Source: Gordius sp. MW1 (taxonomy: Eukaryota; Nematomorpha; Gordioida; Gordea; Gordiidae). Taken from it: a DNA stretch of 64,000 nucleotides. A program made the translations under genes and the position numbers. The stretch spans positions 22,059,245 to 22,123,244 of the forward strand of contig OZ038528.1 in assembly GCA_964036665.1 (NCBI GenBank). The letters are read 5' to 3'. Shown piece by piece: positions 1-64,000 of this stretch (position 1 is the first letter of the stretch; each line of letters begins with the position of its first letter). The notes below the pieces were generated by a model that saw nothing but the letters and a program-made list of their open reading frames with translations, was not told the origin of the DNA and made no database searches.

Positions 1-80
1 GTCCTAGATGGCATATAAATTAGAGTTATTCTAAGTTGATTCGCGGTTACCACCCGTCGTAAATCGGGACTCTATATATC
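1..80. repeat. Dispersed repeat A, copy 1
   Basis: About 50 bp around positions 8-52 (ATGGCATA..AATTAGAGTTAT..GATT.GCGGTTA.CAC) recur near 14843-14889 in a DOT1L intron. The copy lies in the last-but-one visible HEATR1 intron. Boundaries and class are unknown. Confidence 0.5.
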
Positions 81-111
81 TATCTATATTGAATTCCGTT
101 TCATTCTTTAG

Positions 112-376
112 GTTCGCGTTTCTGCCATCAAGATACTGGAGAGTGTATATCGCAAATGCGGGGAAGATTATTTGATTTTATTACCCGAGAGCACGTCTTA
201 CATTGCCGAACTTATGGAAGGTAAAATATAAAATTGTTTTTTTGTTTAATTAATTATTTAAAAACTTATAATTGTGTTTTTACTTAGATGATGATTCCCT
301 GGTTGAAGCTGAATGCCACAAATTCATAGAAACGATTGAAAAATTGTTGGGAGAACCTTTGCAAAAATATTTTTAG
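112..376 (+). CDS. HEATR1: HEATR1 / UTP10-like, C-terminal two exons (partial)
   Basis: Exon 112-220 (acceptor AG at 110-111, donor GT at 221) and exon 288-376 (acceptor AG at 286-287, stop TAG 374-376) join in phase 1. They encode the last 65 residues of a protein ending GEPLQKYF. The segments DYLILLPE, AELMED and LGEPLQ-YF match the C-terminus of animal HEATR1, the U3 snoRNP-associated HEAT-repeat protein (yeast Utp10) that acts in nucleolar pre-18S rRNA processing and in Pol I transcription. The rest of the gene lies left of the window. The gene converges on DOT1L, which is read from the other strand. Sure of the family; only the tail is visible. Confidence 0.9.
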
Positions 377-472
377 ATTGATATGAAATTAAAATTTAGA
401 TTATGTGTTTTTGTGTTAAAATTTCATTTGGGTTATAATTATTAAATTCCAAAACTCATTTATTAGCGTTGT

Positions 473-478
473 AATAAA
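473..478 (+). terminator. Candidate poly-A signal of HEATR1
   Basis: AATAAA lies 97 bp after the HEATR1 stop codon in AT-rich sequence. No other AATAAA is closer on the + strand. Confidence 0.5.
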
Positions 479-1061
479 TTTATCAAATGTTAGCAATAGA
501 TCCTTGTAATTAAATCGTTTATAAATGTAGCATGCTATCGCTGAAGACATAAATATTGTTTTACAGGAAAATTATCAAATCAATAATCTTATATATAAAA
601 ATGAAACTATGTGTGTATGTATGGCGCCACCAATTTTGGAGAACTACCGGACCGATTTGGCTCAAAATTTCACAGTTTATTCCCCACACTCCGGAGCGTG
701 TTTTAAGATATGTTCCAGCCAAATCGGTCCAGTAGTTTTCGAGATATTGGGTTTTATGCGTTTTGACGTTGTATCGCACGCCAATCAAACGCCCTGCCCT
801 CATCACGTACTGCTGCGTATCTTATCTATCTATCGTGTAGTCTGGTGATATGCAAGGCATGTGTTGCGGAAAATGAAAACTTTTTACGCACTATCAAAGC
901 CATTTTTTGCTTCAATTATTATTATTATTATAGGACGGTCGTGTCCCCCCCTCCTGCGTGGCTAAATAAATTAAAAAATCTAATTTTGTAATTTTTTGCA
1001 CGTTAAACAAGGAGAAAAATGAAAATACTTTTAACAAAGTGCCAATAAATGTTGATATATC

Positions 1062-1677
1062 CATGGGCGTAGCTAGGTTTTGAATTAGGGGAGGGGGCAG
1101 ATTAAAAAAAAAGGTCTTGACTACCCAACAATTTTCCTGAGAGCAAAAAAAAGGTCTCGACTATCCAAAAATTTTCATGCAACCGTAATTTAAATTTTAT
1201 ATTACCAAAACAATTTTTTTTTAAACAAATAATAGTTTATTCTAATAATCACATGGGTGTAAAATACATTGGTAAATAAAATATTAAAAAGAAAACGCGT
1301 TAAAATCTAATTGGATGGCATTGATCCGTGTATGGAAATCGTGTTAGATTTGACGATTTCCATAGTGATCTTTTATTTTTGTGTAAATTCGCCAATAAGC
1401 ATCTGTATTAATTGGAGTTAAGTTCAAATAGGGGGGGGGGCAGCCGCGCCCCCTGCCCCCGGCTAATTAGGGGGTGGGGCAAAACATAATTTTTTTTTAA
1501 TTTTTAAGAGTTTTTGTATTGAAATCCTCGGCTGCCCCCCCCCCTAATTTGCGAAACCAAATTTTTTTCAATGCAAAAACATTGAAAATTTTAAAAAATT
1601 TATGTTTTCCTCCCCTCTAATTGAACTTTTAAACGTTTTGCCCCCCCCCCCTAATCCAAAACCTGGTTACGCCCATG
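1062..1677. mobile_element. MITE-2 copy, composite, nested in the Helitron-like element
   Basis: Starts CATGGGCGTAGCTAGG and ends ACCTGGTTACGCCCATG, the inverted ends shared by all MITE-2 copies. At 616 bp it is longer than the usual 155-255 bp. It holds G and C runs of 9-10 and the stem-loop cassette at 1300-1372, so it is probably two or more nested insertions. Confidence 0.65.
1300..1372 (+). repeat. Stem-loop cassette, copy 1
   Basis: Contains ATTGATCCGTGTATGG, then TGGAAATCGT and its inverted partner ACGATTTCCA about 9 bp apart. The same cassette occurs inverted near 44232-44305 and partly at 49270-49325. Confidence 0.6.
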
Positions 1678-2000
1678 ATTATAGGTAAATTTGACTTAAA
1701 AAAATTTGCTTCATGAAAATTTAAATTCGAACATTATTGAGGTAAAATTTTGTGTTTTTAACCACCCTTAAAGATATCAATTATTTGTTATTTTTCGTTA
1801 AATAACCTATATGCGTATCCGTATTCGCCTTTTGTTTATATTTTATCATAAAGGCCAGGCGCGATATATTTTTTTGATTATAGGTAAATTTGACTTAAAA
1901 AAAATTTGCTTCATGAAAATTTAAATTCGAACATTATTGAGGTAAAATTTTGTGTTTTTAACCACCCTTAAAAATATCAATTATTTGTTATTTTTCGTTT
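1676..2000 (+). repeat. Two direct repeats of about 120 bp
   Basis: The stretch from TGATTATAGGTAAATTTGAC to TTATTTTTCGTT at 1676-1799 is repeated almost exactly at 1875-2000. A spacer of about 75 bp lies between them, all inside the Helitron-like element. Confidence 0.75.
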
Positions 2001-2809
2001 AGTTGAGTTTTTAAATTTTTTTTTGGTAGTTTTAAATTTTCTTATTTAAATTTTTTAATTTTTTTTTAAATATTTTTAATATGGCAAAACAACGTTTGCC
2101 GGGTCAGCTAGTATATTATATTAATGAATGTATTAAAATCTAAAATTTTATCAAGGGGGCTGGCGGAAAATAAATATTGATATTATTAACTAGCAATATT
2201 AATATTTATTATACCCATCAAGTCCTAAATACCATTTTTAACCTTTACGCCCAGGATTTCCTATTTAATAGAGGGAGAAAAAAGGTGGTTGATTTGAGTT
2301 TAGGTGTTTTTGTGTGGGAAAAACTTAGTTGACTAAAATTATTTAGTAAAATACGATCTGAATAAGTGATAACTTTAATGTTTTAAATTTGATGATCTTA
2401 TAGTAACTAAAAATAAGTGACATATATGGAGGCAGCACTTTTTTGTGGTAACAATTTTAATAAAATTTATATTTGCCAACTTATCGGTGACTTTTATCAT
2501 ATTTGTCGTTTATTGAGCTAAATAATTTCTTTTGACCAAAACTGATGGGTGTTATAATGCCAAATATAATATTTAAAAATTTTTAACTTAACTTGGTGGT
2601 AACAATTGTGATAATTGTAGTTTTTAGATAAAAATGACAATTGTCCCAAAGATAAATTTGCAAAATTAATTTTTATATTTAAACTATGACACCTTGACGA
2701 ATCAATTTTCATTAAAAGATTTATTTAAACTAACTTTATGACATCTTGACCCGTAAATTTTTGTTAAAAGAATTCATAGGTGGTCAGCTTATTTAGACAT
2801 TTGGATGAG

Positions 2810-2935
2810 GGGTCACGCTCGGCTGTCCAGGCCTGAGAGCCGTGTTGAAAAGTGCTGAAATCGGGGTTGAACCCGCTGGCTCTTGTTCAAAGATAGGGCC
2901 TATACCAACTACCCCTCCTAGGTTAAATGTGACGA
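2810..2935 (-). repeat. tRNA-derived SINE-like fragment
   Basis: Read on the minus strand, a weak A-box-like stretch (TAGTTGGTATAGG) is followed about 30 bp later by GCGGGTTCAACCCCG, a good Pol III B-box match. GC content is higher than the surroundings. No poly-A tail or target duplication is visible. It could also be a worn tRNA pseudogene. Confidence 0.4.
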
Positions 2936-4028
2936 TAAATATTCAAATTTTACCACACTTTTCCACCAATGTGTAAGAAATGTTAAGACATGCAAATTCA
3001 AAAATAAACTATGTTTGTTATGAACATTGAGATTTTGTATTTGTAGACTGCCCTTTTACTTGATTTCTCCCTAATCTAATAACACCCCCCTATTACATAC
3101 TTCGATAAACCACAATTTAAATCGTTAAAACATTAAAAAACTAAATTAGCTTGTTAGTAAAATATATTATGAAGACTGCATGTATAGGTTTTGAGGCTTA
3201 ATGAATTTAATGCTCAAATGTTTGTATATTTTTTGTAGAATTGAAAAAATGATTTTTTAACATCGGGATTTTTGATTTTAAGATATGATAGGACTGGCGT
3301 CATTTCATTAATTTAAAAAAAAAACTTAATATTGTTAAATGCTATTTAAAATATAATAGGAACTAGAAGGTTTATGGGAGCGCTTGTTATTAGGGTTTAA
3401 TAATTCGAGGTCATCGAAATATTTTTCCTAAAAAATATACCTTGATAAGAGTGTGTTGGACCCATTCCTTTGCTCAATAAAACGCGTGTTTACACAAAAT
3501 ACCTTTATTGATACAATTGATATTCAATTTAAAAATATGGAATATATGTTATGGATTTATAGAATTTATGTACAAATTTTTTCTTTCGTGACGATTACAA
3601 GTCAAGGCAATTTCTTAAAGACAATGGAAATAACTACTTATCAATGGGTCAATATATATATGGTTTATGTGCTTTTCTATTATACAATAGTTATATAGGC
3701 AAAAAAAGATATCGGCAAAATCTACAAAGACAGTTCTATTAAAGGGACACAAAGAGAGATATATTATAATCAACAGCCATTTAACAAAAACCCTTAAAAA
3801 TGTGCGCGTGCGATGTATTTTAATCTAAAACAATTGATCTGAGTCAACTCGATAGAGATCTTGAGGTGCTTTGTCTGCCGGTCTTCATACCATTTCATTT
3901 CTTATCCAAAGATCCATAATTCAAGGGAATTGGGTCTAAGGTAAAACAAAAAATCATCAATTTAAACCTTAAAAGCGTTACATAATGCATATTATATAAT
4001 TTTTAAACTAGCTAACCAACAACATTAC
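2936..4028. other. Convergent intergenic region / DOT1L 3' UTR
   Basis: AT-rich sequence between the tails of HEATR1 and DOT1L. No ORF, RNA gene or repeat family that I can support. A second possible minus-strand AATAAA is near 3502. Confidence 0.4.
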
Positions 4029-4034
4029 TTTATT
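4029..4034 (-). terminator. Candidate poly-A signal of DOT1L
   Basis: TTTATT on the + strand reads AATAAA on the minus strand, 186 bp after the DOT1L stop codon. Confidence 0.45.
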
Positions 4035-4219
4035 TATACAGTAATCTTCATAGATTTGTTATCGGAAATTTTAGAGGATCTGATTATGAGGGTAAAAATC
4101 TTCTAAAAATCCTGCAGCTTAAAAATTAGTCATCCATACCAATAACAGGTACAAATAAAATCAGGTATATCCTTCAAAACACCATAAGAAGCCTTAATTT
4201 AAGCATAATATATGATATA

Positions 4220-6414
4220 TCATAATTTTAAAAATGGGTTTTTACTCGTCATCATGCGTGGGATGCTAAAAGGTGGGGGCGATGGTTGTTGATGAGGAGT
4301 ATGGGAAGTAGTAGAGGAGGTCGCGTGGGCACCATTGTCGATCGCCGGCCCGCCGTATAAAGAAGTCAAGTTGTGGCAATAAAGTTGTTTAGGGCCGGCG
4401 AAACCCAAGGTAGAAACCGTGTCCGCCACGCTAGAGCCATGTGCAACTCTGAGATCGTAAGGGGGTTGGTATAGGGCGAGCGGGGAAGATTGATGACCGC
4501 TTAAATTAACACTACTGCTGCCCTGATGATGAAGATGTTGATGATGATTGGGGAGAAAAAGAGGGTTGTTATTGTGATGGAGCGGCTTCACTCCACCCCC
4601 ACTTATCGCTGCTAGGTTGACAGAGGATGCTCGAGCCGCTACCGGCATTTTATCGGAGGAGCTCGAGCCACCCGGCCCTGGCCCGCTTTCAACCACCCCG
4701 GCACCACCAAACTTACGATTATTGTTAGGGGTGATGAGGGTAGTGGACAAATTACCGATCGCGTGGTTGTTGTTATGAGGCATAGATTGACGGCCCCCGT
4801 TCGGTCCGCCGCCGACATTATGATGAAACGACTCTTCGGCGCTATTGATGAAGGGCAGGCTGCTGCGGTGCCCGGGCGTGAGGAAAGCGGGGTGCGGTTG
4901 CATAGAAGGGGGGAGAATGGAGGAGGAGGTGGTTTTAGTGGTGGTCGTAGTGGGAGCAACGGACTTGAGGTCCAGGTCGAAACCGGACGACGACGTCGAC
5001 TGCTTTCCTTTCGGGGGGTGATGATGATCGGAAAGGGGTGAGGTGTTACCGGCAGCCATGACTGCCGATAGCCAACTACTCATTTGCGGATGAGGATGGT
5101 GCGGATGGGTGGGGGCGGTGGGGCCAGAAGACATCATGTGTCCGAAGTAGGGGTGGGGGTGGTGTGGGTGAAACCCGTGCTGAACGAGGTAAGGGAAGTA
5201 GTTGTAAGCAGCCGCGGCGGCAGCCACTTGCGAGGGGGTGGGGAGTTGCTGCTGCAGCGTCTGGGCTTGGGAATACTCGTTAATCAACATCATAGCGGCT
5301 GCAGCGGAAGAGTGATTAGGAGTAGTAGGTGTAATAAAGGAGGGCACGTTGTTTGGTGTAGCGTTGTTGTCGTATGGTTTGAAGGAAGGGGTCGCCGGGT
5401 GAGAGAGCGAAAGGGAGTGCGGAGGTTGTTGATAATAGCTTCCTCCACTTCCGATCAAGCGGCCCCCTGCGTAACTGTCAAAATAGGTGGGGGGTTGGTG
5501 CAGGAAAGAGGGGTGCAAAGCCGAGTTATCGTCGTGCGGTACCAGGTTATTATGGGAAGAATGGGAGCTACCGTCTATCGTCGGGTAGTAGCTAACGTCA
5601 TTAGTCGTCGTTATAGCTGGGTGGTAATGGTTATGATGATCTTGGGAGACTGCGGCGGGACGATATAAATAGTTGGCAGGGGGCTGCATTCTAGCAGCCA
5701 CCTGATCGAGATCCGTCGTCGAAGGCTGATGGTGGTGAGCCGCCTTTAGCATGGCGTTGTATTGCGAGAGTGCGGCGAAGTGATGACCAAATCGTTCGCC
5801 CGATAGAGGGGCGTAGGGATGGGTGTGATGATTATTGGGTGGTGGTAGGAAGGGGAAATTGTGAGGGATGGGCTGAAGGGGGGCGTTGGTGGTAGAAGGA
5901 GCCCCTTGTTCCAACTTAAGTAGTTGTTGGTACCAGGCGTTAAGGGGGTGTTGATGCTGTAGTGGCTGATGGTGGTGATAACGAGAAGTCACCAGTCCAT
6001 CTCCTCCAACTACTGCTGCCGCCCCTTGCTGCAATTCGGGTAGGGTGGGGTTGGTGCTTCGCTTTTTGAGTGGTTTTTCCCAGTCTCCTTTAACGTGATC
6101 CGCACTCTGTACATCGGACGAAGAAGAGATGGAGGGCGTTGGAGTGGTGGGAATTTTATCGACGGTCTCGAGAACGATTTTATCGGGTCCCGTCGTAGCA
6201 TTGGGCAAAACAAATTGTTGCTTGCCAGAATTATTGTTGTCATCCGTAGGGATTGAGATGAGCTGAGTCGTGGTTGGTTTATCCTCGTGGCTATGGCCTT
6301 TGTGCGAATGAAATTGACTCGAGGTTGCGGCTATGAGAGCGACCGAAGCCATCAATTCGATGTTAGCTGTGTCAACGGGGCCCGACCTATCCTCCATAAC
6401 GACGGGCTGATAAC
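4220..6414 (-). CDS. DOT1L: DOT1L exon 29: long low-complexity C-terminal tail
   Basis: A single 2195-bp exon encodes residues about 1750-2480 and the TGA stop at 4222-4220. It is rich in His, Pro, Ser, Asn, Gln and Gly, with His clusters and Ala and Gln runs, and no recognisable fold. The acceptor AG is at 6416-6415 and the incoming phase is 1. Near its start TQLISIPTDD resembles the SIP core of AF9-binding sites, but only weakly. The GC-rich coding makes long open frames on the other strand that are shadows. A tail of this kind suggests condensate or co-activator contacts (inference). Confidence 0.88.
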
Positions 6415-9400
6415 CTGTTTCAAATAATGGGGCATATTTTAGAAGCGTAACTAAAAAATAAGAGGCTAGCGGTTAGAGGTAACAAAAAAATATTTTACAA
6501 TATAATCCTACATCCATTGATAGTTGAAGCCTTTAAAACAATTTATTAATTTTTTGCTTATTCGGGTCGAGTTGTGGTTGAAGTCAAAGAATAAATTTGG
6601 CAGAAATTTAAGCTTTAGAATATTGTGTGTTGGGCTGGGTTTAAAAAACGCAAACAACGTTTTTATAAATGCTGTACATACCATCGGTAGGACTTGTGAT
6701 GGTGTTAAAGGTAGAATCGAAGACGGAATTGCCGCCGGTGCTGGGGAGCGTGATGAGAGTGGGAGTTTTGCCGTTGGGGCTGGCGGTAGTCGCAGGGAGT
6801 GTGCTTGCGACAGATGCGTTATACTTGAAGAGGGTGGAGGATGCGTTGAGCTTGTGGCTGGGTCTACTTTCTTTGTTACTCCGTTTAAAAAACCGTTCCC
6901 CGTTGTTACTAGATTTATGGGCCTCACTTTTATCGGACCTATGATTGGCAATTAAAATTTTATACCGAATCGGATCATTGGGGCAGTAAAGCGCCAAGCG
7001 AAAGTACTATGGGACACAACTTAAATGCATTGAAGAATTAAATAACCACTCATTTTGCTTTAAAATTAATTGCATAATAAGCGCCCTCATCTGAAACGTT
7101 CAATTACCAACCCTACCGTTGCTTTAAATATTAAATAAGCCACAAAGAATAAAAATTAGAACAACCCATTATTGATCGAGTTTGTTGCTTAATATGGTAC
7201 TTGTGAGAATCGGATTGTTCGTAGGCGACGGGGGGAGAGGTGTGGTGTTGGTGGGGAGGTTGATCGGGTGTTAAACTGCTGTTACTGTTGCTATTAATGG
7301 CCGCATTCGTGGAGCAGGCTACGGTTTCGTGCGTGATACTCGCTATGGGAAACTCCACCAAAATTTCGGGTACCTTAAATAAGGGATTTCAATCGTTGTA
7401 TATTATTTATGGCAACAAAAATGTCAAAACAGTCAATTTCTTATAATGCTATGCATTACGCCTATGGGAAATTCGAAATTTCGAATCTTTTGTGTAAATT
7501 TCAAACCTTAGCTTGCTGAGATTCGAATCGAATCTTAACAAAAATATTCGAAAATCATATAACTTTCAATTTATTAAAATACAACTGATTTTATTTTACC
7601 GCAGTTTAGTTATATTTCCATCTATCTTTTTTAACTATAATCATAATCACCGAATCCGAATCTTCAGTTTATTATTGGACGCATATCGAATCGAATATTT
7701 TTTCAAAAAAATTTTGAAGTTAAATCGAATACTAAAAATATTCGATTCGAAATCCACAGGCGGCACTATGCATTATTTTCGGTATTCTAATCCATTCAAA
7801 AACGTTAAAACGAAAATTTTGGGGAAATTGACAAATGACCATGATGGAATTTGATAAATTTTAAGTTGAAAAAAGAATAGTTTTTGCGACTTTAGTCGAG
7901 GTTTTTAGCATTATCTTACCGTAGATGGTATTGTTGCTGATATGGCGGAGCTCGTACCATCATTAGAGTTCTTAATAGACGGAGACGTAGTGACACCGTT
8001 GGCGCTAGACAGCTCCACGTTAAGAACGTTTTTGCTCGAGACCACACTACATTCAGCTGCTTTGGATGCATCGCCGTCCGCCGATTGCGAGATGATGGGT
8101 TGAGAAGGAGTGGGTTGGGAAACGAAATTGAATAAGCTTGGGGTTGCGGATGGAGGGGAACTTTTAACACCGTGACTGCTCGCGGGCTTGTGGGCCTCCT
8201 CACCGCCTAGTAGAGATAAAAAGATTAGCGTCGATATTAAGCGTATGCCTAAAGCAGAGTCTAGTCCTAAAAGTCCTTTTATAATTATTAAGATTGTTGG
8301 TATCTATTAGTGTTGGAAAAACGGCTGGGTTTTGTTTGGTCGACCATTGATTTTCGTGTCGACTAAACATAAATAGACCCCTCTAGGGTTAGTCGTAATT
8401 TGAAGAACGGACCGTCGCCTTTTGGTCTTAATTAAACCAAAGATCGGCCAAACAAAACCCAAACGTTTTTACAACATTAGTATCTATATATTATTTAATA
8501 TTAGCCTCAAGCCGGTTGACGTTTGAAAAAATGCCAAAATCGCTGTTTTGGCAACTTTGACAGCGAATATTTCAAAAACTTGACCTATAGGGGGAAAAAA
8601 TGAAAATATATTAGGGTTCACGGTAAAAAACTCTACAATAACTGCAAACAGCTCGCCGGTCAATTTTACAACTTCATTATTTGCTGAATGGGCTAGGTAA
8701 TAAACAAGTTGTCAATCTTGAATTTAGAGTGGCTGACAATTAATTACCTTTAGTAGTCGGATGTGAAATTATGGGAGTTGCATCGCCGGGCCCGATTCCT
8801 GACACGATATGAGACGTCGCCGGTGTAGAAACCACTTCGGGCTGCACAGAAGTGCTCTGCTGCGTTGTTTTTATAGGGTGGCTGAGCGTGGTTGAAACGG
8901 TAGATGCCGTGGTTTGATGTATGAAAGCGGAAAGGCCCCACGAATTGGATAGGAGTTGCGCCGAATTTAAGCCGCCGGACGAGGCCGCCTATTAATATGG
9001 GATTATAAAGATACAGTAAGTTTAAACTTTATAAATACCAATATTCTTGAACAATGGATTGAACGTTTCTAATAACATGTGACCATATATAAGAAGGCCT
9101 AACTGAGATTATCCAGCCTAAATCTTTAGAATTATTCACTTTTTGTTGTAACTTAAATATAGACTAATGTTTTGTGAAACATACAGACTAGGTGCGAATT
9201 ATGTACGAATAATTTATAATTGAGCACATTATCTTACATTCGTGTGAGGGGGGCCTTGATGAGCGGCACTATTCGTAAACTTCAACGTAGCCGGTAGATT
9301 GTGAGCGATAGCGGCGTTTGATGAAATTTCTAGTATTTATATATAAGCAACATATTTTATGAAAGCCGCGTTAAAAAAAGGAAATATAATAAATCTAAAC

Positions 9401-12400
9401 AGTGTTTTTGCCAAAAGAATCTCATGCTTTTTTAGGCGTTATTTCGTTTCCTACTTCCAAAGGTAAAAATTATAAAAAAAACTATTATTTTTAAACTATG
9501 AGAAGCAATGTAACTTCAGTGTCAATAGAAAGTGTCATATACGTACGTCATCTAAATTTGAAAACAATTCAATAATCGTGTAATTCAAAGCACGTCTTAT
9601 TCTAACCTACCTCGAAGGTTACCAAAATAAAACAAGGTTAACAAATAATAGTAATCTAATTAAGATTGTGTAAACTCACTAGTAATCAGGTTATTAGGTT
9701 TCGAGGGACCGCTAGTAAGGGCTATAGAGGCGGTGCCGGGAGCTAATTTGAGACTCGTACCCACTACGGAATTCACGATTCCGGCATGAGAAGAATTAGA
9801 AGTAAGGGGTAGCGAAAGGGGGCAATTACCACTGGTGGCCGCGGTATTGACGTGATTACCGCCGTGTTGCGTGGTCGTACAAGAGGCGGCAGCCTGACTT
9901 TCTTCCATCGCTTTCGCGATAACTTTCTTCACGTAACTCGCGCACGCTAAGGGATCTGCCAGATCCGAGGATATAAGTTGCTGCTGTTGTTGAGGGGCGA
10001 GATGATGTTTAGAAACGATTTGTTGGGGAGGAGCAGCTGTGCCTAATAACGCTTGGGAGGCGAGCATTGCATTACTACAACTGACCATTCTGGGTTGAGC
10101 AGCGCCTGGTGTAGGCTTAGGCAAGACCGAATTCCAAGACGAAGGGAGGAGGGGAAGGGCTTGTGGGTGTAATTTGTTTTTGTGGAGGGTAGTGGGCGAA
10201 CTGGAGTTGAGGTGTTTGGTCGTGGAATGAACCAAGGAGAGCTGCTGATTAAAATTGTCGAGTAGGGGATGGGAATGATGATGCGGAGGAGGCTGGATAA
10301 CGTACGGTTTTTTGGGCGCGCCGCCGGGCGAAACGTTGAAATTTGGAGGGGCGGCAGCCGACATTAACTTAACGGCGCTAGCTAGGTACATGTTGTTACC
10401 ACCGCCCGCGCTATTGCTATTGTTGAAGAGTAGGTTGCCGCTATTGACTAAGCCCTGAGCCGGGCCGGCGGCGGCCTTGAAATTTGTCGGCAAGAAGGGG
10501 GCTTGAGGTCTGAGCAGGGTTGAACTGGCGTGAAAAGAAATGTGCTTATTACTATTGTCAAAGAGAGATTCTCGATAAGCAGAGTATAATAAAAAGGTTT
10601 GCCGGCAAAGTTAACTGTTTTGCCCGTAAAAATTGCAAACGTAATTTTACTTGGAGGAATGGAGAAGCTTGTTAACGATTTGCTCCGTGTAAAATTGAAG
10701 GGGATTGCCAGAAGCCCCGGCTGGATCGTAATAATCCTTTCCCGTCAATGCGAACAATTTCTCGCGCTAAAGATTGTTTTGAAAAATGTTTACCACAATA
10801 CCATCAATGCTTTTACAATAAACGTTGATGCTCAATAAAGGGCCTAAACAGTAGTTTTGTTTGCTGACTCAAATCCTAAATGAGTTGCGCTTAAAAAAAC
10901 AAAACCTTCCTATCATCGCATTAAGGTAATCGTCAAACGCTGGTATAAACAAATATCGTCAAAATATATTTACCATCTCCACGTTTTTTTGGGCGAGCAC
11001 ATCAACTTCGCTTTCGATCTTGATGATGGTGGATTTCAAATTTTGTTGATGATTAACGACCTCCTTCGCGAATCGAGATAAATTCAGCGGTTTCACGATA
11101 GACGAGTCCAACTACAGAACAAGAAATCATAGAGTAAAAATGTCATAAGTATGGCAATGAAATTTTACTAATGATAATTAAATATGCCTATAAAAAAGCA
11201 CAGAAAACGTGGTGTAACAACATCACTAGAATGAAATTTATTATGGGAAACCGTGCTGGGCCATATGCAGTTAAAAGAAATAAAAGCATTTTTTACTAAT
11301 ATTTAGTAGAATCAGGTCTGGGGGGGGGGGGGCTAACGAGTCAATATCGCATCACAAGAATGCAACATTTTCTGGTTTAAAATATAGAGCGATGTTTGTT
11401 TGATAAATAACTAGATAGATCGTTGTAATGCGTGCTATGTTTTCACTCAAAAAATCACCTTGTTCATGCGAGCTTGCAGGAGGGCTGAGATGTCGGCGAT
11501 CATTTCCCTCTTGGAGGCCTCGGCCAAGGCTATTTTAGTGTTCATTTGTTGCCCCTTAACCCGTTCTATGATCAATTCGTCCTCTAGCTTTTGATGATTG
11601 TTCTGGCGTAGAGCACTGATCGCGGCGTACAACTTGCACCACTGTTGAAAAACGTTACCTAGGTGAGGGGAGTAGTAATCATTTAAAAAAATTAAAAGGG
11701 AGATCAGAATTAAGGTTAAAAGCGGGTGATAACATTTTATCAAGCCCTATTTTTTGCTGTAACCATCGACATCGAGTGTAGGTATCGACGAAAAATTGAA
11801 TAAATACGAGCGCGTTTAAAGGTTAGCGAAAACCATGCTGCTGCAACACAATTCCAAAAAGCTTTACTTACTTTATTAAAACAACAAAACAAACGACATT
11901 AAATGTTGATCGAGCGATAACAAACAAACAGCTGTTCATCCCCCGATTTAATTTTTAAGTCATTCCACTACTTCTTAACCCATTAAGAGCGGACACTATT
12001 TTGAGAAAAGTCCCTTCTTTTACAAAAAAAAGCCAATTAATTAGCAAACATAATTAGATTAGTTTATAATGTAAATCACATCTTAAGCTTTAAAAAAAAC
12101 TAAATTTGATAATATCCAAAGATCTTTAAGTATGCAAAATTTTAGACTAAATATGGTATTTTTGCTTATGACATATTCGACGGTAGGTTTAAATGGTTAA
12201 AGCCGCCTAATGCGAAATCAAATTAATGCAACTCAAAATTAGTAGAACAAGCATAAAAATTGCATTTTTAGATATCAAAAACGTTAACTATGTTTATAAA
12301 GTTTTTTCGTCGGCCAAAGAAAAAATAATATATGTTGTTTATTTAAGGCGAGTCTCAGTTGATTAAATAAAAAAACAAACTCGTTTTACACACATATCGA

Positions 12401-15400
12401 AGTTTTAAAATTACTTATGCCGGAAGAAAGAGCAGTAAATAGGGCAGTATCCATGCCCTCGGGGCGAGGTATAACGATCGAATCAGTAAGAGTATCCGAC
12501 AAATCTTCTGTATCGTTAAAACAAAATTCAATTTAATATGTAACACAATCAGAGCCATTTGAGCGTTATTTGAAGTTTAAAGTTATAAACAATACAAACT
12601 TTCAGCTTCATAGCCTTGTTAATTGGCTTGGCCCTAAAAAGCTTACATTATTTATCAGTATGGTTTTCGCCCACGGCCCTCGATTGATAAGGGCGTACAG
12701 CAAAATTTTATTTGAGTCGAGTCTTTGTTAAGCAAAAAGGGAGTAACTAAGAAAACTTCCTACATATGGGCACCTAAAACTCATGACGCTACGATTTAGC
12801 CCCCCCCCACCCCCTTTGATACACGTGGAGATAGAAATACTTTATTTTAAATTATGTTTTCAATAAAAACAGACGCTAATGTAGGGGTTTGATTAGACGC
12901 CTTTAACATGCTAATGGTTCAAATGGGTAAACCATATTCATCCAGAAATCAATTGAACCAGCACAAAAATAAATCTCGCGCTCACTTCGTGTTTTTTTAT
13001 CACGCGTCGACTGGGTGTGTTGTAGGGGAGCATTAACCGATCGGACCGTGTGCTGATGCAACAAGTCCAAAGAGGAGGCAAATTCAGAGCCCAGGGCCCC
13101 CTTGAAGTTAGAGTTTCCATCTTTGGCCGTTCGAACCCTTTTCTTATTGACGGTCGTTTCGGGGCGACTGACCGAGGCAGAACTTCGAGATTTTCCAGAG
13201 GGTAGAGAGGAAGCTGAGGACGACCGAGACCTTTGAAAGTGTGATAAAATTTAAAGCACTGTTCATTCAGATTATATGAAAACAAGATATGGTGACAAAA
13301 TAGTGGGAATTTTTACAGTACATGCTAAAGCAAATTTTAAAAGCGGCAACCACAAATTTTAAAGCGGGATTCTGGAACTGAGTTTTAACTGATAAAAATG
13401 AGCGTGGATCTAGGTAGTTCTTAATTACAGACTTTAGACATAGAGCCTAAAAATGTTCAAAAATAAAATTCATGTCTTAAACAATCTTTTGGCGAAGTTT
13501 TAAAATGGAAACCAATTTTTTGGCAGTAATTTGCGTATCGTGGATAGCGATGTAGTGTTGTAAAAACGGCCGGATTTGTTTGGTCAACCTTTGGTTTTAG
13601 TCGACTAAAGATATGGGAGTAGGAAAAACAGATCAAAAAATATTGGTTTGTTTATGTTTATGCGACTAAAACCAAAGATCAACCAAACAAAACCCAGCCG
13701 TTTTTACGAGACTACTGTGGTGACGTCATGGTCTATGTTGCAATATTTTCTGTCAATCTCAAGTTACGGCACAGAGCTATAATTTATAATTTGTACGAAT
13801 AGTGTATCTCAAGATAAAGACTAGCCCATTAAGTCGTATATAATAACAATAAGGGGGTTGGCCTTATGGTCGCAAAATGAACCCGGGCCTGAGGTCGGGT
13901 ACTAATTGGGGACCAAGCACTAACCTAGAGGACGATCTAGAGGCGTTGGGGGATGAAAGGGTAGAACTAGAGCTCGAACCGGAGTGAGTTGAGGAGGAGG
14001 AGGATGATGAAGAGGTGTAAAGTTGAATTTTCCCAGAGGCTCCGGCAACGCCCGCCTTAGGCTTACCCACTACACCCAGCCGTGGAAGAGGCGCGGGCGT
14101 GGGTGTGTACAAGGAATCTTTCAACTAGAAAAATTAATAAAATGGTTAAATAACGCTGATTTCGTTAAATTGCTTTTAAAACGGGATATGCCATATGGGA
14201 TATTTATTGGTATTAACTTAATTTTTATAATCGAGTAATTATTTCATCTCGTGGCGATTTAGATTTAAGTGTTTGGGGCGACATGATCACAAAGTACATT
14301 TTGAAACGAAGTTAGGCAGTTAGAAAAAGATGATCATTTATTTTTCAACAATTGCGATGTGTAAGTAAAATGTTTTTGAGGATTCCACCCTAGCTAAATC
14401 CCATAAGATAAGTTACTGTTTTTGTTTCCAATATCGCCGTCTAAACAAGTGAAAGGGGACTTGATTAATCACAGAATTATAATTATAAATCAAATAGAGT
14501 TTTCAAGGTATATTTTCACTTTACTATAAATTAAGCCCTAAATCGAGCGAGTATAAAAGCTATTATATAGAAAAACTATTCTCAACCATATAATATATTA
14601 GTCTCCAAATACCACTTGTTAAGACACATTACCTTGTCTAAGGTACTCGGTCCGAAGGTTCGATTTTGCTTGGAGTAATTACGCATCGCCAATTGTACCA
14701 CGTGGATCATGCTCCGTCTCACCACCCTAACTTCTCCCTCCTCCATTTCTAAAGGAAGGGAATAAATAAAACGTAAAATGGTGATTAAAAAGTTTTCAAA
14801 TAACTAAGTTGTAATAGTGGTGTCGTGTTAGATTTTAGTCTTTATGGCATAAAAATTAGAGTTATAATTATTTGATTTGCGGTTATCACTCTAGCGAATT
14901 GTGTCCTTTCTCCATAAATACTTATCATGTTGATTGAGAAAAAACGTTTTTTTAATCAATAATAAGGACCGTTTACCCTTAATAACATTGCAACACATAA
15001 TTAAGGTAATGAATGAAGCTGGCTGGTTACCTATGGTGTAAACGCTGTTGTCCCATATCTTCTCGATAGTTCCCTTCCTAATTTTCATGTCTTGTTCCAC
15101 CTTGACAACCGAACCCACCTAAAACAAAAAGTATTAATTATATAAATAATACTTTAGAACAAAGCACATGTTACAACAGCTAATAAAATAAATTTTAAGG
15201 GGTTTTAACATTTTGAATAATCGTTACGGCAACGTAAAGAGTTCAAGTCGCTAATTTTTACGAAGCAATATTTATGTAAAAGCTTTAAAATAGTCGATAA
15301 AGGGGCTATAGAATCAGGCGTTTTTCCATATTCTCAATTAACTAATATTGTTATTATTATATTCGATTCCACGCTAAGTCAATGTAGCAGGTTTCGATAA

Positions 15401-18400
15401 GCATCTGAAAGAAAAATAAATTGCTTACCTCTAAGCAACCCTGGAGCACGGCCGTGTGATTTACGATGACGGATTTATTAACGGGTTCCGGCAGTCTGAC
15501 CCTAACTTTGAGGCGAGGCTCTACCTTGGTGATAATGGCTTGGCACGAGGTGCCACCCTTGCCCTTGACCGAAACCCGGGTTTGTTGGGGTAGTACGGTG
15601 GGTAAACTTTTCGGAGATTTTTTGCTCAAACTATTATTGCCCAAGCCGGTAAAATTAACCTCTTCGTCCATCTCCATATCCTGGGAACCTTGGTCCGCGT
15701 CGTGGTTGGTTAGTAGTGGCGTGGATAAGCGTCGGGAGGGTCCGTTGTTTTGACTCTTGCTAACGACGCCTTTGGCTGTTAGGGCTGTGGGGGTAACGCT
15801 AGAGTATGGTAAAATAAACTTTGAAATGGTAGGATTATGTTATGACAAATCTACTGTTTTTAAATGGCCTATTTTAATGGAAAAAGTATTGAGATTGAAA
15901 TCTATATCAATATAAAAGAGAAATTGCAGTTTTTTTAAAGTCGAATATACAGCACTATGCCTAGCATATTTAAGCTTTCGAAAACACATTTAGCGTTGTA
16001 AATGCGGCTGGGTTTGTTTGGTCGAACTTTGGTTTTAGAAGGTTCGTGGCCCGTTTATCTTAGTCGACCCTTTGTCTTCGCTTAACCAAAGGTAGACCAA
16101 ACAAAACCCAGCCGTTTTTAGAACATTAGCGAAGAAGTAAGTTGCATGCAAAGTATAAAAATAAAAGAACGATCTTTTTCAGAAACTAAGATTGATCACC
16201 CTTTCCTCCCCCACTAGAGATAATAAAAAACCCTTTAATTGAATGTAATTTCGGAGAGGTCATATTTACAATATTTAGCCTATAACTGTAAAAGTTAAGT
16301 CTCCGCCCCCGTTCTCAACCGTAAATTAAAAAGAGGCCACGACTTACCCCGAGATGGACGTTGGGTGTTTCTTGAGTTTGGGGGTCAGGTCGGGACTGGC
16401 GGTATCATTCCTGAAAGGTCCTTCAATCTTTCGCTCGGCGTAGGGCGATGAGAAGAGAGAAATGCTACTACTGCTCCCACTACCGCTATTCCTATCGCCT
16501 ATGCTCGCGGCCCGAATTTTCTTAGCGGCTACAGGGCTGTGTGCCCGCTTTTTGGCTACGGGCCTGACCAAGTCTTCCTCCTCCCCGCTAAAGCTAGATG
16601 GCCGTGGGTGGCTTTGCTAAAGCAACGGAGAAATTGAAAAAGTGAAGAAAAAACCTTTATGGGCATAAATAATGCGCATGACTTTGAAAAAGTGTCCAAA
16701 AAATAGTAATTATAAAAGCTAGTGTCGTGAAAACGGCAAGGTTATGTTTGGTGGTTTTAGTCAACACAACATAAACAAAGCAAAGTTGACCGTTAGCCTT
16801 AATAAAGCCAAAGGTGGTCGACCAAACAAAATCCAGCCCTTTTTACAATAATAATAATGATAAAAGGAATGGAGTTTATATCGAGCTGCACACGCCAAAT
16901 ACCGTGAACAACTTAGTAAGATCCATACTTTTCCTAACCAAGCGCGCTAGACGATGATGGAGCGCTGCAATTTCTATCTAGGACTTGGGAATTTACCAAA
17001 AAATTCATCTGGCCAAAACTGCACGTCATTAGGCCAAAGAGACTATACATACTCCACTGTAAGCATTAATGATAATGCAGCTATAAATCGACTAAAGTGA
17101 ATAAAATAGAGTGGGCCAATGGAGGGTTATAAGATAGAACTTTATTCTCAAGTAAAACTCTTATTTTTACACATGAAATTAACATCGTTAGATTCAAAAA
17201 TTTTAGTCGTGGTTTTTAAGCATTTTTCCCGCATTTCTTTCCGAAAACTTACTTATAAGTAGTGAAACATAGACTCATTAAGACTTTGTGCGGCCCGTAG
17301 CTACCCTACATTGCTTTGCTATTACCTTAAGGGGGGCGATCCTTCGTTTTTCCTGGGTACCACCGGCGCCCCCGTTAGTTTTGGCGGGTTGTTTACCCAT
17401 GCTGTTGTTGTGCAAGCCTTTTTTCTTGCCCAAGCCCGGCAACTCTTCTCTGGCCTTAGTGGAGAAGGGGGCAGGGGGTGGAAGCGCCGTCGTGGTTTTG
17501 AAGCGTTTTTTGGCGCCCGCCTCCTGGCGATGATGGTTTGCATTGTGAGGTGGTGCCTTGGTGGCGCCTTCGCTTTTATTAACGTTATTAAAGAGAGTAG
17601 GGGCTACTGCTGTGGTGTTGCTGTTGCCACCGCTTTGGGGCTGTTTGAGGGAGGGCGGGTGATGGTTGAGGTGTTTGAATCGCGAGCCGGCTGATTCGTT
17701 ACTATGAGACGGTTCTGGGGGAGGAAAAAGGAGCGAGGAGAATAAACATGAAAAATTGCCTCTATTTAATGTAACAAATGTGATTTTCGATCAGACATTT
17801 CAGGGGATAATTTAGTGGGGGTTCAAAAACCTGCACGGGTGACCCGAAACCAGGGATGAAAATTTTAAAATGCTTTCGGGTCAAGTCGGTTTCGGTTTAA
17901 AATTTAAGAAAAAATCGGGTCGGGTCGGGGTTGAAAAGCAGTTCTGTAAGTGGGGTCGTAGAAATCTAATATAAAGGCGCTTTTCTGCCGATTTTATGGA
18001 ATTATGAAAAAGCCTTTTCGGTTGCGTGGACGTTTAATTGTCAAAAATTACATAAAAGACTTCCAACTAGTTTCATAAGTTATTAGATTTTCAAAAGTAA
18101 TGGCGCCAGCTAGTTCATATAAAAATGACCAAACTTACAGCAATACTCTAAATAAGCCTTGATACAGAAAATGAATGACCAAAACTCATATATTCGCAAT
18201 AGCTGATTTTAAATATTGACGTTAAATGCACTTTATATTTGAAATTAATGAATAAATTAGGGTTTTGTTAATATATTGAAGATAACAATAACCCCTAACG
18301 GCAATTTAAATGTATGGTTTTGTTACCGGTTTTAAACGATTTTTGACTGGATGTTTCGGAGATGGAGTCCATGGTATCCCCACTGTTAGAGGCGTTATCC

Positions 18401-21400
18401 AGCCCATTCAATAGCTTGTGACGGCTCTTCTTCTGTTCCTAAGCATGCCCCAGTTTACAAATCAATATAATTCAAGGCTTCAAGTATTTGTCGTAATTTT
18501 ATAGCAATAAACGTGAAAGTGATAATGGGAGTAAAGGAATATAAGAAGCGGTGAAAACTTACATTGTTAATGTGCTTGTTGTCGAAATATTCTTGCAGCT
18601 GTTGGGAAAATACAAAAAACAAAGAATGAGAAACCCTTTGGTTAACCGATGAATTTATAATTACGTGTAGGCGGGCAGGCAAAGGGCACTAAGCATAGAC
18701 TAGATAGACTGCTCATCAACTTTAAATAAGTGTAACGTTTTTCCGCCATTTTGAAATGTGCACAAATAAGGGAAGGACATATATATTATAGTAATTTTTG
18801 TTAATTAAGGTGTTTTTTAGAGTAATAAAAAAATAGTTAAACATTCAAAACAGCATTTTAAAACTTATATCATCTACTAATTTAAAATTTTTGCTATGAA
18901 GGTAAATTAACTTTTTCTGTTTTAACGATGGGGTGGGTACAATTCAGAAAGACATGGGAGATAGTTAAATTCACAATGGTGGATTTAATGGTATACATCT
19001 TACCATATGAAACATATGACATGAGCAGTCTATGTAGTCTATGGCGCTACGTAAGCTGTGAAGAAAGCGGTACAGCAAAACCGGATAATTTATTAGCAAC
19101 CAAGCGAATGTAAGCAGAAATGAGAAATTTTTGGGGAAATAAGGTAGTTTACTAGCAAAAGCTATTATTGTTAATATAGTAAAAAAATCATAGTGCTAAA
19201 TTCCATTTATCAGTTAATATGTCCTGTAAAAACAGTAATTTATATACAAATAGCTTAGCATTCAAGTAGCATTGCAGGGTAGTTTATTTTATAATAATTA
19301 CCACGCAACGGTCTATGGTTTGTATGTAGTAGGGGACCGGGTTAGGAGTCCAGGAAAAGGCTCCGGGCTCGCTCAAGAATTTGCTAACTTTCATCATGGC
19401 CGCCGTGTCTAAAAAAGAATTTTTAAATGGGTTATATTTTTGAGTTTTGCGCCGTTTTGGGTAGTAAAACAGATTACGATTTTAGTAAATCTTTACAAAA
19501 CTTTACACTAAATTGAAAAAATGTAGGGATAGTTACCGTCTAGATTGCGGTCCGAGACGCGAAAGGATTCGCTTCTAAATGGATACGTCGATATGATACG
19601 GGTATCTGCAAACAAAGGGTCAAAATTTTAGAGAGTGATAAACAAATAAATTCAATTTATTTATATAAAAACAATCTAACTATAATTATAGCCGTTTGCT
19701 AAAGTCTGAGTTCGGATTTTTCAATTATTCAAACGATATTGGAGTTGATTCATAAAGCTGAAAAACTTTATAGGACGACAAGGAACATATATTATTAAGG
19801 TGAGAAAAATAATGTGATGGTAACGAGGGGAAGGGGGAGGAGCTAAATTACTGTTGTCCAAGTTGGCGAACAGACTCTTCAGCTTGTGGTTGACCTCTCG
19901 AAAGGCGAAATTATTAACGAATATGACGGTAGATTGGTAAATGGCTTCGTGGTGTTGCGCATCCAAGAAATCCCCGTTGATTAACTAATGCAAAAGTAAA
20001 AATTGCGATCGTTTAAGAGAAAATTAAAATTTGAAATAAGAGTTGAAATTTTGAAAAAACCCTGAGCTAGGACCAAACATTAAAAACAGCCTAAGTTTTC
20101 ATCAGATCTGAGCGATTTAATTAAAAGAAAATAGATGTTTAAAAGAAAATTAAAAAACTACATGGGGGGGGGGGGATTGAGTGTTACTTGATAATTGTGG
20201 AATTTTTTGCCGAACCACTTCATGAGCCCCTTGAATTCCTTGTCCATCTCGACGGCGTATTCGGCCCGAGTGCTCTCCTTCTCGATGCCTATAGATTGTC
20301 GACACTGCGTAGAGGCCGCCACTTGTAACACGATGTGTCCTATACCTGTGGTGGTTAGTGAATTAATATGGAAAATTTTGCAAATTCCGCGGGTCAATTT
20401 TAAAATTTGGAGCACCATACTTAAGTGGCGGGGAATGTGGCGTTTGCTATTTTACAGAGTCGTTTAACTTAAATCTCGAAGTAAGTGAGTGGTATGAACG
20501 TCATTAAAGTAAGGTTATCACGTGGACCTAAATTAATGATTTCAAACATTAAGGGGGGCTTAAAGATGTTACAATACGTACGTAGGCAAAAATAAATGAA
20601 AAACGAAGGGGGTGCTTAATATAGCTAGCCCTTAGTTTAAACTATAATAATTTTTATAAATTTTATCGAATTCGAGTGTATTTGGGGGCAACACTCACCA
20701 CTTCCCAAGTCAATGAAGGTATCGTCGGGTTGCATGTTCAGTTTTTGGATGATTTTGCGGACTTGCTCGTAATTCGTTTCCCCGTACGTCTGCAAAAATA
20801 CGCGCACGTAAACGTGTTATAATTAACATTGCATCAAATATCGTTATAATTCTAAGAAATATTAAATAAATTATAAAATTAAAAAGCCTTGTTAGTGTTA
20901 GTATAAAAGTGATGTTCATTTCAAAATGGCCGAGCCCTTTTACGCCACCTTACGGCACTTCCAAGCTAAACAAGCCAAAGGTCACATCATTAAGCTCCAT
21001 AACTATAATTTTATTTAATTAATTCAAGGACGCGAAACGCATACATCTTGGCGAAAAAGACACAACCACACCATCATAACAAAAAAGCATGCATTTCTGA
21101 TCTAATGTTTATTAAAATTTAAGATAAAACATAAAAGGTTTAAGGTGAAATTTGTCAAATTTTGGCATATAAAAGTAAAAAAATTTCGGGGTAATTTGAT
21201 GTACCTCGGGTAGGGCGTTGGCTTTGCACTTGTTGAGGAGGACGGGCTGAGACACGACCCTGGTGTAAACGAATTCCAAAATCCATTTGAGCAGGTCGTG
21301 GGAGGCGATGGGGTTGCCACATACCATCGACGTACCCTTTGACTAGGGGATAAATGTTTTTTTGGCGTATAATTATTTTCTCACTTTTTTATTTGGTCGT

Positions 21401-24400
21401 TTAATATACATCATGGCAAAAATTAAATTTAAACTTTTAGGAAAATATCACGAAACTAAAGAAAACATTGAAAAATATCATCATTTAGGGTCGGTCGTCA
21501 TAAAAATCGGACGAGGCTGGGGTAGAAAAATTTAAACAAATCTGACCCCTGGTTTACAGGTTCATAACTAAATAAACGCTGCGCAAAGTTAACATTAATA
21601 TAGCCAATATTCTATTTTAAAATAAGCTTAGTTTTATACCGATAAGGCACGCCTTAAATTTGGTTAACCTTACCTAGTAAGAGAAGCGTGTTTTGACATT
21701 GGAGAAACTAACAGGGGCGATATCATGTTATTTTTTTCATTTTAAGATTTGGTAAATATTTGCATCTAAGTCAAAATGAGGTTAAATGTAAAAAAGTTTC
21801 AATCAAGCCCAGTTGTGCTTTTCTATTAAATCATAGCTCTTGTTTTCCATCGAACTTTTCCCAACAGCGGTTCGGGTTGGAAATTTTGAAATGTCTTCAG
21901 GTCGGGTTCGGGTTGAAAAAAGTGACTTTGCATTGCTTAACTCCCAACCCAGGATCGCAATTTTAGTTAAAATTATGGCATTTTTTCGAACTAAAATTCC
22001 CCCTAGAGCATTAATATCGAATTATAAAAGATAAAATTTGCTTTAACCTTAGGCAAACAATTTTTGAATGGAATGGAGCGAGTTCGAGTGGAGGGAATGA
22101 TTGCCAAAATAACAATTTATAAAAGCCTCAAATTTAAAAAAACTATTAGCTTCTTGTCAAGCGTTTGCGTCTTGGCAATAACAAAAACACAAAGTGTAAA
22201 TACATTTCGCGAAGATCATAACTGTTAAAATGTAATTTTATAAAATTAATCAATACCAATAATGAATCAAGGTGCGCTAGGCCAGCAAATATAAAAATCT
22301 CGGTCGTGCTTCTTATAGTTTAGCCCAAAAAAGATGAAATTTATTTCGCGGGACTACAACCCGTGCTAGCAAAATTTGGAGGCGCTTATACAAAGACATG
22401 GGCGTAGCCAGCATTGAAATTAAAGGGGGCAATAATGATTTAGGGAGGGGCAAAATGATCATTTTTTCAAATTTTAGCCATAATTTTAATAAATTTCAGC
22501 AAATTTTTGGATTAATAGGGGGACAGACAGCCCCCCCCTTGGCTACGCCCATGTACAAAGACAAGAACCAAGGTAAAAAGGATTATTCCTAAGACGGCAT
22601 GAATCAACCCAAGAACACAGTTTTCGTATTAATCTCATCGGCAATTACACCAATCTACTAATTATTATCAATATTATTATTATTTTAATCTAGTAGCGGG
22701 GGCTTCGCAAAAAGCTATCCCCCTCAATGGAAACCTTTCAAAAAAGCCTCTCTTTCATAAAGGGGGTAGGGGTTATTGGCAGCGCTCAATTTGCATTTAC
22801 CATTAGCACATACGCGCTTAAAAAATTTATAGAGATGAGGCGTAAAAAACGCATTAACCACCCACTCCACTATCGAGCAATGCAATTGCGAACATTCCGT
22901 TTTTAAATTTAAAATATCCTTTCCCCTACTACAACAAATATGTTAAAAATCTCATTGAATCCATAAAATGTCATCAATAGAATAATCATAGAATATAGAT
23001 AGACAGCTCGCTCATCGACTATAAATAAGTGGAGTACCATTTTTCCGCCATTTTGAAGTGTGCACAAATAAGGGGTGTAGTTGTGGTTAAATAAAGTATA
23101 ATTAGGTCGGTAGAAAATGAGGGAAAACTAATCTAATCTACCTCGATCCATAGCCCCAAACCAATGTTTTTAGTATAAATTAGAAACGTTAAGCAATGAA
23201 CAAAAACAGCTAGGGATTGATGTGCAGCCCCGGGCCTGTTGAGCTCATATGTTATTAAAGGCGCACGAACAAGCGCTTACAAAGTAATTAACCTTACACG
23301 TTCTCGGGGTAATTACAAGCACTGCTCACTCACCTCACTTCCAATCCAACCTCGCGCGTTTTACATACATAACATCTAAGGTTTTCAATCGCGTTTGTAT
23401 CTCTCTCTCTCTCTCTCTGTGCATTGCATGTATTTGCGAAAATGTAAAGGCCTCAAAATTTTGACGCTGGCCCGAGGCGAGCTAGGGTTGAAAGATAAGC
23501 TTAAAAATAAAAAAGTTGACTAGGCGATGGGAGTTATTCGTTCAGCTATAAACAATTTACGCTCGCCAATTTTAATTCGTAACTATGATGTGTAAACTCA
23601 TATAGCGCTATATTTGAAGCTTGTTTCGGAAATTTTCGAATAAAATCTCGTAATTAGATAACTTGCTGCGTTGGTGTTCTCCCATTACCCAAAATATGTA
23701 TTATGGATAACTTGCTAGGTTGTTTGTATCATTTTTACACTCCTGGGTTATTTTAATATTTTCTCCCATTACCCAAAATGAACTTAATATTATGGAAAGA
23801 TGGGACGTTGTCTAGAAAAATTTGATAAAGCCAAAAAAAAACATTATATAAGCGATAAAGAAAAAGCGAGGTGTGTTTCACAGCGCGACACGGGTTAAAA
23901 GGGGTGGGGGATGTGTAAATAAAAGTCCCCGAGGCCATGCCTCGCAACCTCATTCCCAGAGAATAAGTAGTGTTAGTAGGGAAGAAAAAAGACAGGGGTC
24001 GCCGCCGTCTTAGCTGCAAATGTATACACGCGCAGGCACGAAGGAAGGAAGAAAGATAAGATTGAAAAATACGACGATCTTCTTCGCGCGCTTTTCATTT
24101 ACTAAATATTGAAAACCCTATAAATTAGCATTAAAAGGGCGTCGATATTTTATTTTACTTTTTAAACAAAGTGCATGCGCAAATTAATGATCGATAACAG
24201 TTGTTTTTAACTATAAATTACATAAAAATACTGCAGGGGCCCTAAGTTCATTATGACAACATGCGATCGCAAATCAGGAATATTTCGCTAACTTTATTGC
24301 TGATTGGGGACAACCTCGTTTAAAAAATTTAATGTTTCGGTAGGATTCGGTATATAAATGAAAAAATTTCATATTCCACTACGTATCTCACGATGTTTTA

Positions 24401-27400
24401 ATAATTACTAAAATCATCGTACTCTCTATATCATTTTTCGCTCTTTTTACAAAAACTGACTGAGCGCCATGCTACGTCATTATTGCAAACGTCACTACTA
24501 AATTCCATACACTTTGTCTCCAAGTTATATGATATGCTAAAATTACAATCGGCCTGACAATGGGATTGAGGGAGCGAGTGGGAGAGGAAAGGCGTTTCAA
24601 TATTTAGGAAAATGTAATTTACAAGAAAATAGCATGTGTGTGTGTGTATAGTAAAGTTAAAAGGAGGCATTAGCCGTGGTTTACCATGGAGAGGAACGTG
24701 TCTATGACGTGGTTGAACCGGTCGCATAGGGCTTGCATGTCGGCGTAACTACGTGCAAAAAAGAACGAGTATAAATTAATAATACAAAGCGTATATATAC
24801 AAAACAGACCGAAGTGTTGTAAAAAGAGTTGGTTTTTGTTGGTTCAACTATCCTGACAATTTATAAAGGCGAAGAAATTACCTACCGCTCTACGGCGGTC
24901 CATCGATTACTTTTTTATTCTTTATCAAACTACATACTAACCTCCTATCTGATCTGATCATTTAAAATAAATAATGCAGGACATAGGCGTAGCCAGGATT
25001 AGATTTAAAGGGGGGGGGGGTGATAATGATTTAGGGGAGGCAAAATGATTTTTGAAATTTTAGCCATGATTATATTATAATTTAAAGGATTTTTGGATTT
25101 AAAGGGGGGGGGGGGGGCAGCCGAACCTCCATGTCACCCCCTAGATACGCCCATGGTGTAGGGGTTGTTTACATAACGCACAACTTCTCTAAATATCATA
25201 CCATTTTTCGGTATAAAAAAATCCTACGAGCGCGAAGGAAACCCGCGTTTTCGTAATAAAAAATAAAGTGGGATTGGGTGGAAAATCGATAAACGATCGA
25301 TTGATATAATCTAAGTTAGTTAGGGGGAAGGAGGAAAGGAGAATAATGTGCAAATTTGCGGCTTAGTGCCTAGAGGCGGCGTAGAGAGCTACTAATGAAT
25401 GGGTGAGTGACGCGAAGCATAAAATGATAGAATTATAAAAACAAAAGCGAAGGGGGACCGATTAACCTAAATCCTATGAATATGGTTGGAGGGGGCAGGG
25501 TCGCGGAGGGCACAAATTAACGAATTATTGATTATACTTAAATGAACACACCCAGAAGCCTCATCCACCCGAGGGGAGTTTTGTAGGTTTCACCCCGTTT
25601 TAAGCTAAATCAGAAAGAGCAATCTCATTGCCAATTCTCCGATAATAGTTACTCCACAACGGGCTTTGTTCTACGCTCTTTAAGCAACTGGGGGGGAAGG
25701 GGGGCAAAGGGGGGAAGGAGGGGGGCAAAATCGATATTTGTGCCACGAATAGTTAATTTCAAGTAATTTGGGGAGTTGGGAATAGAAAGGAGTTGGTTCT
25801 CCATATCATTCTCAAACATCAACGGACGCAAGGCTTTTTGTCGGATCGTCGTCAGAGGGCCGAGTCAGAACGCCCGTATCGATTATCTATAATGCTACTG
25901 CGCCACTCCGCACACCACAACGTTTATAAGGGGAGAGGCGTGGGGGAATGGGAGTGGTTTGCGTCAAACAAAGTGCTGTTTTATGGGAGGAAAGAGGAGG
26001 GTAAGTCATTTCATTTTTCCGTTCCATTAGCCACGTAACCCCGCGTTCGTGATGACGCGCGAAGCGAAAAAAAGCGAAGTGAATTTTTGGAACTTATTTT
26101 TATTAAACTTTTCATTATTTTTCTTAATATCTTATATTCATCGTGAATTTTATCATATATCACGAAAATAACAATTGTAAATATGAGGTGTTCATAGTGA
26201 AACCGCAGACCATTATTTTCGCCCGCGGCAAAAAGCGACGAAAATAAGATACAAATCATTTTGTACTTTTCGCGCAATGGATAAAAATGTGAATTTGGTA
26301 TGTATGCATTTTTACATAATTGTTTATGTTTATAGACTAATAACGATCTTATCAATGAATACCATTGATATATGATAAATTTCACGGTGAATATAAAGAT
26401 ATTAATAAAAAAAATGAAAAGTTTGATAAATTAGCCCAAAAATTCACTTCGCTTTTTTTCGCATTCGCGCGTCATCACGAACGCGATAAGTGTTGTAAAA
26501 ACGGGTGGGTTTTGTTTGGTCGATTAAACATAAACAAAACCCGGCCACTACGTAAGACTCTTCTGATCCGTAGAGCTCTTAAAAGCGTAACGGATTTTAG
26601 ATTCTGGTATTTATTACAAATTAGAGGTCGTCGTTGTTCGATTGAATCAAATGTGACATCGGCAAAAGTTGGTTGATTTAAACATAGTAATGGCTTCGAT
26701 TACATTCTTGCTAAAACATAAAACGCTGTAGCCGGATGGGCAAAAATTACATTGGGTAGGCCATTAGTTTTGCAAAATTCGTTAAAAAACTTCATTTTTC
26801 GTCAAAGATGAGCTCAGCCCACATATTGTTTAGCGATTAAAAAGGTGGGAATGGTAAAAAAGATTTCGGTAGGCGGCAAAGGCTTGGTTCTTTAAGACTG
26901 AAGTGATTTAAAAAACGTTTCATTACGAGAGAATCTAGGTTGATGACGCTGTGGGTGCTGGTTGGGCGTGACAAGCGTTGCGTTGTACTGGGGGAAATAT
27001 GATACATTTCATAATAGTAATAATAGAGTACACCCATCCGTGAACGACGCAATGACTTGCATAATTATGTATTGAATCGTATTAAGCGATCGCATTAGCG
27101 TTGAGGAGAGGCATCTGCTTCGAAAAGCAATATGATTTTCCTATCCCATATGCTCAGCCTTTCTCCAACCTAACAATCTTCAAGACTTGGCATGACTAGC
27201 AGCAATAACTAACACACAAAAGTCTTCAAAAACGGCAACTCTTCTTTATGGTGTCACTCAATTCCTATGTTAATCCTGTTTTTTGCAAGTAATGTAAAAA
27301 TTTCTCATTGTTCGTCTTCTCGCTCTTAATATTCCTTTTTAGATGCCAATATCGATCGACTCATGAAATAGAGGTAAAACGCGAATAAAGAGCGAAGAAG

Positions 27401-30400
27401 GGGTGGGTGGGGTTGAGTATAATTGGATCATGGAGGGAGTTAGATCTCTCTCGCAGGAATGTATTCAGTCAGCCCCGAAGTTTGTGGTTTGACATATAAT
27501 CGATATACTGTAGTAGTGGTGGGAGTAAAAATGAAATGCGTGCCTCTACATCTCCCTAAGCTTAATTTGTCTCAAATGCGCGCGCTCGAGAGAAGGAAGA
27601 ATGAATGACATATGCATATTGTGACAACGTTGGTTCACAACGAGCCGATAGCCTGCCTAGCTTATTCATAAGGGGATTTATCATGGGCGTAGCCAGGGGG
27701 AGACTGGGAGGGACGGCTACCCCACTCTAAATCCCAAAAATGCTTTAAAATTTAATGTAATTATGAGTAAAATTTAATAAAATTATCATTATGTCCCTCC
27801 GTAAATCATTATTGCCCCCTCTAGTTCAATCCTGGCTACGCCCATGGGATCCATGCAATTCGCGAGGATGTGTCCAGGGATTAAATCACAAGTGGTGCGT
27901 GCTATTTAATGTCGAAGCAAATGTTTTTTTCCTTGAAAATCCTGGTTTCATTATATTATTAAGTTACCTTTTTAATGGGGTAGATGTGGTTACACATAAG
28001 ATTCGTCTTAATAAATCGAAATTGAGTGCACTCACTATTTCAAAGTAAAAACTAAATTTGAGGGATAAAATAAAGCTCCATCTGTAGATATAACCCCGAC
28101 ATTACATTAAATACGCCTTAGGGTGCGTCTTAATACGCGCTTTTGTAGCTAGCTTGAAAAAGCGAATGCATGTTAAAACATAGACGCGTCTTAATACGAG
28201 CGTCACGTCATTTTTGTAGTTTTGCCGTATCAACTCAACCGCGATCAACAAGCTACAAGCTATTGAGTAAGCTATTACTGTGACCTAATATGTTTACATA
28301 GATAGACAAGATCAAGTAAAAACATTATTAAGAAGTGTGGAAAGGCACATGAAAAGCTCCACATGAATAATTGAATGGAATAAGCCTGGGGTTTGGTGGC
28401 CACATAATGCAACTTGGCTGGTAACTAGTATCAATTAAAATACTAACTTTAAAAGTGGATTATTGCAAATTAAATGGAAAACACTCTGAAGAAAATAGAC
28501 ATAGAGACAGAGAAGCAAAGAATTCTTAGGATTTGGAAAAGACATTCCTTGATTCTCTTCTTCAAGATTTTAAAGCCTTATCTGATCCCAATAAATTTTT
28601 GTTAATAAATGTTTTACAAAACTTGTATTTTTACATGAATAAAGTATTTAAATTATTGGAATATGAACAAATATCTCATATCTCTCTAGCTTGTTGGGTT
28701 GAAAGATATTTTCAACTGTTAGGTATTGTTATTGTTAATCTCATAATCATATATAGGCAAAGCTTTATTATCAGTACATTTTATAGTGAACAAATACCCT
28801 AAACTATCTTTTCAGCCTTTTTAAGCTTTGTTTTTATAGGAGTTTTAAGTATACTAAATCTTAAAAATTTCACACTTTAAGTCTGGTAGGCTAATAAATT
28901 TTTGTTTAAACTAAATGTTCTACATTATTTGAAAACTAATTGATGTTTATGATTTATTTTAAATTAAATACTAATAAAATGGTATGTGTATTTTGAAGTA
29001 TAAGCTTAATTATAGTTATTTACTAAACTTGACAATCCTAAACATTAATAACAATATATTAAGTTGATATTGTAGACAATAAAATGTATATTTATTTACT
29101 AAACTTGACAATCCTAAACATTAATACAATATATTAAGTTGATAATCTATTTTTTATTTTCTAAACTTGACAATCCTAAACATTAATCTAATATATTAAG
29201 TTGATAATGTATATTTATTACTTGACAATCTAAACATTAATAACAACATATTAAGTTGATAGTGTAGACAATAAAATGTATATTTATTTTCTAAACTTGG
29301 CAATCCTAAACATTAATAACAATATATTAAGTTGATAATGTATATTTATTTTCTAAACTTGACAATCCTAAACATGTAAAATGATTAATAAAGTAATTGT
29401 ATCCATGAAACGTGAAGCGCGTATTTGGACAGAAAAAAAAATTGCGGGCTTGAAGTTGTAGCGCGTATTAAGACGTAGCCTTAGTCCGTGGCCAAGCATA
29501 AATATTGCTATTCATCATTTAATTCGACAACAAATTAGTTTTATACAACACGACAATAAATTAAAATCACTTATTAATGATGATAAATTAGAGGAAAATT
29601 AGAGATGAATGACGGAAACAAACACATGCCTATAATTTATGATCACCCCACTCTGAAACGGCGCGATGCGGAGGGGAAAAAGGGAGATAGAATAGAAGAG
29701 ATACGAGCCAAGTCAGCCTTTATAAGAGGAGGATGGTCGCTTTTCACAGTAAAAAATTTCTCTTCTCATCTCAACATCTCGCGCTGGCTTTGCCTTGTGC
29801 CTCAAGCAAAATGTCGCGTAATAGGGGCGCGCAATGTGCTCGGTGCGTCGCTAGTTAGCTATTACGACAACAAGTGATGTGAATGTGTGGAGCTAGCTAG
29901 CTAGCCAGACTATTGTACTACAATTTTCACTCGCTCTATTATAGAGCTTCGAGGTTTGACCGGGGAAATGCGAAGATTGACGAGAGGGTACAGGGTAAAA
30001 ATAGAAATGACTAAAAATAAAATAAACGTCCCGGCTCCCGGTATTTGGCTTAGTGGTTTCGTGCACGTATAGTTGGGGCAGGCCAGAGCATATTCTACGC
30101 TCTACTATATACCGTTTTGTGTTTATCGTGCATATAGCACTAGCAAAATTACGTTTCTGTTCAAACTAAAGCTGTTCATTTCATAAGCTAATATAAAATG
30201 CTTGATGTCTTGTGGGGTCAGGGTTGTTAGGGCAAGGGTTAGAGGTAGGGTTCTCAATTAGATTTGCTTGGCTTTTGAAATGATCCGCTTTTAGTTTGAA
30301 TCAGAATCCAAAATTAACGTTGGGACCGACGGGTTAAGTGCTCAAACTTTAAAGCTGCTTCAGAATAGCATACCAGTGCGTGGAAAAATTAATTAGAAAA

Positions 30401-33400
30401 GTTCTGTTGGGGAAGAGAACACTAGGAAGAGGCGGGGAATCAAAAATGAAAATGACATATTTTTTGATAACTCCGGGTGAACCAGCTTTAATAGTGCCAC
30501 GGAGATTTTATGATCCAACCGCAAAACATGAAATTTTCAAAACACATATTTGTAATGATAAAACGAACCTCGCTTTACATTGGTTAGCGACGGCGTATAA
30601 AAAAGTTACTATTTATGAATAAAAAATGAAGAAATGATAGAACGCATGATAAATTTATGGTTGAAAAAATCTTTTTTTGCGTAATCAAATTAATTAATCA
30701 TACTTGGAGCGGTCAATCTGGCGTATGACCTTAATGTCTATGATGGATTTCAGCACGGGCACTTCCTTGCACACCCACCTAATTTTGAAAAATAAATACA
30801 AATTAGTATAATTTAAATTTTGTAGCTTCTAAGTTTTATGTATTCGATATTTTTGATTTTATAATATTATCTAGAGCCGAAAAAATAAGTTATCGTCTCT
30901 ACTTTACCCATGGCAAACATTGGAGAAAATCCAATTTCTAACTAAAAAGTAAATTCGCTAATAGTGTTAATGAAAGGGAACGGGTCTTATTTTTTGTTAT
31001 TTTGAGCTACAGTCAAAACCGTTTAATTGCAAAGCCTTGGGCCTGAAAAAAATCGCGATTAACCGATATTTCGCGATTAACGATGGAAATAAAAGTATAT
31101 GTACATTATATTAAATATTATATTTTATATAATTATCTGGTTGATTTAAGGACTCAAAAATGTTTGTGAATATCCGATATTGTACTATTAAGGGATTTGT
31201 CAATAAACGATGTTTTTGTTTATATTATCGTTACAAAAAACAAAATGGCGGTTAACTTCGCGATTAAAAGATTTTCGCGATAATCCGAATTGCGATTCAA
31301 AAGTTTCGACTGTATCTCGCAAACTAGGTTCCTCTAAGAGCTACACATTTACCAATCAAATATCCCAAACACCTGGTATTACTCATTGATCAAACCAACG
31401 AAATCGCAAAATAATAAAGGCCTTTTGTCTATATTCTCGCCAAAAAGTTGTTTTTTCAACAATAAAATAACCGAGTTTTTGCATAGCCGAGCGAAAAGCT
31501 GAGGCGTTCTTACTACACCTGCTTTTAATGGATGCTTAAAAGTGCGGGGCGCGAGGCATTCAAAATGGGAAGGTTAAATATCGATGAGAAATGTGAACTT
31601 TTAAAAAGCTCCAATTCAATATTTGCAAGAGTAGGGGGTGCTGCTTTCAAAATGCGAAAATCGATAAAGGGGCGGGACGACAAAGTGGGTTTAAAAATGA
31701 AATTGGACTAAACTAATGGACTGGATGTAGCGTGGGTGCGTGAAAAAAATCGTAACGACGAAATAAAAATTGCAAGCTAGTGTTGTAAAATGGCAGGGTT
31801 TTATTTGGTCGAGCTTTGGTTTTAGTCGAACTAAACATAAACAGACCAAAAAACGTTTGGCCTTAGAAGTGGAGCTCACAATTTGTCCTGATTTTTCGAT
31901 TACTCCAAGAATGAGTGTATTTGTCTGGTCAAATCTTAGTAATGATAGCGATTGTTTCATGGTATCACATCTATATTACAAATATTTCACGTTTGGACCA
32001 AACAAAACCTGGCCATCATTACGGCACTACTGCGCTCTACAGCCAGTGCTGCGGGAATACTAAACTTAACTCAACCCTGCCCGCTTTAAAAATACATACG
32101 TATAAGGAATCTGAGACGCAACGCAGCCTAGGGCATTTGCACAAAGGATGATGGGCTGAGGAGTAAGATGGAGAGAAGTTGTTTTTATATGTGTTTACCA
32201 ATGCACAACAACATGATAGGGAGGTAGTAGGTATATCATAGTACAGTATTGAATATTACTAATATCATGTCATTTGTGTTGTGTTTGGTTATTAAGGTCA
32301 GGGTTAGGCTAGGGGAGGAGGGCTGGGGAGTTAAAACTGAAACTATGTCATCTAACTACACCACAAACGTTGTAAAGCGACTATAATAATACCCCTTTTT
32401 ACGTGTAGGTGGCAAACGGGGTATTTGCTAAAGCTAAGCTGGATAGTGTGTTGTGATAAGCGACGGGGGAGCGGTAAAAAAAGTCCAATAGATAAATTAT
32501 AGTGTAGAGTAGATGGATGATAAATAGACAGCCTAGGGGGGGATTCGGTTTTTTGACGAGTTGTTACGGGTATAGTGAGTGATAAATTAAACTGTGGTGG
32601 AGGTTGGTAGTTTTACGAGACGACGCTTATTATTATCAGATACGTTAGCTAACAAACTTACTTTTTTTATGGGGGGGGGGGGGGGGGGGGGGGGGGTAAT
32701 AAAGGGTCGAGATATCATACCTCCCCTCCCCCCTTGAACAAAAAATGTCATATAGACGATTACTATAGTGAGCGAGTGGATTTGTCAAAAGGCTGCACGT
32801 CAAAATGTGTTTATCTTGATTGCTATGCAATTTTTGATAAATAATATTATCGGAAAAATATGGTTAGTATCTTTATTAATTGCGGCCTGACTTGATATGT
32901 GTAATAGGATTGGCAAATGCACGACTGCAACGTAAGGCGTTTAATGTGTGACCTCACGAGGCTCGGTTACTTTTGTAGGTTTTTTCCCTTGGCTGCAGCC
33001 TGAAGCTATTGCGTAATCGCTTCAAAAATAATGAGGAAAATAAACAATGGGGGGGGGGGGACAGAGCAGAGACACAATTGCTATTATAATGCTGGCGATT
33101 CACATTTGCGAGAGTTGTATTGTAGCGTAAGTGAGCCATGTAGTAGAATTAAGGTTAAAAATTATTATGAACGATGCAAATTTTTTGGAGTGTTTGAGGA
33201 AAATTTAAAAAGGTGAAAATGTCCTCAGTCTTTTATAAAATAATTGTATGACCCGAAAATTACCATGAAAGGGGTAAAACAAAAAATGAGATATATAAAG
33301 TGTGGTTAAGCATGTTTTACACGTGACAGTGGCAAAATATATTTGTAAAACATTCATGCCTCTAAAATATTATTACAAATAGAATTTATGCTTTTGGTTT

Positions 33401-36400
33401 TAGTGCCAAACATGTCGCCCTCTAGACTTAGTTTAAAATATTAAAAACAGACAAGGAGCGACAATTAGTCTTAGTAAAACCAAGGGCTGACCAAACAAAA
33501 AACCGAGCCGTTTTTACAACGCTCGAAAGAATGATACAACTACAAAACCCAATGGCGCAAAAAAGTCTAAATTTAAAATCCCGTCCACAAAATAAAAAAA
33601 AGGTGCGCCCGCCTATAAGTTAAACAAAAAAAAAGAGAATAACGTTATGATATCACGCGTAGTTCGCCTTCCGGTTACATTTCGAGGTTTCGTTCATATA
33701 ATAGAGAGGCAGGCAAGATAAAGGTAAATTTATATAGAGGGAAGGGTCGGGTTCTGGTAAAAAAAAACAAATAAAAGGGTAGAGTAGCAATGATAAATAG
33801 TAAAACTCTATGTATGTAGGGGGGGGGGGGGGGCAAATAAAGAAACTCGACCCAAGGCGCTGTACAACACCACACACACCGAGCGAGGTGGAGCGTCGCC
33901 TTGTGACTCATTGCGCTATGCTTATTTATGATATCATCATTATCTAATGTCTCGTCTTGTCTTACTTCACAGGCGTAGCCGAGGAAGGGGGGGGGGGGCA
34001 GGGAGGGGCGGCTGCCCCCCTCTAAATCCAAAAATTTGTTGAATTTTATTAATATTATGAATAAAATTTCAAAAAAAGTTTATTTTGCCCCTCCCTAAAT
34101 CATTATTGCCTCCCTCTAATTACAATGCTGGCTACGCCCATGGCTTACTTGGTAAAAAGCGCGGGGCGTCAAACCTGCAAAAGGGATGGGATGGGCGAGC
34201 TTGTTATGAAAGTTCCACATGTTCGTAACCTTTGCGCTAAAAATTTCTTTGATAGTTTTCTTTTATTGCAAAAATCTTTATGATGTGTACTTTTTCAAAA
34301 ACTATTTCATATTTTGTTGCCTAAAGATTTCTTATAGCAATATGAGACAACACAAAGAATAGCTAGCTTTTGTTGAGCGAAAAAGCCGCTTTTATACAAG
34401 AAGGGAGCAGCTACTATAATACGAAGAAGGCAAAAATGCAAAAACGCCGGTCGAATTAAAAACAAACGTATTAATTTATAAATTGCGGAAGGTTGTTCTG
34501 CCCGGTAACAATTAAATGTCGAGTTCAAATTGTATTGTAGAGACAAAACAAAGTATATTCAATCTTCTAATCTATACATTAGTAATAGTGTTGTAAAAAC
34601 GATTGGGTTTTGTTTGGTCGAACCTTTGTTTAACTAAGAATAACGATCGACTCAAGTCTGTTTTTCATATTTCGACTAAGCCTAGTGGTCGACGAAGAAA
34701 AATAGACCAAAAAATCTAGGCCTGTTTATGTTTAGTCGACCAAAACCAAATGGCGACCAAACAAACCCAGCCGGTTTTCCAACGCTAATTCGAAATAAGC
34801 TTATGACGTGATTTCGGCTCGCGCATGCCATTACGATTCGGAAAAGTGGAATCACAAACAATTTAATTGATACGTCAATAATATTTTCGTGCTAGCCAAA
34901 TAGTAGGGACCTAATGGGGTTATTAGTGGATGCTTGAGCCAAAATAGACGTTAAATATTAATGAGATTGAACGTGGTGAGGTCAAGATCCTGATGAGCTA
35001 GTTTGGGGATAAACATTTTGGCAGGTAAAAAACAATACATACACTACTAGACCGAGCCTCTCCTTAAAAGCTCTCAAAAAGGGGGAGGAGGGGCTGAAAA
35101 CTAGCTTTTAAAGCAAAACACATCACCCTAATAACTCTTGACCATTAATTTTTAATGATTTTTGCAAAAAAACGTTCACGATAAAAGTGAGATCGATGAA
35201 AAAAATTGATAGCCGCAAGATGAGTTAAAGCTTTTAAAATTTAAATCAGGTGCGGCGATAAGAAAAAACTCGTCTAGAACCTACATCTAACATTAGGGCT
35301 ACCTTCTGCGTGTACCCTAATTTATCAAATTGTTTTAGTTGCTATTTTTGTGTAGAAATTTATTTTGACAATATATTTTCCAGATTCGATTTTGATCAAT
35401 ATCATTTTAGCGCAAAAGTGGATTTCTAGCAAAATTACAGGCCCCTCGTTACCAAAATACCGCATCACTGCTTCTTACGTGCGTTACAAAAAACAGGCCA
35501 AAATTAAATGGATTACGGAAAAATCCATGACTAAGACATCGAGGTTGACCAAAAAAACTACGAAAATCAATGAACAAATAGGCAAACTTAATAACAAAGA
35601 AAGTTGAGCTCCATTCAAAAATTAAAGTGATCCAATTGTCCTATGAAAGAGGGGAAACGACATTGGAAATACTAGTTATATAATGTATCAAGCAACTTAG
35701 TAGAAAGACAAAGAGGAAACACCCGGAGCTATTTAACACCATTTAGGCTCTCTCTTATTTCGCGTTTTGTTTTTTGAATTAAGAAAAAGAGTAGTGGCGC
35801 CAGAGCGTGCCTGCACGAGCGCAAAAGTACAAGCCAAAAATGGTTGCGGCAACCTCATGTAAAACGTTATAAACAACTTAGAGATGCGAGAAGATGAGCT
35901 AAGGGGGAGTCAATTTTGGAGCTATGATATTGACTTTGCGGGACAGTCTCTAGCTTTAACATGGGGCACTATGCTTACAAATATTGGAACATTTTGATTT
36001 TAAGTAAAAAATTCATTTTAACCAAATTTTAAAATTTGATAGACTCTCAGCATTACATTTAGATTCCATCGATAGCCAATCCATGAATTCAAAGTAACAA
36101 AGAGGAACAAGCAGGGTAACATTAAAGGGATACTGCGTGCAAGTTAGAAATTTAGTAAAATCTAAAAGGTCGGTCAGCGTTCACCTATCACGATACGCTA
36201 TTAAAGGTTGGCTCTATTATAGCTGTTATAGATGTGCGCCGGTCAGTATTTGTTCCCTTTCCCCCCTCCATGTTAAGTGGACTGAACTGAAACTGACCAC
36301 AATTGGTACCTTCCCATCGATTAAACAGTTGGTTACGCCGTCAAACCACGGAAGCAAAAGGTGAAATAAAAGGTCAAATTGTCCCACACTCAAATATGGT

Positions 36401-39400
36401 GAATAGCTTTTTATTGTATACGATTATTGTATATTTTATGGATCATTTTTACCTAATGCAATTTATAAACAAAAAAATAAATAATTTTCCTCTTCTATTT
36501 CCCTTTTAAGTTACCCAAAAGAGAGAATCCATCTCCGAACCTGCTTTCATTTTAGCGAACCATCGCAACAAAATGTGTTTTCGCGACGCCAAATTATAAC
36601 TGTGGAATGCATGTTGTCTGTTTATAGTTAATTTGGACGCAACCTTGTATACAAAACAAGCACACCAGCAAATGTCATGATGAATGTAAATTGAAGAAAA
36701 AAAAATACATAGAAAACTAAGGGGGAGAAAAGCATGGGGGAAACGGAGAAATAGAGTAAGGTCGCGGTTGAGAAGGTATAGAGAGGTGCGTGCGTGTTGC
36801 TTAACCTCGCGGGGGTGTGTAGTGGTGGTGGGTGGGTGGGTAAATAGAAAAATTAGTATGTGGGCAAAAAGTGAAAAAGAGAAAGAGCGAGGAAAAAACC
36901 TGGGAAACTTTTTCGCGTCCATTCAAGCGAGGGGGGGGGGGGAATGTATTTTATATATGTTAAAACGGCGTATCTTGGTAACGTGGCAGGCCAGGGGTAA
37001 AAGTATATTTCCCCCTTTATATTGTAGTTTGCTTATGCTGGCTGGTAATCATGTGTTCGTGGTTAAACTACTATAGTTTTAGATTAGAAATTAGATACAA
37101 ACGGGGGGCGAGGAAAGTTTTTAGGCAAGGTGCGGGTGCGAGGGTAGATGTAAAGGGAAGAATAATAATATAGCCCGGGGTGTTTATAATATTGATATCG
37201 TTAGATTAGAAGTAATAAAATTAACGGCAGATAAGAATATCGCCTTAAAAAAGAATCCTACACGCACTAGGGGAATAAAAACTGGGAGTTTGATTAAAAA
37301 GAGAATATGGGGGCGAGGCAAGTTCTCGGACAGGCTCTTTAAACGAACTTAGCATTAACTAATTACGGCCAAAATATTCATAAAATTGGGCAGGCTATTT
37401 GCTTTATTAATTTAATGCCCCAAGATTTGAATAAGGGGGCCATCCTAATAGTTTGAGGATTGCTAAGCGTAACAGAAGATCATAGTTTTTGGATATTTTA
37501 ACCAAAACTCCGTTGAAAAAATTTAGGGGAAATACACCACCCACAACCCTAGGCCCGCCCATAAATTGGCCCCACTAAAAAGTATTTATTTTCGAGTACG
37601 TACTTACGCAATGAATCATGTAGGCCTGCCCCTCCACATAACATAACTCAATAAGGGCGGGGGGAGAATATGAATCAAAATGAACTACCACGACTACGCC
37701 ACATCACATCATTTCACCATTAAACTCGCTACGTACAAACCACAAAGAGCGCGCGTTTCATTTGAAACCTAGCTAACTAGCTAGCCAGCAGCCACATAAC
37801 GAACTATTAGCTAGGGAATAGGAAAGCGGGGAGGGGGGGGGGCAAAAGATTGAAAAAAGTACAAGAGCATGCATCATCAACATCGTGCATGATTATAGGT
37901 GCCCGGGTGGCAGATAGACAGGCATTTTGGGGCGATGAATGCCTACGCGTAGTACAAATAAATTATAAATGGTAAATAAACGTTTCCGATCTAAATAAAA
38001 ATATGATTGTGGGACATGGAGGCTTAACCCTCCGTACGCTTTTTGGGTCAATATGACCCAAGCCTTTCTAAAAACATGCAAGAAAAAAAAAGTAATGAAC
38101 ATAGAGCTTCAGATTTTTCAGTAGCTTAACAAATTTTATCATATTACAACTCTGCAAATTTTGGTTAGTTTTCACCCATTGGTTCTAAATATATCATGGT
38201 TTTTTGAACGTCTTGGGTCATATTGACCCCTAAAGCGAACGGAGGATATTTTTTTTTCAAAAAAAAATTTTTTTTTTGCTTAAATGATAAAAACTAATAC
38301 CCAAATGATATCGAAAAAATAAATTTTTCTCTAGCTCATATATTTTGTAAATTATGACGATTTTAAATTTGACTTTTTGTTTCCTCGTGGAATTTATCCA
38401 TGCCAATATTTAGCAGCTGATTTGTTCCCGCGTATTTCTTTTTTTCTTTTCACATGGAATCTTTTAAAATTTCGGATATTTTTGAAGATTCTGATTGGGG
38501 AAGTAACATTTTTTTTTGGTTTTTAAGATTTTTAGGTAGCTTAGAAAGTGATACTGATGACTGTTTATCTATTAGTAGTCTGGAATAAATTCCCAAATAA
38601 TTTATCTGGCAAATAGTGGTGTAAAACTAACGAGGAGCAAGTTTTTAAAAGAATTGGCATTAGAATTAATAAAGCCCTTTTTGATTGATCGATTGTCTCT
38701 ACCTTCTTTGAGGTACAAAACCAAACTATTGATTCATCAACTCTTGGGTACAAAGGACGTTCACTCATCGCCCCCCCCCCCAAAAAGCTAGAGGTCGTTG
38801 CAAATTATGTCAAAATCACAACAAACATAGCACTTATTGCGCTATTTGTAAAAAATATATTTGTAAAACTCATATGTATCTGACATGTTTGCATTGTAAG
38901 GACGCTGATAATATTATTGAATAAACAATAAATTGTAAAATTAATTGTGTGCAACTTCCAAATAATATAAAAGTTTAATTTTTAAAAATTGCTTTTAGGG
39001 CTTTATTGAAAAATTAAGTGTTACACTGTTAAAAATTCTTCAAAAAAATTGCGCCCCATTAAAACTTTATAAAACAAAAACTAAGAGGGCTAGAAACTAT
39101 ATTAATGGTTTAAATTAAAGAGGAAAATTATATTAATCAATGAAAAAAAAATTATATCTTAAATTAAATTATTTTCAAAAATATATAAATTTAAACTTAG
39201 CCAATATTTTGATGAAAAAATATGTAAATTTGATGTTGATGGTATTTAAACCGAAATATCTATATTTCGCATTATTTATTTTAAATAATTTTTTTTTGTT
39301 TTTTTTTGCTTCAAGTCTATATTTTAAAAATATGTAAAAAATATCTAAAAATATTGGATAGATTTTTGTTAAAGTAAAATTTAGTATACACAGTGAAAAA

Positions 39401-42400
39401 TAATTTAAAATTTTACCGGGTCGGTTATAATTAGCGATAAAATAAAAAGTTATGAACAAAAATATAAATTTAAGAGCTCAAATTATTGGCAAAAGATCAT
39501 TTAATATATGTCTAAAATTTTAAATTTTAACTCCTAGTACTTTAGAAATTGTAGCGATTTAAAGTTATGGGTCATATAGACCCAAAAATCCGAACGAATG
39601 ATGTAAAAATGAAAGGTGAATGAAGGGTTAAATTTGAAGCTTCACGCATTTTTACCGTAATTTTCATTAAAATTTTTATAAAAATCAACCACTTTTTGCC
39701 TTTGCATGAATCAAATCTTTGCTAAGGACAAGGCTAGACTCCTAACCAATTTACAATGAGGTTGGCAAAATAGCCATTAAAAGACACGATTGCCTCCTCT
39801 ATTAAGGATCGGGGACGGCATATAGCTTATTACTTACTACAGCTTAGTGTTGTAAAAACGGATGGGTTTTGTTTGGTCGACTAAAGCCAAGGGTCGACCA
39901 AACAAAAACCAGCTTTGCTTAATACAACTTAACACATTTAATTTTAGCCAAAACCTAGCTCGCTTTTATAATTGATGTAAATGGAACAAAAACTTTTCAC
40001 CCGGGCCGGGCTCGGGCCGCTTCATCAGGCCCGGCTAGAGCTCGGGCCAAAAATAAAAAAGTCGTTCGGGACAGGGTGGGGGCGGTTTTTAATAAAGTAA
40101 ATCGACCTCTAAAACAATTTCACTTATTCACGGTTGCTCCCTTCTCTTCCCTAAACGCATCGAATGACACAACGATTTCGGGTTCCAATTACGCATTTCA
40201 CTTCGCCACACAGCGGCGTCAAAGTCATTTTATATTTGAGGCATTAAATATCATGATAATTGAAAAACACGAATAAGTAAGGGGATGATGGAGGGAGGGA
40301 GGGTTAAAATTTGAAAGTTTGATACAAGCGGCAACTGCTATATAAACATTACATGGTTACCACGACCCCCCGCCCCCCCGCTCCGCATATAGACGGATTA
40401 AAATTTTTGAAAAAATCAACTGAGGTTCGTTCAATTTTCATTTAATACAAATCATAGCACAGCTAGCAGCTCTCTCTTTTTCTCCGCGCCGAAACGCGGT
40501 CCAAATTTTCCACAGCTGTTTACAGGGCTCAGGGAATCGGAGAGGGAGTTTTAAACACACATCTATATTATGCATATAGTATAAGTTGTAAGCTGCTGTG
40601 ATGGATGAATGTTGAATGAATGGGGATATTATTGATAGATTTCCAAACTTCGATGCTACCACATTGCTGAGGCATAAATTTATGCGCGTGTACTCCTCAC
40701 TCACTCACTCTACTCACTCAGCCATTCATTCTATAATGTAAAAGCAGCAGGCCTCCTCTGATTTATGCCTGCTGTTGCGGGGGGAATGAGAGAAATAAAG
40801 GGAAAATGACAAAAAAATCGATAAAAATACTATCCATATCATTTTGAAAAAGAATTTATGAACGTTTCGTGAGATATACTAATTGCGCAAGACTCGTGCT
40901 ACGATATTTCACGGAGACTTAATTTTTGGTGATTCTTTAATAAAAAAACAACAGTAAAAACAAGCAATAAACGAAAAATTTTGGCTATTGCGTTTTAAGT
41001 GAATAATGTTTAATAAATTTCTCCCCCATCCGCTCTTAAATTGCACCCTTTTAAGTTCAGTAAAATAATGGCTAAAATTAAAAAATATAATCATTTTGCC
41101 TGTTCTAATCTAAATCTTGGCTACGCTGATGAATTTAGGATTCTTGGCATAACATTTTTACAATTTAACCTCGGATAAAATAATCTAATATTATATATTG
41201 ACGTGGAAAGAGCCTTCGGGGCGCGTTGGTTGGTTGGTTAGAGGGGCCGTATGTCATTAATTCTACCCACTAATTGGCGGATGACAAATGCGTAACGAAT
41301 CGATAATCGATCAATTATTGATTTTTACCAATATCGATCGAGCAATGGGGGAGGGGGGCAAATGGGTTAACGAATTAAATCCTAATTAAATGGGGGGAGG
41401 GAGGGAGAAAGGAAGAGAAGCTATATATGGATCCAAGAGCGTATAGTGAAAAATATAGGTTTTTAAGGGGGCCTGCCTATATGCTTTAAAAGACGCGAAC
41501 GGGAGGCGAAATCATAATTAATTAGAAAAAAATGATGCAAGTAGGACGAAGAATAAATTAAATTATGCCATAAGATAGCTATCTATAAATTAATACATAT
41601 AGGAGATGAAGAAATATCTTTCAAAAGGCAAGTGACACAACAGCTTAAAAATAACGAAATAGTATTGCCGACAACCAGTTTTTGATTTTGGTCGGCTAGT
41701 ATATGATGTAGTGGAAAGTTCGAACTTACGGTTCTTAAATATATATGATAATAAAAATTGGCGGGTTTTGTTTGGTCGACCACCTTAGGTTCAACTAAGA
41801 CTAACAACACTGGTCTGTTTTTCAAATTTCGACTGAGCCTGAGGTCGACTAGGGAAAACAGACCAAGTTTATGATTAGTAGACTAACACCAAGCGTCGAC
41901 CAAACAACACCCAGCCGTTTTTTAAAACACTGATAGATGATATTTAAACAGGGAGTGTTGCTAGCTCAGTAAAATCGGACGAGTACTCAATAGCCTTTGC
42001 CAAAACATATAAGGTTAAGAGGATAGGTCAGATGTTTGGCTATTGCGGTCGGGGGAGAACGATTCACTTATTATATTGTTTAAAATAGGTGAAAAAACTT
42101 GAGTTTTGCGAGATTTTAACTTGAAAGATTGAGTTTGGCCACGCTGCCCTAGGGGCTCAAAAATGTAAAAATAAAAGTTTTAACACACAAGGTGGTTAAG
42201 AAACAACGTAAAAATAGATTAAATATGTTTTAAATGCAATAGCCTTTTATGATTATCTGAACTATATTTAACAATAATTTAAATCGAATAAATTTAATTT
42301 GATGCTTTTTAAAATGCCAATTTACATTTTAGATGAAAAATGTATATATTTCAAAGGTGAATATCTTCTACATTATTATTACATGGCTGTTACCGATTGG

Positions 42401-43161
42401 TAGTTTTAATAGCGCAGTTTGATTAAGTTTAACTTAAGTGACGTGTAATTAGAGACCACAATCAACCAAGACTAATTTAACATTTTATAAAATTGGTAAA
42501 ATTCAGTACCAAATTGTCTATTTATATTTTTTGTTTTTTTATATTTTATTGTTTCCCAAGCATGTAAATTTTATTAACTAAAAAAAGCCATTGTTTTAAT
42601 GATTTGTCACTAACACAAAGCCCAAATTAATATTATAGTATGTTAAAAAATATAAAAAACCCATATCTATATATGTAAGCTATAGTTAATTTTAAAGAAC
42701 AAAATAAAAAAAGTGTTCCAAAACTATGTTAGAAATAATTTGGAATACTTGAGATAAATTAAAAATTTATAACTAATTATAACCCATAAAATTCATAGCA
42801 ATTAATAAAAATATTAATAGAATACATTGCCAAAATAGGCTTAATAGTTGAAAAGCATGTTTATGGTTCCAATTAAAAGACCCTCACATAGAATTTATAT
42901 TCCAAAATTTTAAGATACAAATTTTTTAATTTCATAATTAAAAAATCAAATTGTATAAACCCAAGCATAGAATGTATGCTACAAATATTTCAGTTAGCTA
43001 TTATAGACTTAGACATCCCAAAATGTTTTATTAATAAATTACCTTATTGTTTCCATTATAGAGTCAGAGGGGAGTTTATTGTTTATACTTTCATCCCAAT
43101 TGAAGGATATGTAGCCTTGGCCACAAGGACTTTTTAATCTTAAGGGTTTTATATCTTCCAT
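4220..43161 (-). CDS. DOT1L: DOT1L histone H3K79 methyltransferase with an ARID4-type Tudor module (complete coding region)
   Basis: Nucleosomal H3 Lys79 methyltransferase. Exons, high to low: 43161-43043, 30778-30704, 24748-24685, 21342-21205, 20789-20699, 20345-20188, 19984-19852, 19605-19537, 19408-19302, 18598-18563, 18438-18327, 17714-17326, 16616-16348, 15798-15429, 15118-15031, 14748-14633, 14124-13925, 13230-12986, 12507-12415, 11658-11459, 11111-10974, 10766-10651, 10551-9680, 9329-9238, 8988-8748, 8206-7920, 7373-7201, 6938-6682, 6414-4220. All borders are GT/AG, phases agree, and the total is 7443 bp (2480 aa), against about 1540 in human. Domain order: DOT1 fold 1-318 with SAM motif DLGSGIG (159-165), E184 and VNNFAF (238-243); Lys-rich linker; Tudor module about 660-765; LHQHTV near 902-907; coiled coil about 960-1070; AF9-motif-like segment near 1611-1619; His/Pro/Ser/Asn-rich tail. 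The catalytic residues I can check are intact. An acceptor-like AG directly before the ATG suggests an upstream non-coding exon. Exons 17-28 have weaker outside support. Confidence 0.92.
6682..9329 (-). CDS. DOT1L: DOT1L exons 24-28: disordered region with an AF9/ENL-binding-like motif
   Basis: Five exons (9329-9238, 8988-8748, 8206-7920, 7373-7201, 6938-6682) encode about residues 1400-1750, mostly Ser/Thr/Pro-rich. Exon 27 opens with VPEILVEFPIASITHE. In human DOT1L the AF9/ENL AHD-binding sites contain LPVSIPLASV; the V-x-[IF]-P-[LI]-A-S-[IV] core is kept here. This suggests the protein still recruits an AF9/ENL YEATS partner (inference). A MITE-1 copy sits in the intron between exons 25 and 26. 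Confidence 0.82.
8310..8477. mobile_element. MITE-1 copy (TA-flanked)
   Basis: Ends GTGTTGGAAAAACGGCTGGG and (inverted) TGTTGTAAAAACG; inner GTTTTGTTTGGTCGACC versus GGCCAAACAAAACCC. Flanked by TA on both sides. Lies in the intron between DOT1L exons 25 and 26. Confidence 0.75.
9680..14124 (-). CDS. DOT1L: DOT1L exons 17-23: linker, coiled coil and Q/N-rich region
   Basis: Exons 14124-13925, 13230-12986, 12507-12415, 11658-11459, 11111-10974, 10766-10651 and 10551-9680. Exon 18 holds SSLDLLHQHTVRS, matching the human DOT1L segment TALDALHAQTVSQT that lies between its catalytic and coiled-coil regions; this anchors the region as DOT1L. Exons 20-21 give about 112 charged residues with heptad character (for example QNNHQKLEDELIIERVK), placed like the human coiled coil that binds AF10/AF17. 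Exon 22 (REKLFALTGKDYYDPAG...) is compact and conserved-looking but unknown to me. Exon 23 is low-complexity. Confidence 0.82.
13555..13712. mobile_element. MITE-1 copy (TA-flanked)
   Basis: Starts GTGTTGTAAAAACGGCCGG, ends CAGCCGTTTTTACGAGAC, TA on both sides; arms GGTCAACCTTTGGTTTTAGTC and its inverse. Lies between DOT1L exons 17 and 18. Confidence 0.8.
14633..15798 (-). CDS. DOT1L: DOT1L exons 14-16: ARID4/RBBP1-type double Tudor module
   Basis: Exons 15798-15429, 15118-15031 and 14748-14633 encode residues about 587-778. From residue 660, TRVSVKG...SCQAIITKV...LKVRVRL, then LQGCLEVGSVV, IEKIWDNSVYTI, EGEVRVVRRS and STLDKL follow, in order and spacing, the N-terminal Tudor region of ARID4A/RBBP1 (pattern VSxK..CxAxI..V..KVxV, LxGxLxVGxxV, IxKxxDxSxYT, GxxRxxRR, xTLDxL). 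The RBBP1 fold is an interdigitated double Tudor reported to bind DNA. Phases match exon 13 (phase 2) and exon 17 (phase 0). ARID4's ARID and chromo-barrel domains are absent downstream. Human DOT1L has no Tudor domain here. Confidence 0.85.
14838..14890. repeat. Dispersed repeat A, copy 2
   Basis: ATGGCATAAAAATTAGAGTT and TTGATTTGCGGTTATCAC match the repeat at 8-52. Lies in the DOT1L intron before exon 16. Confidence 0.5.
15993..16126. mobile_element. MITE-1 copy (TA-flanked)
   Basis: GCGTTGTAAATGCGGCTGGG at the left and CCAGCCGTTTTTAGAACAT at the right, both next to TA. Lies between DOT1L exons 13 and 14. Confidence 0.75.
16348..18598 (-). CDS. DOT1L: DOT1L exons 10-13: end of catalytic domain and basic linker
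   Basis: Exons 18598-18563 (LQEYFDNKHINN), 18438-18327, 17714-17326 and 16616-16348. The first matches the human ILENYFSSLKNP segment after TIDR. The rest is a Ser/Pro/Lys-rich linker with clusters such as LGKKKG, QEKRR, AKKRAH and AAKKIRA, in the place of the human Lys-rich DNA-binding stretch needed for nucleosome binding. MITE-1 copies lie in the introns on both sides of exon 13. Confidence 0.85.
16722..16848. mobile_element. MITE-1 copy (TA-flanked)
   Basis: GTGTCGTGAAAACGGCAAGG at the left and CAGCCCTTTTTACAA at the right, TA on both sides. Lies between DOT1L exons 12 and 13. Confidence 0.7.
18696..18775. repeat. Dispersed repeat C, copy 1
   Basis: AGATAGACTGCTCATCAACT, TTTTTCCGCCATTTTGAA and TGTGCACAAATAAGG recur at 22996-23080 in the same order. 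No clear ends. Confidence 0.55.
19302..21342 (-). CDS. DOT1L: DOT1L exons 4-9: methyltransferase core
   Basis: Exons 21342-21205, 20789-20699, 20345-20188, 19984-19852, 19605-19537 and 19408-19302. Visible motifs are KGTSMVCGNPIASHDLL, TYGETNYEQV, SAM motif I FIDLGSGIGHIVLQVAA, GIEKES (acidic ribose contact, human E186), MDKEFKGLMKWFGKK, GDFLDAQ, VIFVNNFAF (human N241 site), RIISTYPF, FSWTPNPVPYYIQTIDR. All line up with human DOT1L with few gaps, and the numbering is within about two residues of human. Nothing suggests loss of activity. Confidence 0.95.
22398..22553. mobile_element. MITE-2 copy
   Basis: CATGGGCGTAGCCAG at the left and TTGGCTACGCCCATG at the right; inner GGGGCAAAATGAT, TTTTAGCCATAATTTTAATA, then a C8 run. 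Confidence 0.85.
22996..23080. repeat. Dispersed repeat C, copy 2
   Basis: Same blocks as the copy at 18696-18775, about 80 percent alike by eye, in DOT1L intron 3. Confidence 0.55.
23400..23418. repeat. (CT)n microsatellite
   Basis: Nine to ten CT units in DOT1L intron 3. Confidence 0.85.
24685..24748 (-). CDS. DOT1L: DOT1L exon 3
   Basis: A 64-bp exon encoding YADMQALCDRFNHVIDTFLSM, matching human [21 protein letters not shown]. Acceptor AG at 24750-24749, donor GT at 24684-24683, incoming phase 2, outgoing phase 0. Confidence 0.93.
24812..24850. mobile_element. MITE-1 fragment
   Basis: Only a left end (GTGTTGTAAAAAGAGTTGG) remains, just upstream of DOT1L exon 3. Confidence 0.45.
24982..25155. 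mobile_element. MITE-2 copy with G11 and G14 runs
   Basis: CATAGGCGTAGCCAGG to TAGATACGCCCATG. G runs at 25010-25020 and 25104-25117. Confidence 0.8.
26042..26485. mobile_element. Foldback element with arms of about 120 bp
   Basis: The left arm 26042-26165 begins CGCGTTCGTGATGACGCGCG; the right arm about 26366-26485 ends CGCGTCATCACGAACGCG. The inner parts also pair (AAGCGAAGTGAATTTTTGG with CCAAAAATTCACTTCGCTT, and TGATATATGA blocks). The loop is about 200 bp and has no ORF of note. Confidence 0.75.
26490..26549. mobile_element. MITE-1 short copy
   Basis: GTGTTGTAAAAACGGGTGGG to CAAAACCCGGCCACTA; an internally deleted copy directly abutting the foldback element at 26042-26485. Confidence 0.65.
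27682..27846. mobile_element. MITE-2 copy
   Basis: CATGGGCGTAGCCAGG to CCTGGCTACGCCCATG, perfect 16-bp inverted ends. Confidence 0.85.
28121..29480. mobile_element. PIF/Harbinger-like DNA element (non-autonomous)
   Basis: Left end GGGTGCGTCTTAATACGCGC and inverted right end GGCTACGTCTTAATACGCGC, about 22 bp with two mismatches, flanked by TTA at 28118-28120 and 29481-29483. A TTA target site and GGG/GGC ends fit PIF/Harbinger. A second ACGCGTCTTAATACG sits inside near 28190. One 89-aa ORF (28533-28802, +) starts FLDSLLQDFKALSDPNK, which vaguely recalls the BESS motif of Harbinger accessory (MADF/Myb-like) proteins; this is weak. No transposase is present. Confidence 0.65.
29023..29383. repeat. 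Minisatellite of 60-75 bp units
   Basis: About 5.5 units begin CTAAACTTGACAATCCTAAA at 29023, 29099, 29161, about 29221, 29291 and 29353. Longer units carry an extra GTAGACAATAAAATGTA. It lies inside the Harbinger-like element. Confidence 0.85.
30704..30778 (-). CDS. DOT1L: DOT1L exon 2
   Basis: A 75-bp exon reading RWVCKEVPVLKSIIDIKVI and then RQIDRSN, matching human [26 protein letters not shown] in the N-terminal helical part of the DOT1 domain. Acceptor AG at 30780-30779, donor GT at 30703-30702. Confidence 0.92.
31010..31312. mobile_element. pogo/Tigger-like MITE
   Basis: CAGTCAAAACCGTTTAAT at the left and, inverted, CAGTCGAAACTTTTGAAT at the right; TA at 31008-31009 and 31313-31314. 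CAGTC ends with TA targets fit the pogo branch of Tc1/mariner. Inner CGCGATTAA motifs repeat. 303 bp, no ORF. Confidence 0.65.
31780..32027. mobile_element. MITE-1 copy, long
   Basis: GTGTTGTAAAATGGCAGGG at the left, AACAAAACCTGGCCATCATT at the right, TA on both sides. Extra unrelated sequence near 31870-31980 makes it longer than other copies. Confidence 0.65.
32671..32696 (+). repeat. G26 homopolymer
   Basis: Twenty-six consecutive G after CTTTTTTTAT. Other G runs of 12 or more: 11320-11332, 20164-20175, 33049-33060, 33819-33833, 36931-36942, 50452-50470. Confidence 0.85.
33391..33520. mobile_element. MITE-1 copy, left end lost
   Basis: The right half ACCAAACAAAAAACCGAGCC plus GTTTTTACAAC is clear. 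The left end is degraded. Confidence 0.5.
33969..34142. mobile_element. MITE-2 copy
   Basis: ACAGGCGTAGCCGAGG to GCTGGCTACGCCCATG with an inner G-run and TTGCCTCCCTCTAATTACAA at the right. Confidence 0.75.
34588..34785. mobile_element. MITE-1 copy (TA-flanked)
   Basis: GTGTTGTAAAAACGATTGGG at the left and CAGCCGGTTTTCCAACGC at the right, TA on both sides. The middle carries repeated GTCGAC/GACCAA palindromic pieces. Confidence 0.75.
38028..39627 (+). mobile_element. piggyBac element with transposase core deleted
   Basis: Target sites TTAA at 38024-38027 and 39628-39631. Ends CCCTCCGTACGC at the left and, inverted, CCCTTCATTCACC at the right. Subterminal GGGTCAATATGACCC (left) and GGGTCTATATGACCC (right), plus CGTTCGGATTTTTGGGTC-like blocks, are piggyBac-style internal inverted repeats. 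The coding remnant is described separately. It lies in DOT1L intron 1. Confidence 0.75.
38454..38924 (+). pseudogene. Broken piggyBac transposase: N-terminus plus cysteine-rich C-terminus
   Basis: The ATG at 38454 opens an acidic N-terminal piece (MESFKISDIFEDSDWGS, later LESDTDD) that stops at about 38587. From about 38620 a piece reading FLKELALELIKPFLIDRL matches the conserved end of piggyBac transposases. After a C10 run (38772-38781), which shifts the frame, comes RCKLC..., CAIC, YICKTH, CLHC: the C-terminal Cys-rich zinc domain, ending at TAA 38922-38924. The DDD catalytic core, normally hundreds of residues, is missing, so it is non-functional. Confidence 0.75.
39847..39929. mobile_element. 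MITE-1 short copy (TA-flanked)
   Basis: GTGTTGTAAAAACGGATGGG, a compact TTTGGTCGAC / GTCGACCAAA stem, and TA on both sides. It looks like a minimal foldback form of the family. Confidence 0.7.
41035..41130. mobile_element. MITE-2 half copy
   Basis: Right end CTTGGCTACGCTGATG with the inner AATGGCTAAAATTAAAAAAT / CATTTTGCC block. The left end is lost. Confidence 0.5.
41751..41932. mobile_element. MITE-1 copy, left end worn
   Basis: Inner arm GGGTTTTGTTTGGTCGACC at the left and GTCGACCAAACAACACCCAG plus CCGTTTTTTAAAACAC at the right. Confidence 0.65.
43043..43161 (-). CDS. DOT1L: DOT1L exon 1 (start codon)
   Basis: ATG at 43161-43159. MEDIKPLRLKSP aligns with human MGEKLELRLKSP, and METIR with human IETIRW, so this is the true N-terminus. 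Sequence between these anchors diverges (no HHDAAHE equivalent). The donor GT is at 43042-43041 with phase 2, fitting exon 2. TTTCAG stands directly before the ATG, so translation probably starts at the first base of this exon after an unseen 5' UTR exon. Confidence 0.9.
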
Positions 43162-43920
43162 CTGAAAGAATTGAATAAGGTATTTTCTAAGGAATCCACT
43201 TGTCCAAGAATATGATATTTTTTATTAATTATTTACATCTAATAACGCTTTTATGATATTACTATAATACAAAAAAGAATGAGACATTTTATTGCGTAAA
43301 ATCGTATATTAACCTTTTAACTCGGATCGATTTTAAGATTTAATTTAAAAATTAGAACGCTATTTAATCAAACTATATATATATTAAAAATAAACATGTT
43401 AACTATACGTTTTTATAACATAATTCTATAAATAATTATAGCTTATTAATATAAAGTAGTTTATAAACTTTGTATTTTTCTTAATTTAGGTTATTCGTTG
43501 TGATTAATATAAATAAGGCTATCTATCGCGAAAAAGTACATTAAATGTAATAAATAACAAAGATATAGGATTTGTATTAAGTGTAGCTTGTTATTTATAT
43601 GCGCGATATTGTATTATGGCTGCACTATAAACAATAATACCTTTTTAGGTTTTCTACAAAATATAAAGCTGTCAAAGTTAATATATAAACTTTACATTAA
43701 GAATAATAAGTTTAATGGCAATTTTGAGCTATAAGTAAATACTAGAATTATTATAACAATAGGGATTAAGTAAATAATTAAATAATAATAAATTTAGAAA
43801 TAAGAATTATACTGTCAGAAATGGATTATAATAGCCAATTTCTACTTGCTTGAAAACCGAGAATTACTTAATTCCTGACAATATATCCTTCATGTTTATT
43901 TTAGCCTATATCTCCTTATA
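43162..43920. other. Region upstream of DOT1L exon 1
   Basis: AT-rich. No TATA box, CpG-rich block or 5' UTR exon that I can support. It may be an intron after a non-coding first exon. Confidence 0.35.
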
Positions 43921-44544
43921 TCCATAGACTAATAAAACCATAGACTGCCAAACAGCGATAATTTTTCAGCAAGTATAGAAAGCGCCATTTTGAGGAAAAT
44001 TGTAACCAAACCATAGAACTCAACATAACTTACTATTCCATTTTACTCATTTCTTAACTTATCTGAGAAAAAGAAGGAGGATAAATACAAATACCTAAAC
44101 AATATTATTTTCGTACCAGTAGTAGCTACGACCCTCTGTAACTTAGGTCCCGAGGGCAGCCAATTCCTAAAACAAATTTCAAAATATATAACCTCCATTA
44201 CTCACGATCCCAAAGAATACTTTTTTATCAGGCAAAAAATCACAATGGAAATCGTTAAATCCAACACAATTTCCATACACAGATCAATGCCATCCGTTTA
44301 GTTATAGCGCGTTTTTATATTTTATATTCGTGTAATATCATAATTATAATTATTTGTTTCTGAATAAAACTTTTAATCCACTTAAGCTAATAGTTTTTAT
44401 TTATTTTCTTAGATATTATATCGTGGAGAAGTAAAAATATACCTGTTGATGGATATTTCCTTCAAGATGGCACCTTTTATAGTGTCTGATTATTTTAATA
44501 GTAAAAATCAGCTGTTCGGTAGTCTATGGTTTTATTAGTCTATG
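43921..44544. mobile_element. TIR element upstream of DOT1L
   Basis: CCATAGACTAATAAAACC (then ATAGACTGCCAAACAGC) at the left and its inverse ending GGTTTTATTAGTCTATG at the right, arms of about 45 bp. Flanked by CTTATA at 43915-43920 and 44545-44550. No ORF. Contains a reversed stem-loop cassette. Confidence 0.7.
44232..44305 (-). repeat. Stem-loop cassette, copy 2
   Basis: On the minus strand: GGATGGCATTGATCTGTG, TGGAAATTGTGTTGGATTT, AACGATTTCCATTGTGATTT. Near-identical to 1300-1372, with further similarity (AACGCG and AAACAAATAAT blocks) for about another 80 bp. Confidence 0.65.
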
Positions 44545-45359
44545 CTTATACCTAAAAATAGACTAACTTATATTTAAGCAGTTTCTTTAACATAATACCT
44601 ATAACTGGCACATTGGTATAGTTGAATTTTAGTCAATAGTTCAATTTGAAACAGATAGCAAGAGTGAATTTATATAAATAAACATTGCAAAAGGAGATTA
44701 TTTGAGCCATGGAAAGATAGAAACAAATTTTTGTCATAGTTAAGTTTGTATTCTAAGATTATTGTAATATTAGCTTTTAAAATATTTAAGAGTAATATGC
44801 GCGATATGTTCTAATCCTAGTTTATATTATATAGTTTTTAATATAGGCTGCAAATAAACATGTTCTAATACAAAATAGAACTAATAAATTTAGAGTTGAC
44901 CCTAAATGGTTGGCGATGTGCGGAATCCTTACATAAACATTATATTGATAAATAATCTTCTGAATATTATTAAATATCAATATTGCTTCCCACGAAAAAA
45001 AGCCAAGTTTAAGTTTATATTAATTCTTTTTCCTCTTATTTTATTGACATAGTTTTTTTCTTATAATGTCTTATTTTAAGGACTTTTACTATACATTGTC
45101 GATTTTGTCTTAGGATCTTACTAACATAATTTGTGAAGCAATTTTTAGTGATTTAATTTTCAAATATTTTGTAGGCACGCAATTTATTCGGACATAGAAC
45201 GACTAGTCTAAAATTAATTAAGAATTTATAATTGCTAGTTTTATTGATTAATGCATTTAGCACATCTTGCGTATGTATATAATGTGCTAATATATATGCG
45301 AATAAAAGAACGTATTTAAATAGTAAATTTAAAGCAAGCAGCGGGCAAAGGGTTTATTT

Positions 45360-48014
45360 TTTCTAACCTTTACCAAGCCTTTACGCCTATCAGAGGCAAA
45401 AAAAACCATTTAACAATATCTCCTAACAGTTATTTCCATGACAATCCAACTGTTGAATACCAAACATCAAAATAGCTGCCATTTTACTCTACTACAGGTT
45501 TATCCCAAATATCCATAATCCTTCTACATGAACAACACAAACTCCACAACCCAAACCGGAATCTGCCCAGTCTGCTACAGGTTAGCTTCAATTACCCTCT
45601 CTAATTTGATTTACGTTCACGGTCCTTTAAAACAGAGGTTCCCAGGCTCTGGAAAACATCCAGCAGCTACAGTCCCCAAGAGGTCTACCTCTACTCACAA
45701 CCATTTATTGCATAATACCTACTCCCCGCTCGAAACCACCACCACCAATACATATTCAGACATTCCTCATTCTCCTGTTAACAGGATTCTAAAACATCCC
45801 TAAAGGTGCCAGACATCAAGTTCTAATTGCCCTTACTGATGCCATCTCAAACCTCTCTAAGGACCCAAGCAGCAACCTCCATTGGGCCAACCTTTTTCAA
45901 TTTACTTCCAGTGTCCTTTCAATACCACCATCAAATTACAAAGGTACCCTCTCAAATTGGGTTAAACAAAACTCAGCAAAATGGGACGTTTCATCACCCC
46001 CCATTATCCTCGAGCCACACATCCATAAGATTATATCAGTTCAACAAAGAGCCAAACGGGTTTCCTCAAAACTCAACCACTTTGACATCCAGGGTGCGCT
46101 TCGCCTGGCCAATTCAGACTGCAAAATTTCCCCAGACACTCAAGAAACCTTCCAATCTTTACAAACTAAACACCCTGAAAGAAATTGCTCCCAATTTCCC
46201 CCTACAATCAACTCCCCCTTCAAGGACTTCACATCGCCCGAAATTCTCGAGGCTATCGGTTCTTTTAAAAAATCCTCAGTAGGTTCTGGTTTAGACGGCT
46301 TCCGTGCTTCACATTTAATAGAATAACAAGACCTCACATTGACAAGTCTGGCCACTTCACATCCACCCTAGCAACCTTCCTTAACCAGGTTATTAAAGGC
46401 TTAGTACCTGACGCGATCTCTCCCTATTTTTTTGGGGCCACCTTAATATCTCTTACCAAACCTGATAATGGCCTTCGTCCAATTGCCATGGGTTCAATTT
46501 TTAGACGCATATGCTGCAAACTTATCATTGCACGAGTAAAATCCGACATTGCAGATCAATTAGCTCCTATCCAACTAGGTTTGGGAACCAAGGGTGGTTG
46601 TGAAATCGCCTCTCACGCTGTTCGCATAGCCCTAGCCCATCCCGACCATTCGATCCTAGCTAAGATTGATTTCAAAAACGCATTTAACTCGATCTACAGG
46701 TGACACTTCTTAACCGAGGCTTACAAATCTCTTCCCGAGTACTCCATTTTCCTTAACGCATGCTACGCTCCTACTTCCATGCTCAACTTTAATTCCAAAA
46801 TAATTGCATCGAGTGACGGCATTCAACAAGGAAACCCGCTAGGCCCCCTACTATTCTGCCTAGGTATAAAATCCCTGACTGAAGACCTAGCCTCTAAATA
46901 TAATCTATCACTCAACTTGTGGTACCTAGAAGATTGTACCATCAAGGGAAATGCCGAAGACGTCAAAGAAGCCCTCTCTTATCTTGAAGTCGAGGCTTCA
47001 AAAATTGGTCTCCATCTAAATCATAGCAAGACCGAGGTTTGCAAAAACACTACTGACTCTTTAAGCCTAGACCCATACTTTGACGCTTTCAAACATATTC
47101 ACCCTAAAGAACTAACGCACTTAGGATCTCCCGTAAGTGGCTCACACCCTTGTAACAAGTCATTAACAGAGACAATACAAAAACTAGTAGAAATCAAACC
47201 CCTCCTTTCTTACTTGCCAGCCCACCAGGCTTTCTTTTTAATTAATAACTGCTATTCTTTACCTAAGATAAATCATATCTTCAGGTCATCCACCTCATTT
47301 TTAAATCCTAATGCTCTATCTATATTCGACCAAAAACTCAAAGGTGTAGTCGAGGAAATCACAAACCTTTCTTTTACAGGGTCCCAATGGAAACAAGCGT
47401 GTCTCCCCACAAAATATGGTGGTTTGGGCCTGAGATCACCCCCTCTAGTAGCTTTGTCGGCCTTCATCTCGAGTCGACTTTCAGCCAAACCAATCATCGA
47501 TAAAATAATCGATCAAACAGATCCCTTTACCCAAATCGCTCTCGACAGGAGCTCTTTGTCCGACCCTAACACTCCATTCCTTACCATAAACTCTCAAAAA
47601 AGTTGGAACACTCCTCTCTACGACCATGCCCTTAAAACTCTTATATCAGCTTTAAGAAGTTTTGCATGAAGGTCCGGCCACGAGTGGTTGGAGGCCATCC
47701 CAAGTTGGACCCATGACCTTCAACTCTCCAACAACGAGTTCAGGATCGCAACGGGGCTCCGCCTAGGTTGTGATATAGTTGCCCCCCATCAATGCAACTT
47801 ATGTGGCTCATCTGTAGGTACAAAAGGTCATCACGGCCTACATTGCAAATTTAATAAGGCCAGATTTTTACGTCACACATCTCAGAAAATCGGAATTATA
47901 ATTTGTCATTTCAACGCGATCGCAATTTTTGAATGTTTACCTCGCATATAATTTTTGTAGTAGTATATAGTTTCATTTAATAAAAGATATTATTAGCAAA
48001 AAAAAAAAAAAAAC
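45360..48014 (+). mobile_element. Decayed zinc-finger LINE (non-LTR retrotransposon)
   Basis: Pieces in order: zinc-finger-like CPVCYR...H...FPGSGKHP (45528 on), the RILKH segment (about 45780), the SVGSGLDGFRASHL segment (about 46270), RT block IAMGSIFRRICCKL and QLGLGTKGGCEIASHAV, motif A KIDFKNAFNS (46665), IQQGNPLGPLLFCL (46820), motif C as WYLEDCT (46920), and a C-terminal CNLCGSSVGTKGHHGLHC finger (47790). No endonuclease of the APE type is seen, as in the R2/NeSL-type LINEs. AATAAA at 47979-47984 and A17 at 47998-48014 mark the 3' end. Frameshifts, stops and YLED in place of YxDD show that it is dead. Confidence 0.85.
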
Positions 48015-48793
48015 TATTCGATTCACACATTAATGGCATTTATAAGAAATTTATCAATATTGGTTTCCTTCGAATAATTTTTCTGGCAATATGGTATTAC
48101 ATTAACTCTTAGATGTAAATGCAGACAAATGAGAAACTTGAAAAGCAATAGATTAAAAAAAACTCAGGAAATGTTAAGCCGGAATTATTTCTCTGGCTCT
48201 ACTCCATCCTCCCACTCCCATCCATGATTTCGAGTACACTTGGATCCGCTCAGAGCCCATTTTTTCTAGATATCCCAATTTCCACTATGCTTTTATCTTA
48301 TCTAAGGACTAATTTGGGATATATACCTTTTAAATTACTTTCTTTAAGTAAATGCTGTAAATTTTCAGAGTAATTTAACATGCATGTAGTTTTATCTGCA
48401 TTTAGAAATATTAAATTACACTCATAAACCGCTATGACATTATTTATAAAAACTATTATATAATAATCTTCTGTATTCAGAGATGAGTTTACAATTAAAT
48501 ATGAATGTTCCTTCGCCAAGCTTAGTGAAATCTATAGTATTTTAAAAATACTAAACACTTGCATATTTTTTTTATTAATCTATTCATAACTTTGTAAAAC
48601 AAATTAATGCTACTATAGGTAATTTAGAATTGTAACTTATGAAAGTATCAAATAAAATATGGTTAGAAAGATTTTTGTGATAGATAAATATATTATTCTT
48701 TTATCCGTTTTTATTTAAAACGTTATTAAATCTTAAGCACTGCAAGAAAATCAAGAGGCTTAGCCTCATCTTGTATGTTTGCTTAATTCCATC

Positions 48794-48799
48794 TTTATT
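48794..48799 (-). terminator. Candidate poly-A signal of the TGF-beta ligand gene
   Basis: Minus-strand AATAAA 126 bp after the stop codon. Confidence 0.4.
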
Positions 48800-48924
48800 A
48801 CGCGTCAAATTATGGACAATTGATATTTGGCTACAAGCCCAAAATAAGAAATACTATACATGGAGTGGAGTGGTTTTCAAGCATTAGTAAATGACTCGAA
48901 TTAAGTTAACAGAGATTGCATTTT

Positions 48925-51900
48925 CTATCTACAACCACACCTGGATGCTGACATGCCTTCTAAATGCTTTAAAACGATGTTAGAGTCCTCAATGTATAGA
49001 ACGCTCAACGATTCATATTCTATAGGAACGCAAGATGCCTTTGGTATGTTAGTAATATCTCCTGCCCTATTAATTGGCTTCCCATTTCCTTTCGTGGCCA
49101 GAATCCATAAATCCTTGATTAAAGAATGCATACTGGCGTTGTAATTTTCATTCAGTAGCGGAGATGTGCATCTACCTAAATATTATAATCAAATAAGTTA
49201 ACGTCAAAAAAATTTAGTAAAATGATATAAATAAGTTACATTTACGACTAAAAAACTATAAAAATGGGCTAAAACTAAACGAATGACACTGATCCGTGTA
49301 TGGAAATCGTGTTGGATTTAACTTGGATGTTAAAACAATTAAGAAGACTTGAAATGCTCAGTCAACTCAATTATTTAGGCTCCATTCGTTATAGGTCAGA
49401 GGCAAGATTTTGACATTACTTGGATTTTATTGTCTCTAAGGTTTAGTGGTTATATTTAATCGGACAAACTTTAATTCGCCCTAATTGAATTATTAACTTA
49501 TTCAGATAATTATTCACAATTAAAGTCTTCAGACCATGTATGTATTAATATAGATTTTGAACAGAGTCTATGAGTTTAATCAAAGTTCTTAATCCTTAAT
49601 CCGGGGTTCCATCATAATCTTCTTATATATTATGTTAATCACTGCGAAGGTGTGCAATATATTATCATATCACAATAAGCTCATCATGAAAAAAAGTATC
49701 ATAGATTGAGTAAAAATGTCGAAATTTTATAAACGTTTAAAATTCTACCTTCACAAAAGTTTATGAAATAACCGTTGGGTTTCACGAACCAGTCGCTCCA
49801 CCCCAAAGTCGAAAAGTCAATGTACCATTCGTGAAGTTGGCACATCGATTCATTGCTTGGAGTAATGCGTCTCTTACTTCGTGGCTTGCTCAATTTTGGC
49901 AAAGTGTGATCAGAGTTCCTTGTAAATTAATCACAAATTCTTTTAATCATTTTATAAGTAGAGAGTATTTTAAAGCTTAAGTCTAGAATAAACGGGTCTT
50001 TAATGTTGTTTTAGCATTTTATATACCTTGCATTTGCGTTGTTCTTGTAGAGCAGCAAGAACGGTGCATACTTTGATTCAATCTCCATAACATAAAAGTT
50101 TGGTCCTTGCAAAAGTGTGTCCAAAACTTCGCTTATACTTATCAATATTCTGACGGATGGGACTAGATTGGATTTTCTTAAAGAATTAACGCTTATGTTT
50201 AGATGGATAAAATCGTCGGTTGACTCCAAGGATGTTGGGTGAGGATTACAAGAAGTGGCCTGCATAGGGTAAAAAATACAAGTTTATAAGAGGTATGCGA
50301 TTGTATATTTTTGTGTCAGCTAATTTAATCCTGCCCATTCTCTCTCTATATTATCTGGCTTTACATGGGCGTAGCCAGCTTTCGGATTAGGGGGGAGCGA
50401 GCAAAAAAAAAGGGTCTCGACTATCCAGAGGGGGGGAAGCAGAGCAAAATTGGGGGGGGGGGGGGGGGGGAGCAGAGCAAAATTAGGATGGGGCAGAGCA
50501 AAATTAGGGGGGAGCAAAACATAATTTTTTTTAATTCTTTAGGGTTTTTGTATTAAATTTTTTTTTTAAATTAGGGGGGAGCAGTGGCTCCCCCCTGCTC
50601 CCCCCTGGCTACGCCCATGTGGCTTTAGTAACGCTCTAATTTTTGCGAATTACAGCGTTTTTCTTTACTTTTGTACATCTTAACTCATTCCTGCACATTA
50701 GAAGGACAGAAAAAGGGTGATCAATCATAGATTTTGAAAGAGAACGCTCTTTCTCTCTCCTTGTTAAGTAGAGAATAAGAGCGTTCTCTTTCAAAAGCCA
50801 TGATTGATCACCCTATTCTCTCCCACTAATGTGCGGGAGGAGAGTCAAGAATTGCGAATTTAAAGAAAAATGCTGTAAAACTTTTAAAAATTTATGCTTA
50901 AGATAATATTTTTATATCCGCTATAATAAATGTTAAACCTCACAGTCATTTTAAATAACTTTAATATTAGATTGAACCAGATTATCAAATTCAGAAATTT
51001 AGGATGATCCGGATTTATAATCAAATTTTGGTTATATTAGGCTTTCATACGAAAGCTACGAAAGCTTAGAACTTTATTAGGATTTAGTAGTAAGTGGAAC
51101 CGTCCTTAGGCGCATATTTACATTTTATCATAAACTTTTTTATTAAATGTTATCTTTAACCTCAATCGTGGTTGCATTGTGACTTTCGAGCGTGATGCAA
51201 ACTAGGATTTGTGTAGATGGGGTGGTGGTGGTCTGTTGGTTTAATTGCTTAATTTTTAACTTTCGGTGTAACACCAATTCGACCCACATTAAATTTTTCA
51301 ATTGCTCCCCTTTCAGATGATACTCAATGTCAATTTTCGTTTCATTGTTACCTATAATACGTATGTTTGAGTATGCAAATAACTAAATTCATACATGCTC
51401 ATCACTAAAATATAAACTCTTTCTCAATAATAATATATCTCCAGATGCATTTATATTTTAACAAGAACATGGTCTTGATTCCTTTTTATTTGGCACAGCC
51501 CAGGTAGCCATTTAACTGTCTGGTTCTTATTAATTTTCAAGACCAATGAGTTTAAATCTTATTATCTTAGTGTTCTTACTTAATATATAATCATCATTTT
51601 TCTAATACAAATCTTACCCGTTTAAAAGTTTTTTGATTGTTAATATGTTGAGTAACTTCCCTCGATAAACATAAGTAATTTTTGGCAAAACATTAAAAAA
51701 TAGCCTAAATTAGAGTAACGGATTGCGTCATAAACAGTGTATATGTGGTGGCGTGATTTTAACGTCAAGCACATGATAATAGAGCAACATAGTGTTTTTG
51801 ACGCATTTCCTTACTTACAAAGGGCGTGTCGGTTGTGATTTACGACTTATAAACAATTGCCAAAAAAGAAAGAGATCCAAATTTAAAAGGTCGTGCATGG

Positions 51901-52851
51901 CAAACTTAATTCCAATTATTTTGAACATATATTTAAATGAATAAAACTCGTCTTTGTTTGTATAATATAATTAAAATATTAGTAAAAATTAATATACCCC
52001 GCCCAAACATTAAAATAAATTAGGGCTAGGCGTCCTGCCTTGCAGGAAACTTTTAAATGCTAATCATGCTAAAATTACATTATAATGAATATGGCATACC
52101 CATAGGAGAATTTTGTTTCTACATAAAAAATTTACGGTTAGTTAAACATAGAATAAAGTTGTTTGAAAAAAAACTTCAGATCAAAGCCGTAAATTGACAT
52201 TTGCCAATCTCTAAACAATAAAACTAAAAAGAATCACTCACTCAATATTGATACAGGCCGCGAGGCGATCACTGAGCTTACAATTGGCGGGTTGGCTATA
52301 ATATATCTTGAGTCAGGCCGGGTTTGGGACGAATTCCACAAGTCGTTAGGTATGTTATCAACTAACCCATCCTTAACCATAGACTCGGTGGAGTGAATAA
52401 AATCGTAAAGCCAAGTTTTTTGAAATTGATAAAACGTATAGTTGCTCTCGTACGCTTCTTCTCCATTTATTTGTTCAACGAGATTTTTGTCAAATTCATA
52501 ATCGTCCCCTCCTAATAAAAGGTGACGCGATTGTTCAATTTCCCATAACCTTAGCATTATAGGTGGGATGGCTTCGGGGTTAAAATGCGTATGGGGTTCT
52601 ATGTGCAAAGCCTTTAACATCAAATTTTTCAGTTCTTTCTCCACCGAGCCAAGCGATTCAATGACTGTATTAACGTCAATTTCAGTATTATACAAATTCT
52701 TTACGGAAGAATTCCTAAAACCGATCTGTTTAGATAGGGGATAAGGTAAGCCGAACGCGAGGTGCAATAATACCTGGAGCACTAGTAGTACAATTGGAAT
52801 GAAAAGGGGGAAAGTTAGAGAATGGAAATTAATGTGCCTGGATACTTTCAT
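48925..52851 (-). CDS. TGF-beta/BMP family ligand lacking the inter-subunit cysteine
   Basis: Secreted growth factor. Exons 52851-52242, 51351-51161, 50259-50027, 49918-49749 and 49175-48925 (stop TAG 48927-48925) join in phase to 1455 bp, 484 aa. A hydrophobic signal segment (LFIPIVLLVLQVLLHLAFG) is followed by a propeptide of about 340 residues, a furin site RSKRR (358-362) and a mature domain of about 122 residues. Mature motifs: CQLHEWYIDFSTLGWSDWF, PNGYFINFCEGRC, NIPKASCVP, LSVLYIED, CGCR. Cysteines 371, 400, 404, 450, 481 and 483 form the knot. The dimer cysteine (first C of the usual CCVP) is Ser449. BMP/Vg1/Nodal branch by look; I cannot name the orthologue. Extra propeptide cysteines occur in exons 2 and 3. 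Confidence 0.92.
49270..49325 (+). repeat. Stem-loop cassette, copy 3 (partial)
   Basis: AACTAAACGAATGACACTGA, TCCGTGTATGGAAATCGTGT and TGGATTTAAC match copy 2, but the closing arm is missing. Lies in the last intron of the ligand gene. Confidence 0.6.
50364..50619. mobile_element. MITE-2 copy with G19 run
   Basis: CATGGGCGTAGCCAG to CCTGGCTACGCCCATG. G19 at 50452-50470 and several GGGGGAGCAGAGCAAAATT units. Lies in the ligand gene intron between exons 2 and 3. Confidence 0.85.
50650..50878. mobile_element. Foldback element in the ligand intron
   Basis: Nested inverted arms: TTACAGCGTTTTTCTTTA with its inverse near 50861-50878; GTGATCAATCAT...GAAAGAGAACGCTCTT (50717-50751) with its inverse (50777-50811); GCACATTAG with CTAATGTGC. 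The loop is only about 25 bp. A related scrap (GATTGATCACCCT, TCCTCCCCCACTAG) sits at 16191-16215. Confidence 0.75.
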
Positions 52852-53696
52852 CCCGGAGTGTAGTTAGAATAGGGAGAATCTCCATCGAATTTAATGAGAT
52901 TTTTGCTAAAATTATCGATAAAGCTTATTAACATGACACTTGTCACAGCACCGTATATTTCACCTTTTTTTTAACGGTGCCTTCTATGTATTGGATATGT
53001 CAAGTGAGGTCGTTTTGCTGCGTTAGCAAATTTTCTTGGATCTCATCCAATTCGAATTTTCTTAGTATTGTGTTGGTTTGCTTGTACAAGGATACTTCTC
53101 ACGCGATTTTATGTTCAAGGCGAAATAGGTGAGGAGTAATAGTCAAAAGTTTTTTGGATTATGACGTATTTAAAAAGGAATAGCCATTCTGTCATCAAAT
53201 GTTTTTAGGGACCAAATTTATTTAAAATATGAAAACTTGCGCGTTTTTTGTAATAATAGGGTAAAAATTCGAATAAGAAACTTATTTAAAGACAGGCAAA
53301 AACCGGCAATCACCTGATGTAATGCTTACTACTTACTATAAACCGCGGTTTAACTTGGACCTAGTTCTCGGAAATATTTGAATATATGCGTGACGCGTGC
53401 TTATCATAAATGAAAGTATTCAAGCATTGCATTTTCATAAGTTTATTAGTCAAATTTATGTATAAATAAACATACAATATTATATATGAGATAATTTATA
53501 AAAAAAATATCTACAACAAAATGCTGCTTTATATTCTAAATTTATTGATACAAAGCAACATAAATTAATAAATGATATAAATCATTTCATATTTTTGGCT
53601 GAGGTGCAATTCTCTTTATCTAATATACTTTGTTAAATGTATTAAATTAAATTTAATCTAAATGATAAACATGTAAAACACTTACTTTTCTACGAT

Positions 53697-53885
53697 TCAA
53701 AAAAGTAATATATTACATACATTAAATGCTTTGATGCTGCCTTTTTTACGCAGAGATCTCAAGCGCACCCACCTATCATAGTCTAATGTCGCTACTTTAA
53801 AAATCAATTTAATATATAATACCAGACCCCAGTAAGGTAAGCACAGTGCCTGCTTCACATATCTCTGCTTTGAATCCTCGTACAC
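53697..53885 (-). CDS. Small ORF of unknown worth (62 aa)
   Basis: MYEDSKQRYVKQALCLPYWG, one hydrophobic stretch (LVLYIKLIF), then a basic end (RWVRLRSLRKKGSIKAF). Less AT-rich than its flanks and about 0.8 kb upstream of the ligand gene on the same strand. I know no homologue. It could be a single-pass micropeptide, an exon of something else, or chance. Confidence 0.15.
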   Translation of the reverse strand: MYEDSKQRYVKQALCLPYWGLVLYIKLIFKVATLDYDRWVRLRSLRKKGSIKAFNVCNILLF

Positions 53886-54289
53886 ATGGGTTATTACTCT
53901 TTTATTCTACATATAAACAAAGCTTAGTTGCTATGCAATTTATGTTCAAATCGATATGAACATCGTGTAAAATTTAACCCATAATTGAATAACAATTAAC
54001 ATTTGATTTACATTAATTAGAGGAAAGCGCCATTAAACTGCTAAAGTCTATTCAAAAAAGATGCACGTTATTTATTGGAAAAATATAAAAAACTACATGT
54101 GACGGTATGAATTGGTAGGCTTAAATGAGGGAAATGCAACAGGTGTTAAAATAGCGATTAGATAGGCGTTAAAAAACGAAATTTTTTTTTGATTCACACT
54201 TTAGCCAATGGTCATTTTTTTATCTTTGGTCAGTAGCCAGCGGACGGCCAAAAAATTTATATTATCAATGTTATTAACAAGAACAATCA

Positions 54290-54385
54290 GTGTTAGGTTA
54301 ATAAATAAAAACTTGCCCTCGCCAAGATTCGAACCCATGTTAGTAGAGGCATAGGTTTTTGTAAAGGGGCACAGGGTTACAGGTG
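54290..54385 (-). repeat. tRNA-related SINE segment, copy 1
   Basis: On the minus strand: CCTATGCCTCTACTAACATG, then GGGTTCGAATCTTGGCGAGG, a Pol III B box. No good A box. Confidence 0.5.
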
Positions 54386-54984
54386 CTCAAAATATTAATA
54401 ATAGGCTTACGAAAAAATGAGCAGGGATATTCAATAGCTCCGCTATTGCCTGTTACGACCGCGCATCTCAAAATGTCACAGGTATCGTCAGTAAATCGCA
54501 AAAATTTTACAGGTGCTAAATTGAAACTTTTTCAACCACACTTTGGTCAATGGTCATTTTTTTCCATTGGTCAGTACCAAGAGACGGTCTATAAATACAT
54601 ATAAGTCAAAAAAAACGAGAAAAAAAAATTTCGATTCACACTTTAACCAATGGTCATTTTTTTCCATTGGTCAGCAGCCAGGACACGGTAAAAGAGGATA
54701 TAAATACATTAGAGTAAAAAAAAAGAAAAAAAAATTTCGATTCACAAAAATGGTCATTTTTCCATTGGTCAGCAGCCAGGACACGGTAAAAGAGGATATA
54801 AATGCATAAGAGTCAAAAAAACGAAAAAAAATTTCGCACACTTTGGCCAATGGTCATTTTTTCCATTGGTCAGCAGCCAGGAGACGGTCAAAAAGGATAT
54901 AAATACATAAGAGTAAAAAAAACGAAAAAAAAAATTTCGATTCACATATGGCCAATTGTCATTTTTTCAATGGTCAGCAGCCAA

Positions 54985-55125
54985 CGAACGGCCAAAAAGC
55001 CAATATTATCAATGTTATTAACAAGAACAATATATTAATTATTATTTAAAAAAAAATTTGCCCTTGCCTAGATTCGAACCCATATCAGTAGAGGCATAGG
55101 CCCTTAGGGGGGGGGGCACAAGGTA
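54985..55125 (-). repeat. tRNA-related SINE segment, copy 2
   Basis: Same layout as the copy at 54290-54385: CCTATGCCTCTACTGATATG, then GGGTTCGAATCTAGGCAAGG, with a 9-10 C run ahead. Confidence 0.5.
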
Positions 55126-55589
55126 TCGTACTCAGGATGGCTTAATCGAATTCCAAGCGATAGCGGTGGTAAACACGACGGAAAAAAACGAAAAGCATTT
55201 AGAGACGTTCGGTGCGTGACACGTTCGGCGTGACATTAACAAATGGAAAGTGAGCCCATAAATTGCATAGCAATTAATAATTAATTTGTTAACAATTTAT
55301 TGTATATTAAAAATGTCTTTGAAAGTATGTTAGGATCATATTTTTTATGTTCAAATTCCGTGTGTTTTGTTAGTCGGTTGCTAAGCCTTTTATAATTTTA
55401 AAAACTTGGGGCAATCGACCGGTGATTACATGTTGACCAGTCAGATGCTATGATCTTTTCTAAACAATGATAAATTTAAAGGTATTTTTTAGTCTTTATT
55501 GTATTATAACTATTATTTTTACTTTGCTTTACATTTTCCCATTATGAAATTTAAATATTAACGTTGCCTACGACGGTTTCAAGTCAGTG

Positions 55590-58500
55590 TGCAAAAAGTG
55601 GAGGGTTGGCGTCAGGTCGAAAACCGACTTAAAAACCAACTCCAAAACTATGATAGTTTCAAGCAAGATTTTACAAGAAAAGGCTAGGCCTCACAAACGA
55701 CGCGCACTGCAAACCCCGCCCGTGCAATGTGAAAAATACACTAGGGTTACTGCCCAACTCACAACGAAGGCGGTTAAGGAAATTAGTTGTTGAAAGAAGG
55801 CGAATAACGTGCTGGAATGTGGGAACGTTGACGGGGAAGAGCATCGAAGTCGCACAAATGCTGAAAAAGAGAAAGGTTCACATTGCTTGCCCACAAGAGA
55901 CTAGGTGGAACGGAACGAAGCCCGGGAATTAGGAGAAGGATACAAGCTTTTCTACAATGGGTCACCAAATCGTAGAAACTGGGTCGGTATCGTTCTAAGC
56001 GAATCGTTCAAGGACAAGGTGGTGGAAGTCAAGCGTTGTTCCGACAGGCTAATGTGGGTGAAGATTGCAGATCATAGGGGGCCTCCTAACCTTTATGTGC
56101 TCGTATGCTCCCCAAATTGGGCGTATGAATCAGAGAAAGACATAATCTTTGATTCATTGGAAAAGGAAATACAAAAAATCCGACAGGAAGAAAGGCTAAT
56201 TATTGGGGCCGATTTTAACGCTCACGTAGGAAAAGATCGCCTCGGGTATGAACGCAATCATGGAGGCTATGGGCATGGTCTGAAGAACAAAGAAGGAGAA
56301 AAACTTCTTCAAATATCCCAAGCATATGACATGGCGATCGTTAACACATATTTTCAAAAACGCGAAGATCATATTGTGACCTATAGAAGTGGGAAGCATT
56401 TTAGTCAAATTGACTATTTGCTTATACAGCGAAAGGACTTATATCAAGGATTGCAAAGTAATACCGGGAGAAGAACGCCAGGCAACGTAGTCCCCTTGTT
56501 ATGGATCTTGACAGAAGAGTATTTCCCAAAAGAAGAAAGGTCTATGAGCCTCGAATTCGATACGAAAGGCTAAAGGATTAGTCGACAAACGAAAAATACC
56601 ATCAAAAAGCCTCCTTACTCTTGGTTGCAAGGAAGTTGCAAAAAGACGTAGACGACGATTGGGAGACGCTATCTAAGGACATAAAGAAACAGCGATTCGT
56701 GTTCTAGACAGACCAAAGAAGGCAAAGCTATGAATATGGAACTATGGTGGTGGGATTAATCGGTTAGGGATTTCATCAAAAGAAAGAATCTATATAGACG
56801 GTGGCATAAATCAAACAAGTCGGAAAATTATTAAGAGTATAAGGACGCAAAGAGGGCCGCAAAAAGGCCGTTGCAATCGCGAAGAATGCCGCCTACACCG
56901 CGATGGCCAACAAACTGGATCATAATGGAGGCGATTGGCTTATGTACAAATTGGCCAAGATAAGGGAGAAGAAAAGCCGCGATGTCGGAGTTCAAAATTT
57001 CAAAAACGAGAAGGGTCAAACCTTATTCAAGCCGAAGGAAGTGATGGGAAGGTGGAAAGGATATTTTAAGAACCTTAGGAATATTGCAAATGACAAGGAT
57101 TCCCTCCCGAAGTTGAGCCAAATATAAGTATGGTCGAACTCTTTCAGGAGGATAAAGTTAGGACCCAAATAAACAAGATGCAAAAAGGAAAAGCAAATGG
57201 CCCAGTGGAATACCTATGGAAGCATTGCTCGGATGCCGTGAAGAAGGAGTCACCACCATGACAAATCTCCTTAACAAGATATTGGTATAAGAGCGAATTC
57301 CTAATCAATGGAGAGCAAGCACAATTATACCCTTATTTAAAGGCAAAGGAGACCCTCAAGACTGTGGCAATTACAGAGGTATCAAGCTAACTTGCCACTC
57401 TTTGAAGCTTATGGAAAGGATTTTAGTGACAAGGCTGAAAAACGAGGTGGAAATATCGGCTAACCAATTCGGATTTGTGGCCGGCAAATCCACAATCGGC
57501 CCAATCTTCGCACTAAGACAAATGATGGATAAGTATGGTGAAAAGAAGAAAGACCTACATATGGTCTTTATCGACTTGGAGAAAGCTTATGACACGGTCC
57601 CCCGCGATTTAATATTGTGGTGTCTGAGAAAACAAAATATCCCTGACGCATATATACGACTTATGAAAAATATTTATGAAGCCTCAAACTCTTGCGTTAG
57701 GACGACAGTTGGAGACTCTAAATCTTTTCGGGTTAAAATTGGATTACATCAAGAATCTGCTTTAAGTCCCTTTTTATTTAATATAATTATAGACGCGATA
57801 ACGAGGGACATTCAGAAGCCATCGCCATGGTGCATGCTATATGCCGATGGTATAGTTCTTGTCATGTCTGCATGACGATGCGCACGAGAACAAGGAAACA
57901 GATCGTTAATTGGCTTCGAAATCGAGCTAAGGACGGAGGAAGGTTACCGAAGATGGGGTTAGTAAAGAAATAGAGCAAGGATACAGCAAAACAAGCCTAT
58001 AAATCACGACTTGGCCCGAAAGAAGTAGCAGGGAAAAGCAAGGATACAACAGAACCGGGTAGTAAATAACGAATTGGCCCAAGAAACGTTGCGGAGACCT
58101 CGAACTGTCAGCCGAAGATTCCAAGATCCTTGGAAGTGAAGGGCCATCCATCAAAAGTTGGCACGGGAAAATGTTTGAAAAAAAAAAGAAGTTTCAAGGA
58201 TAAAAATACAAGCCAACAAAATCAAACTTATAAAAGCTCCATGAAAATCGATACTCAGTAGAACGTTGCGTTACCAACGTTGCTCCGCAGATGAATTAGC
58301 AATTAAAGAGAACTAGAAAGTTTCCCACTTGAGAACCAGTTTTCCCCCCTTTTTATCGCTAGAAATTATATCCCCGCGCTATTATCATTGTACTGTAATT
58401 CGTTTCGTGGTTACATAGTTATATATACCTATCGTTGTTATTTGAAGCGAAAGTGGCGAAATAAATTATTTGGAAATTGATATTAAAGGTGCTAAGAAAG

Positions 58501-59340
58501 GATAAAGGTTCCGTCAGCCCCGGTACTTCTCCCATTTTCCGAGATATAACACCCCTCCCCTAGTTTTGAGAACTCAACAGTTCTATGCGAGGAAACAAGG
58601 GAGAAATTATTCGAAGAAAACGAAAAGTTGTCAAAGCGCTTAGCTGGCTATGGGTTAAAGGTCAACGATCGAAAAACGGTATACATGGAAATGAACGGTT
58701 CAAGCAGCCCATCGCTGGATGACCCTCTAAAGTACCCAAAATTAGACAGATTTACATACCTCGGCTCGATGCTACATCAAGAGGGAGGTTGCGCAACGGA
58801 AGTCAATGCCGGCATCCAAAAAGGATGGCTTAAATGGCGAATTATATCCGGTGTAATGTGCGACAAGAAAATGCCAATCTGGTTAAAGAGCAAAGCTTAC
58901 AAATCCATCGTAAGACCGGTGTTACTCTATGGAAGTGAAACATGGGCATTAACCACGGAAGGAAAGCTATTACAAGCCACAGAGATGAGAATGATACGGT
59001 GGAGCTTGGGGTATACTAAGCTCGACCATATGACGAATGACTTTCTCATGACAAAAATGGGTATTCAACCTTTGGCGGACATGATTAACGAAAATCGACT
59101 AAGGTGGTATGGGCATATACTAAGAAGGGACATGGGTGACGTAAATCGAAAAGTACTGGACATGGAGGTACCGGGGAAGAGAGGGAGAGGACGACCCCGT
59201 GTCACGTGGAAAGGGCAAGTCGATAAATTAATGAAAACAAAAGAGATTAGTCAAGATATGGCACCACCCGGTCAAGATGAAAGAAACTCATCAAAAGAAA
59301 CCCCACGTCTGTGGGACCAAATAACTGATAAAGGATGAAA
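55590..59340 (+). mobile_element. RTE-type LINE, decayed and split by a solo LTR
   Basis: APE endonuclease: RITCWNVGTLTGKS, QETRWNG (frame break at about 55915-55930), IGADFNAHVG, SQIDYLL. RT: DCGNYRGIKL, VFIDLEKAYDTVPRDL (motif A), HQESALSPFLFN, motif C as MLYADGIV instead of YADD. After the LTR: GYGLKVNDRKTVYME, LYGSETWAL, NRLRWYGHILRR, GKRGRGRPRVTWKG, typical RTE C-terminal blocks. Several frame breaks lie between 56450 and 57400. It is not functional. Confidence 0.88.
57860..58579. mobile_element. Solo LTR, 720 bp, inside the RTE LINE
   Basis: Begins TGTCATGTC and ends CTCAACA; 5-bp duplication GTTCT at 57855-57859 and 58580-58584. ATATATAC at 58421-58428 and AATAAA at 58460-58465 fit an LTR promoter and poly-A site. 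Removing LTR plus one duplication (725 bp) exactly explains the frame offset between the LINE parts on either side. A degenerate tandem repeat of about 85 bp (GCAAGGATACA..., TTGGCCC) occupies 57960-58085. A 5-bp duplication fits Gypsy or BEL/Pao; which one cannot be told. Confidence 0.85.
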
Positions 59341-60246
59341 TTTAAATATTAAAATTTATTAACCGTAGAATAAAAATTTCAGCGCAAAGAGTATAATGTT
59401 CAGACCACCCAATTTGACTCCTTTTTATTAGTAAACCAATAAATATGACCAATTGGCCGTATTTGGTAAAACAATTAAATAAAACATCGACCGGATAATG
59501 ATTTTCAGAATATAAATGTATATGTTGGACGATGGCCGGAGGGAAATATCCGTGTAACAAATAGGCTAGGTCGGGTGACGTATAAGGATCAATGAACGTA
59601 TTGGGTTAGGAAGCCGTTTGGTTCTTCGTTCATGCTACCGCTAGACCAACGTGTTCTAAATATGAAAAATAAACATATCCCCCCGCAGGACTGACGTGTT
59701 CTAAGTAAAAAATATATATATATATATCTTATCATAGTCAAATTCCCGCTATTTAAACCTTGTCGATGCACTTCTCAATTTGCATGAGGGATGCCGACAG
59801 TTCGATGTACTGCACATCTCCACTAATATGAGGCATGCCTTTTACATATTCGTCTGCTTCTAATTAGTGCCCATTTATTCACATAACTAATTTTAGTTGG
59901 CAAGATACAACACGCTATCCTTCCTAGCTCATTTGCGTAGCGCATCTGCGTAAATGTTAACCAAATTATAAACTCTTTATCAAAAATTAACTACTTTTTT
60001 ATTTTTCCTGTTTTAATTGCTTTGCGCATTAATGTGTGATGTGCAAAAACAATTTTGGCATAATGCTGTTGTTCAGGCTTTAACATTTGAAATAAATTAA
60101 AAATATATAGCAACCCCATAAAGCATATCAATTTTTAAATATCGTTATTGAACTATTTATGCACACGGAAAAAAGGTAAAGAATGCAAAATTTGTATTCA
60201 AAGAAATTGAACAACTTAACGAATAATTTAATCTCACTACTACCAT
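59341..60246. other. Intergenic stretch
   Basis: AT-rich with a (TA)n run at about 59710-59727. A 72-aa minus ORF at 59342-59560 starts MLHGYFPPAIVQHIH but matches nothing I know. Confidence 0.35.
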
Positions 60247-60252
60247 TTTATT
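60247..60252 (-). terminator. Candidate poly-A signal of FBXL20
   Basis: Minus-strand AATAAA about 480 bp after the stop codon; the nearest one I find. Confidence 0.35.
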
Positions 60253-60729
60253 GAACCATAATCGTCAAATCTAAAAGATCCATCAACAGATGACAATCAA
60301 CGTATATGAATGATCGTATGCAATCAAAACGGCGCAACGAATCGAATTCAGACAACATATTTGGCCTGATATTTAACCACAACTTCCATAGCTATAGCTA
60401 ACCCATTATACATGGGCCCGGTGGCTTATGAAGTCTTTTTCTAACTCGCGCTCGGTTTTACATTGCAAAGAGGCAATAAATCGTATACGTTTTCTAGCTC
60501 TACATATAAATAACGCGTCGATCGAGTGTGTACAAAAAATAAAGGGAAGGGGGCGCGATGGGAAGAATCGATGGTGTGTTTCGTGGTGGAGTAGTAGTAA
60601 AAAGGGGGAGGACACTACAATAAATTATCATAAAAATCGGTGGGCCGCCGGCCAATAAATAAAACGATCGGGGTGTCGGGGGAGGGTGGGGGCTTGGTCT
60701 CGCGAGTTGACGATGGCTTGGCGTCGTCG

Positions 60730-63696
60730 TCATACTATGCTACAACAACGGCAGTAACTTTGTCGTGCGGGCGTCACCGAGGTGGGAGGCGTGAGGGGGG
60801 CGAAGTAGGCGTGAATTTTGATGTTCGGTAAACGAGCCTAACACACAAAAAAGTGGAAAAAACGGCCCAAAATAAGTTAAATTCCGTTACCCCTTAATAT
60901 CTTACTTCCTTTAGAGTTTTTTCGAACCAAAACACGACTATTTAAATAATTTGAATCCGTTTTTAAATTTTAAACACGAACCTGACCTTAATCTCATTAC
61001 TAAAATCAAATTTATATAAGATCACAAGGATTTGAAGACCAAAATTAAATAACGGACCTCTATTACTCGCGGTAAGATAACTTTTTTAAACGAACTCATT
61101 AACTGACCATCCTTATTAAAAGATGTCCGGTAAGTGTATTTAGTTTTCTAACCCTTAACAATAATTCATTTATCTCTTCAGTACTTTGAGTCTCCTAATC
61201 CCGGCCCGGGTTATGAGTTGACAATCGTATAGTTCCACGCGCTGCAAATGCGTACAATGCACTAAATGGTCTAGGGTTAGGTCGGTGACGAGAGGACAAT
61301 TGTCCAGCTCCAGCGCCATTATACTTTCGGTAAACGCGGAACTGACCGTTAAATGGTGGATACCCTCATCCGTTACGAGCTCGCAATGCGACAAACTCTG
61401 CCCGGGGAAAAAATCGCAATAACAATTTGAAAGGTCATAACACTCTGTAAAAGTTAAACTTAGTGATTTGTATATGTGTAATTAATGGAACTTATAATAG
61501 CTAGTTTATATTTATAACTTATGAGCTCCTTCAGTTAACTGCTATTATTAATATGGCAAATACCGTAAGATTAGTGTAACTTAGGGAAGAAATTAGTTCA
61601 AATGAATATTTTTACAAGCTAAACAACCTACAACCGCTAAAATATTAAAAAAAATAAAATAAGTTGTTTGCACTATTAATCAATGTTATGCCAAAAAATA
61701 TAGGTACCAATTTTCAGTAAATTGCTATTTTAGATTGCTTTTCAGAGTTTCTAAAGCGTAAAGTTTCTTTAATTTTAAAACAATAGAGCAATAGTAAAAA
61801 TAAATTATGTGAATCGGGTACTTACGAGTTTTTGCAATTTGGGACAATGCATAGATAGGAATTGTAGCGTGTGGTCGGTCACCTATAACATAGAATTTTA
61901 TAAAACTCAATGAATATAAAATGTACTAAGGAACATTCTTCCAAATCCATCTTTTCCAGTTCGTGACTATTCTAAAATATGTTTAAAAAAATTAAATTCA
62001 TTTAAATATAAATGGAATGTTATTTTTGAGAGTAAAATTAAGGCTTTCTTACCCTAAGTAAAGTTTGGAAACCGTTGTCAGTGAGCAATGCGCATCCCGC
62101 AACTTCTAGCGTTCTATCATGAAACATGCAACAATAATTTAAGTAAAAATAATATTGGGTTACAAAAACAATTTATTAAATCAGGCTCATAGACTATTAA
62201 TACAATAGACGAAGGAACAGCTTCTTTTTGCTTTAAAATTTGTTTTAAGTAACTTAGGCCACCATTTTGGGTGAGGTTTTTTCAATATTTCCATTGTTAC
62301 AATGAAAATTGCAAATGTTATGGAAGAAAGAATATATTTAAAAAGATTATCTTAATTAAGTTTTGTTGTGTATGTGAATGAAATGTTTCGGCAGAAGGGA
62401 ACGAATAAATCTAGCCAGATGTGGAAATGTAATAACAGACAGCCGAGTTACAAAGAGAATCGAAGAAATTACAGCCGATGGACAAAGAGAATCGAGGAAA
62501 TAATATATAGACCGAGAAGCCCTTGTGAGTGATGGAAAACAAGTGCACCTAGAAGAAAAAGAACCTCAGAAGATATTCAGAAAAGAGATGTTTTATTATT
62601 ATTATTATGGTTTTTACGATATCCTGAATAAAACTCGGACTTGAGAATGAAGTTAAAATAAGCGTATATAACAAATGTATGACTCAAACATGGAAGCCTA
62701 TAGGTGCTAAGCTACGTATAATGCAGTAATGATCCTGCACCAAGGATCGAAACTGCATTGGATTTTACAATTTCCATAGTTATTTTCTGGTAAGTATTTG
62801 TCATTGATAAAAGGGGAGCAAAATTACTTGAGATGCTGACAGTATTGGCCCAAGGCTATGATAGAGGCGTCCGTAATTAAGCAACAGCCCGAGAGGCAAA
62901 TGTGTTGCAGGTGTTGGCATCCCTCGGATATAGTTACTATGGCTTCGTCGGTCACGTTCTGCAACAATAAAAGGGCAAAATTAAGGCACACATTAATTTA
63001 ATAAAATTATTTTAAAATTATTTTAAGATTGAATGCCACTTTCGGAAAACTGTTTTGATGATTTTATGCTACAATTTGGTATTTATATGTTTAGCATGTA
63101 GGGAAAGAGATATAATACAAATTAATAAAGATTCTAGAAGAATGGTATGAACCAGAGCTATTTAATAAATTTGAACATATATATTTATGGTTTTCCTTTA
63201 AAACGTGGATAAACCCTACTTATATACCAGGCGAACATCGACCTTTTTACACTTTAAATTTTGTTTAGTTAAATCAACGATCCTGATCAAAGTAATAACC
63301 ACATAAAACCGTTGATTTAAGGTGAAAAAGGGAGGTCAAAACTATTATTTAATATGTAGCCATACTCTGAGCTAGAGTCACACAGAAATCCCCATTTATC
63401 CTTTTTACCCAAAAACAAAGGTATTATATGTGGGATGGAATGAATTTTAAAAATTTATTATTATTAAGTTAAAATAAAGTTTGATAATTAAATTGTAACA
63501 AGATATAATAAAATCTTTATTAATTATACTTATCCTAGCTTTAGAGTAGTATCACATGTAAAAGCCTTCATTGAAAATTGTTTTTAAAGATAAATGAGGG
63601 GATTTGCACATAACAACTTACGACACAGTTATTGAGGTTGAGCGTGGCTAAATCGTGACAATGATGTCCTATGTGGCTCAGGGCAGCGTCTCCCAG
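60730..63696 (-). CDS. FBXL20: FBXL20/FBXL2-type F-box leucine-rich repeat protein, last seven exons (partial)
   Basis: Substrate-recognition subunit of an SCF (SKP1-CUL1-F-box) ubiquitin ligase. Exons 63696-63622, 62958-62828, 62113-62053, 61971-61927, 61882-61826, 61397-61185 and 60837-60730 join in phase to 690 bp (229 aa plus stop TGA). Cys-containing LRRs: LGDAALSHIGHHC, NVTDEAIVTISEGC, LSGCCLITDASI, EVAGCALLTDNGF, HELEKMDLEECSL, VTDHTLQFLSMHCPKLQ, LSHCELVTDEGIHHL, ELDNCPLVTD, ELYDCQLITRAGIRRLK, then LPNIKIHAYFAPLTPP. All match FBXL20 closely. It ends RQSYCRCCSIV, so the CaaX box CSIV (CIIL in human FBXL20) would give a lipid anchor. The F-box exons lie beyond the window. Invertebrates usually have one gene for FBXL2 plus FBXL20. 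Confidence 0.94.
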
Positions 63697-63782
63697 CTAT
63701 TTTGCCATTTAATCAAATAAAATGTAATTTAATAATAGAAATAAAACATTAAACATTAACAAAAGTGTACTATTAAATTTGG

Positions 63783-63952
63783 CATGGGCGTAGCCAGCAT
63801 TGGAATTGGAGGGGGGGGGCAAAAATGATTTATGGAGGGGCAAAATGCATTTTTGAAAATTTAGCCATAATTTTAATAAATTTCAAAAAATTTGGGGAAT
63901 TTAGAGGGGGCAGCCGCCTCTCCCTGCTCCCCCCTCCTTGGCTACGCCCATG
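63783..63952. mobile_element. MITE-2 copy
   Basis: CATGGGCGTAGCCAG to TTGGCTACGCCCATG, in the FBXL20 intron that runs off the window edge. Confidence 0.85.
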
Positions 63953-64000
63953 AAATTTGGAGTATTAGTATACTTGGGAACAGCCTTTGCATATGAGAAC

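Follow-up and report, generated by a model that had tools for sequence, protein, structure and literature searches.

The window, a 64,000-nucleotide stretch of the genome of the hairworm Gordius sp. MW1 (contig OZ038528.1, here C2), carries on its minus strand a DOT1L gene with 18 GT-AG exons that could be joined in frame to give a protein of 926 amino acids. The splice sites were read by eye and the protein was assembled from them, the frame being open from exon 1 to exon 18. Exon 1 (43043..43161), with the start codon at 43161, is followed by exon 2 (30704..30778) and exon 3 (24685..24748). The catalytic domain lies in exons 4-9 (19302..21342), that is, exon 4 (21342-21205), exons 5 and 6 with the SAM motif (20789-20699 and 20345-20188), exon 7 with VNNFAF (19984-19852), exon 8 (19605-19537) and exon 9 with TIDR (19408-19302). 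Exons 10-13 (16348..18598) encode the end of this domain (exon 10, 18598-18563) and then a linker with basic stretches (exon 11, 18438-18327; exon 12, 17714-17326; exon 13, 16616-16348). Exon 14 (15429..15798) begins with approximately 66 residues of linker and continues, from about 15602 to 15429, with the first half of a double Tudor module. The middle of the module (VGSVVKVEQDMKIRKGTIEKIWDNSVYTI) is in exon 15 (15031..15118), while exon 16 (14633..14748) contains the final Tudor strands, an RNYSKQNR extension (14683-14660) and STLDK. Exon 17 (13925..14124) opens with LKDSLYTPTP, continuing an ARID4-like TLDKL stretch, and then encodes a low-complexity linker; exon 18 (12986..13230) encodes further linker and LDLLHQHTV, a conserved DOT1L motif.

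Beyond exon 18, also on the minus strand, two coiled-coil-like stretches recognized by eye (11653-11456 and 11108-10974, borders approximate) aligned with residues 961-1031 and 1032-1076 of the DOT1L of a second hairworm, Gordionus. Two C-terminal pieces, 9968-9882 and 6901-6845, matched Gordionus residues 1275-1303 (E 3.8e-5) and 1582-1600 (E 5.0e-6). These pieces (6845..9968) occur in the same order as in Gordionus, their spans being alignment limits rather than exon borders. A further alignment at 6109-6050 (E=4.3) was too weak to rely on.

Residues 6-336 aligned with the human DOT1L catalytic structures with an E-value of about 5e-83. DOT1L sequence on both sides of the module, as described in the initial annotation (SAM motif and TIDR upstream, LDLLHQHTV downstream), was borne out. 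A search of the whole genome with PF08123 matched three exons of this gene and none elsewhere. Of the 100 DOT1L proteins listed, 76 showed the LDLLH-type motif downstream of the linker. All seven residues compared in the alignment, F223, N241, Y312, R278, R282, L322 and F326 (human numbering), were identical; N241 and Y312 are active-site residues of the human enzyme. The protein is predicted to methylate H3K79 in nucleosomes. PMC8944089 assigns nucleosome-contact roles to R278, R282, L322 and F326, and a role of R282 also appears in PMC10098044.

Exons 14-16 (15798-14633) were confirmed, at the level of sequence comparison, as encoding an ARID4-type interdigitated double Tudor domain. Among 177,635 PDB sequences, the module matched the Tudor structures of ARID4A (2mam, E=4e-7) and ARID4B (7dm4, E=6.2e-6); the next match had an E-value of 0.73. 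A profile built from 34 ARID4 Tudors and containing no DOT1L sequence scored 58.4 bits on the 926-residue model. Chance resemblance was rejected, since none of 1000 shuffled versions of the module scored above 11.1 bits. The internal ARID4/RBBP1-type double Tudor that the initial annotation had proposed was thus upheld, and its coordinates, 14633..15798, are exactly those of exons 14-16. A profile search without Tudor/RBB1NT similarity, which it had named as a refuting outcome, was seen only in part: the PDB and ARID4 profile comparisons were positive, but Pfam returned no Tudor domain for the module, only families at chance level. The Tudor matches of the true Gordionus ARID4 are also all below the Pfam thresholds, indicating that the miss reflects a gap in Pfam. 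A search of the Gordius genome for RBB1NT (PF08169) gave no matches and was uninformative, its controls being silent as well. A word-based protein search from the module region was equally uninformative; none of 180 candidates scored and the Gordionus DOT1L was also missed. When the module was compared with its own genome at E-values up to 10, only its own three exons were returned, which speaks against an obvious repeat; this search missed ARID4, though the ARID4A sequence found it.

The same arrangement was found in the Gordionus DOT1L, an independent database gene model in which a single protein of 2097 residues has the same domain order and the module, scoring 55.1 bits with the ARID4-only profile, occupies the same place. 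The linker encoded by exon 14 has a counterpart there as well, QDMEMDEE in the window corresponding to QDMEIEEE in Gordionus. These observations bear on the possibility that the gene model is an artefact, in which an ARID4-like gene lies between two halves of DOT1L or the exons are a pseudo-exon set. The window protein was indeed assembled by hand from splice signals, but all 18 exons are in frame, exon 14 alone joins the DOT1L linker (QDMEMDEE) to the start of the Tudor, the independent Gordionus model keeps the order in one protein, and a canonical ARID4 gene is located elsewhere, on C8. The two-gene version was rejected on the basis of the in-frame exons and the Gordionus alignment, and an artefact of any kind is extremely improbable. 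The description of the three exons as in phase needs a correction: the trio comprises 574 nt, which is not a multiple of 3, and is not a removable cassette. The linker motif STLDKL, encoded across exons 16 and 17, was present in the window species as described but absent from Gordionus.

The predicted fold of the Gordionus module had eight strands with a pLDDT of 83.7, forming two interdigitated four-strand Tudor folds. The best PDB matches of this model were ARID4B and ARID4A, with KDM4A close behind. The hybrid Tudor of KDM4A/B/C is likewise an interdigitated double Tudor within a histone lysine modifying enzyme, in that case a demethylase, and judging from the model the fold alone separates ARID4 from KDM4 poorly. 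The module could be imagined as a methyl-lysine reader of the KDM4A type, through which H3K79 methylation would be linked with a further histone mark. The fold match to KDM4 was slightly weaker than that to ARID4, and the sequence match was weaker too, the profile placing the module far closer to ARID4. When the core alignment was inspected by eye, only one Tudor-core aromatic, the Y of YTI, was common to both hairworm modules, so that no shared aromatic cage is visible at this level. We consider a reader function improbable.

The module resembles the N-terminal double Tudor of ARID4A/ARID4B (RBBP1) in sequence, in the predicted fold of the Gordionus copy and in two introns, and in the window species also in the TLDKL stretch that follows the domain. 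Both introns, LE|VGS in phase 0 and YTI|E in phase 1, are shared with the separate ARID4 gene of this genome, and both borders of exon 15 correspond to ARID4 intron positions and phases. The splice sites of DOT1L and ARID4 were both read by eye, and a simple random placement gave a rough probability of about 3e-4 for coincidence at two introns. The shared positions and phases indicate that the module is a DNA-level copy of ARID4 exons; one further ARID4 intron is missing and another is displaced by four codons. A separate ARID4 gene is kept in both species, as the initial annotation had asked to be checked, and in the window species it lies on C8 whereas the window is on C2. Five ARID matches were found in the genome, on C1, C7, C8 and C4, and none in the window; in contrast to ARID4, the DOT1L gene of the window has no ARID match, and its module has the RNYSKQNR extension and a changed DNA-contact loop. 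The tree did not settle the source of the module copy (52/0), and both module copies were on long branches. In a hairworm ancestor, 5' exons of ARID4, introns included, may have been copied into the DOT1L linker, after the catalytic domain and ahead of the part with LDLLH and the putative coiled coil.

The 99 listed DOT1L proteins other than that of Gordionus were all negative with the ARID4-only profile (best score 2.8 bits), consistent with the initial annotation, to which the architecture was unfamiliar. An ancient module present throughout the animals was rejected on these 99 negatives, in a list that has one named nematode (Soboliphyme), many unnamed rows and no named priapulid or tardigrade. 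The window enzyme has in common with animal DOT1L (human DOT1L, Drosophila grappa) its catalytic domain, those residues of the active site and of the nucleosome contact that were compared, and the LDLLH-type motif downstream. Unlike the other animal proteins, both hairworm enzymes have the module within a longer linker, which from the catalytic domain to the LDLLH-type motif measures 574 residues in the window and 554 in Gordionus, compared with a median of 172 (100-365) in 75 others with the motif. The suggestion that the insertion is at the Lys-rich patch, located at about 390-416 in human DOT1L, did not hold, as the basic stretches precede the module (residues 421-570 or so in the window protein, about 421-520 in Gordionus). 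Literature searches found nothing joining DOT1L with Tudor and ARID4, or DOT1L with Nematomorpha.

Human ARID4 Tudors bind DNA weakly, in the micromolar range, according to PMC8038949. In the window module, the six mapped contact positions, 19, 21, 37, 39, 102 and 103, are all basic. In Gordionus, positions 37, 39, 102 and 103 are basic but 19 and 21 are acidic, and the DNA binding suggested in the initial annotation is partly supported. The L12 loop, which enters the DNA groove in ARID4, reads K-[YF]-[KR] in 36 of 36 ARID4 rows; the hairworm loops depart from this pattern, being K-G-K in the window, with the charge kept and the aromatic lost, and E-N-D in Gordionus. Consequently, DNA binding through the L12 surface is not a conserved property, and the module is a derived homologue for which DNA binding cannot be assumed. 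Trp88 of ARID4B was dropped as a lost DNA contact; its absence from the module is meaningless because only the two human rows of the 36 carry it.

The two hairworm modules were identical at 43 of 95 aligned positions (45%), and the flanking linkers at 78 of 268 and 17 of 86. Calculated over all positions, identity was 43% in the Tudor and 24% and 15% in the linkers. The excess over the linkers suggests constraint on the module. Capture by chance, with the module kept only as a passive spacer, would be in keeping with its fast evolution (45% identity at aligned positions, whereas the catalytic part reaches 79%), but the lower identity of the linkers and the 55-58 bits scored by both copies with the ARID4-only profile argue against it, and this explanation is very unlikely. 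The RNYSKQNR extension, absent from the ARID4 rows, is the same in the two species at 8 of 8 residues, the longest run of identity within the module. The pLDDT of the Gordionus model is under 50 from residue 111 on, so the extension is not confidently folded.

The module may now be mainly a protein or peptide binder, perhaps through RNYSKQNR, contacting either a histone tail without a methyl-lysine cage or a partner, DNA binding being no longer its chief role. The acidic L12 loop of Gordionus, the long branches of both copies and the complete conservation of the extension against 45% for the Tudor favor this explanation; the low pLDDT of the extension, the basic residues at 37, 39, 102 and 103 in both species and the lack of a known partner count against it. 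It deserves serious consideration but is, on balance, doubtful. The interpretation toward which we lean slightly is that the Tudor module, obtained by ARID4 capture, provides DOT1L with a tethered, additional and weak contact to chromatin. The module would be carried on a flexible linker about 330 residues past the catalytic domain and would touch nucleosomal or linker DNA, with help from the basic linker and from the RNYSKQNR tail, thereby raising the local concentration of DOT1L on chromatin. The catalytic domain would still dock through its acidic-patch arginine and ubiquitin-facing helix, and no direct coupling between module and active site is implied because of the length of the linker. 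A stronger form, in which hairworms have fixed a chimeric H3K79 writer and the captured Tudor, at the end of its long tether, is a second clamp for nucleosome or linker DNA, is speculative and, in our judgment, rather unlikely. H3K79 methylation would then be more processive, or would rely less on the usual recruiting partners and H2B ubiquitin.

Loss of such partners would be a conceivable reason for the capture, to which the genome searches lent no clear weight in either direction. The Gordius genome encodes YEATS and extended-PHD domains, without assignment to AF9 or AF10. For BRE1 its matches were weak (lowest E-value 0.7) and stayed below the cut-off, as did those in 6 of 14 prokaryote controls.

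According to PMC10098044, mammals have no known H3K79 methyltransferase other than DOT1L, and PMC8038949 describes the human ARID4 products as subunits of the mSin3A complex. The addition of a chromatin-type domain to DOT1L in the hairworm lineage would be an unusual rewiring of this writer, and the module appears to be a clear instance of exons captured together with their introns. Hairworm DOT1L may be regarded as a natural gain-of-domain experiment on the factors that limit H3K79 methylation and, if the module does act as a clamp, it would provide a natural test of whether chromatin residence limits DOT1L output.

The window lies in contig C2 of a 211.8 Mb assembly of 12 contigs. The DOT1L exons on its minus strand were joined using splice signals and reading frames, giving 18 exons, all GT-AG, and a 926-residue open frame beginning with the ATG at 43161; the gene itself continues past exon 18. 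Residues 6-336 matched human DOT1L structures (E about 5e-83), and the top database match of the catalytic part was a protein of a second hairworm, Gordionus (78% identity, E=3.4e-122), followed by insect proteins at 45-46% identity, which places the window in a hairworm (Nematomorpha). The Tudor module is carried by exons 14 (15798-15429), 15 (15118-15031) and 16 (14748-14633), all on the minus strand and placed by splice signals and frame; the limits in the initial annotation, 14633 to 15798, are exactly the outer limits of these exons.

The claim that this DOT1L contains an internal ARID4-type double Tudor domain was borne out by two comparisons. Among 177,635 PDB sequences, the translated module matched the Tudor domains of ARID4A (2mam, E=4e-7) and ARID4B (7dm4, E 6.2e-6), while the next match had an E of only 0.73. 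An ARID4-only profile was built from 34 Tudors, 33 of the 120 listed ARID4-Tudor proteins and the species' own ARID4, the DOT1L sequences being left out to avoid circularity. The window protein scored 58.4 bits (residues 653-755) and Gordionus DOT1L 55.1 bits, far above the highest score of 1000 shuffled modules, 11.1 bits. When the profile was applied to the 2055 six-frame open stretches of at least 20 residues in the whole window, the top two were exon 14 (E 3.6e-5) and exon 15 (0.0027); exon 16 by itself was absent from the matches listed. It is nearly certain that the protein combines DOT1L with an ARID4-type Tudor domain.

Two further features were seen in the window. Plus-strand open frames at 45793-47669 and 55905-59338 have, by eye, reverse-transcriptase-like and endonuclease-like stretches and are probably non-LTR retroelement remains near the DOT1L 5' end. 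A 16-base word, GGTCGACCAAACAAAA, occurs in 23 copies with at most 3 mismatches between 8330 and 41909, where about 1 was expected, and some of the copies face each other in pairs (at 16010-16108, 25-nt arms 49 nt apart); it is a short palindromic repeat family, mainly within DOT1L introns. The ARID4 locus of this genome, L018 (C8:36532500-36542400), has frames that, by eye, resemble this palindromic family.

The genome retains a separate, canonical ARID4 gene on contig C8, with a Tudor exon (36540276-36540386, 68% identity to human ARID4A over 37 residues) and, 1.8 kb further downstream in the same orientation, an ARID match. Gordionus likewise has its own ARID4 (P0101), in which neither Pfam Tudor-knot nor RBB1NT was matched at E 0.1. 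The window genome gave no RBB1NT match, in a search where no control gave a signal, and its sole strong Tudor-knot match sits elsewhere on C8, away from L018; ARID4 may have been reduced or have diverged in hairworms.

The introns point to the source of the module. Those of the ARID4 Tudor, taken from L018 and read by eye, fall at CK|VA (phase 0), LL|VGS (phase 0), YTV|E (phase 1) and ESQ|TLDK (phase 0), and those of the DOT1L module at LE|VGS (phase 0), YTI|E (phase 1) and TLDK|L (phase 0). Two coincide, one is absent and one is four codons off; at least two coincidences would arise by random placement with a chance of about 3 in 10,000. Because two introns agree in position and phase, the comparison favours copying of ARID4 exons at the DNA level, introns included, over retrocopying or convergence. 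The ARID4 homology begins inside exon 14, the first part of which is DOT1L linker resembling that of Gordionus (QDMEMDEE/QDMEIEEE), so either the capture did not insert symmetric exons cleanly or its 5' intron was lost. Exons 14-16 total 574 nt, so a transcript lacking the whole trio would be out of frame. Skipping exons 15-16 alone (204 nt) would preserve the frame, yet it would halve the Tudor fold. In a 36-row tree the two DOT1L modules, both on long branches, formed one group (97/94), which the best tree joined to hairworm ARID4 without support (52/0). The simplest reading is a single capture predating the split of the two hairworm species. None of the 120 listed ARID4-Tudor proteins bore a DOT1 family label.

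Gordionus DOT1L (P0001), a 2097-residue database gene model produced by others, has the module at residues 670-796, where it separates the catalytic domain from the LDLLHEHT motif at 878. When this protein was compared with the window by tblastn, the matches with E<0.05 were collinear from exon 1 as far as its residue 1600, the Tudor portion in exon 14 having no separate match in that search. By global alignment, identity was 262/330 over residues 1-330, 78/268 aligned positions in the upstream linker, 43/95 in the Tudor and 17/86 in the downstream linker; the module therefore stands out as a conserved island in a rapidly diverging linker. RNYSKQNR, directly after the Tudor (window 14660-14683, exon 16, minus strand; P0001 residues 777-784), is identical at 8/8 positions and is missing from the ARID4 sequences. 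Farther toward the C-terminus, the stretch GERFFKRSNKESRPSHKLN (6845-6901, minus strand) is identical to Gordionus at 18/19 positions in poorly aligning surroundings, and is a conserved basic motif of hairworm DOT1L.

The comparison set comprised 100 listed DOT1L proteins, Gordionus included, a part of all DOT1L, with Soboliphyme the sole named nematode, no named priapulid or tardigrade and many nameless entries. The other 99 lacked the module, with a highest ARID4-only score of 2.8 bits, and a second profile that included both modules likewise found none among them. An LDLLH-type motif follows the catalytic domain in 75 of the 99, and 95 have either this motif or at least 500 residues beyond the domain, so the module would have shown up. 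Domain and motif are 574 residues apart in the window protein model, 554 apart in the Gordionus one and 100-365 (median 172) in the 75 others, which lack the Tudor. Chromatin enzymes with a Tudor domain are a known kind; literature searches, with most subscription journals outside them, found neither a DOT1L with an ARID4 Tudor nor any report on DOT1L in Nematomorpha. As far as the searches go, the combination is undescribed.

The catalytic part of this hairworm DOT1L would dock in the usual manner, because it keeps the nucleosome-contact and active-site residues F223, N241, R278, R282, Y312, L322 and F326 (human numbering). R282 is the chief acidic-patch anchor (PMC10098044), and H2B ubiquitin no longer stimulates R278/R282 and L322/F326 mutants (PMC8944089). 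Since the module lies about 330 residues past the catalytic domain, it would more probably make a tethered contact than act directly on the active site. That contact might be with DNA. Human ARID4 Tudors bind duplex DNA with micromolar affinity, with docking-model contacts at K19-R21, K37, Q52, W88, R102, S104 and S105; their binding is raised by a basic C-terminal tail (PMC8038949). At the mapped basic positions 19, 21, 37, 39, 102 and 103 the window module has K, K, K, R, R and R, its net charge is +6, and position 50 is an uncharged I, as against E in ARID4B; K19 with K or R at 21 occurs in 36/36 ARID4 sequences. The Gordionus module has E, D, K, K, K and R and a net charge of +3. The proposed DNA binding is thus supported in part: all six basic positions are kept in the window species, but 19 and 21 are acidic in Gordionus. 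The main rival is that the module binds protein instead of DNA. A DNA clamp is plausible in the window species, but it is not conserved between the modules of the two species. The RNYSKQNR tail, which both DOT1L modules carry and ARID4 Tudors lack, might serve to strengthen DNA binding or to engage a partner.
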